A stretch of 64,000 nt of DNA from Brachyhypopomus gauderio (lineage: Eukaryota; Chordata; Actinopteri; Gymnotiformes; Hypopomidae): the NCBI RefSeq assembly GCF_052324685.1, contig NC_135213.1, forward strand, positions 41,698,700 through 41,762,699. Direction: 5' to 3'. The notes beneath the pieces were generated by a model, which was not told the DNA's origin, made no database searches, and saw nothing but the letters and a program-made list of their open reading frames with translations. Positions within the stretch are counted from its first letter, which is position 1. The number at the start of each line of letters is the position of its first letter. The position numbers and the translations under genes are program-made. This document shows, one piece after another, positions 1 to 64,000 of this stretch.

Positions 1-231
1 CTTGGAACATCCTGTGATTGGTTAGGGTAGGATTAGAGTTTAATTACGTTGGCCTCAGATTCTGGTTAATTCCAGGCTTCTTGTGCTAACCTTGTTGTTT
101 GTTAGCTGTTGTTGGCAGTAATTAGTTGCTGCAGGTGAACTTGCCGCCATGCTCCAAGGAGTGAATTGGGGGCGGATACATTTTTTCTCCAGCTTTGTTA
201 GTTCTTCCTCAGCCTCGCTTCTTCTTTCCTA

Positions 232-304
232 GCCTCGTTAGCGCAGTAGGTAGCGCGTCAGTCTCATAATCTGAAGGTCGTGAGTTCGACCCTCACACGG
301 GGCA
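232..304 (+). tRNA. tRNA-Met(CAT), elongator
   Basis: A 73-nt cloverleaf. The acceptor pairs GCCTCGT with ACGGGGC, the anticodon loop is CTCATAA (anticodon CAT), and the T stem GTGAG/CTCAC encloses TTCGACC. Box A is TAGCGCAGTAGG and box B is GAGTTCGACCC. A TTTTT pol III terminator lies at 313-317. This is the elongator and not the initiator, since it has TTCGACC in the T loop and an ordinary acceptor. The 3' flank CAACAG is a variant shared only with the gene at 19923. Confidence 0.97.
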
Positions 305-888
305 ACAGAAGCTTTTTGAAAAGATTGACGAGCCCCCAAAAGATGCTCAAACGCTCTTTCCTTATTCACTCGCATGCTGAGCACACCCCCTACCCTGAAA
401 ATAGTATTGGCACATGACTCTTACAGGTCATCCCTAGTTGATTCAAGCTGTGCTTTTTCTTTTGTAAATTCGCGTGTACACAGCAAGTTGTGTTGCATCC
501 AATTCAATTCTCTCCACTGACCGTTCAGTCAATACCTTGATGGCGTCTGTATTGACACCTCTACTGAGACATCAAGCTGCCTCTTTGGAGCATGTTCGCT
601 CCCAGATCAAACTGCAGTGTCGTGGTGCCAACACAGAATAATGGACCACGTCGGACACTTTTCACTTTTGATTCTTTTTGATTCACTTTTGATGACACGC
701 TTTTGAATACCTGATCACCTGGAATTGGTACCAGCTTGAAGTTAATAGTGAGTAGACTTATGGAGATTCATTTATTTGAATTTTCTTCTCAAGCCATTTG
801 CAACTCAGAAGCAATGACACTTGTGCACTCATCATTGAGCTTGAGGAAGTCCAAGGAATTGATCTCTATGTTACTCTCGCTCCGCCGA

Positions 889-970
889 GCTGCGATGGCC
901 GAGAGGTTATGGCGTTGGACTTGAAATCCAATGGGGTTTCCCCGCGCAGGTTCGACTCCTGCTTGCAGCG
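889..970 (+). tRNA. tRNA-Ser(TGA), variant D arm
   Basis: An 82-nt type II tRNA. The acceptor pairs GCTGCGA with TTGCAGC, the anticodon stem-loop is TTGGA-CTTGAAA-TCCAA (anticodon TGA), and a long variable arm TGGGGTTTCCCCG precedes the T arm. This copy alone has TTATGGC where all others have TTAAGGC or TTAAGAC, replacing A22 next to the D stem. A22 normally stacks with G13, so processing may be weaker. The first TTTT downstream is about 55 nt away (GCCAGTTTT). Confidence 0.93.
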
Positions 971-1374
971 TGAGTGTCTTGTTGGGCATGTGGAAAGAGA
1001 GAGTGTGCTCTCTTCCTGCTAGCCAGTTTTAAATATGCTTCTCATGCCATTTGCAACTTTGTGCTGACAAACTTTAGCAGTCCTAACTGATCCTGAAATA
1101 GTCCCAGGAATTGAGTTACAAATGGCTGCTTCGTCGTTACAATGTGTTGGCATGGAAATGCAGTGGGGTCTCTTGCAGCGTAGAGGATTAACTTGCCTCT
1201 CTAATGTGATTTGTGATGAGACCTTATGCCACCAGTGGGGAGAGCTCGCACTCACAGGTGCTTCATCCAAAGATCTTCATGCAACATAGCGATGTCTTGT
1301 TTCAGGTAAAAGAAAAAGTGCCACATTCTTTCATGGCCGGTCACTGGTTGCTCCGCCTTGCGCTAAAAGAGGGT

Positions 1375-1446
1375 CTCCCCGTCGGGGAATCGAACCCCGG
1401 TCTTCCGCGTGACAGGCGGAGATACTATCCACTATACTAACGAGGA
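1375..1446 (-). tRNA. tRNA-Asp(GTC)
   Basis: Read on the minus strand it is a 72-nt cloverleaf starting TCCTCGTTAGTATAG and ending CCCCGACGGGGAG. The anticodon stem-loop is TCCGC-CTGTCAC-GCGGA (anticodon GTC) and the T loop is TTCGATT. A TTTT run lies just past the 3' end on the minus strand (the complement of CTAAAAGAGG). It faces the Met and Ser genes of its unit. Confidence 0.97.
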
Positions 1447-2208
1447 CACGTGCTGTGTCTCGCAGTGATGCTGAGTCAGGTGACGTGCACTTGTCCCCTT
1501 GATTTTAAAGTACTCTGAATCATTGTGCCTGCAAGGAGGTGGTAAAAAGAACACATTGTGGTGATATTGACTCACTGTTGCCACTCCTCTTTTACCATCG
1601 TCAGTTTGTGGACTTATGATAGGAAAAACTCAAAGAATCTTGGTGACCTACAGGTTTGATTCATCTGCCTTCCTAGTTAAGTCATGCGAACCATTTGCTG
1701 CAAAATTGGCTTTAGCTACATTGGCAATTCATTTTGTCTTCGTATTCCAGTGCATTGTACCGAACTGCAATATCCATCTTAGATCAACTGAGATTTTGCA
1801 TTTCTCTCTTTCCCACATGCAAGTTCTGAATTTCTTGGCACACATTACTGCTTTGCATCTACTAAAAGCACTCCAGAGAAAGCTTCACTTCATACCTTCA
1901 TGAGGTAGGTGTCGTTTGTACTTGTATTTTGGTGGTATTTTTGTTTTTTTTTTGTTTGTGTGCGTTGTTTGTCTACTCTTGGAACATCCTGTGATTGGTT
2001 AGGGTAGGATTAGAGTTTAATTACGTTGGCCTCAGATTCTGGTTAATTCCAGGCTTCTTGTGCTAACCTTGTTGTTTGTTAGCTGTTGTTGGCAGTAATT
2101 AGTTGCTGCAGGTGCACTTGCCGCCATGCTCCAAGGAGTGAATTGGGGGCGGATACATTTTTTCTCCAGCTTTGTTAGTTCTTCCTCAGCCTCGCTTCTT
2201 CTTTCCTA

Positions 2209-2281
2209 GCCTCGTTAGCGCAGTAGGTAGCGCGTCAGTCTCATAATCTGAAGGTCGTGAGTTCGACCCTCACACGGGGCA
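2209..2281 (+). tRNA. tRNA-Met(CAT)
   Basis: Consensus copy of the array (C48, T loop TTCGACC), followed by GCAGAAG and the TTTTT terminator. Confidence 0.97.
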
Positions 2282-2864
2282 GCAGAAGCTTTTTGAAAAG
2301 ATTGACGAGCCCCCAAAAGATGCTCAAACGCTCTTTCCTTATTCACTCGCATGCTGAGCACACCCCCTACCTGAAAATAGTATTGGCACATGACTCTTAC
2401 AGGTCATCCCTAGTTGATTCAAGCTGTGCTTTTTCTTTTGTAAATTCGCGTGTACACAGCAAGATGTGTTGCATCCAATTCAATTCTCTCCACTGACCGT
2501 TCAGTCAATACCTTGATGGCGTCTGTATTGACACCTCTACTGAGACATCAAGCTGCCTCTTTGGAGCATGTTCGCTCCCAGATCAAACTGCAGTGTCGTG
2601 GTGCCAACACAGAATAATGGACCACGTCGGACACTTTTCACTTTTGATTCTTTTTGATTCACTTTTGATGACACGCTTTTGAATACCTGATCACCTGGAA
2701 TTGGTACCAGCTTGAAGTTAATAGTGAGTAGACTTATGGAGATTCATTTATTTGAATTTTCTTCTCAAGCCATTTGCAACTCAGAAGCAATGACACTTGT
2801 GCACTCATCATTGAGCTTGAGGAAGTCCAAGGAATTGATCTCTATGTTACTCTCGCTCCGCCGA

Positions 2865-2946
2865 GCTGCGATGGCCGAGAGGTTAAGGCGTTGGACTTGA
2901 AATCCAATGGGGTTTCCCCGCGCAGGTTTGACTCCTGCTTGCAGCG
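2865..2946 (+). tRNA. tRNA-Ser(TGA), T-loop variant
   Basis: Consensus body, but the T loop reads TTTGACT in place of TTCGACT. This changes the nearly invariant C56, which pairs with G19 and is also a core base of box B. Reduced transcription or folding is likely. Confidence 0.92.
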
Positions 2947-3350
2947 TGAGTGTCTTGTTGGGCGTGTGGAAAGAGAGAGTGTGCTCTCTTCCTGCTAGCC
3001 AGTTTTAAATATGCTTCTCATGCCATTTGCAACTTTGTGCTGCCAAACTTTAGCAGTCCTAACTGATCCTGAAATAGTCCCAGGAATTGAGTTACAAATG
3101 GCTGCTTCGTCGTTACAATGTGTTGGCATGGAAATGCAGTGGGGTCTCTTGCAGCGTAGAGGATTAACTTGCCTCTCTAATGTGATTTGTGATGAGACCT
3201 TATGCCACCAGTGGGGAGAGCTTGCACTCACAGGTGCTTCATCCAAAGATCTTCATGCAACATAGCGAAGTCTTGTTTCAGGTAAAAGAAAAAGTGCCAC
3301 ATTCTTTCATGGCCGGTCACTGGTTGCTCCGCCTTGCGCTAAAAGAGGGT

Positions 3351-3422
3351 CTCCCCGTCGGGGAATCGAACCCCGGTCTTCCGCGTGACAGGCGGAGATA
3401 CTATCCACTATACTAACGAGGA
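3351..3422 (-). tRNA. tRNA-Asp(GTC)
   Basis: Identical in the gene body to the copy at 1375. The + strand sequence upstream of its 3' flank carries an AGCGAAG variant near 3265. Confidence 0.97.
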
Positions 3423-4184
3423 CACGTGCTGTGTCTCGCAGTGATGCTGAGTCAGGTGACGTGCACTTGTCCCCTTGATTTTAAAGTACTCTGAATCATT
3501 GTGCCTGCAAGGAGGTGGTAAAAAGAACACATTGTGGTGATATTGACTCACTGTTGCCACTCCTCTTTTACCATCGTCAGTTTGTGGACTTATGATAGGA
3601 AAAACTCAGAATCTTGGTGACCTACAGGTTTGATTCATCTGCCTTCCTAGTTAAGTCATGCGAACCATTTGCTGCAAAATTGGCTTTAGCTACATTGGCA
3701 ATTCATTTTGTCTTCGTATTCCAGTGCATTGTACCGAACTGCAATATCCATCTTAGATCAACTGAGATTTTGCATTTCTCTCTTTCCCACATGCAAGTTC
3801 TGAATTTCTTGGCACACATTACTGCTTTGCATCTACTAAAAGCACTCCAGAGAAAGCTTCACTTCATACCTTCATGAGGTAGGTGTCGTTTGTACTTGTA
3901 TTTTGGTGGTATTTTTGTTTTTTTTTTTTGTTTGTGTGCGTTGTTTGTCTACTCTTGGAACATCCTGTGATTGGTTAGGGTAGGATTAGAGTTTAATTAC
4001 GTTGGCCTCAGATTCTGGTTAATTCCAGGCTTCTTGTGCTAACCTTGTTGTTTGTTAGCTGTTGTTGGCAGTAATTAGTTGCTGCAGGTGCACTTGCCGC
4101 CATGCTCCAAGGAGTGAATTGGGGGCGGATACATTTTTTCTCCAGCTTTGTTAGTTCTTCCTCAGCCTCGCTTCTTCTTTCCTA

Positions 4185-4257
4185 GCCTCGTTAGCGCAGT
4201 AGGTAGCGCGTCAGTCTCATAATCTGAAGGTCGTGAGTTCGACCCTCACACGGGGCA
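4185..4257 (+). tRNA. tRNA-Met(CAT)
   Basis: Consensus array copy with C48 and the TTTTT terminator nine bases downstream. Confidence 0.97.
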
Positions 4258-4840
4258 GCAGAAGCTTTTTGAAAAGATTGACGAGCCCCCAAAAGATGCT
4301 CAAACGCTCTTTCCTTATTCACTCGCATGCTGAGCACACCCCCTACCTGAAAATAGTATTGGCACATGACTCTTACAGGTCATCCCTAGTTGATTCAAGC
4401 TGTGCTTTTTCTTTTGTAAATTCGCGTGTACACAGCAAGATGTGTTGCATCCAATTCAATTCTCTCCACTGACCGTTCAGTCAATACCTTGATGGCGTCT
4501 GTATTGACACCTCTACTGAGACATCAAGCTGCCTCTTTGGAGCATGTTCGCTCCCAGATCAAACTGCAGTGTCGTGGTGCCAACACAGAATAATGGACCA
4601 CGTCGGACACTTTTCACTTTTGATTCTTTTTGATTCACTTTTGATGACACGCTTTTGAATACCTGATCACCTGGAATTGGTACCAGCTTGAAGTTAATAG
4701 TGAGTAGACTTATGGAGATTCATTTATTTGAATTTTCTTTTCAAGCCATTTGCAACTCAGAAGCAATGACACTTGTGCACTCATCATTGAGCTTGAGGAA
4801 GTCCAAGGAATTGATCTCTATGTTACTCTCGCTCCGCCGA

Positions 4841-4922
4841 GCTGCGATGGCCGAGAGGTTAAGGCGTTGGACTTGAAATCCAATGGGGTTTCCCCGCGCA
4901 GGTTCGACTCCTGCTTGCAGCG
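4841..4922 (+). tRNA. tRNA-Ser(TGA)
   Basis: Consensus copy with TTAAGGC in the D arm and TTCGACT in the T loop. The A-type flank is CTCGCTCCGCCGA. Confidence 0.97.
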
Positions 4923-5326
4923 TGAGTGTCTTGTTGGGCGTGTGGAAAGAGAGAGTGTGCTCTCTTCCTGCTAGCCAGTTTTAAATATGCTTCTCATGCC
5001 ATTTGCAACTTTGTGCTGCCAAACTTTAGCAGTCCTAACTGATCCTGAAATAGTCCCAGGAATTGAGTTACAAATGGCTGCTTCGTCGTTACAATGTGTT
5101 GGCATGGAAATGCAGTGGGGTCTCTTGCAGCGTAGAGGATTAACTTGCCTCTCTAATGTGATTTGTGATGAGACCTTATGCCACCAGTGGGGAGAGCTTG
5201 CACTCACAGGTGCTTCATCCAAAGATCTTCATGCAACATAGCGATGTCTTGTTTCAGGTAAAAGAAAAAGTGCCACATTCTTTCATGGCCGGTCACTGGT
5301 TGCTCCGCCTTGCGCTAAAAGAGGGT

Positions 5327-5398
5327 CTCCCCGTCGGGGAATCGAACCCCGGTCTTCCGCGTGACAGGCGGAGATACTATCCACTATACTAACGAGGA
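5327..5398 (-). tRNA. tRNA-Asp(GTC)
   Basis: Consensus copy, and the last intact tRNA gene before the first transposon insertion. Confidence 0.97.
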
Positions 5399-6161
5399 CA
5401 CGTGCTGTGTCTCGCAGTGATGCTGAGTCAGGTGACGTGCACTTGTCCCCTTGATTTTAAAGTACTCTGAATCATTGTGCCTGCAAGGAGGTGGTAAAAA
5501 GAACACATTGTGGTGATATTGACTCACTGTTGCCACTCCTCTTTTACCATCGTCAGTTTGTGGACTTATGATAGGAAAAACTCAAAGAATCTTGGTGACC
5601 TACAGGTTTGATTCATCTGCCTTCCTAGTTAAGTCATGCGAACCATTTGCTGCAAAATTGGCTTTAGCTACATTGGCAATTCATTTTGTCTTCGTATTCC
5701 AGTGCATTGTACCGAACTGCAATATCCATCTTAGATCAACTGAGATTTTGCATTTCTCTCTTTCCCACATGCAAGTTCTGAATTTCTTGGCACACATTAC
5801 TGCTTTGCATCTACTAAAAGCACTCCAGAGAAAGCTTCACTTCATACCTTCATGAGGTAGGTGTCGTTTGTACTTGTATTTTGGTGGTATTATTTTTTTT
5901 TTTTTTGTTTGTGTGCGTTGTTTGTCTACTCTTGGAACATCCTGTCATTGGTTAGGGTAGGATTAGAGTTTAATTACGTTGGCCTCAGATTCTGGTTAAT
6001 TCCAGGCTTCTTGTGCTAACCTTGTTGTTTGTTAGCTGTTGTTGGCAGTAATTAGTTGCTGCAGGTGCACTTGCCGCCATGCTCCAAGGAGTGAATTGGG
6101 GGCGGATACATTTTTTCTCCAGCTTTGTTAGTTCTTCCTCAGCCTCGCTTCTTCTTTCCTA

Positions 6162-6174
6162 GCCTCGTTGGCGC
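6162..6174 (+). pseudogene. 5' stub of interrupted tRNA-Met
   Basis: The first 13 bases of a tRNA-Met gene (GCCTCGTTGGCGC) end at the transposon. It carries G where the intact array genes have A (TTAGCGC). Confidence 0.92.
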
Positions 6175-6194
6175 TCATTGTCGACTGTCAGTCG

Positions 6195-6350
6195 AGGTAA
6201 TTCTAGGTAACTCTTGGTAGCGATATCCAATCATCTTTCAGCCTGCTACCAGAATGATATCAAGAATTGGCCAATCGTTGGCCTTATCGCTATCAAGAAT
6301 AGCTCGACAGACTGAATGAACCAATCACAAGACGTATCGCTTCCAAGAAT
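6195..6350. repeat. Left subterminal repeats of the Dada-like element, copy 1
   Basis: A motif close to TATCGCTWYCAAGAAT occurs at about 6285-6301 and 6331-6346, and in inverse orientation at about 6205-6228 (CTCTTGGTAGCGATATCC). A perfect palindrome GGCCAATCGTTGGCC lies at 6269-6283. Clustered subterminal motifs like these are candidate transposase-binding sites; that role is inferred. Confidence 0.55.
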
Positions 6351-6416
6351 GGGCGATGACGACACGGTGTCAAATGCCAATCGCGAGCGTCTCACAGCGC
6401 TCCTCAGAATTTAAGT

Positions 6417-6451
6417 TATATAGGCGGGTTTTAGGGGAGAGTTATATTCAG
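6417..6451 (+). promoter_or_regulatory. TATA box and initiator of the transposase gene, copy 1
   Basis: TATATA at 6417-6422 is followed by an initiator-like TTCAGTT with a candidate start A at 6450, about 30 bp downstream. The spacing is right for a pol II core promoter, and a good splice donor follows 86 bp later. Confidence 0.65.
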
Positions 6452-6535
6452 TTCAACATTAACTTTCGTAGCTGGTCTGCGCTCGTTTCTTATACATTCT
6501 CGGACACGGACCTTTCGACGTCTACAAAGAAAAAT
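6450..6535 (+). other. Untranslated first exon of the transposase gene, copy 1
   Basis: Runs from the candidate start A to the splice donor at 6536 (AAAAAT then GTAAGTA). The matching acceptor just before the ATG reads CAC-AG in copy 2 but CAC-CG in copy 1 (7663-7664), so correct joining of this exon is doubtful in copy 1. Confidence 0.55.
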
Positions 6536-6966
6536 GTAAGTATAAATATAAACGTATTAAGTGTGCTAGCTTAGTAGGTTTTGTTAACGGCGCATCGCGC
6601 TATGCAAGATTACTATCCACCGTAATTCAGCTGCATTTATATACGTAGTATTGACTTAACTCTATGATATCTATTTTTATGGAACGAAGAAAAATGTATT
6701 TGTAAATATAAACGTATTAATTGTGTAAAGTGTGCTAGCTTAGTGGCTTTGCAAGATTACTATCCACCGTAATTCAGCTGCATTTATATACGTAGTATTG
6801 ACTTAACTCTATGATATCTATTTTTATGGAACGAAGAAAAATGTATGTGTAAATATAAACGTATTAATTGTGTAGATAAAGTGTGCTAGCTTAGTGGCTT
6901 TGCAAGATTACTATCCACCGTAATTCAGCTGCATTTATATACGTAGTATTGACTTAACTCTGATAT
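6527..6966. repeat. Tandem repeats of about 150 bp in the 5' intron, copy 1
   Basis: Three repeats start with AAGAAAAATG at 6527, 6687 and 6834 and end near TTGACTTAACTCT. Each repeat carries a copy of the first splice-donor region; the later two read GTATTTG and GTATGTG where the first has GTAAGT. Confidence 0.85.
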
Positions 6967-7080
6967 CTGAACGCCATATCAACCACTTAGTCATAGCATC
7001 GGGGCTTAACCACCTTGCAACCACTTTTTGATGACAAAACGGCATTTACATTCACCTGGGAAAAGTACAACTGCTTTTAA

Positions 7081-7522
7081 AACCAGAAGTCCCAGTAATT
7101 TCAACTATAGAGTTTAGAAAGACTTAGTCCAGATGTGCAAATGTGGCCATTGCCTGGCATTTACATTCACCTGGGAAAAGTCCTGAAAGGGTCAAAAGAC
7201 CCTTAATCCAGACTGACTACCCTGATGGCTCCAAATCAATATCTCTTCATTTGCAAATGTGGCCATTGCCTGGCATTTACATTCACCTGGGAAAAGCCCT
7301 GAAAGGGTCAAAAGACCCTTAATCCAGACTGACTACCCTGATGGCTCCAAATCAATATCTCTTCATTTGCAAATGTGGCCATTGCCTGGCATTTACATTC
7401 ACCTGGGAAAAGCCCTGAAAGGGTCAAAAGACCCTTAATCCAGACTGACTACCCTGATGGCTCCAAATCAATATCTCTTCATTTGCAAATGTAGCCATGA
7501 CCCTTCTCTGGGACTTCTAGTG
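7081..7522. mobile_element. piggyBac-type MITE in the 5' intron, copy 1
   Basis: Bounded by TTAA at 7077-7080 and 7523-7526. The right end GGGACTTCTAGTG matches the inverse of the left end ACCAGAAGTCCC imperfectly, and both match the ends of the larger piggyBac element at 27543. The body is mostly three 115-117-bp tandem repeats starting at 7137, 7254 and 7369. Each contains a hairpin AAGGGTC-AAAA-GACCCTT. There is no coding capacity. The segment CATTTACATTCACCTGGG also occurs just outside the left TTAA (7043), so the true left border may lie further out. Confidence 0.7.
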
Positions 7523-7667
7523 TTAAATGTTCATGGACATGTTTTATTTATTCATTTATTCTCTGAATTATTTGTTTTTACACTTTTACATGTTCCAATA
7601 ATACTTCATAATAAATAATAATTATTATAATAATTATAACTATTTAATAATACTCTATTCACCGACC

Positions 7668-10600
7668 ATGGAACCCATATTCAGGAAGAAAGCTGATGGC
7701 AGTCCCAATCTGTGTGACTCCAAGGCTGCCCTATGTGTGAAGGAAGCCAATAAAAAGAAGCCGTGGGCCAGAGCCATTTCTCCTGAAAAGGTGAAGGATT
7801 CTGCAAGACGGGCAGTGTTGCGCTCAGGTGGAGATCCAGGCAACGCTGTCCACATGCTGGGTCAACATGAGCTTCAGTTTGGAGTTTTCAGGGGTCAGAC
7901 CTTCAAGTGGGTGGCTGAAAACGCCCTGGGCTACGCCGGATACCTTGTTGCTGACATGAAGAAGGAGTCTTCACAGGGGAAAGATTCCATTAACCACGCG
8001 GAAAACAAGAAGGCATTCCGTTCATATGTTGAACGTTTCCCAGAGGGCCAATATGCCGTCCGGATCAAGACAGAGAAGATGTCTTGTAGCAGCACTCAGT
8101 CTGCTTCCCTGCCCTGCACCAGCACTGAGCCCAACATCAGTCCGCTGTCTACTGACCCCATGCAAGCCTGCACCAGCACTGAGTCCTCAAGCAGTCAGCT
8201 GTCTGAGCCTGTCCAGTCCTCTGACTCCTGCCAGCCTTCAGTGGCTTCAGTCTCTTCCCTGCGCACTTTGTTGGTTGGGAGAGGCAGTAGCACAAAGAGC
8301 CTAGAAAAGACAGTGAAGAGGCTCATTTCACCCTCCAAGTTCAAACCTTGTAAGTGTATGAATAATGAACTCCTAGAATTTACCATGGACATAAAAGCAA
8401 CCTATTTATTTGATCATGTGTTTTATCACCCATTCCAGCTGTGTCGCTCCCTTCATTTGAACCCACTCACATGGACGACAGTGAACTGGTGACGGCTGCT
8501 GAGCAGGTGGAATCAGAACTGACAGGTAAGATTTATTTATTTTTTATCAATACTGTATAATGTGGCTCATTACTCATTACAAATGTGATTCATGATTATT
8601 TTTCCCCCTTTCTTTTGCTTTCATCTGTTCAGTGCAGAGCAGAATTTGCCTCCCTGCTGGATGGAAACCTGCTCTTCCTATTGTAGATCAGCAGTGGATT
8701 TCCAAGGCACTCTTCAAGTGGTCACGAAATGGACAACCAGAGTTGGACCATTCGAAAGTGGACAAGATGTGGTGGCACCCCCCTCAGCCTTCACTAACTC
8801 CCAGTGGTGTGCCAGCAATGGAGAGGTACTTTGGACATGCCTTGTTTCTCTGGATGCCGAGGAAGCTTTGGCATGTGCGGCTGTTCTGCCCCCATCCTGA
8901 CTGTGGCAAGGAGGAGCTCACGTCTGCTGGAGTGCATCAGAGGATCAGGCAGGTGGTTGGTATCAGCAGCTCCTACTTCATGGCAGCAGAATACCTTGCC
9001 TGTAAGAGCTGCAAGAGGAAGGTGATCAGCTGGAGCCACAACATTGTCTGTCAGCTGGACATTGGCCATCGTGTCCAGTTTCCCTGCTTCCTCACCTCCA
9101 AGCTGGCATGTGACATGCAAGTAGTGCGGCAGATGCGTCAGAGGGGTTTGGGGAACAGCAGCAGTCAGCTCCAGAAGCAGATGGAGGAGCAGCACTCGGA
9201 GGCCTGGCTGGAGAAACAGGTCCAGTACCTCACAGACTGCAAAGGACTCGTGAGAGCTGCATCGTCTGGACTCATCACACCTGTTGTTCTAGGGGATCTG
9301 CCACCATTGCTCCAAGTCCCAAAGCATCGCTGGCTGATGCAGGTGTATGCTCAGGATGTCCTGAACAGACTAGAGGAGGTAAAGGCCTCCATCACCTCGC
9401 AGTTTGGCCGTGTGCTAAAGATGGACTCCACAAAAAAAATTGTGAGGAAGCTGGCAGGACAGAGCCGCGCAACAGCAGCTTGGGCCACCAACGTTGGCAA
9501 CGAGCACGGACAAGTCATCATGTCTGTGCTCACGGCCAGTGAAGGCTATGGCTTGGGCAAGATGATTGATGGCATCATGAAGCGCTACCGAGACGCTGGT
9601 GTGTCAACTCCAGAGGTGCTGTATGTTGACCGGGACTGCTGCGGGGCCACTCATCTCAGAAACATGTTTAAGGGATGGGAGGACATGGAGATCCGACTGG
9701 ACATCTGGCACTACATGAGGAGGATAGCGGTTGGCTGCACCACTGACTCCCATGTGCTTTATGCAGGCTTCATGAACAGTCTGAGCCACTGTATTTTCAT
9801 GTGGGATGAGTCTGACCTCCAGGCGCTTAAGGAGGCCAAGCGCTCAGAGCTGGAGGCAAAGTTGATGCACCCCACGGATGCAGGTGTGATGAGGAACATC
9901 ACCAGAGCAGAGATGGCACTGCACTGCAAGAGGACCACTCGCAGCTGTGAGGACATCAAGGCACTTGTGACAGAGTTGATCCGGTCCTACGATGGTGAGA
10001 AGGGCTGCAACACCCTTGGCGTGCCCCTCATCAACTCTGCGAGGATGGCCGAGATCTGGAGCAGCCAAACAAAGCACATTGCCTGCATCCAGGACCCTCC
10101 GGGTGTACAACTGTACATGCAGACGGGAACCATCCTGAAGGGGGGGCACAGTCTGCCAACGTACAGATGTGCCAGAGGTTCTACTTCCCTGGAATCCTTT
10201 CACCTGCATATGAACAGGTTCATTCCTGGTAAGCTTCCACCTATACGTTAAAGCCTTTAATGTAGTTACTTATCTAAAACCAGTCTAACAATTTCAATGT
10301 GTAATATGTTTCAGGGACCTTGGCAAGTGATACTTTTTTCCAGGCTTACCTGGTGGATGGCCTTGCCAGGTGGAATGAAGACCGGAGACTGGCAGCTGCA
10401 GGAAAAGACCAGCCCCATTCCTACAGTGGCCTGCTTAAATATGCTGCCAACCAGCTGTCTCAGGAGGTACTGGGGAGAACACTGGTGGACTACACAGGGC
10501 CACGAAAGTATACAGGTACGCCTAAATTTACATGATCCGAGAAATAAAAAGTAAAAAGCAGTTACTGTTGGCCTGGACATTTATGCTTCTTGTTTTTATT

Positions 10601-11901
10601 TTTTCTTTCAGGAGAGCTCATAGGTGTGGAGTACTTATACGAGCAGACCGGCAGTGCCCTGGAAGACTATAAATTAGTCATCTTGGCTCTTGAGACTGAG
10701 GATGTGACCGTGGCAGAAGATGAAGGTTTTGAAGAGGCACAGGATTTTGAGGACTTAACTGTCCCAGCATTTGAAACAGAACCACCTGCTGTGCCATCTG
10801 CTTCTGATGCCTCCAGTGGTGTTGCATTTGCTCCTCCGGTCTCCATCTCTGCTCCTCCGGTCTCCATCTCTGCTCCTCCGGTCTCCATCTCTGCTCCTCC
10901 GGTCTCCATCTCTGCTCCTCCGGTCTCCATCTCTGCTCCTCCAGTCTCCATCTCTGCTCCCCTGGTCTCTCCACCTGCTCCTTCAAACAGCAACCCGACT
11001 TCTGCTCTTGTGGCTTCCCCTAGCCAAGATGTAAGATTTCTTCTGTTCATTCCATTAATTGGTGACTCTGATAGGCTTGTATACATGCTGCTTCCTGCTT
11101 TATCTAATCACTGTGATTCTTCATTTAGGACTCAGTGGGACCTGATAACATTGAGGGCTATAGAGCTGTGCAGAACTTGGCAGACTACCTAGTCACCCTG
11201 AAGGACCACAGCTTTGCTTTGTCGCTTGAGGAATCAAGCCACATCATCACCCTTTGGCAGGCTCTTAGTGACTATGATAAGTAGCGCATGGTATATGCTC
11301 CACGTCATCAAGCCACTTTGAACAAGGGGCGCTTCAGGGTCACTAAGAAAATTGTAGCTCCAGGCGTGGAGTCCACAAGGCGGTAAGCTGTTATGCGTAA
11401 ATGCACTGGTTTACAGTGTTTATGTGTAAATGCACTGGTTTACAGTGTTTATGTGTAAATGCACTGGTTTGCAGTGTTTATGTTGGCAAATTAATAATCA
11501 TCTGTGTATATTGTGTTTTTTATTCTTTTCCAGGTGTTTTGTTGGAGCAAACAGCCCTGCACAGTGGCCAGACTGCAACAGAGTTGTGGAGGCAATCTTT
11601 GTCCGGCTGTGTATTACATTTCCAAACCCGAAAAACATCGGTGGGGTCAGGTTTGGAAGGTGGACCCTCATCTGTCGTGCTTACAAGCACATCAGGGAGT
11701 GCGTCTTGAGTAATGCACATGTGATGCAGGGGACCACCATCCAGCTACCAGAAGTGAATGCCACCACACTGTCAGAGTGGTGAGTCAATCAATTTTCAGA
11801 TGTTAAAAAAATGTATTTAACTATATTTAATTAATATCGGGATTTATTTGTTGACAGCCATGTTCTTCTTAAAATGTCTTTTTAATTTAATAACTGAACT
11901 C

Positions 11902-11964
<63 letters not shown>

Positions 11965-12778
11965 GTACTGCAGGCGGACTCGTTCACAGGAGTCTGATGT
12001 TCTTCATCAGGGCATCATGCCTCCAGAAGCACCAGTATCAGGTCCTACAACACAGCGGTCCACACCCCAGAAGGACAGTCTTGCCTCTCACCCCTCCACA
12101 GACAGCCCCCATGTCTTTGTCCTGCCCCCTGACACTGCGGGGACGGCAAAGTTGAAGAGACGTTTGACCTTCACATCAGGTCCAGCTTCATCTGCTCCAC
12201 CTCAGCAGAACCTGCCTGCACCTCCCCAGTGTGTCTCCTACAGCATGCCTACTGATCCTGGATTTTGTTTGGTGTATGTAGTGCCAGGACCTGGTCCAGA
12301 CAGCCATAGCCAAGTGGTGGCACAAGGAGTGACACACATTATGCCTGCTACCACCAGCCACATTATGCCTGCTACCGCCAGCCACATTATGCCTGCTACC
12401 GCCAGCCATAGCCAAGGAGTGGCACACATTATGCCTGCTACCGCCAGCCATAGCCAAGGAGTGGCACACATTATGCCTGCTACCGCTGGATCCAGTCAGG
12501 GTGCGTTGGCAGTGACCCAGATGTCAGATGTGCCATACACGACACAGCAATACCGGAAGCGGAAATTGAAAAACGAGATGGCTGGTATAAAGACCCGCAA
12601 ATATGTTCGCCACACCAGCGCTATAATTTGCAGGAGATGCCAAAAAGAGAGGAAGCCCCCCACACATCAACAGTACTTTGGCAACTGGTATTGTGAAGAA
12701 ACTGACACCATGTCACTGGAGGATTGGAAGGCTATGCTGGTAGCACGGGGCTATGGAAAGAAGAAAGCCCCAAAATAA
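7668..12778 (+). CDS. Dada-like DDE transposase gene, copy 1 (eight coding exons, in-frame stop)
   Basis: Exons by GT-AG sites and continuous frame: 7668-8349, 8439-8525, 8633-10228, 10315-10515, 10612-11030, 11129-11382, 11534-11779 and 11965-12778, giving 1,432 codons. The N-terminal 256 residues include a Ser/Thr-rich linker. A Cys-containing DUF6729-like region follows, with candidate metal-binding Cys342, 347, 380 and 383 and WWHPP near 303. The DDE core has D521 (KMDSTKK), D589 (LYVDRDCC), H616 (DIWHYMRR) and E777 (TSLESFH). Exon 6 carries six PPVSISA repeats. Exon 9 (counting the noncoding first exon) ends with a CxxC-H-C finger (C1384, C1387, H1396, C1405). An in-frame TAG (11282-11284, codon 1047) stands where CAG would fit (DYDK-RMVYAPRHQ), after the core. 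AATAAA overlaps the stop. The gene cuts and moves its own element and is probably inactive as a full-length protein. Confidence 0.75.
11904..11962 (+). repeat. (TG)n microsatellite at a 3' splice site, copy 1
   Basis: 59 bp of TG repeat runs directly into the TAG acceptor of the last exon (11963-11964). It replaces a normal pyrimidine tract. It is 12 bp longer than in copy 2. Confidence 0.9.
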
Positions 12779-12986
12779 AAATTATGTGTCTGCATAATTG
12801 TATATATTATAATTGTATATATGTGCCATGATTGTAAATATATTAGTAGTAGCTGTAGTGTTAGTATCTTAGTCAAGTCAAAACATTGTGTATTTGTATA
12901 TATTAAACATTGTAATTTTTTAAATTATTTGCATAGGTATCTGTAAACGTTGTATATATATTATATATATATTATTTATATTATAA

Positions 12987-13344
12987 TGTCACGTTGAGGA
13001 CCCCGGCCCCTCCCTTTTGGGCGTGTGTTTACGTAGTCTACGTGCATCGTCTGCGTCTGTGGATATCTCGTGGTGATGGCTATGTCATGTGATAATCCGT
13101 CTCACCTGTGAATCGTCTCGTAATCACCTGGGGTTAATGTGGTTTGTCTATTTAATGTGCGCTCGCGCAGTGTCCTGTGCTCGTCGTTGTCTAAGTCTAC
13201 ACGTTGTGTGTATGAGAAGTGGTTTACGTGCGCTATTGCGCTATATCTCTGTTTTTCGTGCGCGTTACGCGCTACAATAAAAGTGACGTCAGTCAAGCCA
13301 GAGGGATTCGTGTCTCGTCCTTCGTCCAAGCCCCGAGCGTCACA
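12987..13344 (+). repeat. 5' LTR, copy 1
   Basis: 358 bp, TG...CA, with ACAATAAAAG near its end as a possible polyadenylation signal. Same as the 3' LTR. Confidence 0.9.
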
Positions 13345-15170
13345 GAACGACGAGCCGCGAAGAGACACCAACATGCCAGGCTACGCCACCCGGCATAAGA
13401 AGGCGGATCGCCCCAGCAAGCGGCACCACCGCTCTTCTTCCTCTCCCCCGCGCCGCAAAGCCCAGCCGACTCGGGCACAGCTTATGCAGGACCCCGAGTG
13501 CGCGTACCTGCTGTGCGCGGCTCGGGAGACATCCATACCCGAGCTGGCGGAGGAGTACCGCCGGACAGCGGCACGGGTGTGGGAGGAGAGGCACCCAGCT
13601 CCTTCCCGGGAAGGATCACCCATACGGGTGAGTAACCCAGAGCTCCACGAGGCGTCGCCACCAGAGGGCATGCTCGTAGAGGAGGAGAACCCGCCGACGC
13701 TGGCGCAGCTAGAGGAGGACCCGGTGTGCGCCTTCCAGCTGGCCTCAGCCCGGCGGCTAGAGGAGAGGGAACCCGAGCTGGCAGAGTCCCTCCGCCAGGG
13801 CGCGGTGCGGATTTGGAGGGAGCGACACTCCCCTCCATCCCGCGTCCTCTCGCCTCTGAGGGTGGGCTCCTGCGTCTTCGGTGCTGCCGAGTCCACCCCA
13901 GAGAGCGAATTTGGGGAGGTGGACTCCGAGGAGGAGCAAGAGGAAGCGGAGGAGGCCTACCCTCCCTCTCTGTACGATGCTTCCACCGTTGACTATGGTG
14001 GGGAAGGGGAGGAATCCTACCCCCCGTCGGTGAACGACGACAGTGAGGAAGAGGAGGAGCAAGAGGAGGTGGAGGAAGCCTACCCTCCATCTCTGTATGA
14101 TGCCTCCACCATTGACTATGGTGGGGAGGGGGAGGACTCCTACCCCCCGTCGGTGGACGACTACGGTGAGGATGAGGAGGAGTCAGAGGAAGAATATCTC
14201 CCTCCGCCCGTGGATTCCTCTCCCACCGTCGAGGAGGGGGAGGAGTGCTCCGACGGCGGGTACTCCGCCTACCCCGCTGGAGACGGTGAGGAGGAGGAGG
14301 GCACGGACAGCGACCTCTATTCAGAGGAGGAGGGCAGTGCGCCTCCCTCCGAGTGTTCCGTGGGAACTGTAAAGGGAGGGGGCACTCCTGGGGAGACCGC
14401 GTCCTCCGGACCTTCCAGGGCCAGCCCCATGGACTATTCCCGGGGTGAGAGCCCGGCTAAGTCTATGGAAGGGGTCCTGGAGGGCGAGGAGGAGCCGATG
14501 GACTATGAGGAGGAGCTCCCTCACGCTGCGCCTGGCAAGCCCGCCAGCTACGCTGCCTCGGACACGTCCACCCGCGGCGTTGCACCTGGCACGTCCGCCC
14601 GCCGCGCTGCCCCTGGCACGTCAGCCCGCCGCGCTGCCCCTGGCACGTCAGCCCGCCGCGCTGCCCCTGGCACGTCAGCCCGCCGCGCTGCCCCTGGCAC
14701 GTCAGCCCGCCGCGCTGCCCCTGGCACGTCAGCCCGCCGCGCTGCACCTGGCGGAGAGCCCGCAGCAAAGGCAGGAGGAGCACCGCCTACCGCAGCGCCT
14801 GCAGCCCCAGCAGCTCCGGACCTCTCTCCCCTGCTCGCTCTCCTCCTGGCGCGAAGCCTGGCGCCCATGTCGTGTGTGTGTGTTCCCGTGTTTGTCAGTC
14901 TTCCCCTTTGTGTGCCAAACCCGTTTTTTCCTCTTGTGCCACTGTGTGTGAGCGTGCCTGTTTGTGTGTTTGTTCCGTTTAATGTGTCTTCCGTCTTTTC
15001 CCCCGTCTTCCCAGGGAGGGTGTTCTAGGCGGTCCGTGGCGGACGCTTCACCAAGGGTAGTCACCTCCCAGACGCAGGACGGAGCGCGTCGGATCCGCCC
15101 ATCGTCGTGGGTTCGGGGCACTCGGTCCTGTTGGCACCCCGGGACGGGTAGTGCCCTTGGAGGGGGCGTC

Positions 15171-15528
15171 TGTCACGTTGAGGACCCCGGCCCCTCCCTT
15201 TTGGGCGTGTGTTTACGTAGTCTACGTGCATCGTCTGCGTCTGTGGATATCTCGTGGTGATGGCTATGTCATGTGATAATCCGTCTCACCTGTGAATCGT
15301 CTCGTAATCACCTGGGGTTAATGTGGTTTGTCTATTTAATGTGCGCTCGCGCAGTGTCCTGTGCTCGTCGTTGTCTAAGTCTACACGTTGTGTGTATGAG
15401 AAGTGGTTTACGTGCGCTATTGCGCTATATCTCTGTTTTTCGTGCGCGTTACGCGCTACAATAAAAGTGACGTCAGTCAAGCCAGAGGGATTCGTGTCTC
15501 GTCCTTCGTCCAAGCCCCGAGCGTCACA
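15171..15528 (+). repeat. 3' LTR, copy 1
   Basis: 358 bp, preceded by GGAGGGGGCGTC (polypurine-like) and followed by the TATAA duplication. Confidence 0.9.
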
Positions 15529-15599
15529 TATAATATAATAATATATATATATTATATATTATATATATATATTATATATATATATATATATTATATATT
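15529..15599. repeat. (AT)n microsatellite, copy 1
   Basis: AT-only tract of about 70 bp directly after the LTR element. A shorter AT-rich run also precedes it (about 12952-12986), so the LTR element landed inside an AT microsatellite. Confidence 0.9.
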
Positions 15600-15615
15600 G
15601 TGGATAATGTTCTCT

Positions 15616-15880
15616 AATGTGTTGTGTTTTTAATAAAAGTGCCTGGTTGGTTTTATCGTTCATAATAAATGTGTTGTGTTTGGATTTATCGTTCATAATA
15701 AATGTGTTGTGTTTTAAACATGTGTCTGGTTGGTTTTATCGTTTATAATATCACGCATTTCCTTTATATTTAACCAATTTATAAATATGTAATATCACGC
15801 GCTTCCTTTGTATTTAAGTATTTATGAACGTGTCCGATAATATCGCGCATTTCCTTTGCATTTAACTATTTCCAAACTTG
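15616..15880. repeat. Right subterminal repeats of the Dada-like element, copy 1
   Basis: Two nested repeat sets. One is a GTGTTGTGTTT / TTTATCGTTCATAATAAAT repeat in about three copies between 15619 and 15750. The second is AATATCRCGCRYTTCCTTT followed by ATTTAA, in three copies starting at 15747, 15791 and 15839. They may be transposase-binding sites; no function can be proven from sequence. Confidence 0.7.
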
Positions 15881-15974
15881 TCCGATGCGGGATTCGATAC
15901 GATGCTCGACTGGGCGAATCTTAGTAATTGTTTACTATTAATAGCGCCGAAACCTCGACACACACGCGCAGTCC

Positions 15975-16041
15975 TTGGCGCAGTAGGTAGCGCGTCAGTC
16001 TCATAATCTGAAGGTCGTGAGTTCGACCCTCACACGGGGCA
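15975..16041 (+). pseudogene. 3' part of interrupted tRNA-Met, copy 1
   Basis: tRNA-Met from position 7 to the end, beginning with the duplicated TTGGCGC. The first six acceptor bases are replaced by transposon sequence (GCAGTCC), so the acceptor stem cannot form. The duplication rebuilds a complete A box (TGGCGCAGTAGG), and box B and the TTTTT terminator are intact, so pol III transcription remains possible. Confidence 0.9.
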
Positions 16042-16624
16042 GCAGAAGCTTTTTGAAAAGATTGACGAGCCCCCAAAAGATGCTCAAACGCTCTTTCCTT
16101 ATTCACTCGCATGCTGAGCACACCCCCTACCTGAAAATAGTATTGGCACATGACTCTTACAGGTCATCCCTAGTTGATTCAAGCTGTGCTTTTTCTTTTG
16201 TAAATTCGCGTGTACACAGCAAGTTGTGTTGCATCCAATTCAATTCTCTCCACTGACCGTTCAGTCAATACCTTGATGGCGTCTGTATTGACACCTCTAC
16301 TGAGACATCAAGCTGCCTCTTTGGAGCATGTTCGCTCCCAGATCAAACTGCAGTGTCGTGGTGCCAACACAGAATAATGGACCACGTCGGACACTTTTCA
16401 CTTTTGATTCTTTTTGATTCACTTTTGATGACACGCTTTTGAATACCTGATCACCTGGAATTGGTACCAGCTTGAAGTTAATAGTGAGTAGACTTATGGA
16501 GATTCATTTATTTGAATTTTCTTCTCAAGCCATTTGCAACTCAGAAGCAATGACACTTGTGCACTCATCATTGAGCTTGAGGAAGTCCAAGGAATTGATC
16601 TCTATGTTACTCTCGCTCCGCCGA

Positions 16625-16706
16625 GCTGCGATGGCCGAGAGGTTAAGACGTTGGACTTGAAATCCAATGGGGTTTCCCCGCGCAGGTTCGACTCCTGCTT
16701 GCAGCG
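16625..16706 (+). tRNA. tRNA-Ser(TGA), D-stem variant
   Basis: Has TTAAGACG where the consensus has TTAAGGCG (G24A), which breaks the C11-G24 pair in a three-pair D stem. The variant also occurs at 20580 and 42065. Confidence 0.93.
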
Positions 16707-17110
16707 TGAGTGTCTTGTTGGGCGTGTGGAAAGAGAGAGTGTGCTCTCTTCCTGCTAGCCAGTTTTAAATATGCTTCTCATGCCATTTGCAACTTTGTGC
16801 TGCCAAACTTTAGCAGTCCTAACTGATCCTGAAATAGTCCCAGGAATTGAGTTACAAATGGCTGCTTCGTCGTTACAATGTGTTGGCATGGAAATGCAGT
16901 GGGGTCTCTTGCAGCGTAGAGGATTAACTTGCCTCTCTAATGTGATTTGTGATGAGACCTTATGCCACCAGTGGGGAGAGCTCGCACTCACAGGTGCTTC
17001 ATCCAAAGATCTTCATGCAACATAGCGATGTCTTGTTTCAGGTAAAAGAAAAAGTGCCACATTCTTTCATGGCCGGTCACTGGTTGCTCCGCCTTGCGCT
17101 AAAAGAGGGT

Positions 17111-17182
17111 CTCCCCGTCGGGGAATCGAACCCCGGTCTTCCGCGTGACAGGCGGAGATACTATCCACTATACTAACGAGGA
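17111..17182 (-). tRNA. tRNA-Asp(GTC)
   Basis: Consensus body. Its unit has GAGCTCGCACTC before the gene, a marker shared with units at 1, 19691 and the one after the second transposon. Confidence 0.97.
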
Positions 17183-17945
17183 CACGTGCTGTGTCTCGCA
17201 GTGATGCTGAGTCAGGTGACGTGCACTTGTCCCCTTGATTTTAAAGTACTCTGAATCATTGTGCCTGCAAGGAGGTGGTAAAAAGAACACATTGTGGTGA
17301 TATTGACTCACTGTTGCCACTCCTCTTTTACCATCGTCAGTTTGTGGACTTATGATAGGAAAAACTCAAAGAATCTTGGTGACCTACAGGTTTGATTCAT
17401 CTGCCTTCCTAGTTAAGTCATGCGAACCATTTGCTGCAAAATTGGCTTTAGCTACATTGGCAATTCATTTTGTCTTCGTATTCCAGTGCATTGTACCGAA
17501 CTGCAATATCCATCTTAGATCAACTGAGATTTTGCATTTCTCTCTTTCCCACATGCAAGTTCTGAATTTCTTGGCACACATTACTGCTTTGCATCTACTA
17601 AAAGCACTCCAGAGAAAGCTTCACTTCATACCTTCATGAGGTAGGTGTCGTTTGTACTTGTATTTTGGTGGTATTTTTGTTTTTTTTTTTGTTTGTGTGC
17701 GTTGTTTGTCTACTCTTGGAACATCCTGTCATTGGTTAGGGTAGGATTAGAGTTTAATTACGTTGGCCTCAGATTCTGGTTAATTCCAGGCTTCTTGTGC
17801 TAACCTTGTTGTTTGTTAGCTGTTGTTGGCAGTAATTAGTTGCTGCAGGTGCACTTGCCGCCATGCTCCAAGGAGTGAATTGGGGGCGGATACATTTTTT
17901 CTCCAGCTTTGTTAGTTCTTCCTCAGCCTCGCTTCTTCTTTACTA

Positions 17946-18018
17946 GCCTCGTTAGCGCAGTAGGTAGCGCGTCAGTCTCATAATCTGAAGGTCGTGAGTT
18001 CGACCCTCACACGGGGCA
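17946..18018 (+). tRNA. tRNA-Met(CAT)
   Basis: Consensus body with C48, in a B-type unit (5' flank CTTTACTA). Confidence 0.97.
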
Positions 18019-18601
18019 GCAGAAGCTTTTTGAAAAGATTGACGAGCCCCCAAAAGATGCTCAAACGCTCTTTCCTTATTCACTCGCATGCTGAGCACAC
18101 CCCCTACCTGAAAATAGTATTGGCACATGACTCTTACAGGTCATCCCTAGTTGATTCAAGCTGTGCTTTTTCTTTTGTAAATTCGCGTGTACACAGCAAG
18201 TTGTGTTGCATCCAATTCAATTCTCTCCACTGACCGTTCAGTCAATACCTTGATGGCGTCTGTATTGACACCTCTACTGAGACATCAAGCTGCCTCTTTT
18301 GAGCATGTTCGCTCCCAGATCAAACTGCAGTGTCGTGGTGCCAACACAGAATAATGGACCACGTCGGACACTTTTCACTTTTGATTCTTTTTGATTCACT
18401 TTTGATGACACGCTTTTGAATACCTGATCACCTGGAATTGGTACCAGCTTGAAGTTAATAGTGAGTAGACTTATGGAGATTCATTTATTTGAATTTTCTT
18501 CTCAAGCCATTTGCAACTCAGAAGCAATGACACTTGTGCACTCATCATTGAGCTTGAGGAAGTCCAAGGAATTGATCTCTATGTTACTCTCACTCCGCCG
18601 A

Positions 18602-18683
18602 GCTGCGATGGCCGAGAGGTTAAGGCGTTGGACTTGAAATCCAATGGGGTTTCCCCGCGCAGGTTCGACTCCTGCTTGCAGCG
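18602..18683 (+). tRNA. tRNA-Ser(TGA)
   Basis: Consensus body with B-type flanks CTCACTCCG and GAGACTGTG. Confidence 0.97.
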
Positions 18684-19087
18684 TGAGTGTCTTGTTGGGC
18701 GTGTGGAAAGAGAGACTGTGCTCTCTTCCTGCTAGCCAGTTTTAAATATGCTTCTCATGCCATTTGCAACTTTGTGCTGCCAAACTTTAGCAGTCCTAAC
18801 TGATCCTGAAATAGTCCCAGGAATTGAGTTACAAATGGCTGCTTCGTCGTTACAATGTGTTGGCATGGAAATGCAGTGGGGTCTCTTACAGCGTAGAGGA
18901 TTAACTTGCCTCTCTAATGTGATTTGTGATGAGACCTTATGCCACCAGTGGGGAGAGCTTGCACTCACAGGTGCTTCATCCAAAGATCTTCATGCAACAT
19001 AGTGATGTCTTGTTTCAGGTAAAAGAAAAAGTGCCACATTCTTTCATGGCCGGTCACTGGTTGCTCCGCCTTGCGCTAAAAGAGGGT

Positions 19088-19159
19088 CTCCCCGTCGGGG
19101 AATCGAACCCCGGTCTTCCGCGTGACAGGCGGAGATACTATCCACTATACTAACGAGGA
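19088..19159 (-). tRNA. tRNA-Asp(GTC)
   Basis: Consensus body in a B unit; the flank has CATAGTGATG in place of CATAGCGATG. Confidence 0.97.
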
Positions 19160-19922
19160 CACGTGCTGTGTCTCGCAGTGATGCTGAGTCAGGTGACGTG
19201 CACTTGTCCCCTTGATTTTAAAGTACTCTGAATCATTGTGCCTGCAAGGAGGTGGTAAAAAGAACACATTGTGGTGATATTGACTCACTGTTGCCACTCC
19301 TCTTTTACCATCGTCAGTTTGTGGACTTATGATAGGAAAAACTCAAAGAATCTTGGTGACCTACAGGTTTGATTCATCTGCCTTCCTAGTTAAGTCATGC
19401 GAACCATTTGCTGCAAAATTGGCTTTAGCTACATTGGCAATTCATTTTGTCTTTGTATTCCAGTGCATTGTACCGAACTGCAATATCCATCTTAGATCAA
19501 CTGAGATTTTGCATTTCTCTCTTTCCCACATGCAAGTTCTGAATTTCTTGGCACACATTACTGCTTTGCATCTACTAAAAGCACTCCAGAGAAAGCTTTA
19601 CTTCATACCTTCATGAGGTAGGTGTCGTTTGTACTTGTATTTTGGTGGTATTTTTGTTTTTTTTTTTGTTTGTGTGCGTTGTTTGTCTACTCTTGGAACA
19701 TCCTGTGATTGGTTAGGGTAGGATTAGAGTTTAATTACGTTGGCCTCAGATTCTGGTTAATTCCAGGCTTCTTGTGCTAACCTTGTTGTTTGTTAGCTGT
19801 TGTTGGCAGTAATTAGTTGCTGCAGGTGAACTTGCCGCCATGCTCCAAGGAGTGAATTGGGGGCGGATACATTTTTTCTCCAGCTTTGTTAGTTCTTCCT
19901 CAGCCTCGCTTCTTCTTTCCTA

Positions 19923-19995
19923 GCCTCGTTAGCGCAGTAGGTAGCGCGTCAGTCTCATAATCTGAAGGTCGTGAGTTTGACCCTCACACGGGGCA
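19923..19995 (+). tRNA. tRNA-Met(CAT), T-loop variant
   Basis: T loop TTTGACC (C56T), which weakens box B and the tertiary G19-C56 pair. The CAACAG 3' flank groups it with the gene at 232. Confidence 0.92.
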
Positions 19996-20579
19996 ACAGA
20001 AGCTTTTTGAAAAGATTGACGAGCCCCCAAAAGATGCTCAAACGCTCTTTCCTTATTCACTCGCATGCTGAGCACACCCCCTACCCTGAAAATAGTATTG
20101 GCACATGACTCTTACAGGTCATCCCTAGTTGATTCAAGCTGTGCTTTTTCTTTTGTAAATTCGCGTGTACACAGCAAGTTGTGTTGCATCCAATTCAATT
20201 CTCTCCACTGACCGTTCAGTCAATACCTTGATGGCGTCTGTATTGACACCTCTACTGAGACATCAAGCTGCCTCTTTGGAGCATGTTCGCTCCCAGATCA
20301 AACTGCAGTGTCGTGGTGCCAACACAGAATAATGGACCACGTCGGACACTTTTCACTTTTGATTCTTTTTGATTCACTTTTGATGACACGCTTTTGAATA
20401 CCTGATCACCTGGAATTGGTACCAGCTTGAAGTTAATAGTGAGTAGACTTATGGAGATTCATTTATTTGAATTTTCTTCTCAAGCCATTTGCAACTCAGA
20501 AGCAATGACACTTGTGCACTCATCATTGAGCTTGAGGAAGTCCAAGGAATTGATCTCTATGTTACTCTCGCTCCGCCGA

Positions 20580-20661
20580 GCTGCGATGGCCGAGAGGTTA
20601 AGACGTTGGACTTGAAATCCAATGGGGTTTCCCCGCGCAGGTTCGACTCCTGCTTGCAGCG
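20580..20661 (+). tRNA. tRNA-Ser(TGA), D-stem variant
   Basis: Carries the same G24A change as the copy at 16625. Confidence 0.93.
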
Positions 20662-21065
20662 TGAGTGTCTTGTTGGGCGTGTGGAAAGAGAGAGTGTGCT
20701 CTCTTCCTGCTAGCCAGTTTTAAATATGCTTCTCATGCCATTTGCAACTTTGTGCTGCCAAACTTTAGCAGTCCTAACTGATCCTGAAATAGTCCCAGGA
20801 ATTGAGTTACAAATGGCTGCTTCGTCGTTACAATGTGTTGGCATGGAAATGCAGTGGGGTCTCTTGCAGCGTAGAGGATTAACTTGCCTCTCTAATGTGA
20901 TTTGTGATGAGACCTTATGCCACCAGTGGGGAGAGCTCGCACTCACAGGTGCTTCATCCAAAGATCTTCATGCAACATAGCGATGTCTTGTTTCAGGTAA
21001 AAGAAAAAGTGCCACATTCTTTCATGGCCGGTCACTGGTTGCTCCGCCTTGCGCTAAAAGAGGGT

Positions 21066-21137
21066 CTCCCCGTCGGGGAATCGAACCCCGGTCTTCCGCG
21101 TGACAGGCGGAGATACTATCCACTATACTAACGAGGA
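21066..21137 (-). tRNA. tRNA-Asp(GTC)
   Basis: Consensus body; flank marker GAGCTCGCACTC. Confidence 0.97.
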
Positions 21138-21900
21138 CACGTGCTGTGTCTCGCAGTGATGCTGAGTCAGGTGACGTGCACTTGTCCCCTTGATTTTAAA
21201 GTACTCTGAATCATTGTGCCTGCAAGGAGGTGGTAAAAAGAACACATTGTGGTGATATTGACTCACTGTTGCCACTCCTCTTTTACCATCGTCAGTTTGT
21301 GGACTTATGATAGGAAAAACTCAAAGAATCTTGGTGACCTACAGGTTTGATTCATCTGCCTTCCTAGTTAAGTCATGCGAACCATTTGCTGCAAAATTGG
21401 CTTTAGCTACATTGGCAATTCATTTTGTCTTCGTATTCCAGTGCATTGTACCGAACTGCAATATCCATCTTAGATCAACTGAGATTTTGCATTTCTCTCT
21501 TTCCCACATGCAAGTTCTGAATTTCTTGGCACACATTACTGCTTTGCATCTACTAAAAGCACTCCAGAGAAAGCTTCACTTCATACCTTCATGAGGTAGG
21601 TGTCGTTTGTACTTGTATTTTGGTGGTATTTTTGTTTTTTTTTTTGTTTGTGTGCGTTGTTTGTCTACTCTTGGAACATCCTGTCATTGGTTAGGGTAGG
21701 ATTAGAGTTTAATTACGTTGGCCTCAGATTCTGGTTAATTCCAGGCTTCTTGTGCTAACCTTGTTGTTTGTTAGCTGTTGTTGGCAGTAATTAGTTGCTG
21801 CAGGTGCACTTGCCGCCATGCTCCAAGGAGTGAATTGGGGGCGGATACATTTTTTCTCCAGCTTTGTTAGTTCTTCCTCAGCCTCGCTTCTTCTTTACTA

Positions 21901-21973
21901 GCCTCGTTAGCGCAGTAGGTAGCGCGTCAGTCTCATAATCTGAAGGTCGTGAGTTCGACCCTCACACGGGGCA
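21901..21973 (+). tRNA. tRNA-Met(CAT)
   Basis: Consensus body, B-type unit. Confidence 0.97.
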
Positions 21974-22556
21974 GCAGAAGCTTTTTGAAAAGATTGACGA
22001 GCCCCCAAAAGATGCTCAAACGCTCTTTCCTTATTCACTCGCATGCTGAGCACACCCCCTACCTGAAAATAGTATTGGCACATGACTCTTACAGGTCATC
22101 CCTAGTTGATTCAAGCTGTGCTTTTTCTTTTGTAAATTCGCGTGTACACAGCAAGTTGTGTTGCATCCAATTCAATTCTCTCCACTGACCGTTCAGTCAA
22201 TACCTTGATGGCGTCTGTATTGACACCTCTACTGAGACATCAAGCTGCCTCTTTTGAGCATGTTCGCTCCCAGATCAAACTGCAGTGTCGTGGTGCCAAC
22301 ACAGAATAATGGACCACGTCGGACACTTTTCACTTTTGATTCTTTTTGATTCACTTTTGATGACACGCTTTTGAATACCTGATCACCTGGAATTGGTACC
22401 AGCTTGAAGTTAATAGTGAGTAGACTTATGGAGATTCATTTATTTGAATTTTCTTCTCAAGCCATTTGCAACTCAGAAGCAATGACACTTGTGCACTCAT
22501 CATTGAGCTTGAGGAAGTCCAAGGAATTGATCTCTATGTTACTCTCACTCCGCCGA

Positions 22557-22638
22557 GCTGCGATGGCCGAGAGGTTAAGGCGTTGGACTTGAAATCCAAT
22601 GGGGTTTCCCCGCGCAGGTTCGACTCCTGCTTGCAGCG
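22557..22638 (+). tRNA. tRNA-Ser(TGA)
   Basis: Consensus body, B-type flanks. Confidence 0.97.
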
Positions 22639-23042
22639 TGAGTGTCTTGTTGGGCGTGTGGAAAGAGAGACTGTGCTCTCTTCCTGCTAGCCAGTTTTAA
22701 ATATGCTTCTCATGCCATTTGCAACTTTGTGCTGCCAAACTTTAGCAGTCCTAACTGATCCTGAAATAGTCCCAGGAATTGAGTTACAAATGGCTGCTTC
22801 GTCGTTACAATGTGTTGGCATGGAAATGCAGTGGGGTCTCTTACAGCGTAGAGGATTAACTTGCCTCTCTAATGTGATTTGTGATGAGACCTTATGCCAC
22901 CAGTGGGGAGAGCTTGCACTCACAGGTGCTTCATCCAAAGATCTTCATGCAACATAGTGATGTCTTGTTTCAGGTAAAAGAAAAAGTGCCACATTCTTTC
23001 ATGGCCGGTCACTGGTTGCTCCGCCTTGCGCTAAAAGAGGGT

Positions 23043-23114
23043 CTCCCCGTCGGGGAATCGAACCCCGGTCTTCCGCGTGACAGGCGGAGATACTATCCAC
23101 TATACTAACGAGGA
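23043..23114 (-). tRNA. tRNA-Asp(GTC)
   Basis: Consensus body in a B unit with CATAGTGATG. It is the last tRNA-Asp before the deletion fusion, and the next is 2.8 kb away. Confidence 0.97.
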
Positions 23115-23876
23115 CACGTGCTGTGTCTCGCAGTGATGCTGAGTCAGGTGACGTGCACTTGTCCCCTTGATTTTAAAGTACTCTGAATCATTGTGCCTGC
23201 AAGGAGGTGGTAAAAAGAACACATTGTGGTGATATTGACTCACTGTTGCCACTCCTCTTTTACCATCGTCAGTTTGTGGACTTATGATAGGAAAAACTCA
23301 AAGAATCTTGGTGACCTACAGGTTTGATTCATCTGCCTTCCTAGTTAAGTCATGCGAACCATTTGCTGCAAAATTGGCTTTAGCTACATTGGCAATTCAT
23401 TTTGTCTTCGTATTCCAGTGCATTGTACCGAACTGCAATATCCATCTTAGATCAACTGAGATTTTGCATTTCTCTCTTTCCCACATGCAAGTTCTGAATT
23501 TCTTGGCACACATTACTGCTTTGCATCTACTAAAAGCACTCCAGAGAAAGCTTCACTTCATACCTTCATGAGGTAGGTGTCGTTTGTACTTGTATTTTGG
23601 TGGTATTTTTGTTTTTTTTTTGTTTGTGTGCGTTGTTTGTCTACTCTTGGAACATCCTGTGATTGGTTAGGGTAGGATTAGAGTTTAATTACGTTGGCCT
23701 CAGATTCTGGTTAATTCCAGGCTTCTTGTGCTAACCTTGTTGTTTGTTAGCTGTTGTTGGCAGTAATTAGTTGCTGCAGGTGCACTTGCCGCCATGCTCC
23801 AAGGAGTGAATTGGGGGCGGATACATTTTTTCTCCAGCTTTGTTAGTTCTTCCTCAGCCTCGCTTCTTCTTTCCTA

Positions 23877-23949
23877 GCCTCGTTAGCGCAGTAGGTAGCG
23901 CGTCAGTCTCATAATCTGAAGGTTGTGAGTTCGACCCTCACACGGGGCA
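23877..23949 (+). tRNA. tRNA-Met(CAT), C48T
   Basis: Variable region GGTTGTGAG in place of GGTCGTGAG, changing C48 of the G15-C48 tertiary pair. This is the common A-type allele. Confidence 0.95.
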
Positions 23950-24532
23950 GCAGAAGCTTTTTGAAAAGATTGACGAGCCCCCAAAAGATGCTCAAACGCT
24001 CTTTCCTTATTCACTCGCATGCTGAGCACACCCCCTACCTGAAAATAGTATTGGCACATGACTCTTACAGGTCATCCCTAGTTGATTCAAGCTGTGCTTT
24101 TTCTTTTGTAAATTCGCGTGTACACAGCAAGTTGTGTTGCATCCAATTCAATTCTCTCCACTGACCGTTCAGTCAATACCTTGATGGCGTCTGTATTGAC
24201 ACCTCTACTGAGACATCAAGCTGCCTCTTTTGAGCATGTTCGCTCCCAGATCAAACTGCAGTGTCGTGGTGCCAACACAGAATAATGGACCACGTCGGAC
24301 ACTTTTCACTTTTGATTCTTTTTGATTCACTTTTGATGACACGCTTTTGAATACCTGATCACCTGGAATTGGTACCAGCTTGAAGTTAATAGTGAGTAGA
24401 CTTATGGAGATTCATTTATTTGAATTTTCTTCTCAAGCCATTTGCAACTCAGAAGCAATGACACTTGTGCACTCATCATTGAGCTTGAGGAAGTCCAAGG
24501 AATTGATCTCTATGTTACTCTCGCTCCGCCGA

Positions 24533-24614
24533 GCTGCGATGGCCGAGAGGTTAAGGCGTTGGACTTGAAATCCAATGGGGTTTCCCCGCGCAGGTTCGAC
24601 TCCTGCTTGCAGCG
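24533..24614 (+). tRNA. tRNA-Ser(TGA)
   Basis: Consensus body. Its 3' flank ends at the deletion junction near 24680, 66 bp downstream, where the usual TTTT is still present. Confidence 0.97.
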
Positions 24615-24670
24615 TGAGTGTCTTGTTGGGCGTGTGGAAAGAGAGAGTGTGCTCTCTTCCTGCTAGCCAG

Positions 24671-24690
24671 TTTTAAATATGGTATGCTCC
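24671..24690. other. Deletion fusion between two array units
   Basis: The sequence TTTTAAATAT of the Ser-Asp spacer joins through GGT to ATGCTCCAAGG from upstream of the next tRNA-Met. About 1,086 bp are lost, including one tRNA-Asp. Two extra bases (GT) at the joint suggest end joining, not homologous exchange. Left side is A type, right side B type. Confidence 0.9.
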
Positions 24691-24766
24691 AAGGAGTGAA
24701 TTGGGGGCGGATACATTTTTTCTCCAGCTTTGTTAGTTCTTCCTCAGCCTCGCTTCTTCTTTACTA

Positions 24767-24839
24767 GCCTCGTTAGCGCAGTAGGTAGCGCGTCAGTCTC
24801 ATAATCTGAAGGTCGTGAGTTCGACCCTCACACGGGGCA
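24767..24839 (+). tRNA. tRNA-Met(CAT)
   Basis: Consensus body in a truncated B-type unit, only 890 bp after the previous tRNA-Met. Confidence 0.97.
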
Positions 24840-25422
24840 GCAGAAGCTTTTTGAAAAGATTGACGAGCCCCCAAAAGATGCTCAAACGCTCTTTCCTTAT
24901 TCACTCGCATGCTGAGCACACCCCCTACCTGAAAATAGTATTGGCACATGACTCTTACAGGTCATCCCTAGTTGATTCAAGCTGTGCTTTTTCTTTTGTA
25001 AATTCGCGTGTACACAGCAAGTTGTGTTGCATCCAATTCAATTCTCTCCACTGACCGTTCAGTCAATACCTTGATGGCGTCTGTATTGACACCTCTACTG
25101 AGACATCAAGCTGCCTCTTTTGAGCATGTTCGCTCCCAGATCAAACTGCAGTGTCGTGGTGCCAACACAGAATAATGGACCACGTCGGACACTTTTCACT
25201 TTTGATTATTTTTGATTCACTTTTGATGACACGCTTTTGAATACCTGATCACCTGGAATTGGTACCAGCTTGAAGTTAATAGTGAGTAGACTTATGGAGA
25301 TTCATTTATTTGAATTTTCTTCTCAAGCCATTTGCAACTCAGAAGCAATGACACTTGTGCACTCATCATTGAGCTTGAGGAAGTCCAAGGAATTGATCTC
25401 TATGTTACTCTCACTCCGCCGA

Positions 25423-25504
25423 GCTGCGATGGCCGAGAGGTTAAGGCGTTGGACTTGAAATCCAATGGGGTTTCCCCGCGCAGGTTCGACTCCTGCTTGC
25501 AGCG
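25423..25504 (+). tRNA. tRNA-Ser(TGA)
   Basis: Consensus body with B-type flanks, 890 bp after the previous tRNA-Ser with no tRNA-Asp between them. Confidence 0.97.
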
Positions 25505-25908
25505 TGAGTGTCTTGTTGGGCGTGTGGAAAGAGAGACTGTGCTCTCTTCCTGCTAGCCAGTTTTAAATATGCTTCTCATGCCATTTGCAACTTTGTGCTG
25601 CCAAACTTTAGCAGTCCTAACTGATCCTGAAATAGTCCCAGGAATTGAGTTACAAATGGCTGCTTCGTCATTACAATGTGTTGGCATGGAAATGCAGTGG
25701 GGTCTCTTACAGCGTAGAGGATTAACTTGCCTCTCTAATGTGATTTGTGATGAGACCTTATGCCACCAGTGGGGAGAGCTTGCACTCACAGGTGCTTCAT
25801 CCAAAGATCTTCATGCAACATAGTGATGTCTTGTTTCAGGTAAAAGAAAAAGTGCCACATTCTTTCATGGCCGGTCACTGGTTGCTCCGCCTTGCGCTAA
25901 AAGAGGGT

Positions 25909-25980
25909 CTCCCCGTCGGGGAATCGAACCCCGGTCTTCCGCGTGACAGGCGGAGATACTATCCACTATACTAACGAGGA
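25909..25980 (-). tRNA. tRNA-Asp(GTC)
   Basis: Consensus body, B-type unit with CATAGTGATG. Confidence 0.97.
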
Positions 25981-26742
25981 CACGTGCTGTGTCTCGCAGT
26001 GATGCTGAGTCAGGTGACGTGCACTTGTCCCCTTGATTTTAAAGTACTCTGAATCATTGTGCCTGCAAGGAGGTGGTAAAAAGAACACATTGTGGTGATA
26101 TTGACTCACTGTTGCCACTCCTCTTTTACCATCGTCAGTTTGTGGACTTATGATAGGAAAAACTCAAAGAATCTTGGTGACCTACAGGTTTGATTCATCT
26201 GCCTTCCTAGTTAAGTCATGCGAACCATTTGCTGCAAAATTGGCTTTAGCTACATTGGCAATTCATTTTGTCTTCGTATTCCAGTGCATTGTACCGAACT
26301 GCAATATCCATCTTAGATCAACTGAGATTTTGCATTTCTCTCTTTCCCACATGCAAGTTCTGAATTTCTTGGCACACATTACTGCTTTGCATCTACTAAA
26401 AGCACTCCAGAGAAAGCTTCACTTCATACCTTCATGAGGTAGGTGTCGTTTGTACTTGTATTTTGGTGGTATTTTTGTTTTTTTTTTGTTTGTGTGCGTT
26501 GTTTGTCTACTCTTGGAACATCCTGTGATTGGTTAGGGTAGGATTAGAGTTTAATTACGTTGGCCTCAGATTCTGGTTAATTCCAGGCTTCTTGTGCTAA
26601 CCTTGTTGTTTGTTAGCTGTTGTTGGCAGTAATTAGTTGCTGCAGGTGCACTTGCCGCCATGCTCCAAGGAGTGAATTGGGGGCGGATACATTTTTTCTC
26701 CAGCTTTGTTAGTTCTTCCTCAGCCTCGCTTCTTCTTTCCTA

Positions 26743-26815
26743 GCCTCGTTAGCGCAGTAGGTAGCGCGTCAGTCTCATAATCTGAAGGTTGTGAGTTCGA
26801 CCCTCACACGGGGCA
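26743..26815 (+). tRNA. tRNA-Met(CAT), C48T
   Basis: A-type allele with GGTTGTGAG. Confidence 0.95.
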
Positions 26816-27398
26816 GCAGAAGCTTTTTGAAAAGATTGACGAGCCCCCAAAAGATGCTCAAACGCTCTTTCCTTATTCACTCGCATGCTGAGCACACCCC
26901 CTACCTGAAAATAGTATTGGCACATGACTCTTACAGGTCATCCCTAGTTGATTCAAGCTGTGCTTTTTCTTTTGTAAATTCGCGTGTACACAGCAAGTTG
27001 TGTTGCATCCAATTCAATTCTCTCCACTGACCGTTCAGTCAATACCTTGATGGCGTCTGTATTGACACCTCTACTGAGACATCAAGCTGCCTCTTTTGAG
27101 CATGTTCGCTCCCAGATCAAACTGCAGTGTCGTGGTGCCAACACAGAATAATGGACCACGTCGGACACTTTTCACTTTTGATTCTTTTTGATTCACTTTT
27201 GATGACACGCTTTTGAATACCTGATCACCTGGAATTGGTACCAGCTTGAAGTTAATAGTGAGTAGACTTATGGAGATTCATTTATTTGAATTTTCTTCTC
27301 AAGCCATTTGCAACTCAGAAGCAATGACACTTGTGCACTCATCATTGAGCTTGAGGAAGTCCAAGGAATTGATCTCTATGTTACTCTCGCTCCGCCGA

Positions 27399-27480
27399 GC
27401 TGCGATGGCCGAGAGGTTAAGGCGTTGGACTTGAAATCCAATGGGGTTTCCCCGCGCAGGTTCGACTCCTGCTTGCAGCG
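27399..27480 (+). tRNA. tRNA-Ser(TGA)
   Basis: Consensus body. The piggyBac element begins 62 bp downstream, right at the TTTT that would end transcription; the TTTT itself survives at 27537-27540. Confidence 0.97.
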
Positions 27481-29395
27481 TGAGTGTCTTGTTGGGCGTG
27501 TGGAAAGAGAGAGTGTGCTCTCTTCCTGCTAGCCAGTTTTAACACTAGAAGTCCCTGAAATTTCAACCACCCCCCTGAAGTCCCAAAAGAGGGTCCAAAG
27601 AACCTTAGTCCAAACTGACACCTCTGGTGGCTCCAATTAACATCCATTCATTTGCAAAAGTGCCCATTGCCTGAGGAATCAGCAGGGGGGAGAAGAGCTG
27701 AACTTGCCTCCAGTGTTATGTAAATGAGGCGTGTGTCAGGTATGGGTGGTTCCTGCTGAAAGCTTGCACCTCCTTGGCTGCCATATGAGACTGTGCAAGA
27801 TCTCTTGCAAGAAGTCTCCTCATCTACAGAACCATATGTTTGAGATTTGATTTGTGAAAGGTTGAAATAATGTGAAATTGACACAAACATAATATTTGAA
27901 TTATAATGGCATATAGGTGGCATATTGATTAGTCAAAATGGCTCTGATATTTTTAACCTTATTTTAAGTAGTTTTGTCTTTTGAAAAACTGCTAATAGGT
28001 AAAAATGTTTTTACATAAATGTATACAAAAAACCCTCAGCTACTTGAAATAGAATAATATTATTGAGCAATTTTAACTTATCAAGATCAAGATTTTGCAG
28101 TGTGTCTCTTCCAAATACAGCCATAACCAGCAAACAAAAAATAGGAAATTTAGGAAATCTTACCAAAAGAGATATCACTACTACAGATTTTCACTACTCT
28201 CTGAAAACTAACAATGTGTTGTGTGTGACATTTGTGACCCTAGGCTTGAAAATTGCTTTATATGGGCTTTTCAAACTTTTTTTTTTTGGCCCACCTCCAC
28301 CCTTTCACCTTTGGAGGACAACTTTGTTTTCATGTAAGGATCAAAAGAAAACAATTCTGTATAATACAGTACAATAGTGATAAAAACAATTGGAGTTAGG
28401 TGAACCATACAGGACAGGAGAGAAAAGAGGGGGAGAGAAAGTAAAAAGGGAAAAGACAGAAGAGCAGAAAAAACAGCTCAAATGATTCACCAACTGCTGC
28501 TACTAAATGAAGAGCAGAAAGTAAGACATACAGCACAAATGACTGATGTATGTGTGTGTGAGTGTGTGTGTTTATGTAAGTGCAACATAGGATAAATGTA
28601 CAGAATGTACTTATTAGCAAGGCCCCAGAGGCCAGAGGCAGGCAGAGAAAGACCAGGGAACCCCACCCGCCCACGGCCCCTCCAGGATCATGTCCAAAGC
28701 CTGCTGTGTACTGGAAACCTTTGCTATCCTTGCTTCTCAGTCAACAGAGTAAGTGAAATGTGTGGTGACATGAATTTTCATCCACATGTAGGTGGCTACA
28801 GTCATCTTTTTCTTTATTATAAAACTGACACAGACATTATTTGAACTATAATTCCAAAACATCTCAAGTCTGCCTCCTTTGTACTAATTTTGGATTTTTT
28901 TCTCACTGCAAAAGGTGACATGATTATTGGTCAAAATAGCTAAAGTTCAGATTTCTCTGAAAGGGTATTTTCTTCTCCGTCTGAGTCAATGGATCAACAT
29001 AGCTCACACTATCACCCATCCCCCCGTCTACCTAGAAGTGGCTGCATGACAAAGGATGGCCTCATGGCCTCATGATCCAAAATACCTTAGCACTGGCTTT
29101 TGGCAGGCTCAGGTAGAAATGTAGTAATGTTAGTAATGTTTTTCTTCTAAAAAAGATAAGTGGGTTCAAAATAACAATTTTTGAAAAAAATTACCAAATT
29201 AATTGTGTTGATCCACCTCAAAAAAGGTCATGCAAAAGTCTGTAAGCTGGTCCTGAGTGTGTCTGCCCATCCCCCAGCTGCATTGTTGTGCAGGGGACAT
29301 GCATAAGGTGAGAGAGGCAGTCAGAGGGCCTGGCTGTGAGCAGCAGCTACAGAGGACATGATGTAAGTTTAGAAATATATACAATAAAGTTGAAA

Positions 29396-29689
29396 TGTTC
29401 TCAACAGAGCACTCACATACAATTATCCACTCAGTCTGCCACTCCCTCATTTGGGGAGAAAGCTACACTATTGTGGCTATGCCCCAGACAATTTTTTAAT
29501 CATGGAGGGGTCTGAAATTTTTGTCTTAGGTGCATGTCCTCACTGTATTGGAATATTTTATTGTCTGAGTGAAAGAGAAACAAAATGGGGTCACTAAAGT
29601 GGGAATAGCCACAGTACTGTAGCTTTCTCCCCAAATGAGGGACTGGCAGACTGGGTAGATAGTTGTATGTGAATGCTCTGATGAGAACA
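29396..29689. repeat. Inverted repeat inside the piggyBac element
   Basis: Arms 29396-29483 and 29599-29689 are inverse copies of about 90 bp, roughly 88% alike by eye, around a spacer of about 115 bp. Both contain CTCATTTGGGGAGAAAGCTA or its inverse. The right arm abuts the cysteine-rich fragment, so the left arm is a displaced inverted copy of sequence from upstream of it. Confidence 0.85.
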
Positions 29690-29692
29690 CTC

Positions 29693-29809
29693 ATGAACAA
29701 TTGTGCAAATGTGAGATGTGTCGACTGCTACAGATACACGTGTGGCAAATGTACCAGGGAGATACCCTGGCAGTGCCAGGCATGTTCTGACAGACTGCTG
29801 AAGTGCTAG
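29693..29809 (+). pseudogene. Remnant of piggyBac transposase C-terminal cysteine-rich domain
   Basis: A 38-residue open stretch ending in TAG contains the spaced cysteines NCANVRCVDCYRYTCGKC and WQCQAC, then LLKC. This is the pattern of the C-terminal zinc-binding domain that helps piggyBac transposases bind their ends. The frame is closed by a stop at 29660-29662, so the catalytic part is not attached. Reading it as piggyBac fits the TTAA site and terminal repeats. Confidence 0.75.
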
Positions 29810-29832
29810 TCACACAAGAAGGACATACCACT

Positions 29833-29834
<2 letters not shown>

Positions 29835-29868
<34 letters not shown>
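29835..29868. repeat. (CA)n microsatellite
   Basis: 34 bp of CA repeat just after the cysteine-rich fragment in the piggyBac element. Confidence 0.95.
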
Positions 29869-29869
<1 letters not shown>

Positions 29870-30769
29870 CCCTGCACTGCAGCCTATTGTAAATATGTGT
29901 GGAATTGTTTTATTCCTTGTATTTTTTGTATAATTTTATGGCAATAATAAAAAGCATGGAACATAAAAAAGCATGGAAACATAACAGTTGTTCTTTTGTA
30001 TGTTTCTCATGCTGAAATTTCAGTCCTCCTGACTTAGACACAAATGCTTCTGGTCATTACTCACATGTACCTGGCTATAAAATTTCTAATTTTCTATTTA
30101 AAATATTAAAAAACAATTTATTGTTTGTGCTTTGTTGCTCAGATAAAACTAAACTATATACAATATATATAACCTTTATATTATAAAATACAATAAACTG
30201 AATAGAACTAACTAAATGGCTAAACTCAATGAAAAACAACAATTAGTTGTGAGCTGAAGCATGCCCCCTCCTGTGGTGCGCCAGTAATTGCCTTATTTAC
30301 AGAACAAAAGTGCCTGCTCGCAGCTGATAATAGGGTGTTATCTAAAATCCTTCAGTTCTCTCGACCCTTCTCTGGGTTCCGATGGTAGAAGTGTTGAAAG
30401 ACCCTTCTCTGGGACTTCTAGTGTTAAATATGCTTCTCATGCCATTTGCAACTTTGTGCTGCCAAACTTTAGCAGTCCTAACTGATCCTGAAATAGTCCC
30501 AGGAATTGAGTTACAAATGGCTGCTTCGTCGTTACAATGTGTTGGCATGGAAATGCAGTGGGGTCTCTTGCAGCGTAGAGGATTAACTTGCCTCTCTAAT
30601 GTGATTTGTGATGAGACCTTATGCCACCAGTGGGGAGAGCTTGCACTCACAGGTGCTTCATCCAAAGATCTTCATGCAACATAGCGATGTCTTGTTTCAG
30701 GTAAAAGAAAAAGTGCCACATTCTTTCATGGCCGGTCACTGGTTGCTCCGCCTTGCGCTAAAAGAGGGT

Positions 30770-30841
30770 CTCCCCGTCGGGGAATCGAACCCCGGTCTTC
30801 CGCGTGACAGGCGGAGATACTATCCACTATACTAACGAGGA
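30770..30841 (-). tRNA. tRNA-Asp(GTC)
   Basis: Consensus body. It belongs to the unit whose tRNA-Ser is at 27399 and is now 3.3 kb from it because of the piggyBac insertion. Confidence 0.97.
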
Positions 30842-31605
30842 CACGTGCTGTGTCTCGCAGTGATGCTGAGTCAGGTGACGTGCACTTGTCCCCTTGATTT
30901 TAAAGTACTCTGAATCATTGTGCCTGCAAGGAGGTGGTAAAAAGAACACATTGTGGTGATATTGACTCACTGTTGCCACTCCTCTTTTACCATCGTCAGT
31001 TTGTGGACTTATGATAGGAAAAACTCAAAGAATCTTGGTGACCTACAGGTTTGATTCATCTGCCTTCCTAGTTAAGTCATGCAAACCATTTGCTGCAAAA
31101 TTGGCTTTAGCTACATTGGCAATTCATTTTGTCTTTGTATTCCAGTGCATTGTACCGAACTGCAATATCCATCTTAGATCAACTGAGATTTTGCATTTCT
31201 CTCTTTCCCACATGCAAGTTCTGAATTTCTTGGCACACATTACTGCTTTGCATCTACTAAAAGCACTCCAGAGAAAGCTTCACTTCATACCTTCATGAGG
31301 TAGGTGTCGTTTGTACTTGTATTTTGGTGGTATTTTAGTTTTTTTTTTTTGTTTGTGTGCGTTGTTTGTCTACTCTTGGAACATCCTGTCATTGGTTAGG
31401 GTAGGATTAGAGTTTAATTACGTTGGCCTCAGATTCTGGTTAATTCCAGGCTTCTTGTGCTAACCTTGTTGTTTGTTAGCTGTTGTTGGCAGTAATTAGT
31501 TGCTGCAGGTGCACTTGCCGCCATGCTCCAAGGAGTGAATTGGGGGCGGATACATTTTTTCTCCAGCTTTGTTAGTTCTTCCTCAGCCTCGCTTCTTCTT
31601 TCCTA

Positions 31606-31618
31606 GCCTCGTTGGCGC
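31606..31618 (+). pseudogene. 5' stub of interrupted tRNA-Met, second insertion
   Basis: GCCTCGTTGGCGC followed at once by the second Dada-like element, the same break base as at 6174. Confidence 0.92.
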
Positions 31619-31860
31619 TCATTGTCGACTGTCAGTCGAGGTAATTCTAGGTAACTCTTGGTAGCGATATCCAATCATCTTTCAGCCTGCTACCAGAATG
31701 ATATCAAGAATTGGCCAATCGTTGGCCTTATCGCTATCAAGAATAGCTCGACAGACTGAATGAACCAATCACAAGACGTATCGCTTCCAAGAATGGGCGA
31801 TGACGACACGGTGTCAAATGCCAATCGCGAGCGTCTCACAGCGCTCCTCAGAATTTAAGT

Positions 31861-31895
31861 TATATAGGCGGGTTTTAGGGGAGAGTTATATTCAG
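31861..31895 (+). promoter_or_regulatory. TATA box and initiator of the transposase gene, copy 2
   Basis: TATATA at 31861-31866 and TTCAGTT with candidate start A at 31894, identical to copy 1. Confidence 0.65.
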
Positions 31896-31979
31896 TTCAA
31901 CATTAACTTTCGTAGCTGGTCTGCGCTCGTTTCTTATACATTCTCGGACACGGACCTTTCGACGTCTACAAAGAAAAAT
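31894..31979 (+). other. Untranslated first exon of the transposase gene, copy 2
   Basis: Donor GTAAGT at 31980. The acceptor CACAG ends at 33112, three bases before the ATG, so a complete 5' intron of 1.13 kb is predicted here, unlike in copy 1. Confidence 0.6.
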
Positions 31980-32410
31980 GTAAGTATAAATATAAACGTA
32001 TTAAGTGTGCTAGCTTAGTAGGTTTTGTTAACGGCGCATCGCGCTATGCAAGATTACTATCCACCGTAATTCAGCTGCATTTATATACGTAGTATTGACT
32101 TAACTCTATGATATCTATTTTTATGGAACGAAGAAAAATGTATGTGTAAATATAAACGTATTAATTGTGTAGATAAAGTGTGCTAGCTTAGTGGCTTTGC
32201 AAGATTACTATCCACCGTAATTCAGCTGCATTTATATACGTAGTATTGACTTAACTCTATGATATCTATTTTTATGGAACGAAGAAAAATGTATGTGTAA
32301 ATATAAACGTATTAATTGTGTAGATAAAGTGTGCTAGCTTAGTGGCTTTGCAAGATTACTATCCACCGTAATTCAGCTGCATTTATATACGTAGTATTGA
32401 CTTAACTCTG
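31971..32410. repeat. Tandem repeats of about 150 bp in the 5' intron, copy 2
   Basis: Repeats begin with AAGAAAAATG at 31971, 32131 and 32282. Confidence 0.85.
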
Positions 32411-32528
32411 ATATCTGAACGCCATATCAACCACTTAGTCATAGCATCGGGGCTTAACCACCTTGCAACCACTTTTTGATGACAAAACGGCATTTACATT
32501 CACCTGGGAAAAGTACAACTGCTTTTAA

Positions 32529-32970
32529 AACCAGAAGTCCCAGTAATTTCAACTATAGAGTTTAGAAAGACTTAGTCCAGATGTGCAAATGTGGCCATTG
32601 CCTGGCATTTACATTCACCTGGGAAAAGTCCTGAAAGGGTCAAAAGACCCTTAATCCAGACTGACTACCCTGATGGCTCCAAATCAATATCTCTTCATTT
32701 GCAAATGTGGCCATTGCCTGGCATTTACATTCACCTGGGAAAAGCCCTGAAAGGGTCAAAAGACCCTTAATCCAGACTGACTACCCTGATGGCTCCAAAT
32801 CAATATCTCTTCATTTGCAAATGTGGCCATTGCCTGGCATTTACATTCACCTGGGAAAAGCCCTGAAAGGGTCAAAAGACCCTTAATCCAGACTGACTAC
32901 CCTGATGGCTCCAAATCAATATCTCTTCATTTGCAAATGTAGCCATGACCCTTCTCTGGGACTTCTAGTG
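32529..32970. mobile_element. piggyBac-type MITE in the 5' intron, copy 2
   Basis: Same 442-bp insertion between TTAA sites as in copy 1, including the three 116-bp internal repeats. Confidence 0.7.
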
Positions 32971-33115
32971 TTAAATGTTCATGGACATGTTTTATTTATT
33001 CATTTATTCTCTGAATTATTTGTTTTTACACTTTTACATGTTCCAATAATACTTCATAATAAATAATAATTATTATAATAATTATAACTATTTAATAATA
33101 CTCTATTCACAGACC

Positions 33116-36100
33116 ATGGAACCCATATTCAGGAAGAAAGCTGATGGCAGTCCCAATCTGTGTGACTCCAAGGCTGCCCTATGTGTGAAGGAAGCCAATA
33201 AAAAGAAGCCGTGGGCCAGAGCCATTTCTCCTGAAAAGGTGAAGGATTCTGCAAGACGGGCAGTGTTGCGCTCAGGTGGAGATCCAGGCAACGCTGTCCA
33301 CATGCTGGGTCAACATGAGCTTCAGTTTGGAGTTTTCAGGGGTCAGACCTTCAAGTGGGTGGCTGAAAACGCCCTGGGCTACGCCGGATACCTTGTTGCT
33401 GACATGAAGAAGGAGTCTTCACAGGGGAAAGATTCCATTAACCACGCGGAAAACAAGAAGGCATTCCGTTCATATGTTGAACGTTTCCCAGAGGGCCAAT
33501 ATGCCGTCCGGATCAAGACAGAGAAGATGTCTTGTAGCAGCACTCAGTCTGCTTCCCTGCCCTGCACCAGCACTGAGCCCAACATCAGTCCGCTGTCTAC
33601 TGACCCCATGCAAGCCTGCACCAGCACTGAGTCCTCAAGCAGTCAGCTGTCTGAGCCTGTCCAGTCCTCTGACTCCTGCCAGCCTTCAGTGGCTTCAGTC
33701 TCTTCCCTGCGCACTTTGTTGGTTGGGAGAGGCAGTAGCACAAAGAGCCTAGAAAAGACAGTGAAGAGGCTCATTTCACCCTCCAAGTTCAAACCTTGTA
33801 AGTGTATGAATAATGAACTCCTAGAATTTACCATGGACATAAAAGCAACCTATTTATTTGATCATGTGTTTTATCACCCATTCCAGCTGTGTCGCTCCCT
33901 TCATTTGAACCCACTCACATGGACGACAGTGAACTGGTGACGGCTGCTGAGCAGGTGGAATCAGAACTGACAGGTAAGATTTATTTATTTTTTATCAATA
34001 CTGTATAATGTGGCTCATTACTCATTACAAATGTGATTCATGATTATTTTTCCCCCTTTCTTTTGCTTTCATCTGTTCAGTGCAGAGCAGAATTTGCCTC
34101 CCTGCTGGATGGAAACCTGCTCTTCCTATTGTAGATCAGCAGTGGATTTCCAAGGCACTCTTCAAGTGGTCACGAAATGGACAACCAGAGTTGGACCATT
34201 CGAAAGTGGACAAGATGTGGTGGCACCCCCCTCAGCCTTCACTAACTCCCAGTGGTGTGCCAGCAATGGAGAGGTACTTTGGACATGCCTTGTTTCTCTG
34301 GATGCCGAGGAAGCTTTGGCATGTGCGGCTGTTCTGCCCCCATCCTGACTGTGGCAAGGAGGAGCTCACGTCTGCTGGAGTGCATCAGAGGATCAGGCAG
34401 GTGGTTGGTATCAGCAGCTCCTACTTCATGGCAGCAGAATACCTTGCCTGTAAGAGCTGCAAGAGGAAGGTGATCAGCTGGAGCCACAACATTGTCTGTC
34501 AGCTGGACATTGGCCATCGTGTCCAGTTTCCCTGCTTCCTCACCTCCAAGCTGGCATGTGACATGCAAGTAGTGCGGCAGATGCGTCAGAGGGGTTTGGG
34601 GAACAGCAGCAGTCAGCTCCAGAAGCAGATGGAGGAGCAGCACTCGGAGGCCTGGCTGGAGAAACAGGTCCAGTACCTCACAGACTGCAAAGGACTCGTG
34701 AGAGCTGCATCGTCTGGACTCATCACACCTGTTGTTCTAGGGGATCTGCCACCATTGCTCCAAGTCCCAAAGCATCGCTGGCTGATGCAGGTGTATGCTC
34801 AGGATGTCCTGAACAGACTAGAGGAGGTAAAGGCCTCCATCACCTCGCAGTTTGGCCGTGTGCTAAAGATGGACTCCACAAAAAAAATTGTGAGGAAGCT
34901 GGCAGGACAGAGCCGCGCAACAGCAGCTTGGGCCACCAACGTTGGCAACGAGCACGGACAAGTCATCATGTCTGTGCTCACGGCCAGTGAAGGCTATGGC
35001 TTGGGCAAGATGATTGATGGCATCATGAAGCGCTACCGAGACGCTGGTGTGTCAACTCCAGAGGTGCTGTATGTTGACCGGGACTGCTGCGGGGCCACTC
35101 ATCTCAGAAACATGTTTAAGGGATGGGAGGACATGGAGATCCGACTGGACATCTGGCACTACATGAGGAGGATAGCGGTTGGCTGCACCACTGACTCCCA
35201 TGTGCTTTATGCAGGCTTCATGAACAGTCTGAGCCACTGTATTTTCATGTGGGATGAGTCTGACCTCCAGGCGCTTAAGGAGGCCAAGCGCTCAGAGCTG
35301 GAGGCAAAGTTGATGCACCCCACGGATGCAGGTGTGATGAGGAACATCACCAGAGCAGAGATGGCACTGCACTGCAAGAGGACCACTCGCAGCTGTGAGG
35401 ACATCAAGGCACTTGTGACAGAGTTGATCCGGTCCTACGATGGTGAGAAGGGCTGCAACACCCTTGGCGTGCCCCTCATCAACTCTGCGAGGATGGCCGA
35501 GATCTGGAGCAGCCAAACAAAGCACATTGCCTGCATCCAGGACCCTCCGGGTGTACAACTGTACATGCAGATGGGAACCATCCTGAAGGGGGGGCACAGT
35601 CTGCCAACGTACAGATGTGCCAGAGGTTCTACTTCCCTGGAATCCTTTCACCTGCATATGAACAGGTTCATTCCTGGTAAGCTTCCACCTATACGTTAAA
35701 GCCTTTAATGTAGTTACTTATCTAAAACCAGTCTAACAATTTCAATGTGTAATATGTTTCAGGGACCTTGGCAAGTGATACTTTTTTCCAGGCTTACCTG
35801 GTGGATGGCCTTGCCAGGTGGAATGAAGACCGGAGACTGGCAGCTGCAGGAAAAGACCAGCCCCATTCCTACAGTGGCCTGCTTAAATATGCTGCCAACC
35901 AGCTGTCTCAGGAGGTACTGGGGAGAACACTGGTGGACTACACAGGGCCACGAAAGTATACAGGTACGCCTAAATTTACATGATCCGAGAAATAAAAAGT
36001 AAAAAGCAGTTACTGTTGGCCTGGACATTTATGCTTCTTGTTTTTATTTTTTCTTTCAGGAGAGCTCATAGGTGTGGAGTACTTATACGAGCAGACCGGC

Positions 36101-37349
36101 AGTGCCCTGGAAGACTATAAATTAGTCATCTTGGCTCTTGAGACTGAGGATGTGACCGTGGCAGAAGATGAAGGTTTTGAAGAGGCACAGGATTTTGAGG
36201 ACTTAACTGTCCCAGCATTTGAAACAGAACCACCTGCTGTGCCATCTGCTTCTGATGCCTCCAGTGGTGTTGCATTTGCTCCTCCGGTCTCCATCTCTGC
36301 TCCTCCGGTCTCCATCTCTGCTCCTCCGGTCTCCATCTCTGCTCCTCCGGTCTCCATCTCTGCTCCTCCGGTCTCCATCTCTGCTCCTCCAGTCTCCATC
36401 TCTGCTCCCCTGGTCTCTCCACCTGCTCCTTCAAACAGCAACCCGACTTCTGCTCTTGTGGCTTCCCCTAGCCAAGATGTAAGATTTCTTCTGTTCATTC
36501 CATTAATTGGTGACTCTGATAGGCTTGTATACATGCTGCTTCCTGCTTTATCTAATCACTGTGATTCTTCATTTAGGACTCAGTGGGACCTGATAACATT
36601 GAGGGCTATAGAGCTGTGCAGAACTTGGCAGACTACCTAGTCACCCTGAAGGACCACAGCTTTGCTTTGTCGCTTGAGGAATCAAGCCACATCATCACCC
36701 TTTGGCAGGCTCTTAGTGACTATGATAAGTAGCGCATGGTATATGCTCCACGTCATCAAGCCACTTTGAACAAGGGGCGCTTCAGGGTCACTAAGAAAAT
36801 TGTAGCTCCAGGCGTGGAGTCCACAAGGCGGTAAGCTGTTATGCGTAAATGCACTGGTTTACAGTGTTTATGTGTAAATGCACTGGTTTACAGTGTTTAT
36901 GTGTAAATGCACTGGTTTGCAGTGTTTATGTTGGCAAATTAATAATCATCTGTGTATATTGTGTTTTTTATTCTTTTCCAGGTGTTTTGTTGGAGCAAAC
37001 AGCCCTGCACAGTGGCCAGACTGCAACAGAGTTGTGGAGGCAATCTTTGTCCGGCTGTGTATTACATTTCCAAACCCGAAAAACATCGGTGGGGTCAGGT
37101 TTGGAAGGTGGACCCTCATCTGTCGTGCTTACAAGCACATCAGGGAGTGCGTCTTGAGTAATGCACATGTGATGCAGGGGACCACCATCCAGCTACCAGA
37201 AGTGAATGCCACCACACTGTCAGAGTGGTGAGTCAATCAATTTTCAGATGTTAAAAAAATGTATTTAACTATATTTAATTAATATCGGGATTTATTTGTT
37301 GACAGCCATGTTCTTCTTAAAATGTCTTTTTAATTTAATAACTGAACTC

Positions 37350-37400
<51 letters not shown>

Positions 37401-38214
37401 GTACTGCAGGCGGACTCGTTCACAGGAGTCTGATGTTCTTCATCAGGGCATCATGCCTCCAGAAGCACCAGTATCAGGTCCTACAACACAGCGGTCCACA
37501 CCCCAGAAGGACAGTCTTGCCTCTCACCCCTCCACAGACAGCCCCCATGTCTTTGTCCTGCCCCCTGACACTGCGGGGACGGCAAAGTTGAAGAGACGTT
37601 TGACCTTCACATCAGGTCCAGCTTCATCTGCTCCACCTCAGCAGAACCTGCCTGCACCTCCCCAGTGTGTCTCCTACAGCATGCCTACTGATCCTGGATT
37701 TTGTTTGGTGTATGTAGTGCCAGGACCTGGTCCAGACAGCCATAGCCAAGTGGTGGCACAAGGAGTGACACACATTATGCCTGCTACCACCAGCCACATT
37801 ATGCCTGCTACCGCCAGCCACATTATGCCTGCTACCGCCAGCCATAGCCAAGGAGTGGCACACATTATGCCTGCTACCGCCAGCCATAGCCAAGGAGTGG
37901 CACACATTATGCCTGCTACCGCTGGATCCAGTCAGGGTGCGTTGGCAGTGACCCAGATGTCAGATGTGCCATACACGACACAGCAATACCGGAAGCGGAA
38001 ATTGAAAAACGAGATGGCTGGTATAAAGACCCGCAAATATGTTCGCCACACCAGCGCTATAATTTGCAGGAGATGCCAAAAAGAGAGGAAGCCCCCCACA
38101 CATCAACAGTACTTTGGCAACTGGTATTGTGAAGAAACTGACACCATGTCACTGGAGGATTGGAAGGCTATGCTGGTAGCACGGGGCTATGGAAAGAAGA
38201 AAGCCCCAAAATAA
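33116..38214 (+). CDS. Dada-like DDE transposase gene, copy 2 (eight coding exons, in-frame stop)
   Basis: Exons 33116-33797, 33887-33973, 34081-35676, 35763-35963, 36060-36478, 36577-36830, 36982-37227 and 37401-38214, with all boundaries GT-AG. Domain order, DDE residues and cysteines match copy 1. Residue 754 is Met where copy 1 has Thr, between D589 and E777. The same TAG interrupts exon 7 (36730-36732, codon 1047). Because the 5' intron acceptor is intact, this copy is closer to the working ancestor. A product stopping at codon 1047 would keep the DDE core but lose the C-terminal finger. The region after the stop still reads openly through two more exons, which suggests the stop is recent. 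Confidence 0.75.
37352..37398 (+). repeat. (TG)n microsatellite at a 3' splice site, copy 2
   Basis: 47 bp of TG repeat ending in the TAG acceptor at 37399-37400. Confidence 0.9.
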
Positions 38215-38422
38215 AAATTATGTGTCTGCATAATTGTATATATTATAATTGTATATATGTGCCATGATTGTAAATATATTAGTAGTAGCTGTAGTGTTAG
38301 TATCTTAGTCAAGTCAAAACATTGTGTATTTGTATATATTAAACATTGTAATTTTTTAAATTATTTGCATAGGTATCTGTAAACGTTGTATATATATTAT
38401 ATATATATTATTTATATTATAA

Positions 38423-38780
38423 TGTCACGTTGAGGACCCCGGCCCCTCCCTTTTGGGCGTGTGTTTACGTAGTCTACGTGCATCGTCTGCGTCTGTGGAT
38501 ATCTCGTGGTGATGGCTATGTCATGTGATAATCCGTCTCACCTGTGAATCGTCTCGTAATCACCTGGGGTTAATGTGGTTTGTCTATTTAATGTGCGCTC
38601 GCGCAGTGTCCTGTGCTCGTCGTTGTCTAAGTCTACACGTTGTGTGTATGAGAAGTGGTTTACGTGCGCTATTGCGCTATATCTCTGTTTTTCGTGCGCG
38701 TTACGCGCTACAATAAAAGTGACGTCAGTCAAGCCAGAGGGATTCGTGTCTCGTCCTTCGTCCAAGCCCCGAGCGTCACA
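38423..38780 (+). repeat. 5' LTR, copy 2
   Basis: 358 bp, TG...CA, matching the LTRs of copy 1. Confidence 0.9.
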
Positions 38781-40606
38781 GAACGACGAGCCGCGAAGAG
38801 ACACCAACATGCCAGGCTACGCCACCCGGCATAAGAAGGCGGATCGCCCCAGCAAGCGGCACCACCGCTCTTCTTCCTCTCCCCCGCGCCGCAAAGCCCA
38901 GCCGACTCGGGCACAGCTTATGCAGGACCCCGAGTGCGCGTACCTGCTGTGCGCGGCTCGGGAGACATCCATACCCGAGCTGGCGGAGGAGTACCGCCGG
39001 ACAGCGGCACGGGTGTGGGAGGAGAGGCACCCAGCTCCTTCCCGGGAAGGATCACCCATACGGGTGAGTAACCCAGAGCTCCACGAGGCGTCGCCACCAG
39101 AGGGCATGCTCGTAGAGGAGGAGAACCCGCCGACGCTGGCGCAGCTAGAGGAGGACCCGGTGTGCGCCTTCCAGCTGGCCTCAGCCCGGCGGCTAGAGGA
39201 GAGGGAACCCGAGCTGGCAGAGTCCCTCCGCCAGGGCGCGGTGCGGATTTGGAGGGAGCGACACTCCCCTCCATCCCGCGTCCTCTCGCCTCTGAGGGTG
39301 GGCTCCTGCGTCTTCGGTGCTGCCGAGTCCACCCCAGAGAGCGAATTTGGGGAGGTGGACTCCGAGGAGGAGCAAGAGGAAGCGGAGGAGGCCTACCCTC
39401 CCTCTCTGTACGATGCTTCCACCGTTGACTATGGTGGGGAAGGGGAGGAATCCTACCCCCCGTCGGTGAACGACGACAGTGAGGAAGAGGAGGAGCAAGA
39501 GGAGGTGGAGGAAGCCTACCCTCCATCTCTGTATGATGCCTCCACCATTGACTATGGTGGGGAGGGGGAGGACTCCTACCCCCCGTCGGTGGACGACTAC
39601 GGTGAGGATGAGGAGGAGTCAGAGGAAGAATATCTCCCTCCGCCCGTGGATTCCTCTCCCACCGTCGAGGAGGGGGAGGAGTGCTCCGACGGCGGGTACT
39701 CCGCCTACCCCGCTGGAGACGGTGAGGAGGAGGAGGGCACGGACAGCGACCTCTATTCAGAGGAGGAGGGCAGTGCGCCTCCCTCCGAGTGTTCCGTGGG
39801 AACTGTAAAGGGAGGGGGCACTCCTGGGGAGACCGCGTCCTCCGGACCTTCCAGGGCCAGCCCCATGGACTATTCCCGGGGTGAGAGCCCGGCTAAGTCT
39901 ATGGAAGGGGTCCTGGAGGGCGAGGAGGAGCCGATGGACTATGAGGAGGAGCTCCCTCACGCTGCGCCTGGCAAGCCCGCCAGCTACGCTGCCTCGGACA
40001 CGTCCGCCCGCGGCGTTGCACCTGGCACGTCCGCCCGCCGCGCTGCCCCTGGCACGTCAGCCCGCCGCGCTGCCCCTGGCACGTCAGCCCGCCGCGCTGC
40101 CCCTGGCACGTCAGCCCGCCGCGCTGCCCCTGGCACGTCAGCCCGCCGCGCTGCCCCTGGCACGTCAGCCCGCCGCGCTGCACCTGGCGGAGAGCCCGCA
40201 GCAAAGGCAGGAGGAGCACCGCCTACCGCAGCGCCTGCAGCCCCAGCAGCTCCGGACCTCTCTCCCCTGCTCGCTCTCCTCCTGGCGCGAAGCCTGGCGC
40301 CCATGTCGTGTGTGTGTGTTCCCGTGTTTGTCAGTCTTCCCCTTTGTGTGCCAAACCCGTTTTTTCCTCTTGTGCCACTGTGTGTGAGCGTGCCTGTTTG
40401 TGTGTTTGTTCCGTTTAATGTGTCTTCCGTCTTTTCCCCCGTCTTCCCAGGGAGGGTGTTCTAGGCGGTCCGTGGCGGACGCTTCACCAAGGGTAGTCAC
40501 CTCCCAGACGCAGGACGGAGCGCGTCGGATCCGCCCATCGTCGTGGGTTCGGGGCACTCGGTCCTGTTGGCACCCCGGGACGGGTAGTGCCCTTGGAGGG
40601 GGCGTC

Positions 40607-40964
40607 TGTCACGTTGAGGACCCCGGCCCCTCCCTTTTGGGCGTGTGTTTACGTAGTCTACGTGCATCGTCTGCGTCTGTGGATATCTCGTGGTGATGGC
40701 TATGTCATGTGATAATCCGTCTCACCTGTGAATCGTCTCGTAATCACCTGGGGTTAATGTGGTTTGTCTATTTAATGTGCGCTCGCGCAGTGTCCTGTGC
40801 TCGTCGTTGTCTAAGTCTACACGTTGTGTGTATGAGAAGTGGTTTACGTGCGCTATTGCGCTATATCTCTGTTTTTCGTGCGCGTTACGCGCTACAATAA
40901 AAGTGACGTCAGTCAAGCCAGAGGGATTCGTGTCTCGTCCTTCGTCCAAGCCCCGAGCGTCACA
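40607..40964 (+). repeat. 3' LTR, copy 2
   Basis: 358 bp, followed by TATAA and an AT microsatellite. Confidence 0.9.
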
Positions 40965-41039
40965 TATAATATAATAATATATATATATTATATATTATAT
41001 ATATATATTATATATATATATATATATATATTATATATT
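40965..41039. repeat. (AT)n microsatellite, copy 2
   Basis: About 75 bp, 4 bp longer than in copy 1. Confidence 0.9.
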
Positions 41040-41055
41040 GTGGATAATGTTCTCT

Positions 41056-41320
41056 AATGTGTTGTGTTTTTAATAAAAGTGCCTGGTTGGTTTTATCGTT
41101 CATAATAAATGTGTTGTGTTTGGATTTATCGTTCATAATAAATGTGTTGTGTTTTAAACATGTGTCTGGTTGGTTTTATCGTTTATAATATCACGCATTT
41201 CCTTTATATTTAACCAATTTATAAATATGTAATATCACGCGCTTCCTTTGTATTTAAGTATTTATGAACGTGTCCGATAATATCGCGCATTTCCTTTGCA
41301 TTTAACTATTTCCAAACTTG
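41056..41320. repeat. Right subterminal repeats of the Dada-like element, copy 2
   Basis: Same two repeat sets as in copy 1; the AATATCRCGC repeats start at 41187, 41231 and 41279. Confidence 0.7.
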
Positions 41321-41414
41321 TCCGATGCGGGATTCGATACGATGCTCGACTGGGCGAATCTTAGTAATTGTTTACTATTAATAGCGCCGAAACCTCGACA
41401 CACACGCGCAGTCC

Positions 41415-41481
41415 TTGGCGCAGTAGGTAGCGCGTCAGTCTCATAATCTGAAGGTCGTGAGTTCGACCCTCACACGGGGCA
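41415..41481 (+). pseudogene. 3' part of interrupted tRNA-Met, copy 2
   Basis: Begins with TTGGCGC and has the rebuilt A box, box B and terminator, with transposon bases in place of the first six acceptor bases. Confidence 0.9.
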
Positions 41482-42064
41482 GCAGAAGCTTTTTGAAAAG
41501 ATTGACGAGCCCCCAAAAGATGCTCAAACGCTCTTTCCTTATTCACTCGCATGCTGAGCACACCCCCTACCTGAAAATAGTATTGGCACATGACTCTTAC
41601 AGGTCATCCCTAGTTGATTCAAGCTGTGCTTTTTCTTTTGTAAATTCGCGTGTACACAGCAAGTTGTGTTGCATCCAATTCAATTCTCTCCACTGACCGT
41701 TCAGTCAATACCTTGATGGCGTCTGTATTGACACCTCTACTGAGACATCAAGCTGCCTCTTTGGAGCATGTTCGCTCCCAGATCAAACTGCAGTGTCGTG
41801 GTGCCAACACAGAATAATGGACCACGTCGGACACTTTTCACTTTTGATTCTTTTTGATTCACTTTTGATGACACGCTTTTGAATACCTGATCACCTGGAA
41901 TTGGTACCAGCTTGAAGTTAATAGTGAGTAGACTTATGGAGATTCATTTATTTGAATTTTCTTCTCAAGCCATTTGCAACTCAGAAGCAATGACACTTGT
42001 GCACTCATCATTGAGCTTGAGGAAGTCCAAGGAATTGATCTCTATGTTACTCTCGCTCCGCCGA

Positions 42065-42146
42065 GCTGCGATGGCCGAGAGGTTAAGACGTTGGACTTGA
42101 AATCCAATGGGGTTTCCCCGCGCAGGTTCGACTCCTGCTTGCAGCG
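42065..42146 (+). tRNA. tRNA-Ser(TGA), D-stem variant
   Basis: Has the G24A change also seen at 16625, the first tRNA-Ser after copy 1 of the transposon. This shows the right flanks of the two insertions are related. Confidence 0.93.
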
Positions 42147-42550
42147 TGAGTGTCTTGTTGGGCGTGTGGAAAGAGAGAGTGTGCTCTCTTCCTGCTAGCC
42201 AGTTTTAAATATGCTTCTCATGCCATTTGCAACTTTGTGCTGCCAAACTTTAGCAGTCCTAACTGATCCTGAAATAGTCCCAGGAATTGAGTTACAAATG
42301 GCTGCTTCGTCGTTACAATGTGTTGGCATGGAAATGCAGTGGGGTCTCTTGCAGCGTAGAGGATTAACTTGCCTCTCTAATGTGATTTGTGATGAGACCT
42401 TATGCCACCAGTGGGGAGAGCTCGCACTCACAGGTGCTTCATCCAAAGATCTTCATGCAACATAGCGATGTCTTGTTTCAGGTAAAAGAAAAAGTGCCAC
42501 ATTCTTTCATGGCCGGTCACTGGTTGCTCCGCCTTGCGCTAAAAGAGGGT

Positions 42551-42622
42551 CTCCCCGTCGGGGAATCGAACCCCGGTCTTCCGCGTGACAGGCGGAGATA
42601 CTATCCACTATACTAACGAGGA
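42551..42622 (-). tRNA. tRNA-Asp(GTC)
   Basis: Consensus body; flank marker GAGCTCGCACTC as after copy 1. Confidence 0.97.
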
Positions 42623-43385
42623 CACGTGCTGTGTCTCGCAGTGATGCTGAGTCAGGTGACGTGCACTTGTCCCCTTGATTTTAAAGTACTCTGAATCATT
42701 GTGCCTGCAAGGAGGTGGTAAAAAGAACACATTGTGGTGATATTGACTCACTGTTGCCACTCCTCTTTTACCATCGTCAGTTTGTGGACTTATGATAGGA
42801 AAAACTCAAAGAATCTTGGTGACCTACAGGTTTGATTCATCTGCCTTCCTAGTTAAGTCATGCGAACCATTTGCTGCAAAATTGGCTTTAGCTACATTGG
42901 CAATTCATTTTGTCTTCGTATTCCAGTGCATTGTACCGAACTGCAATATCCATCTTAGATCAACTGAGATTTTGCATTTCTCTCTTTCCCACATGCAAGT
43001 TCTGAATTTCTTGGCACACATTACTGCTTTGCATCTACTAAAAGCACTCCAGAGAAAGCTTCACTTCATACCTTCATGAGGTAGGTGTCGTTTGTACTTG
43101 TATTTTGGTGGTATTTTTGTTTTTTTTTTTGTTTGTGTGCGTTGTTTGTCTACTCTTGGAACATCCTGTCATTGGTTAGGGTAGGATTAGAGTTTAATTA
43201 CGTTGGCCTCAGATTCTGGTTAATTCCAGGCTTCTTGTGCTAACCTTGTTGTTTGTTAGCTGTTGTTGGCAGTAATTAGTTGCTGCAGGTGCACTTGCCG
43301 CCATGCTCCAAGGAGTGAATTGGGGGCGGATACATTTTTTCTCCAGCTTTGTTAGTTCTTCCTCAGCCTCGCTTCTTCTTTCCTA

Positions 43386-43458
43386 GCCTCGTTAGCGCAG
43401 TAGGTAGCGCGTCAGTCTCATAATCTGAAGGTTGTGAGTTCGACCCTCACACGGGGCA
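43386..43458 (+). tRNA. tRNA-Met(CAT), C48T
   Basis: A-type allele, but in a unit whose start (CATTGG) and tRNA-Ser flanks are B type: a mosaic unit. Confidence 0.95.
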
Positions 43459-44041
43459 GCAGAAGCTTTTTGAAAAGATTGACGAGCCCCCAAAAGATGC
43501 TCAAACGCTCTTTCCTTATTCACTCGCATGCTGAGCACACCCCCTACCTGAAAATAGTATTGGCACATGACTCTTACAGGTCATCCCTAGTTGATTCAAG
43601 CTGTGCTTTTTCTTTTGTAAATTCGCGTGTACACAGCAAGTTGTGTTGCATCCAATTCAATTCTCTCCACTGACCGTTCAGTCAATACCTTGATGGCGTC
43701 TGTATTGACACCTCTACTGAGACATCAAGCTGCCTCTTTTGAGCATGTTCGCTCCCAGATCAAACTGCAGTGTCGTGGTGCCAACACAGAATAATGGACC
43801 ACGTCGGACACTTTTCACTTTTGATTCTTTTTGATTCACTTTTGATGACACGCTTTTGAATACCTGATCACCTGGAATTGGTACCAGCTTGAAGTTAATA
43901 GTGAGTAGACTTATGGAGATTCATTTATTTGAATTTTCTTCTCAAGCCATTTGCAACTCAGAAGCAATGACACTTGTGCACTCATCATTGAGCTTGAGGA
44001 AGTCCAAGGAATTGATCTCTATGTTACTCTCACTCCGCCGA

Positions 44042-44123
44042 GCTGCGATGGCCGAGAGGTTAAGGCGTTGGACTTGAAATCCAATGGGGTTTCCCCGCGC
44101 AGGTTCGACTCCTGCTTGCAGCG
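44042..44123 (+). tRNA. tRNA-Ser(TGA)
   Basis: Consensus body with B-type flanks in the mosaic unit. Confidence 0.97.
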
Positions 44124-44527
44124 TGAGTGTCTTGTTGGGCGTGTGGAAAGAGAGACTGTGCTCTCTTCCTGCTAGCCAGTTTTAAATATGCTTCTCATGC
44201 CATTTGCAACTTTGTGCTGCCAAACTTTAGCAGTCCTAACTGATCCTGAAATAGTCCCAGGAATTGAGTTACAAATGGCTGCTTCGTCGTTACAATGTGT
44301 TGGCATGGAAATGCAATGGGGTCTCTTACAGCGTAGAGGATTAACTTGCCTCTCTAATGTGATTTGTGATGAGACCTTATGCCACCAGTGGGGAGAGCTT
44401 GCACTCACAGGTGCTTCATCCAAAGATCTTCATGCAACATAGTGATGTCTTGTTTCAGGTAAAAGAAAAAGTGCCACATTCTTTCATGGCCGGTCACTGG
44501 TTGCTCCGCCTTGCGCTAAAAGAGGGT

Positions 44528-44599
44528 CTCCCCGTCGGGGAATCGAACCCCGGTCTTCCGCGTGACAGGCGGAGATACTATCCACTATACTAACGAGGA
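44528..44599 (-). tRNA. tRNA-Asp(GTC)
   Basis: Consensus body; flank CATAGTGATG. Confidence 0.97.
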
Positions 44600-45361
44600 C
44601 ACGTGCTGTGTCTCGCAGTGATGCTGAGTCAGGTGACGTGCACTTGTCCCCTTGATTTTAAAGTACTCTGAATCATTGTGCCTGCAAGGAGGTGGTAAAA
44701 AGAACACATTGTGGTGATATTGACTCACTGTTGCCACTCCTCTTTTACCATCGTCAGTTTGTGGACTTATGATAGGAAAAACTCAAAGAATCTTGGTGAC
44801 CTACAGGTTTGATTCATCTGCCTTCCTAGTTAAGTCATGCGAACCATTTGCTGCAAAATTGGCTTTAGCTACATTGGCAATTCATTTTGTCTTCGTATTC
44901 CAGTGCATTGTACCGAACTGCAATATCCATCTTAGATCAACTGAGATTTTGCATTTCTCTCTTTCCCACATGCAAGTTCTGAATTTCTTGGCACACATTA
45001 CTGCTTTGCATCTACTAAAAGCACTCCAGAGAAAGCTTCACTTCATACCTTCATGAGGTAGGTGTCGTTTGTACTTGTATTTTGGTGGTATTTTTGTTTT
45101 TTTTTTGTTTGTGTGCGTTGTTTGTCTACTCTTGGAACATCCTGTGATTGGTTAGGGTAGGATTAGAGTTTAATTACGTTGGCCTCAGATTCTGGTTAAT
45201 TCCAGGCTTCTTGTGCTAACCTTGTTGTTTGTTAGCTGTTGTTGGCAGTAATTAGTTGCTGCAGGTGCACTTGCCGCCATGCTCCAAGGAGTGAATTGGG
45301 GGCGGATACATTTTTTCTCCAGCTTTGTTAGTTCTTCCTCAGCCTCGCTTCTTCTTTCCTA

Positions 45362-45434
45362 GCCTCGTTAGCGCAGTAGGTAGCGCGTCAGTCTCATAAT
45401 CTGAAGGTTGTGAGTTCGACCCTCACACGGGGCA
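45362..45434 (+). tRNA. tRNA-Met(CAT), C48T
   Basis: A' unit. Confidence 0.95.
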
Positions 45435-46017
45435 GCAGAAGCTTTTTGAAAAGATTGACGAGCCCCCAAAAGATGCTCAAACGCTCTTTCCTTATTCACT
45501 CGCATGCTGAGCACACCCCCTACCTGAAAATAGTATTGGCACATGACTCTTACAGGTCATCCCTAGTTGATTCAAGCTGTGCTTTTTCTTTTGTAAATTC
45601 GCGTGTACACAGCAAGTTGTGTTGCATCCAATTCAATTCTCTCCACTGACCGTTCAGTCAATACCTTGATGGCGTCTGTATTGACACCTCTACTGAGACA
45701 TCAAGCTGCCTCTTTTGAGCATGTTCGCTCCCAGATCAAACTGCAGTGTCGTGGTGCCAACACAGAATAATGGACCACGTCGGACACTTTTCACTTTTGA
45801 TTCTTTTTGATTCACTTTTGATGACACGCTTTTGAATACCTGATCACCTGGAATTGGTACCAGCTTGAAGTTAATAGTGAGTAGACTTATGGAGATTCAT
45901 TTATTTGAATTTTCTTCTCAAGCCATTTGCAACTCAGAAGCAATGACACTTGTGCACTCATCATTGAGCTTGAGGAAGTCCAAGGAATTGATCTCTATGT
46001 TACTCTCGCTCCGCCGA

Positions 46018-46099
46018 GCTGCGATGGCCGAGAGGTTAAGGCGTTGGACTTGAAATCCAATGGGGTTTCCCCGCGCAGGTTCGACTCCTGCTTGCAGCG
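46018..46099 (+). tRNA. tRNA-Ser(TGA)
   Basis: Consensus, A-type flanks. Confidence 0.97.
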
Positions 46100-46503
46100 T
46101 GAGTGTCTTGTTGGGCGTGTGGAAAGAGAGAGTGTGCTCTCTTCCTGCTAGCCAGTTTTAAATATGCTTCTCATGCCATTTGCAACTTTGTGCTGCCAAA
46201 CTTTAGCAGTCCTAACTGATCCTGAAATAGTCCCAGGAATTGAGTTACAAATGGCTGCTTCGTCGTTACAATGTGTTGGCATGGAAATGCAGTGGGGTCT
46301 CTTGCAGCGTAGAGGATTAACTTGCCTCTCTAATGTGATTTGTGATGAGACCTTATGCCACCAGTGGGGAGAGCTTGCACTCACAGGTGCTTCATCCAAA
46401 GATCTTCATGCAACATAGCGATGTCTTGTTTCAGGTAAAAGAAAAAGTGCCACATTCTTTCATGGCCGGTCACTGGTTGCTCCGCCTTGCGCTAAAAGAG
46501 GGT

Positions 46504-46575
46504 CTCCCCGTCGGGGAATCGAACCCCGGTCTTCCGCGTGACAGGCGGAGATACTATCCACTATACTAACGAGGA
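46504..46575 (-). tRNA. tRNA-Asp(GTC)
   Basis: Consensus; followed by the GCAAACC / CTTTGTATTCC A' markers. Confidence 0.97.
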
Positions 46576-47338
46576 CACGTGCTGTGTCTCGCAGTGATGC
46601 TGAGTCAGGTGACGTGCACTTGTCCCCTTGATTTTAAAGTACTCTGAATCATTGTGCCTGCAAGGAGGTGGTAAAAAGAACACATTGTGGTGATATTGAC
46701 TCACTGTTGCCACTCCTCTTTTACCATCGTCAGTTTGTGGACTTATGATAGGAAAAACTCAAAGAATCTTGGTGACCTACAGGTTTGATTCATCTGCCTT
46801 CCTAGTTAAGTCATGCAAACCATTTGCTGCAAAATTGGCTTTAGCTACATTGGCAATTCATTTTGTCTTTGTATTCCAGTGCATTGTACCGAACTGCAAT
46901 ATCCATCTTAGATCAACTGAGATTTTGCATTTCTCTCTTTCCCACATGCAAGTTCTGAATTTCTTGGCACACATTACTGCTTTGCATCTACTAAAAGCAC
47001 TCCAGAGAAAGCTTCACTTCATACCTTCATGAGGTAGGTGTCGTTTGTACTTGTATTTTGGTGGTATTTTTGTTTTTTTTTTTGTTTGTGTGCGTTGTTT
47101 GTCTACTCTTGGAACATCCTGTCATTGGTTAGGGTAGGATTAGAGTTTAATTACGTTGGCCTCAGATTCTGGTTAATTCCAGGCTTCTTGTGCTAACCTT
47201 GTTGTTTGTTAGCTGTTGTTGGCAGTAATTAGTTGCTGCAGGTGCACTTGCCGCCATGCTCCAAGGAGTGAATTGGGGGCGGATACATTTTTTCTCCAGC
47301 TTTGTTAGTTCTTCCTCAGCCTCGCTTCTTCTTTACTA

Positions 47339-47411
47339 GCCTCGTTAGCGCAGTAGGTAGCGCGTCAGTCTCATAATCTGAAGGTCGTGAGTTCGACCCT
47401 CACACGGGGCA
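47339..47411 (+). tRNA. tRNA-Met(CAT)
   Basis: Consensus, B unit. Confidence 0.97.
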
Positions 47412-47994
47412 GCAGAAGCTTTTTGAAAAGATTGACGAGCCCCCAAAAGATGCTCAAACGCTCTTTCCTTATTCACTCGCATGCTGAGCACACCCCCTAC
47501 CTGAAAATAGTATTGGCACATGACTCTTACAGGTCATCCCTAGTTGATTCAAGCTGTGCTTTTTCTTTTGTAAATTCGCGTGTACACAGCAAGTTGTGTT
47601 GCATCCAATTCAATTCTCTCCACTGACCGTTCAGTCAATACCTTGATGGCGTCTGTATTGACACCTCTACTGAGACATCAAGCTGCCTCTTTTGAGCATG
47701 TTCGCTCCCAGATCAAACTGCAGTGTCGTGGTGCCAACACAGAATAATGGACCACGTCGGACACTTTTCACTTTTGATTCTTTTTGATTCACTTTTGATG
47801 ACACGCTTTTGAATACCTGATCACCTGGAATTGGTACCAGCTTGAAGTTAATAGTGAGTAGACTTATGGAGATTCATTTATTTGAATTTTCTTCTCAAGC
47901 CATTTGCAACTCAGAAGCAATGACACTTGTGCACTCATCATTGAGCTTGAGGAAGTCCAAGGAATTGATCTCTATGTTACTCTCACTCCGCCGA

Positions 47995-48076
47995 GCTGCG
48001 ATGGCCGAGAGGTTAAGGCGTTGGACTTGAAATCCAATGGGGTTTCCCCGCGCAGGTTCGACTCCTGCTTGCAGCG
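47995..48076 (+). tRNA. tRNA-Ser(TGA)
   Basis: Consensus, B-type flanks. Confidence 0.97.
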
Positions 48077-48480
48077 TGAGTGTCTTGTTGGGCGTGTGGA
48101 AAGAGAGACTGTGCTCTCTTCCTGCTAGCCAGTTTTAAATATGCTTCTCATGCCATTTGCAACTTTGTGCTGCCAAACTTTAGCAGTCCTAACTGATCCT
48201 GAAATAGTCCCAGGAATTGAGTTACAAATGGCTGCTTCGTCGTTACAATGTGTTGGCATGGAAATGCAGTGGGGTCTCTTACAGCGTAGAGGATTAACTT
48301 GCCTCTCTAATGTGATTTGTGATGAGACCTTATGCCACCAGTGGGGAGAGCTTGCACTCACAGGTGCTTCATCCAAAGATCTTCATGCAACATAGCGATG
48401 TCTTGTTTCAGGTAAAAGAAAAAGTGCCACATTCTTTCATGGCCGGTCACTGGTTGCTCCGCCTTGCGCTAAAAGAGGGT

Positions 48481-48552
48481 CTCCCCGTCGGGGAATCGAA
48501 CCCCGGTCTTCCGCGTGACAGGCGGAGATACTATCCACTATACTAACGAGGA
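48481..48552 (-). tRNA. tRNA-Asp(GTC)
   Basis: Consensus; B unit but with CATAGCGATG, unlike the B units of block 2. Confidence 0.97.
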
Positions 48553-49313
48553 CACGTGCTGTGTCTCGCAGTGATGCTGAGTCAGGTGACGTGCACTTGT
48601 CCCCTTGATTTTAAAGTACTCTGAATCATTGTGCCTGCAAGGAGGTGGTAAAAAGAACACATTGTGGTGATATTGACTCACTGTTGCCACTCCTCTTTTA
48701 CCATCGTCAGTTTGTGGACTTATGATAGGAAAAACTCAAAGAATCTTGGTGACCTACAGGTTTGATTCATCTGCCTTCCTAGTTAAGTCATGCGAACCAT
48801 TTGCTGCAAAATTGGCTTTAGCTACATTGGCAATTCATTTTGTCTTCGTATTCCAGTGCATTGTACCGAACTGCAATATCCATCTTAGATCAACTGAGAT
48901 TTTGCATTTCTCTCTTTCCCACATGCAAGTTCTGAATTTCTTGGCACACATTACTGCTTTGCATCTACTAAAAGCACTCCAGAGAAAGCTTCACTTCATA
49001 CCTTCATGAGGTAGGTGTCGTTTGTACTTGTATTTTGGTGGTATTTTTGTTTTTTTTTGTTTGTGTGCGTTGTTTGTCTACTCTTGGAACATCCTGTGAT
49101 TGGTTAGGGTAGGATTAGAGTTTAATTACGTTGGCCTCAGATTCTGGTTAATTCCAGGCTTCTTGTGCTAACCTTGTTGTTTGTTAGCTGTTGTTGGCAG
49201 TAATTAGTTGCTGCAGGTGCACTTGCCGCCATGCTCCAAGGAGTGAATTGGGGGCGGATACATTTTTTCTCCAGCTTTGTTAGTTCTTCCTCAGCCTCGC
49301 TTCTTCTTTCCTA

Positions 49314-49386
49314 GCCTCGTTAGCGCAGTAGGTAGCGCGTCAGTCTCATAATCTGAAGGTTGTGAGTTCGACCCTCACACGGGGCA
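49314..49386 (+). tRNA. tRNA-Met(CAT), C48T
   Basis: A unit; the preceding T tract is one of the shortest in the array. Confidence 0.95.
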
Positions 49387-49969
49387 GCAGAAGCTTTTTG
49401 AAAAGATTGACGAGCCCCCAAAAGATGCTCAAACGCTCTTTCCTTATTCACTCGCATGCTGAGCACACCCCCTACCTGAAAATAGTATTGGCACATGACT
49501 CTTACAGGTCATCCCTAGTTGATTCAAGCTGTGCTTTTTCTTTTGTAAATTCGCGTGTACACAGCAAGTTGTGTTGCATCCAATTCAATTCTCTCCACTG
49601 ACCGTTCAGTCAATACCTTGATGGCGTCTGTATTGACACCTCTACTGAGACATCAAGCTGCCTCTTTTGAGCATGTTCGCTCCCAGATCAAACTGCAGTG
49701 TCGTGGTGCCAACACAGAATAATGGACCACGTCGGACACTTTTCACTTTTGATTCTTTTTGATTCACTTTTGATGACACGCTTTTGAATACCTGATCACC
49801 TGGAATTGGTACCAGCTTGAAGTTAATAGTGAGTAGACTTATGGAGATTCATTTATTTGAATTTTCTTCTCAAGCCATTTGCAACTCAGAAGCAATGACA
49901 CTTGTGCACTCATCATTGAGCTTGAGGAAGTCCAAGGAATTGATCTCTATGTTACTCTCGCTCCGCCGA

Positions 49970-50051
49970 GCTGCGATGGCCGAGAGGTTAAGGCGTTGGA
50001 CTTGAAATCCAATGGGGTTTCCCCGCGCAGGTTCGACTCCTGCTTGCAGCG
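49970..50051 (+). tRNA. tRNA-Ser(TGA)
   Basis: Consensus, A-type flanks. Confidence 0.97.
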
Positions 50052-50455
50052 TGAGTGTCTTGTTGGGCGTGTGGAAAGAGAGAGTGTGCTCTCTTCCTGC
50101 TAGCCAGTTTTAAATATGCTTCTCATGCCATTTGCAACTTTGTGCTGCCAAACTTTAGCAGTCCTAACTGATCCTGAAATAGTCCCAGGAATTGAGTTAC
50201 AAATGGCTGCTTCGTCGTTACAATGTGTTGGCATGGAAATGCAGTGGGGTCTCTTGCAGCGTAGAGGATTAACTTGCCTCTCTAATGTGATTTGTGATGA
50301 GACCTTATGCCACCAGTGGGGAGAGCTTGCACTCACAGGTGCTTCATCCAAAGATCTTCATGCAACATAGCGATGTCTTGTTTCAGGTAAAAGAAAAAGT
50401 GCCACATTCTTTCATGGCCGGTCACTGGTTGCTCCGCCTTGCGCTAAAAGAGGGT

Positions 50456-50527
50456 CTCCCCGTCGGGGAATCGAACCCCGGTCTTCCGCGTGACAGGCGG
50501 AGATACTATCCACTATACTAACGAGGA
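50456..50527 (-). tRNA. tRNA-Asp(GTC)
   Basis: Consensus, A unit. Confidence 0.97.
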
Positions 50528-51289
50528 CACGTGCTGTGTCTCGCAGTGATGCTGAGTCAGGTGACGTGCACTTGTCCCCTTGATTTTAAAGTACTCTGAA
50601 TCATTGTGCCTGCAAGGAGGTGGTAAAAAGAACACATTGTGGTGATATTGACTCACTGTTGCCACTCCTCTTTTACCATCGTCAGTTTGTGGACTTATGA
50701 TAGGAAAAACTCAAAGAATCTTGGTGACCTACAGGTTTGATTCATCTGCCTTCCTAGTTAAGTCATGCGAACCATTTGCTGCAAAATTGGCTTTAGCTAC
50801 ATTGGCAATTCATTTTGTCTTCGTATTCCAGTGCATTGTACCGAACTGCAATATCCATCTTAGATCAACTGAGATTTTGCATTTCTCTCTTTCCCACATG
50901 CAAGTTCTGAATTTCTTGGCACACATTACTGCTTTGCATCTACTAAAAGCACTCCAGAGAAAGCTTCACTTCATACCTTCATGAGGTAGGTGTCGTTTGT
51001 ACTTGTATTTTGGTGGTATTTTTGTTTTTTTTTTGTTTGTGTGCGTTGTTTGTCTACTCTTGGAACATCCTGTGATTGGTTAGGGTAGGATTAGAGTTTA
51101 ATTACGTTGGCCTCAGATTCTGGTTAATTCCAGGCTTCTTGTGCTAACCTTGTTGTTTGTTAGCTGTTGTTGGCAGTAATTAGTTGCTGCAGGTGCACTT
51201 GCCGCCATGCTCCAAGGAGTGAATTGGGGGCGGATACATTTTTTCTCCAGCTTTGTTAGTTCTTCCTCAGCCTCGCTTCTTCTTTCCTA

Positions 51290-51362
51290 GCCTCGTTAGC
51301 GCAGTAGGTAGCGCGTCAGTCTCATAATCTGAAGGTTGTGAGTTCGACCCTCACACGGGGCA
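51290..51362 (+). tRNA. tRNA-Met(CAT), C48T
   Basis: A' unit. Confidence 0.95.
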
Positions 51363-51945
51363 GCAGAAGCTTTTTGAAAAGATTGACGAGCCCCCAAAAG
51401 ATGCTCAAACGCTCTTTCCTTATTCACTCGCATGCTGAGCACACCCCCTACCTGAAAATAGTATTGGCACATGACTCTTACAGGTCATCCCTAGTTGATT
51501 CAAGCTGTGCTTTTTCTTTTGTAAATTCGCGTGTACACAGCAAGTTGTGTTGCATCCAATTCAATTCTCTCCACTGACCGTTCAGTCAATACCTTGATGG
51601 CGTCTGTATTGACACCTCTACTGAGACATCAAGCTGCCTCTTTTGAGCATGTTCGCTCCCAGATCAAACTGCAGTGTCGTGGTGCCAACACAGAATAATG
51701 GACCACGTCGGACACTTTTCACTTTTGATTCTTTTTGATTCACTTTTGATGACACGCTTTTGAATACCTGATCACCTGGAATTGGTACCAGCTTGAAGTT
51801 AATAGTGAGTAGACTTATGGAGATTCATTTATTTGAATTTTCTTCTCAAGCCATTTGCAACTCAGAAGCAATGACACTTGTGCACTCATCATTGAGCTTG
51901 AGGAAGTCCAAGGAATTGATCTCTATGTTACTCTCGCTCCGCCGA

Positions 51946-52027
51946 GCTGCGATGGCCGAGAGGTTAAGGCGTTGGACTTGAAATCCAATGGGGTTTCCCC
52001 GCGCAGGTTCGACTCCTGCTTGCAGCG
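51946..52027 (+). tRNA. tRNA-Ser(TGA)
   Basis: Consensus, A-type flanks. Confidence 0.97.
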
Positions 52028-52431
52028 TGAGTGTCTTGTTGGGCGTGTGGAAAGAGAGAGTGTGCTCTCTTCCTGCTAGCCAGTTTTAAATATGCTTCTC
52101 ATGCCATTTGCAACTTTGTGCTGCCAAACTTTAGCAGTCCTAACTGATCCTGAAATAGTCCCAGGAATTGAGTTACAAATGGCTGCTTCGTCGTTACAAT
52201 GTGTTGGCATGGAAATGCAGTGGGGTCTCTTGCAGCGTAGAGGATTAACTTGCCTCTCTAATGTGATTTGTGATGAGACCTTATGCCACCAGTGGGGAGA
52301 GCTTGCACTCACAGGTGCTTCATCCAAAGATCTTCATGCAACATAGCGATGTCTTGTTTCAGGTAAAAGAAAAAGTGCCACATTCTTTCATGGCCGGTCA
52401 CTGGTTGCTCCGCCTTGCGCTAAAAGAGGGT

Positions 52432-52503
52432 CTCCCCGTCGGGGAATCGAACCCCGGTCTTCCGCGTGACAGGCGGAGATACTATCCACTATACTAACGA
52501 GGA
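52432..52503 (-). tRNA. tRNA-Asp(GTC)
   Basis: Consensus; followed by A' markers. Confidence 0.97.
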
Positions 52504-53266
52504 CACGTGCTGTGTCTCGCAGTGATGCTGAGTCAGGTGACGTGCACTTGTCCCCTTGATTTTAAAGTACTCTGAATCATTGTGCCTGCAAGGAGGTGGT
52601 AAAAAGAACACATTGTGGTGATATTGACTCACTGTTGCCACTCCTCTTTTACCATCGTCAGTTTGTGGACTTATGATAGGAAAAACTCAAAGAATCTTGG
52701 TGACCTACAGGTTTGATTCATCTGCCTTCCTAGTTAAGTCATGCAAACCATTTGCTGCAAAATTGGCTTTAGCTACATTGGCAATTCATTTTGTCTTTGT
52801 ATTCCAGTGCATTGTACCGAACTGCAATATCCATCTTAGATCAACTGAGATTTTGCATTTCTCTCTTTCCCACATGCAAGTTCTGAATTTCTTGGCACAC
52901 ATTACTGCTTTGCATCTACTAAAAGCACTCCAGAGAAAGCTTCACTTCATACCTTCATGAGGTAGGTGTCGTTTGTACTTGTATTTTGGTGGTATTTTTG
53001 TTTTTTTTTTTGTTTGTGTGCGTTGTTTGTCTACTCTTGGAACATCCTGTCATTGGTTAGGGTAGGATTAGAGTTTAATTACGTTGGCCTCAGATTCTGG
53101 TTAATTCCAGGCTTCTTGTGCTAACCTTGTTGTTTGTTAGCTGTTGTTGGCAGTAATTAGTTGCTGCAGGTGCACTTGCCGCCATGCTCCAAGGAGTGAA
53201 TTGGGGGCGGATACATTTTTTCTCCAGCTTTGTTAGTTCTTCCTCAGCCTCGCTTCTTCTTTACTA

Positions 53267-53339
53267 GCCTCGTTAGCGCAGTAGGTAGCGCGTCAGTCTC
53301 ATAATCTGAAGGTCGTGAGTTCGACCCTCACACGGGGCA
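53267..53339 (+). tRNA. tRNA-Met(CAT)
   Basis: Consensus, B unit. Confidence 0.97.
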
Positions 53340-53922
53340 GCAGAAGCTTTTTGAAAAGATTGACGAGCCCCCAAAAGATGCTCAAACGCTCTTTCCTTAT
53401 TCACTCGCATGCTGAGCACACCCCCTACCTGAAAATAGTATTGGCACATGACTCTTACAGGTCATCCCTAGTTGATTCAAGCTGTGCTTTTTCTTTTGTA
53501 AATTCGCGTGTACACAGCAAGTTGTGTTGCATCCAATTCAATTCTCTCCACTGACCGTTCAGTCAATACCTTGATGGCGTCTGTATTGACACCTCTACTG
53601 AGACATCAAGCTGCCTCTTTTGAGCATGTTCGCTCCCAGATCAAACTGCAGTGTCGTGGTGCCAACACAGAATAATGGACCACGTCGGACACTTTTCACT
53701 TTTGATTCTTTTTGATTCACTTTTGATGACACGCTTTTGAATACCTGATCACCTGGAATTGGTACCAGCTTGAAGTTAATAGTGAGTAGACTTATGGAGA
53801 TTCATTTATTTGAATTTTCTTCTCAAGCCATTTGCAACTCAGAAGCAATGACACTTGTGCACTCATCATTGAGCTTGAGGAAGTCCAAGGAATTGATCTC
53901 TATGTTACTCTCACTCCGCCGA

Positions 53923-54004
53923 GCTGCGATGGCCGAGAGGTTAAGGCGTTGGACTTGAAATCCAATGGGGTTTCCCCGCGCAGGTTCGACTCCTGCTTGC
54001 AGCG
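53923..54004 (+). tRNA. tRNA-Ser(TGA)
   Basis: Consensus, B-type flanks. Confidence 0.97.
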
Positions 54005-54408
54005 TGAGTGTCTTGTTGGGCGTGTGGAAAGAGAGACTGTGCTCTCTTCCTGCTAGCCAGTTTTAAATATGCTTCTCATGCCATTTGCAACTTTGTGCTG
54101 CCAAACTTTAGCAGTCCTAACTGATCCTGAAATAGTCCCAGGAATTGAGTTACAAATGGCTGCTTCGTCGTTACAATGTGTTGGCATGGAAATGCAGTGG
54201 GGTCTCTTACAGCGTAGAGGATTAACTTGCCTCTCTAATGTGATTTGTGATGAGACCTTATGCCACCAGTGGGGAGAGCTTGCACTCACAGGTGCTTCAT
54301 CCAAAGATCTTCATGCAACATAGCGATGTCTTGTTTCAGGTAAAAGAAAAAGTGCCACATTCTTTCATGGCCGGTCACTGGTTGCTCCGCCTTGCGCTAA
54401 AAGAGGGT

Positions 54409-54480
54409 CTCCCCGTCGGGGAATCGAACCCCGGTCTTCCGCGTGACAGGCGGAGATACTATCCACTATACTAACGAGGA
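54409..54480 (-). tRNA. tRNA-Asp(GTC)
   Basis: Consensus; the downstream spacer has a private CATGGTCAG variant near 54630. Confidence 0.97.
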
Positions 54481-55241
54481 CACGTGCTGTGTCTCGCAGT
54501 GATGCTGAGTCAGGTGACGTGCACTTGTCCCCTTGATTTTAAAGTACTCTGAATCATTGTGCCTGCAAGGAGGTGGTAAAAAGAACACATTGTGGTGATA
54601 TTGACTCACTGTTGCCACTCCTCTTTTACCATGGTCAGTTTGTGGACTTATGATAGGAAAAACTCAAAGAATCTTGGTGACCTACAGGTTTGATTCATCT
54701 GCCTTCCTAGTTAAGTCATGCGAACCATTTGCTGCAAAATTGGCTTTAGCTACATTGGCAATTCATTTTGTCTTCGTATTCCAGTGCATTGTACCGAACT
54801 GCAATATCCATCTTAGATCAACTGAGATTTTGCATTTCTCTCTTTCCCACATGCAAGTTCTGAATTTCTTGGCACACATTACTGCTTTGCATCTACTAAA
54901 AGCACTCCAGAGAAAGCTTCACTTCATACCTTCATGAGGTAGGTGTCGTTTGTACTTGTATTTTGGTGGTATTTTTGTTTTTTTTTGTTTGTGTGCGTTG
55001 TTTGTCTACTCTTGGAACATCCTGTGATTGGTTAGGGTAGGATTAGAGTTTAATTACGTTGGCCTCAGATTCTGGTTAATTCCAGGCTTCTTGTGCTAAC
55101 CTTGTTGTTTGTTAGCTGTTGTTGGCAGTAATTAGTTGCTGCAGGTGCACTTGCCGCCATGCTCCAAGGAGTGAATTGGGGGCGGATACATTTTTTCTCC
55201 AGCTTTGTTAGTTCTTCCTCAGCCTCGCTTCTTCTTTCCTA

Positions 55242-55314
55242 GCCTCGTTAGCGCAGTAGGTAGCGCGTCAGTCTCATAATCTGAAGGTTGTGAGTTCGAC
55301 CCTCACACGGGGCA
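55242..55314 (+). tRNA. tRNA-Met(CAT), C48T
   Basis: A unit. Confidence 0.95.
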
Positions 55315-55897
55315 GCAGAAGCTTTTTGAAAAGATTGACGAGCCCCCAAAAGATGCTCAAACGCTCTTTCCTTATTCACTCGCATGCTGAGCACACCCCC
55401 TACCTGAAAATAGTATTGGCACATGACTCTTACAGGTCATCCCTAGTTGATTCAAGCTGTGCTTTTTCTTTTGTAAATTCGCGTGTACACAGCAAGTTGT
55501 GTTGCATCCAATTCAATTCTCTCCACTGACCGTTCAGTCAATACCTTGATGGCGTCTGTATTGACACCTCTACTGAGACATCAAGCTGCCTCTTTTGAGC
55601 ATGTTCGCTCCCAGATCAAACTGCAGTGTCGTGGTGCCAACACAGAATAATGGACCACGTCGGACACTTTTCACTTTTGATTCTTTTTGATTCACTTTTG
55701 ATGACACGCTTTTGAATACCTGATCACCTGGAATTGGTACCAGCTTGAAGTTAATAGTGAGTAGACTTATGGAGATTCATTTATTTGAATTTTCTTCTCA
55801 AGCCATTTGCAACTCAGAAGCAATGACACTTGTGCACTCATCATTGAGCTTGAGGAAGTCCAAGGAATTGATCTCTATGTTACTCTCGCTCCGCCGA

Positions 55898-55979
55898 GCT
55901 GCGATGGCCGAGAGGTTAAGGCGTTGGACTTGAAATCCAATGGGGTTTCCCCGCGCAGGTTCGACTCCTGCTTGCAGCG
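55898..55979 (+). tRNA. tRNA-Ser(TGA)
   Basis: Consensus, A-type flanks. Confidence 0.97.
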
Positions 55980-56383
55980 TGAGTGTCTTGTTGGGCGTGT
56001 GGAAAGAGAGAGTGTGCTCTCTTCCTGCTAGCCAGTTTTAAATATGCTTCTCATGCCATTTGCAACTTTGTGCTGCCAAACTTTAGCAGTCCTAACTGAT
56101 CCTGAAATAGTCCCAGGAATTGAGTTACAAATGGCTGCTTCGTCGTTACAATGTGTTGGCATGGAAATGCAGTGGGGTCTCTTGCAGCGTAGAGGATTAA
56201 CTTGCCTCTCTAATGTGATTTGTGATGAGACCTTATGCCACCAGTGGGGAGAGCTTGCACTCACAGGTGCTTCATCCAAAGATCTTCATGCAACATAGCG
56301 ATGTCTTGTTTCAGGTAAAAGAAAAAGTGCCACATTCTTTCATGGCCGGTCACTGGTTGCTCCGCCTTGCGCTAAAAGAGGGT

Positions 56384-56455
56384 CTCCCCGTCGGGGAATC
56401 GAACCCCGGTCTTCCGCGTGACAGGCGGAGATACTATCCACTATACTAACGAGGA
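56384..56455 (-). tRNA. tRNA-Asp(GTC)
   Basis: Consensus; the T tract that follows (about 56948) is an unbroken run of roughly 20 T. Confidence 0.97.
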
Positions 56456-57216
56456 CACGTGCTGTGTCTCGCAGTGATGCTGAGTCAGGTGACGTGCACT
56501 TGTCCCCTTGATTTTAAAGTACTCTGAATCATTGTGCCTGCAAGGAGGTGGTAAAAAGAACACATTGTGGTGATATTGACTCACTGTTGCCACTCCTCTT
56601 TTACCATCGTCAGTTTGTGGACTTATGATAGGAAAAACTCAAAGAATCTTGGTGACCTACAGGTTTGATTCATCTGCCTTCCTAGTTAAGTCATGCGAAC
56701 CATTTGCTGCAAAATTGGCTTTAGCTACATTGGCAATTCATTTTGTCTTCGTATTCCAGTGCATTGTACCGAACTGCAATATCCATCTTAGATCAACTGA
56801 GATTTTGCATTTCTCTCTTTCCCACATGCAAGTTCTGAATTTCTTGGCACACATTACTGCTTTGCATCTACTAAAAGCACTCCAGAGAAAGCTTCACTTC
56901 ATACCTTCATGAGGTAGCTGTCGTTTGTACTTGTATTTTGGTGGTATTTTTTTTTTTTTTTTTTTTTGTGCGTTGTTTGTCTACTCTTGGAACATCCTGT
57001 GATTGGTTAGGGTAGGATTAGAGTTTAATTACGTTGGCCTCAGATTCTGGTTAATTCCAGGCTTCTTGTGCTAACCTTGTTGTTTGTTAGCTGTTGTTGG
57101 CAGTAATTAGTTGCTGCAGGTGCACTTGCCGCCATGCTCCAAGGAGTGAATTGGGGGCGGATACATTTTTTCTCCAGCTTTGTTAGTTCTTCCTCAGCCT
57201 CGCTTCTTCTTTACTA

Positions 57217-57289
57217 GCCTCGTTAGCGCAGTAGGTAGCGCGTCAGTCTCATAATCTGAAGGTCGTGAGTTCGACCCTCACACGGGGCA
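57217..57289 (+). tRNA. tRNA-Met(CAT)
   Basis: Consensus. The unit begins A-like (GTGATTGG) and turns B-like from CTTTACTAG on, so it is mosaic. Confidence 0.97.
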
Positions 57290-57872
57290 GCAGAAGCTTT
57301 TTGAAAAGATTGACGAGCCCCCAAAAGATGCTCAAACGCTCTTTCCTTATTCACTCGCATGCTGAGCACACCCCCTACCTGAAAATAGTATTGGCACATG
57401 ACTCTTACAGGTCATCCCTAGTTGATTCAAGCTGTGCTTTTTCTTTTGTAAATTCGCGTGTACACAGCAAGTTGTGTTGCATCCAATTCAATTCTCTCCA
57501 CTGACCGTTCAGTCAATACCTTGATGGCGTCTGTATTGACACCTCTACTGAGACATCAAGCTGCCTCTTTTGAGCATGTTCGCTCCCAGATCAAACTGCA
57601 GTGTCGTGGTGCCAACACAGAATAATGGACCACGTCGGACACTTTTCACTTTTGATTCTTTTTGATTCACTTTTGATGACACGCTTTTGAATACCTGATC
57701 ACCTGGAATTGGTACCAGCTTGAAGTTAATAGTGAGTAGACTTATGGAGATTCATTTATTTGAATTTTCTTCTCAAGCCATTTGCAACTCAGAAGCAATG
57801 ACACTTGTGCACTCATCATTGAGCTTGAGGAAGTCCAAGGAATTGATCTCTATGTTACTCTCACTCCGCCGA

Positions 57873-57954
57873 GCTGCGATGGCCGAGAGGTTAAGGCGTT
57901 GGACTTGAAATCCAATGGGGTTTCCCCGCGCAGGTTCGACTCCTGCTTGCAGCG
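57873..57954 (+). tRNA. tRNA-Ser(TGA)
   Basis: Consensus, B-type flanks. Confidence 0.97.
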
Positions 57955-58358
57955 TGAGTGTCTTGTTGGGCGTGTGGAAAGAGAGACTGTGCTCTCTTCC
58001 TGCTAGCCAGTTTTAAATATGCTTCTCATGCCATTTGCAACTTTGTGCTGCCAAACTTTAGCAGTCCTAACTGATCCTGAAATAGTCCCAGGAATTGAGT
58101 TACAAATGGCTGCTTCGTCGTTACAATGTGTTGGCATGGAAATGCAGTGGGGTCTCTTACAGCGTAGAGGATTAACTTGCCTCTCTAATGTGATTTGTGA
58201 TGAGACCTTATGCCACCAGTGGGGAGAGCTTGCACTCACAGGTGCTTCATCCAAAGATCTTCATGCAACATAGCGATGTCTTGTTTCAGGTAAAAGAAAA
58301 AGTGCCACATTCTTTCATGGCCGGTCACTGGTTGCTCCGCCTTGCGCTAAAAGAGGGT

Positions 58359-58430
58359 CTCCCCGTCGGGGAATCGAACCCCGGTCTTCCGCGTGACAGG
58401 CGGAGATACTATCCACTATACTAACGAGGA
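58359..58430 (-). tRNA. tRNA-Asp(GTC)
   Basis: Consensus, B' unit. Confidence 0.97.
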
Positions 58431-59192
58431 CACGTGCTGTGTCTCGCAGTGATGCTGAGTCAGGTGACGTGCACTTGTCCCCTTGATTTTAAAGTACTCT
58501 GAATCATTGTGCCTGCAAGGAGGTGGTAAAAAGAACACATTGTGGTGATATTGACTCACTGTTGCCACTCCTCTTTTACCATCGTCAGTTTGTGGACTTA
58601 TGATAGGAAAAACTCAAAGAATCTTGGTGACCTACAGGTTTGATTCATCTGCCTTCCTAGTTAAGTCATGCGAACCATTTGCTGCAAAATTGGCTTTAGC
58701 TACATTGGCAATTCATTTTGTCTTCGTATTCCAGTGCATTGTACCGAACTGCAATATCCATCTTAGATCAACTGAGATTTTGCATTTCTCTCTTTCCCAC
58801 ATGCAAGTTCTGAATTTCTTGGCACACATTACTGCTTTGCATCTACTAAAAGCACTCCAGAGAAAGCTTCACTTCATACCTTCATGAGGTAGGTGTCGTT
58901 TGTACTTGTATTTTGGTGGTATTTTTGTTTTTTTTTTGTTTGTGTGCGTTGTTTGTCTACTCTTGGAACATCCTGTGATTGGTTAGGGTAGGATTAGAGT
59001 TTAATTACGTTGGCCTCAGATTCTGGTTAATTCCAGGCTTCTTGTGCTAACCTTGTTGTTTGTTAGCTGTTGTTGGCAGTAATTAGTTGCTGCAGGTGCA
59101 CTTGCCGCCATGCTCCAAGGAGTGAATTGGGGGCGGATACATTTTTTCTCCAGCTTTGTTAGTTCTTCCTCAGCCTCGCTTCTTCTTTCCTA

Positions 59193-59265
59193 GCCTCGTT
59201 AGCGCAGTAGGTAGCGCGTCAGTCTCATAATCTGAAGGTTGTGAGTTCGACCCTCACACGGGGCA
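59193..59265 (+). tRNA. tRNA-Met(CAT), C48T
   Basis: A' unit. Confidence 0.95.
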
Positions 59266-59848
59266 GCAGAAGCTTTTTGAAAAGATTGACGAGCCCCCAA
59301 AAGATGCTCAAACGCTCTTTCCTTATTCACTCGCATGCTGAGCACACCCCCTACCTGAAAATAGTATTGGCACATGACTCTTACAGGTCATCCCTAGTTG
59401 ATTCAAGCTGTGCTTTTTCTTTTGTAAATTCGCGTGTACACAGCAAGTTGTGTTGCATCCAATTCAATTCTCTCCACTGACCGTTCAGTCAATACCTTGA
59501 TGGCGTCTGTATTGACACCTCTACTGAGACATCAAGCTGCCTCTTTTGAGCATGTTCGCTCCCAGATCAAACTGCAGTGTCGTGGTGCCAACACAGAATA
59601 ATGGACCACGTCGGACACTTTTCACTTTTGATTCTTTTTGATTCACTTTTGATGACACGCTTTTGAATACCTGATCACCTGGAATTGGTACCAGCTTGAA
59701 GTTAATAGTGAGTAGACTTATGGAGATTCATTTATTTGAATTTTCTTCTCAAGCCATTTGCAACTCAGAAGCAATGACACTTGTGCACTCATCATTGAGC
59801 TTGAGGAAGTCCAAGGAATTGATCTCTATGTTACTCTCGCTCCGCCGA

Positions 59849-59930
59849 GCTGCGATGGCCGAGAGGTTAAGGCGTTGGACTTGAAATCCAATGGGGTTTC
59901 CCCGCGCAGGTTCGACTCCTGCTTGCAGCG
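59849..59930 (+). tRNA. tRNA-Ser(TGA)
   Basis: Consensus, A-type flanks. Confidence 0.97.
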
Positions 59931-60334
59931 TGAGTGTCTTGTTGGGCGTGTGGAAAGAGAGAGTGTGCTCTCTTCCTGCTAGCCAGTTTTAAATATGCTT
60001 CTCATGCCATTTGCAACTTTGTGCTGCCAAACTTTAGCAGTCCTAACTGATCCTGAAATAGTCCCAGGAATTGAGTTACAAATGGCTGCTTCGTCGTTAC
60101 AATGTGTTGGCATGGAAATGCAGTGGGGTCTCTTGCAGCGTAGAGGATTAACTTGCCTCTCTAATGTGATTTGTGATGAGACCTTATGCCACCAGTGGGG
60201 AGAGCTTGCACTCACAGGTGCTTCATCCAAAGATCTTCATGCAACATAGCGATGTCTTGTTTCAGGTAAAAGAAAAAGTGCCACATTCTTTCATGGCCGG
60301 TCACTGGTTGCTCCGCCTTGCGCTAAAAGAGGGT

Positions 60335-60406
60335 CTCCCCGTCGGGGAATCGAACCCCGGTCTTCCGCGTGACAGGCGGAGATACTATCCACTATACTAA
60401 CGAGGA
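60335..60406 (-). tRNA. tRNA-Asp(GTC)
   Basis: Consensus body; immediate 5' flank (minus strand) has a private change (GGACACATGC on the + strand). Confidence 0.97.
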
Positions 60407-61168
60407 CACATGCTGTGTCTCGCAGTGATGCTGAGTCAGGTGACGTGCACTTGTCCCCTTGATTTTAAAGTACTCTGAATCATTGTGCCTGCAAGGAGGT
60501 GGTAAAAAGAACACATTGTGGTGATATTGACTCACTGTTGCCACTCCTCTTTTACCATCGTCAGTTTGTGGACTTATGATAGGAAAAACTCAAAGAATCT
60601 TGGTGACCTACAGGTTTGATTCATCTGCCTTCCTAGTTAAGTCATGCAAACCATTTGCTGCAAAATTGGCTTTAGCTACATTGGCAATTCATTTTGTCTT
60701 TGTATTCCAGTGCATTGTACCGAACTGCAATATCCATCTTAGATCAACTGAGATTTTGCATTTCTCTCTTTCCCACATGCAAGTTCTGAATTTCTTGGCA
60801 CACATTACTGCTTTGCATCTACTAAAAGCACTCCAGAGAAAGCTTCACTTCATACCTTCATGAGGTAGGTGTCGTTTGTACTTGTATTTTGGTGGTATTT
60901 TTGTTTTTTTTTCGTTTGTGTGCGTTGTTTGTCTACTCTTGGAACATCCTGTCATTGGTTAGGGTAGGATTAGAGTTTAATTACGTTGGCCTCAGATTCT
61001 GGTTAATTCCAGGCTTCTTGTGCTAACCTTGTTGTTTGTTAGCTGTTGTTGGCAGTAATTAGTTGCTGCAGGTGCACTTGCCGCCATGCTCCAAGGAGTG
61101 AATTGGGGGCGGATACATTTTTTCTCCAGCTTTGTTAGTTCTTCCTCAGCCTCGCTTCTTCTTTACTA

Positions 61169-61241
61169 GCCTCGTTAGCGCAGTAGGTAGCGCGTCAGTC
61201 TCATAATCTGAAGGTCGTGAGTTTGACCCTCACACGGGGCA
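61169..61241 (+). tRNA. tRNA-Met(CAT), T-loop variant
   Basis: B unit. T loop TTTGACC (C56T) as at 19923, but with B flanks, so the change is probably independent or spread by conversion. Confidence 0.92.
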
Positions 61242-61824
61242 GCAGAAGCTTTTTGAAAAGATTGACGAGCCCCCAAAAGATGCTCAAACGCTCTTTCCTT
61301 ATTCACTCGCATGCTGAGCACACCCCCTACCTGAAAATAGTATTGGCACATGACTCTTACAGGTCATCCCTAGTTGATTCAAGCTGTGCTTTTTCTTTTG
61401 TAAATTCGCGTGTACACAGCAAGTTGTGTTGCATCCAATTCAATTCTCTCCACTGACCGTTCAGTCAATACCTTGATGGCGTCTGTATTGACACCTCTAC
61501 TGAGACATCAAGCTGCCTCTTTTGAGCATGTTCGCTCCCAGATCAAACTGCAGTGTCGTGGTGCCAACACAGAATAATGGACCACGTCGGACACTTTTCA
61601 CTTTTGATTCTTTTTGATTCACTTTTGATGACACGCTTTTGAATACCTGATCACCTGGAATTGGTACCAGCTTGAAGTTAATAGTGAGTAGACTTATGGA
61701 GATTCATTTATTTGAATTTTCTTCTCAAGCCATTTGCAACTCAGAAGCAATGACACTTGTGCACTCATCATTGAGCTTGAGGAAGTCCAAGGAATTGATC
61801 TCTATGTTACTCTCACTCCGCCGA

Positions 61825-61906
61825 GCTGCGATGGCCGAGAGGTTAAGGCGTTGGACTTGAAATCCAATGGGGTTTCCCCGCGCAGGTTCGACTCCTGCTT
61901 GCAGCG
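61825..61906 (+). tRNA. tRNA-Ser(TGA)
   Basis: Consensus, B-type flanks. Confidence 0.97.
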
Positions 61907-62310
61907 TGAGTGTCTTGTTGGGCGTGTGGAAAGAGAGACTGTGCTCTCTTCCTGCTAGCCAGTTTTAAATATGCTTCTCATGCCATTTGCAACTTTGTGC
62001 TGCCAAACTTTAGCAGTCCTAACTGATCCTGAAATAGTCCCAGGAATTGAGTTACAAATGGCTGCTTCGTCGTTACAATGTGTTGGCATGGAAATGCAGT
62101 GGGGTCTCTTACAGCGTAGAGGATTAACTTGCCTCTCTAATGTGATTTGTGATGAGACCTTATGCCACCAGTGGGGAGAGCTTGCACTCACAGGTGCTTC
62201 ATCCAAAGATCTTCATGCAACATAGCGATGTCTTGTTTCAGGTAAAAGAAAAAGTGCCACATTCTTTCATGGCCGGTCACTGGTTGCTCCGCCTTGCGCT
62301 AAAAGAGGGT

Positions 62311-62382
62311 CTCCCCGTCGGGGAATCGAACCCCGGTCTTCCGCGTGACAGGCGGAGATACTATCCACTATACTAACGAGGA
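62311..62382 (-). tRNA. tRNA-Asp(GTC)
   Basis: Consensus; last tRNA-Asp in the window. Confidence 0.97.
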
Positions 62383-63144
62383 CACGTGCTGTGTCTCGCA
62401 GTGATGCTGAGTCAGGTGACGTGCACTTGTCCCCTTGATTTTAAAGTACTCTGAATCATTGTGCCTGCAAGGAGGTGGTAAAAAGAACACATTGTGGTGA
62501 TATTGACTCACTGTTGCCACTCCTCTTTTACCATCGTCAGTTTGTGGACTTATGATAGGAAAAACTCAAAGAATCTTGGTGACCTACAGGTTTGATTCAT
62601 CTGCCTTCCTAGTTAAGTCATGCGAACCATTTGCTGCAAAATTGGCTTTAGCTACATTGGCAATTCATTTTGTCTTCGTATTCCAGTGCATTGTACCGAA
62701 CTGCAATATCCATCTTAGATCAACTGAGATTTTGCATTTCTCTCTTTCCCACATGCAAGTTCTGAATTTCTTGGCACACATTACTGCTTTGCATCTACTA
62801 AAAGCACTCCAGAGAAAGCTTCACTTCATACGTTCATGAGGTAGCTGTCGTTTGTACTTGTATTTTGGTGGTATTTTTGTTTTTTTTTTGTTTGTGTGCG
62901 TTGTTTGTCTACTCTTGGAACATCCTGTGATTGGTTAGGGTAGGATTAGAGTTTAATTACGTTGGCCTCAGATTCTGGTTAATTCCAGGCTTCTTGTGCT
63001 AACCTTGTTGTTTGTTAGCTGTTGTTGGCAGTAATTAGTTGCTGCAGGTGCACTTGCCGCCATGCTCCAAGGAGTGAATTGGGGGCGGATACATTTTTTC
63101 TCCAGCTTTGTTAGTTCTTCCTCAGCCTCGCTTCTTCTTTCCTA

Positions 63145-63217
63145 GCCTCGTTAGCGCAGTAGGTAGCGCGTCAGTCTCATAATCTGAAGGTCGTGAGTTC
63201 GACCCTCACACGGGGCA
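63145..63217 (+). tRNA. tRNA-Met(CAT)
   Basis: A unit by flanks but with C48, the consensus base. Confidence 0.97.
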
Positions 63218-63800
63218 GCAGAAGCTTTTTGAAAAGATTGACGAGCCCCCAAAAGATGCTCAAACGCTCTTTCCTTATTCACTCGCATGCTGAGCACACC
63301 CCCTACCTGAAAATAGTATTGGCACATGACTCTTACAGGTCATCCCTAGTTGATTCAAGCTGTGCTTTTTCTTTTGTAAATTCGCGTGTACACAGCAAGT
63401 TGTGTTGCATCCAATTCAATTCTCTCCACTGACCGTTCAGTCAATACCTTGATGGCGTCTGTATTGACACCTCTACTGAGACATCAAGCTGCCTCTTTTG
63501 AGCATGTTCGCTCCCAGATCAAACTGCAGTGTCGTGGTGCCAACACAGAATAATGGACCACGTCGGACACTTTTCACTTTTGATTCTTTTTGATTCACTT
63601 TTGATGACACGCTTTTGAATACCTGATCACCTGGAATTGGTACCAGCTTGAAGTTAATAGTGAGTAGACTTATGGAGATTCATTTATTTGAATTTTCTTC
63701 TCAAGCCATTTGCAACTCAGAAGCAATGACACTTGTGCACTCATCATTGAGCTTGAGGAAGTCCAAGGAATTGATCTCTATGTTAATCTCGCTCCGCCGA

Positions 63801-63882
63801 GCTGCGATGGCCGAGAGGTTAAGGCGTTGGACTTGAAATCCAATGGGGTTTCCCCGCGCAGGTTCGACTCCTGCTTGCAGCG
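63801..63882 (+). tRNA. tRNA-Ser(TGA)
   Basis: Consensus body; the upstream flank has a private GTTAATCTCG. Its unit runs off the window before tRNA-Asp. Confidence 0.97.
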
Positions 63883-64000
63883 TGAGTGTCTTGTTGGGCG
63901 TGTGGAAAGAGAGAGTGTGCTCTCTTCCTGCTAGCCAGTTTTAAATATGCTTCTCATGCCATTTGCAACTTTGTGCTGCCAAACTTTAGCAGTCCTAACT

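Follow-up and report, generated by a model that had tools for sequence, protein, structure and literature searches.

What placed a 9.8-kb insert inside a tRNA-Met gene, and did the position of the insert follow from target choice? The window, the 64,000-nucleotide stretch of Brachyhypopomus gauderio DNA that was analysed, is a tandem array with a unit of ~1976 bp that carries a tRNA-Met gene (+), a tRNA-Ser gene (+), and a tRNA-Asp gene (-). ARAGORN made 64 tRNA calls in the window and Rfam gave 64 matches. Relative to the unit at 2209-4184, which served as reference, full units had 99.24-99.60% identity. The window contains 22 tRNA-Met genes, 2 split by the element and 20 without an insertion. 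One array unit, at 23877-24766, was shortened to 890 bp and had lost its tRNA-Asp gene. The best 20 of 316 literature matches listed for a Met/Ser/Asp tRNA array in fish held nothing useful.

The first split gene occupies 6162-16041 and the second copy of the element lies at 31619-41415. The order at the junctions is GCCTCGT (tRNA-Met nt 1-7; 6162-6168, left of copy 1), TGGCGC, element, TGGCGC, and tRNA-Met from nt 14 onward. The parts are as follows.

6162..6174, + strand: tRNA-Met 5′ fragment, nt 1-13, by comparison with intact array genes
6169-6174, + strand: left TGGCGC copy of the target duplication, the last six bases of the 5′ fragment
6175..15975, + strand: copy 1 of the putative Dada element, 9801 bp assuming a 6-bp TGGCGC duplication
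15976..16041, + strand: tRNA-Met 3′ fragment from nt 8, starting with the right TGGCGC
31619..41415, + strand: copy 2 of the putative Dada element, flanked by TGGCGC at 31613-31618 and 41416-41421

The insertion falls within the A box, in a small RNA gene of which the array has many copies, and the junctions at tRNA nt 8-13 confirm the claim of the initial annotation that a DDE transposon sits in the A box of tRNA-Met. The same annotation gave the duplication as 7 bp, TTGGCGC. This heptamer was found at 6168-6174, 15975-15981, 31612-31618, and 41415-41421, a count not above chance (4 found vs. 6.2 expected from shuffles). The location of TTGGCGC, on either side of a single insert at tRNA nt 8-13, does not look random. 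If a single event fell uniformly at random within a ~1976-bp unit holding three tRNA genes, simple arithmetic puts the chance of landing at nt 8-13 of any of them at 3/1976, or ~0.15%.

Repeats are present on both sides as the initial annotation stated; however, a length of 6 bp (TGGCGC, tRNA nt 8-13) is more probable than 7 bp, because only with 6 bp does an 8-bp sub-terminal inverted repeat have an equal offset at both ends.

6191..6198, + strand: 5′ sub-terminal inverted repeat GTCGAGGT, positions 17-24 from the 5′ end
15952..15959, - strand: 3′ sub-terminal inverted repeat GTCGAGGT, positions 17-24 from the 3′ end
6187..6193, + strand: GTCAGTC, element positions 13-19, also present at an equal offset in the tRNA gene (36 of 20000 shuffles; per-test value, six tests)

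Inverted GTCGAGGT at positions 17-24 of both ends was equalled in 10 of 20000 base shuffles (first 40 positions, 6-bp duplication; per-test value, six tests). With a 7-bp duplication, no run of at least 4 matches was found between the inverted ends. The ends have sub-terminal inverted repeats, and their first six bases do not match, i.e., terminal repeats are absent. The printed duplication length for the nt 8-13 site is likewise 6 bp (Kojima 2022, PMC8869645). Six pairings of element ends and target were shuffle-tested, and four gave no signal, including every pairing of the 3′ end with the target; only the 5′ end is linked to the target, by GTCAGTC. The 25 longest of 333 inverted-repeat pairs were AT-rich or other internal pairs with no bearing on the ends.

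The element carries a transposase gene in the same orientation as the tRNA gene. Its exons were modelled by hand from GT/AG junctions and an unbroken frame, with the last acceptor at 11965 or 11974.

7668..12778, + strand: transposase gene, 8 exons (7668-8349, 8439-8525, 8633-10228, 10315-10515, 10612-11030, 11129-11382, 11534-11779, 11965-12778)
8662..9363, + strand: Pfam DUF6729, encoded in the core exon before the DDE residues (residues 23-256 of the frame that begins at 8596; E 6.2e-90)
11282..11284, + strand: TAG stop in the modelled frame, codon 1047 of 1433, with no difference between the two copies

The DDE residues of the model were assigned by motif and spacing as D521, D589, and E777, with DxxH (DIWH) at 613. 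An N-terminal CCCC motif (C342, C347, C380, C383; spacings 5, 33, 3) and a C-terminal CCHC motif at 1384-1405 (spacings 3, 9, 9) were also found; the latter lies downstream of the stop codon and was detected with a looser pattern after a stricter first pattern had missed it. The TAG may be a true break in the gene or a fault of the exon model. When the core exon was compared with Pfam at E up to 1, a search in which HMMER filters remove most weak matches, DUF6729 was the sole match; no named transposase family was hit. This domain of unknown function sits directly before the DDE core of a Dada-type transposase, a location that may hint at a role for the domain; no paper naming it was found in the limited literature searched. 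Comparison of the transposase sequence with solved structures gave one chance-level match (SPT16, E 0.39), and single-sequence structure prediction of the 551-aa core frame was unusable (mean pLDDT 33.9). The search for transposase relatives gave no pattern match in viral contigs, 9 pattern matches in genome contigs with none confirmed, and none in plasmids. Four other pieces were compared with Pfam: three had no match, and the fourth had a chance-level match (E 0.095) under its cut-off.

Motifs, ends, duplication, and target all support assignment of the element to the Dada superfamily. The suggested kinship with Dada held up: the Dada traits examined were present, namely a DDE core with DxxH, two zinc-finger motifs, introns, sub-terminal inverted repeats, a short duplication, and a small-RNA-gene target, and nt 8-13 of tRNA genes is a published target site of this superfamily. 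A member of another superfamily could have landed in a tRNA gene by chance, since hAT, MuDR, Kolobok, and P have the DDE and C/DxxH motifs in common with Dada (PMC8869645). However, the core exon matched no named transposase family in Pfam at E up to 1, the zinc-finger layout, ends, and target position are Dada-like, and chance placement at nt 8-13 is expected in only ~0.15% of cases; such an origin is very improbable.

There are strong signs that the two copies represent a single Dada insertion that was duplicated along with the array. Between copy 1 and copy 2 there are 4 substitutions, plus 3 indels confined to simple or tandem repeats, and the same two nested elements, an LTR element and a TTAA-flanked element, occur in both. 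The units downstream of the copies differ in 1 of 1971 columns; among 17 other full units, the closest has 3 differences from the unit behind copy 1 and 4 from that behind copy 2. The left flanks of the copies are identical over the 260 columns adjoining the element; among the 19 sequences compared over those columns, 2 show no difference, 14 show 1, and 3 show 2-4. When 1159 columns are compared, the copies differ in their left flanks at 6 positions, and two other units are closer to copy 2, with 3 differences. The left side gives weak support to a common origin; a left breakpoint near the element, or a later exchange, would explain this pattern. Two independent insertions, which would amount to strict tRNA-Met targeting, would also account for two copies at the identical base, and are consistent with left flanks that are not mutually nearest over 1159 columns. 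The common nested LTR and TTAA elements, the lack of any difference at the stop codon, and the near identity of the downstream units argue against this possibility, and we consider it highly unlikely. Because the window thus contains one independent event, target preference is not established by the two copies. An array can multiply an element without transposition, and caution is needed when copies in tRNA arrays are counted as independent evidence of target choice.

The nested elements common to the two copies have the following positions in copy 1.

12987..15528, + strand: nested LTR element with identical 358-bp LTRs (12987-13344 and 15171-15528) and TG...CA ends
7077..7526, no strand assigned: small nested element ending in TTAA on each side, with a 116-bp tandem repeat inside and end repeats of which one is perfect and the other degraded

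TATAA is present on both sides of the nested LTR element, and the surroundings are AT-rich. Within this element, the frame at 13124-15028 has 634 codons from stop to stop, with acidic and tandem-repeat stretches, and had no Pfam match at E up to 1; it is perhaps the gag-like frame of a non-autonomous element. The small element at 7077-7526 is presumably piggyBac-like. Another array unit carries a 2.9-kb insert at 27543-30423 that has TTAA on each side and whose end repeats, CACTAGAAGTCCC, are perfect; we take it to be a non-autonomous piggyBac-type element. The element at 7077-7526 and its counterpart in copy 2 have ends similar to CACTAGAAGTCCC, one of these ends carrying 2 mismatches.

The flanks of the Dada element differ by one base from the corresponding sequence of intact genes. 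All 20 uninserted tRNA-Met genes have TAGCGC, whereas all four element flanks have TGGCGC; because TAGCGC is invariant in the uninserted genes, the flanks do not simply repeat the sequence of their neighbors. In the unit alignment this G, which lies inside the 6-bp target, was the only letter confined to the two element-flanked downstream units. Flank replacement has been reported for Dada-tA (PMC3706591, PMC8869645) and Dada-tY (PMC8869645). By analogy, it is slightly more probable than not that the TGGCGC flanks travelled with the element and took the place of TAGCGC. A somewhat less probable reading is that the element inserted into a rare tRNA-Met gene already having TGGCGC, with a plain 6-bp duplication and no replacement. 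According to PMC8869645, TGGCGC is the target of Dada-tR and Dada-tN and, in zebrafish and medaka, is carried at nt 8-13 by Met and other tRNA types; a transposase that prefers TGGCGC would choose such a variant. However, none of the 20 uninserted tRNA-Met genes of the window has TGGCGC, and the confinement of the G, within the 6-bp target, to the two element-flanked downstream units also weighs against a pre-existing variant.

Replacement could have a specific basis, for which we offer a hypothetical and rather unlikely proposal: the element would bring its own 6-bp TGGCGC and swap out TAGCGC at both ends, the 6-nt overhangs of the donor pairing with near-identical target overhangs and repair keeping the element version. 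The overhang-pairing step is our own; the travel of old flanks with the element has already been proposed for Dada-tA and Dada-tY (PMC8869645). If the proposal were true, the 6 bp would be a carried coupling sequence with a part in target choice rather than a plain target duplication. The locus is a cleanly bounded case: the intact array neighbors show the expected target, and the puzzle of Dada flank replacement is reduced to one base.

Leaving aside flank replacement, the evidence makes it very probable that a Dada-superfamily DNA transposon inserted once at nt 8-13, within the A box, of a tRNA-Met gene of the Met/Ser/Asp array. At the level of sequence, this explanation draws on the junctions, the target position, the Dada motif layout, and the sub-terminal inverted repeats, with strong signs that the second copy arose via the array. 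The transposase would have located the target by its DNA sequence, the 5′ end of the element having GTCAGTC at the offset seen in the tRNA gene. A 6-bp staggered cut would then have been made at nt 8-13 and the element ends joined there; the site would be tolerable because many intact tRNA-Met copies remain. Later exchange within the array would have doubled the element. The least certain of the steps is the replacement of TAGCGC by TGGCGC in the flanks.

The 3′ fragment is still called as a tRNA, with 46 bits (15971-16041) vs. 66.8 (18 of 20) and 64.2 (2 of 20) for intact Met genes. The right-hand TGGCGC restores the gene from nt 8 onward, so that this fragment retains an A-box sequence together with all of the gene that follows it. 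Because it lacks its own 5′ acceptor strand, it is taken for a pseudogene, which may still be transcribed. The possibility that it is a working tRNA with an acceptor strand supplied by the element was rejected; by hand count, acceptor pairing is limited to 3 of 7 pairs, including a G-U.

Comparison with known Dada families draws on Kojima and Jurka 2013 (PMC3706591) and Kojima 2022 (PMC8869645). Dada-U6_DR has D567 and D635, CCCC spacings of 5, 35, and 3, CCHC spacings of 3, 10, and 9, and a D2-E distance of 176 (PMC3706591). The D-D spacing is 68 in both transposases, the spacings of both zinc-finger motifs agree within 2, and the D2-E distance is 188 here vs. 176. Dada-U6 and Dada-U1 similarly have no terminal and short sub-terminal inverted repeats, and a sequence at equal distance in the target gene (PMC3706591). 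They differ in having snRNA targets, and in that the target gene contains their repeat itself (PMC3706591), whereas here GTCAGTC (13-19) overlaps the repeat (17-24) without being the repeat. Dada-tA resembles the present element in having flanks unlike the intact target genes, with GCGCAA for TAGCAT in 5 of 6 full-length zebrafish copies; however, it inserts in the anticodon region in an orientation opposite to the tRNA gene (PMC3706591), rather than in the A box in the same orientation. Dada-tY and Dada-tK have the nt 8-13 site, with target TAGCTC followed by AG, and the Dada-tY target is often replaced on insertion by another sequence, TGGCGG (PMC8869645); in the present case the pair is TAGCGC and TGGCGC, in tRNA-Met.

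Dada-tR and Dada-tN have TGGCGC as target, 6 bp at tRNA nt 8-13, with Arg, Asn, and Met genes inserted (Kojima 2022, PMC8869645). Here the element flanks have TGGCGC but the intact neighbors TAGCGC. The published target is followed by AA (PMC8869645), whereas AG follows here; because of AG in place of AA, the element is not filed under the Dada-tN/Dada-tR lineage. The limited literature search found no occurrence of the name Dada-tM, no paper with "Dada transposon" and "tRNA-Met" together, and only PMC8869645 on Dada in fish tRNA genes since 2022. The initial annotation had raised tRNA-Met as a possibly new target, an idea that is not supported, since insertion of Dada-tR/Dada-tN in Met genes is already in print (PMC8869645). 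tRNA-Met is a known target, and the element is a further member of Dada at that target.
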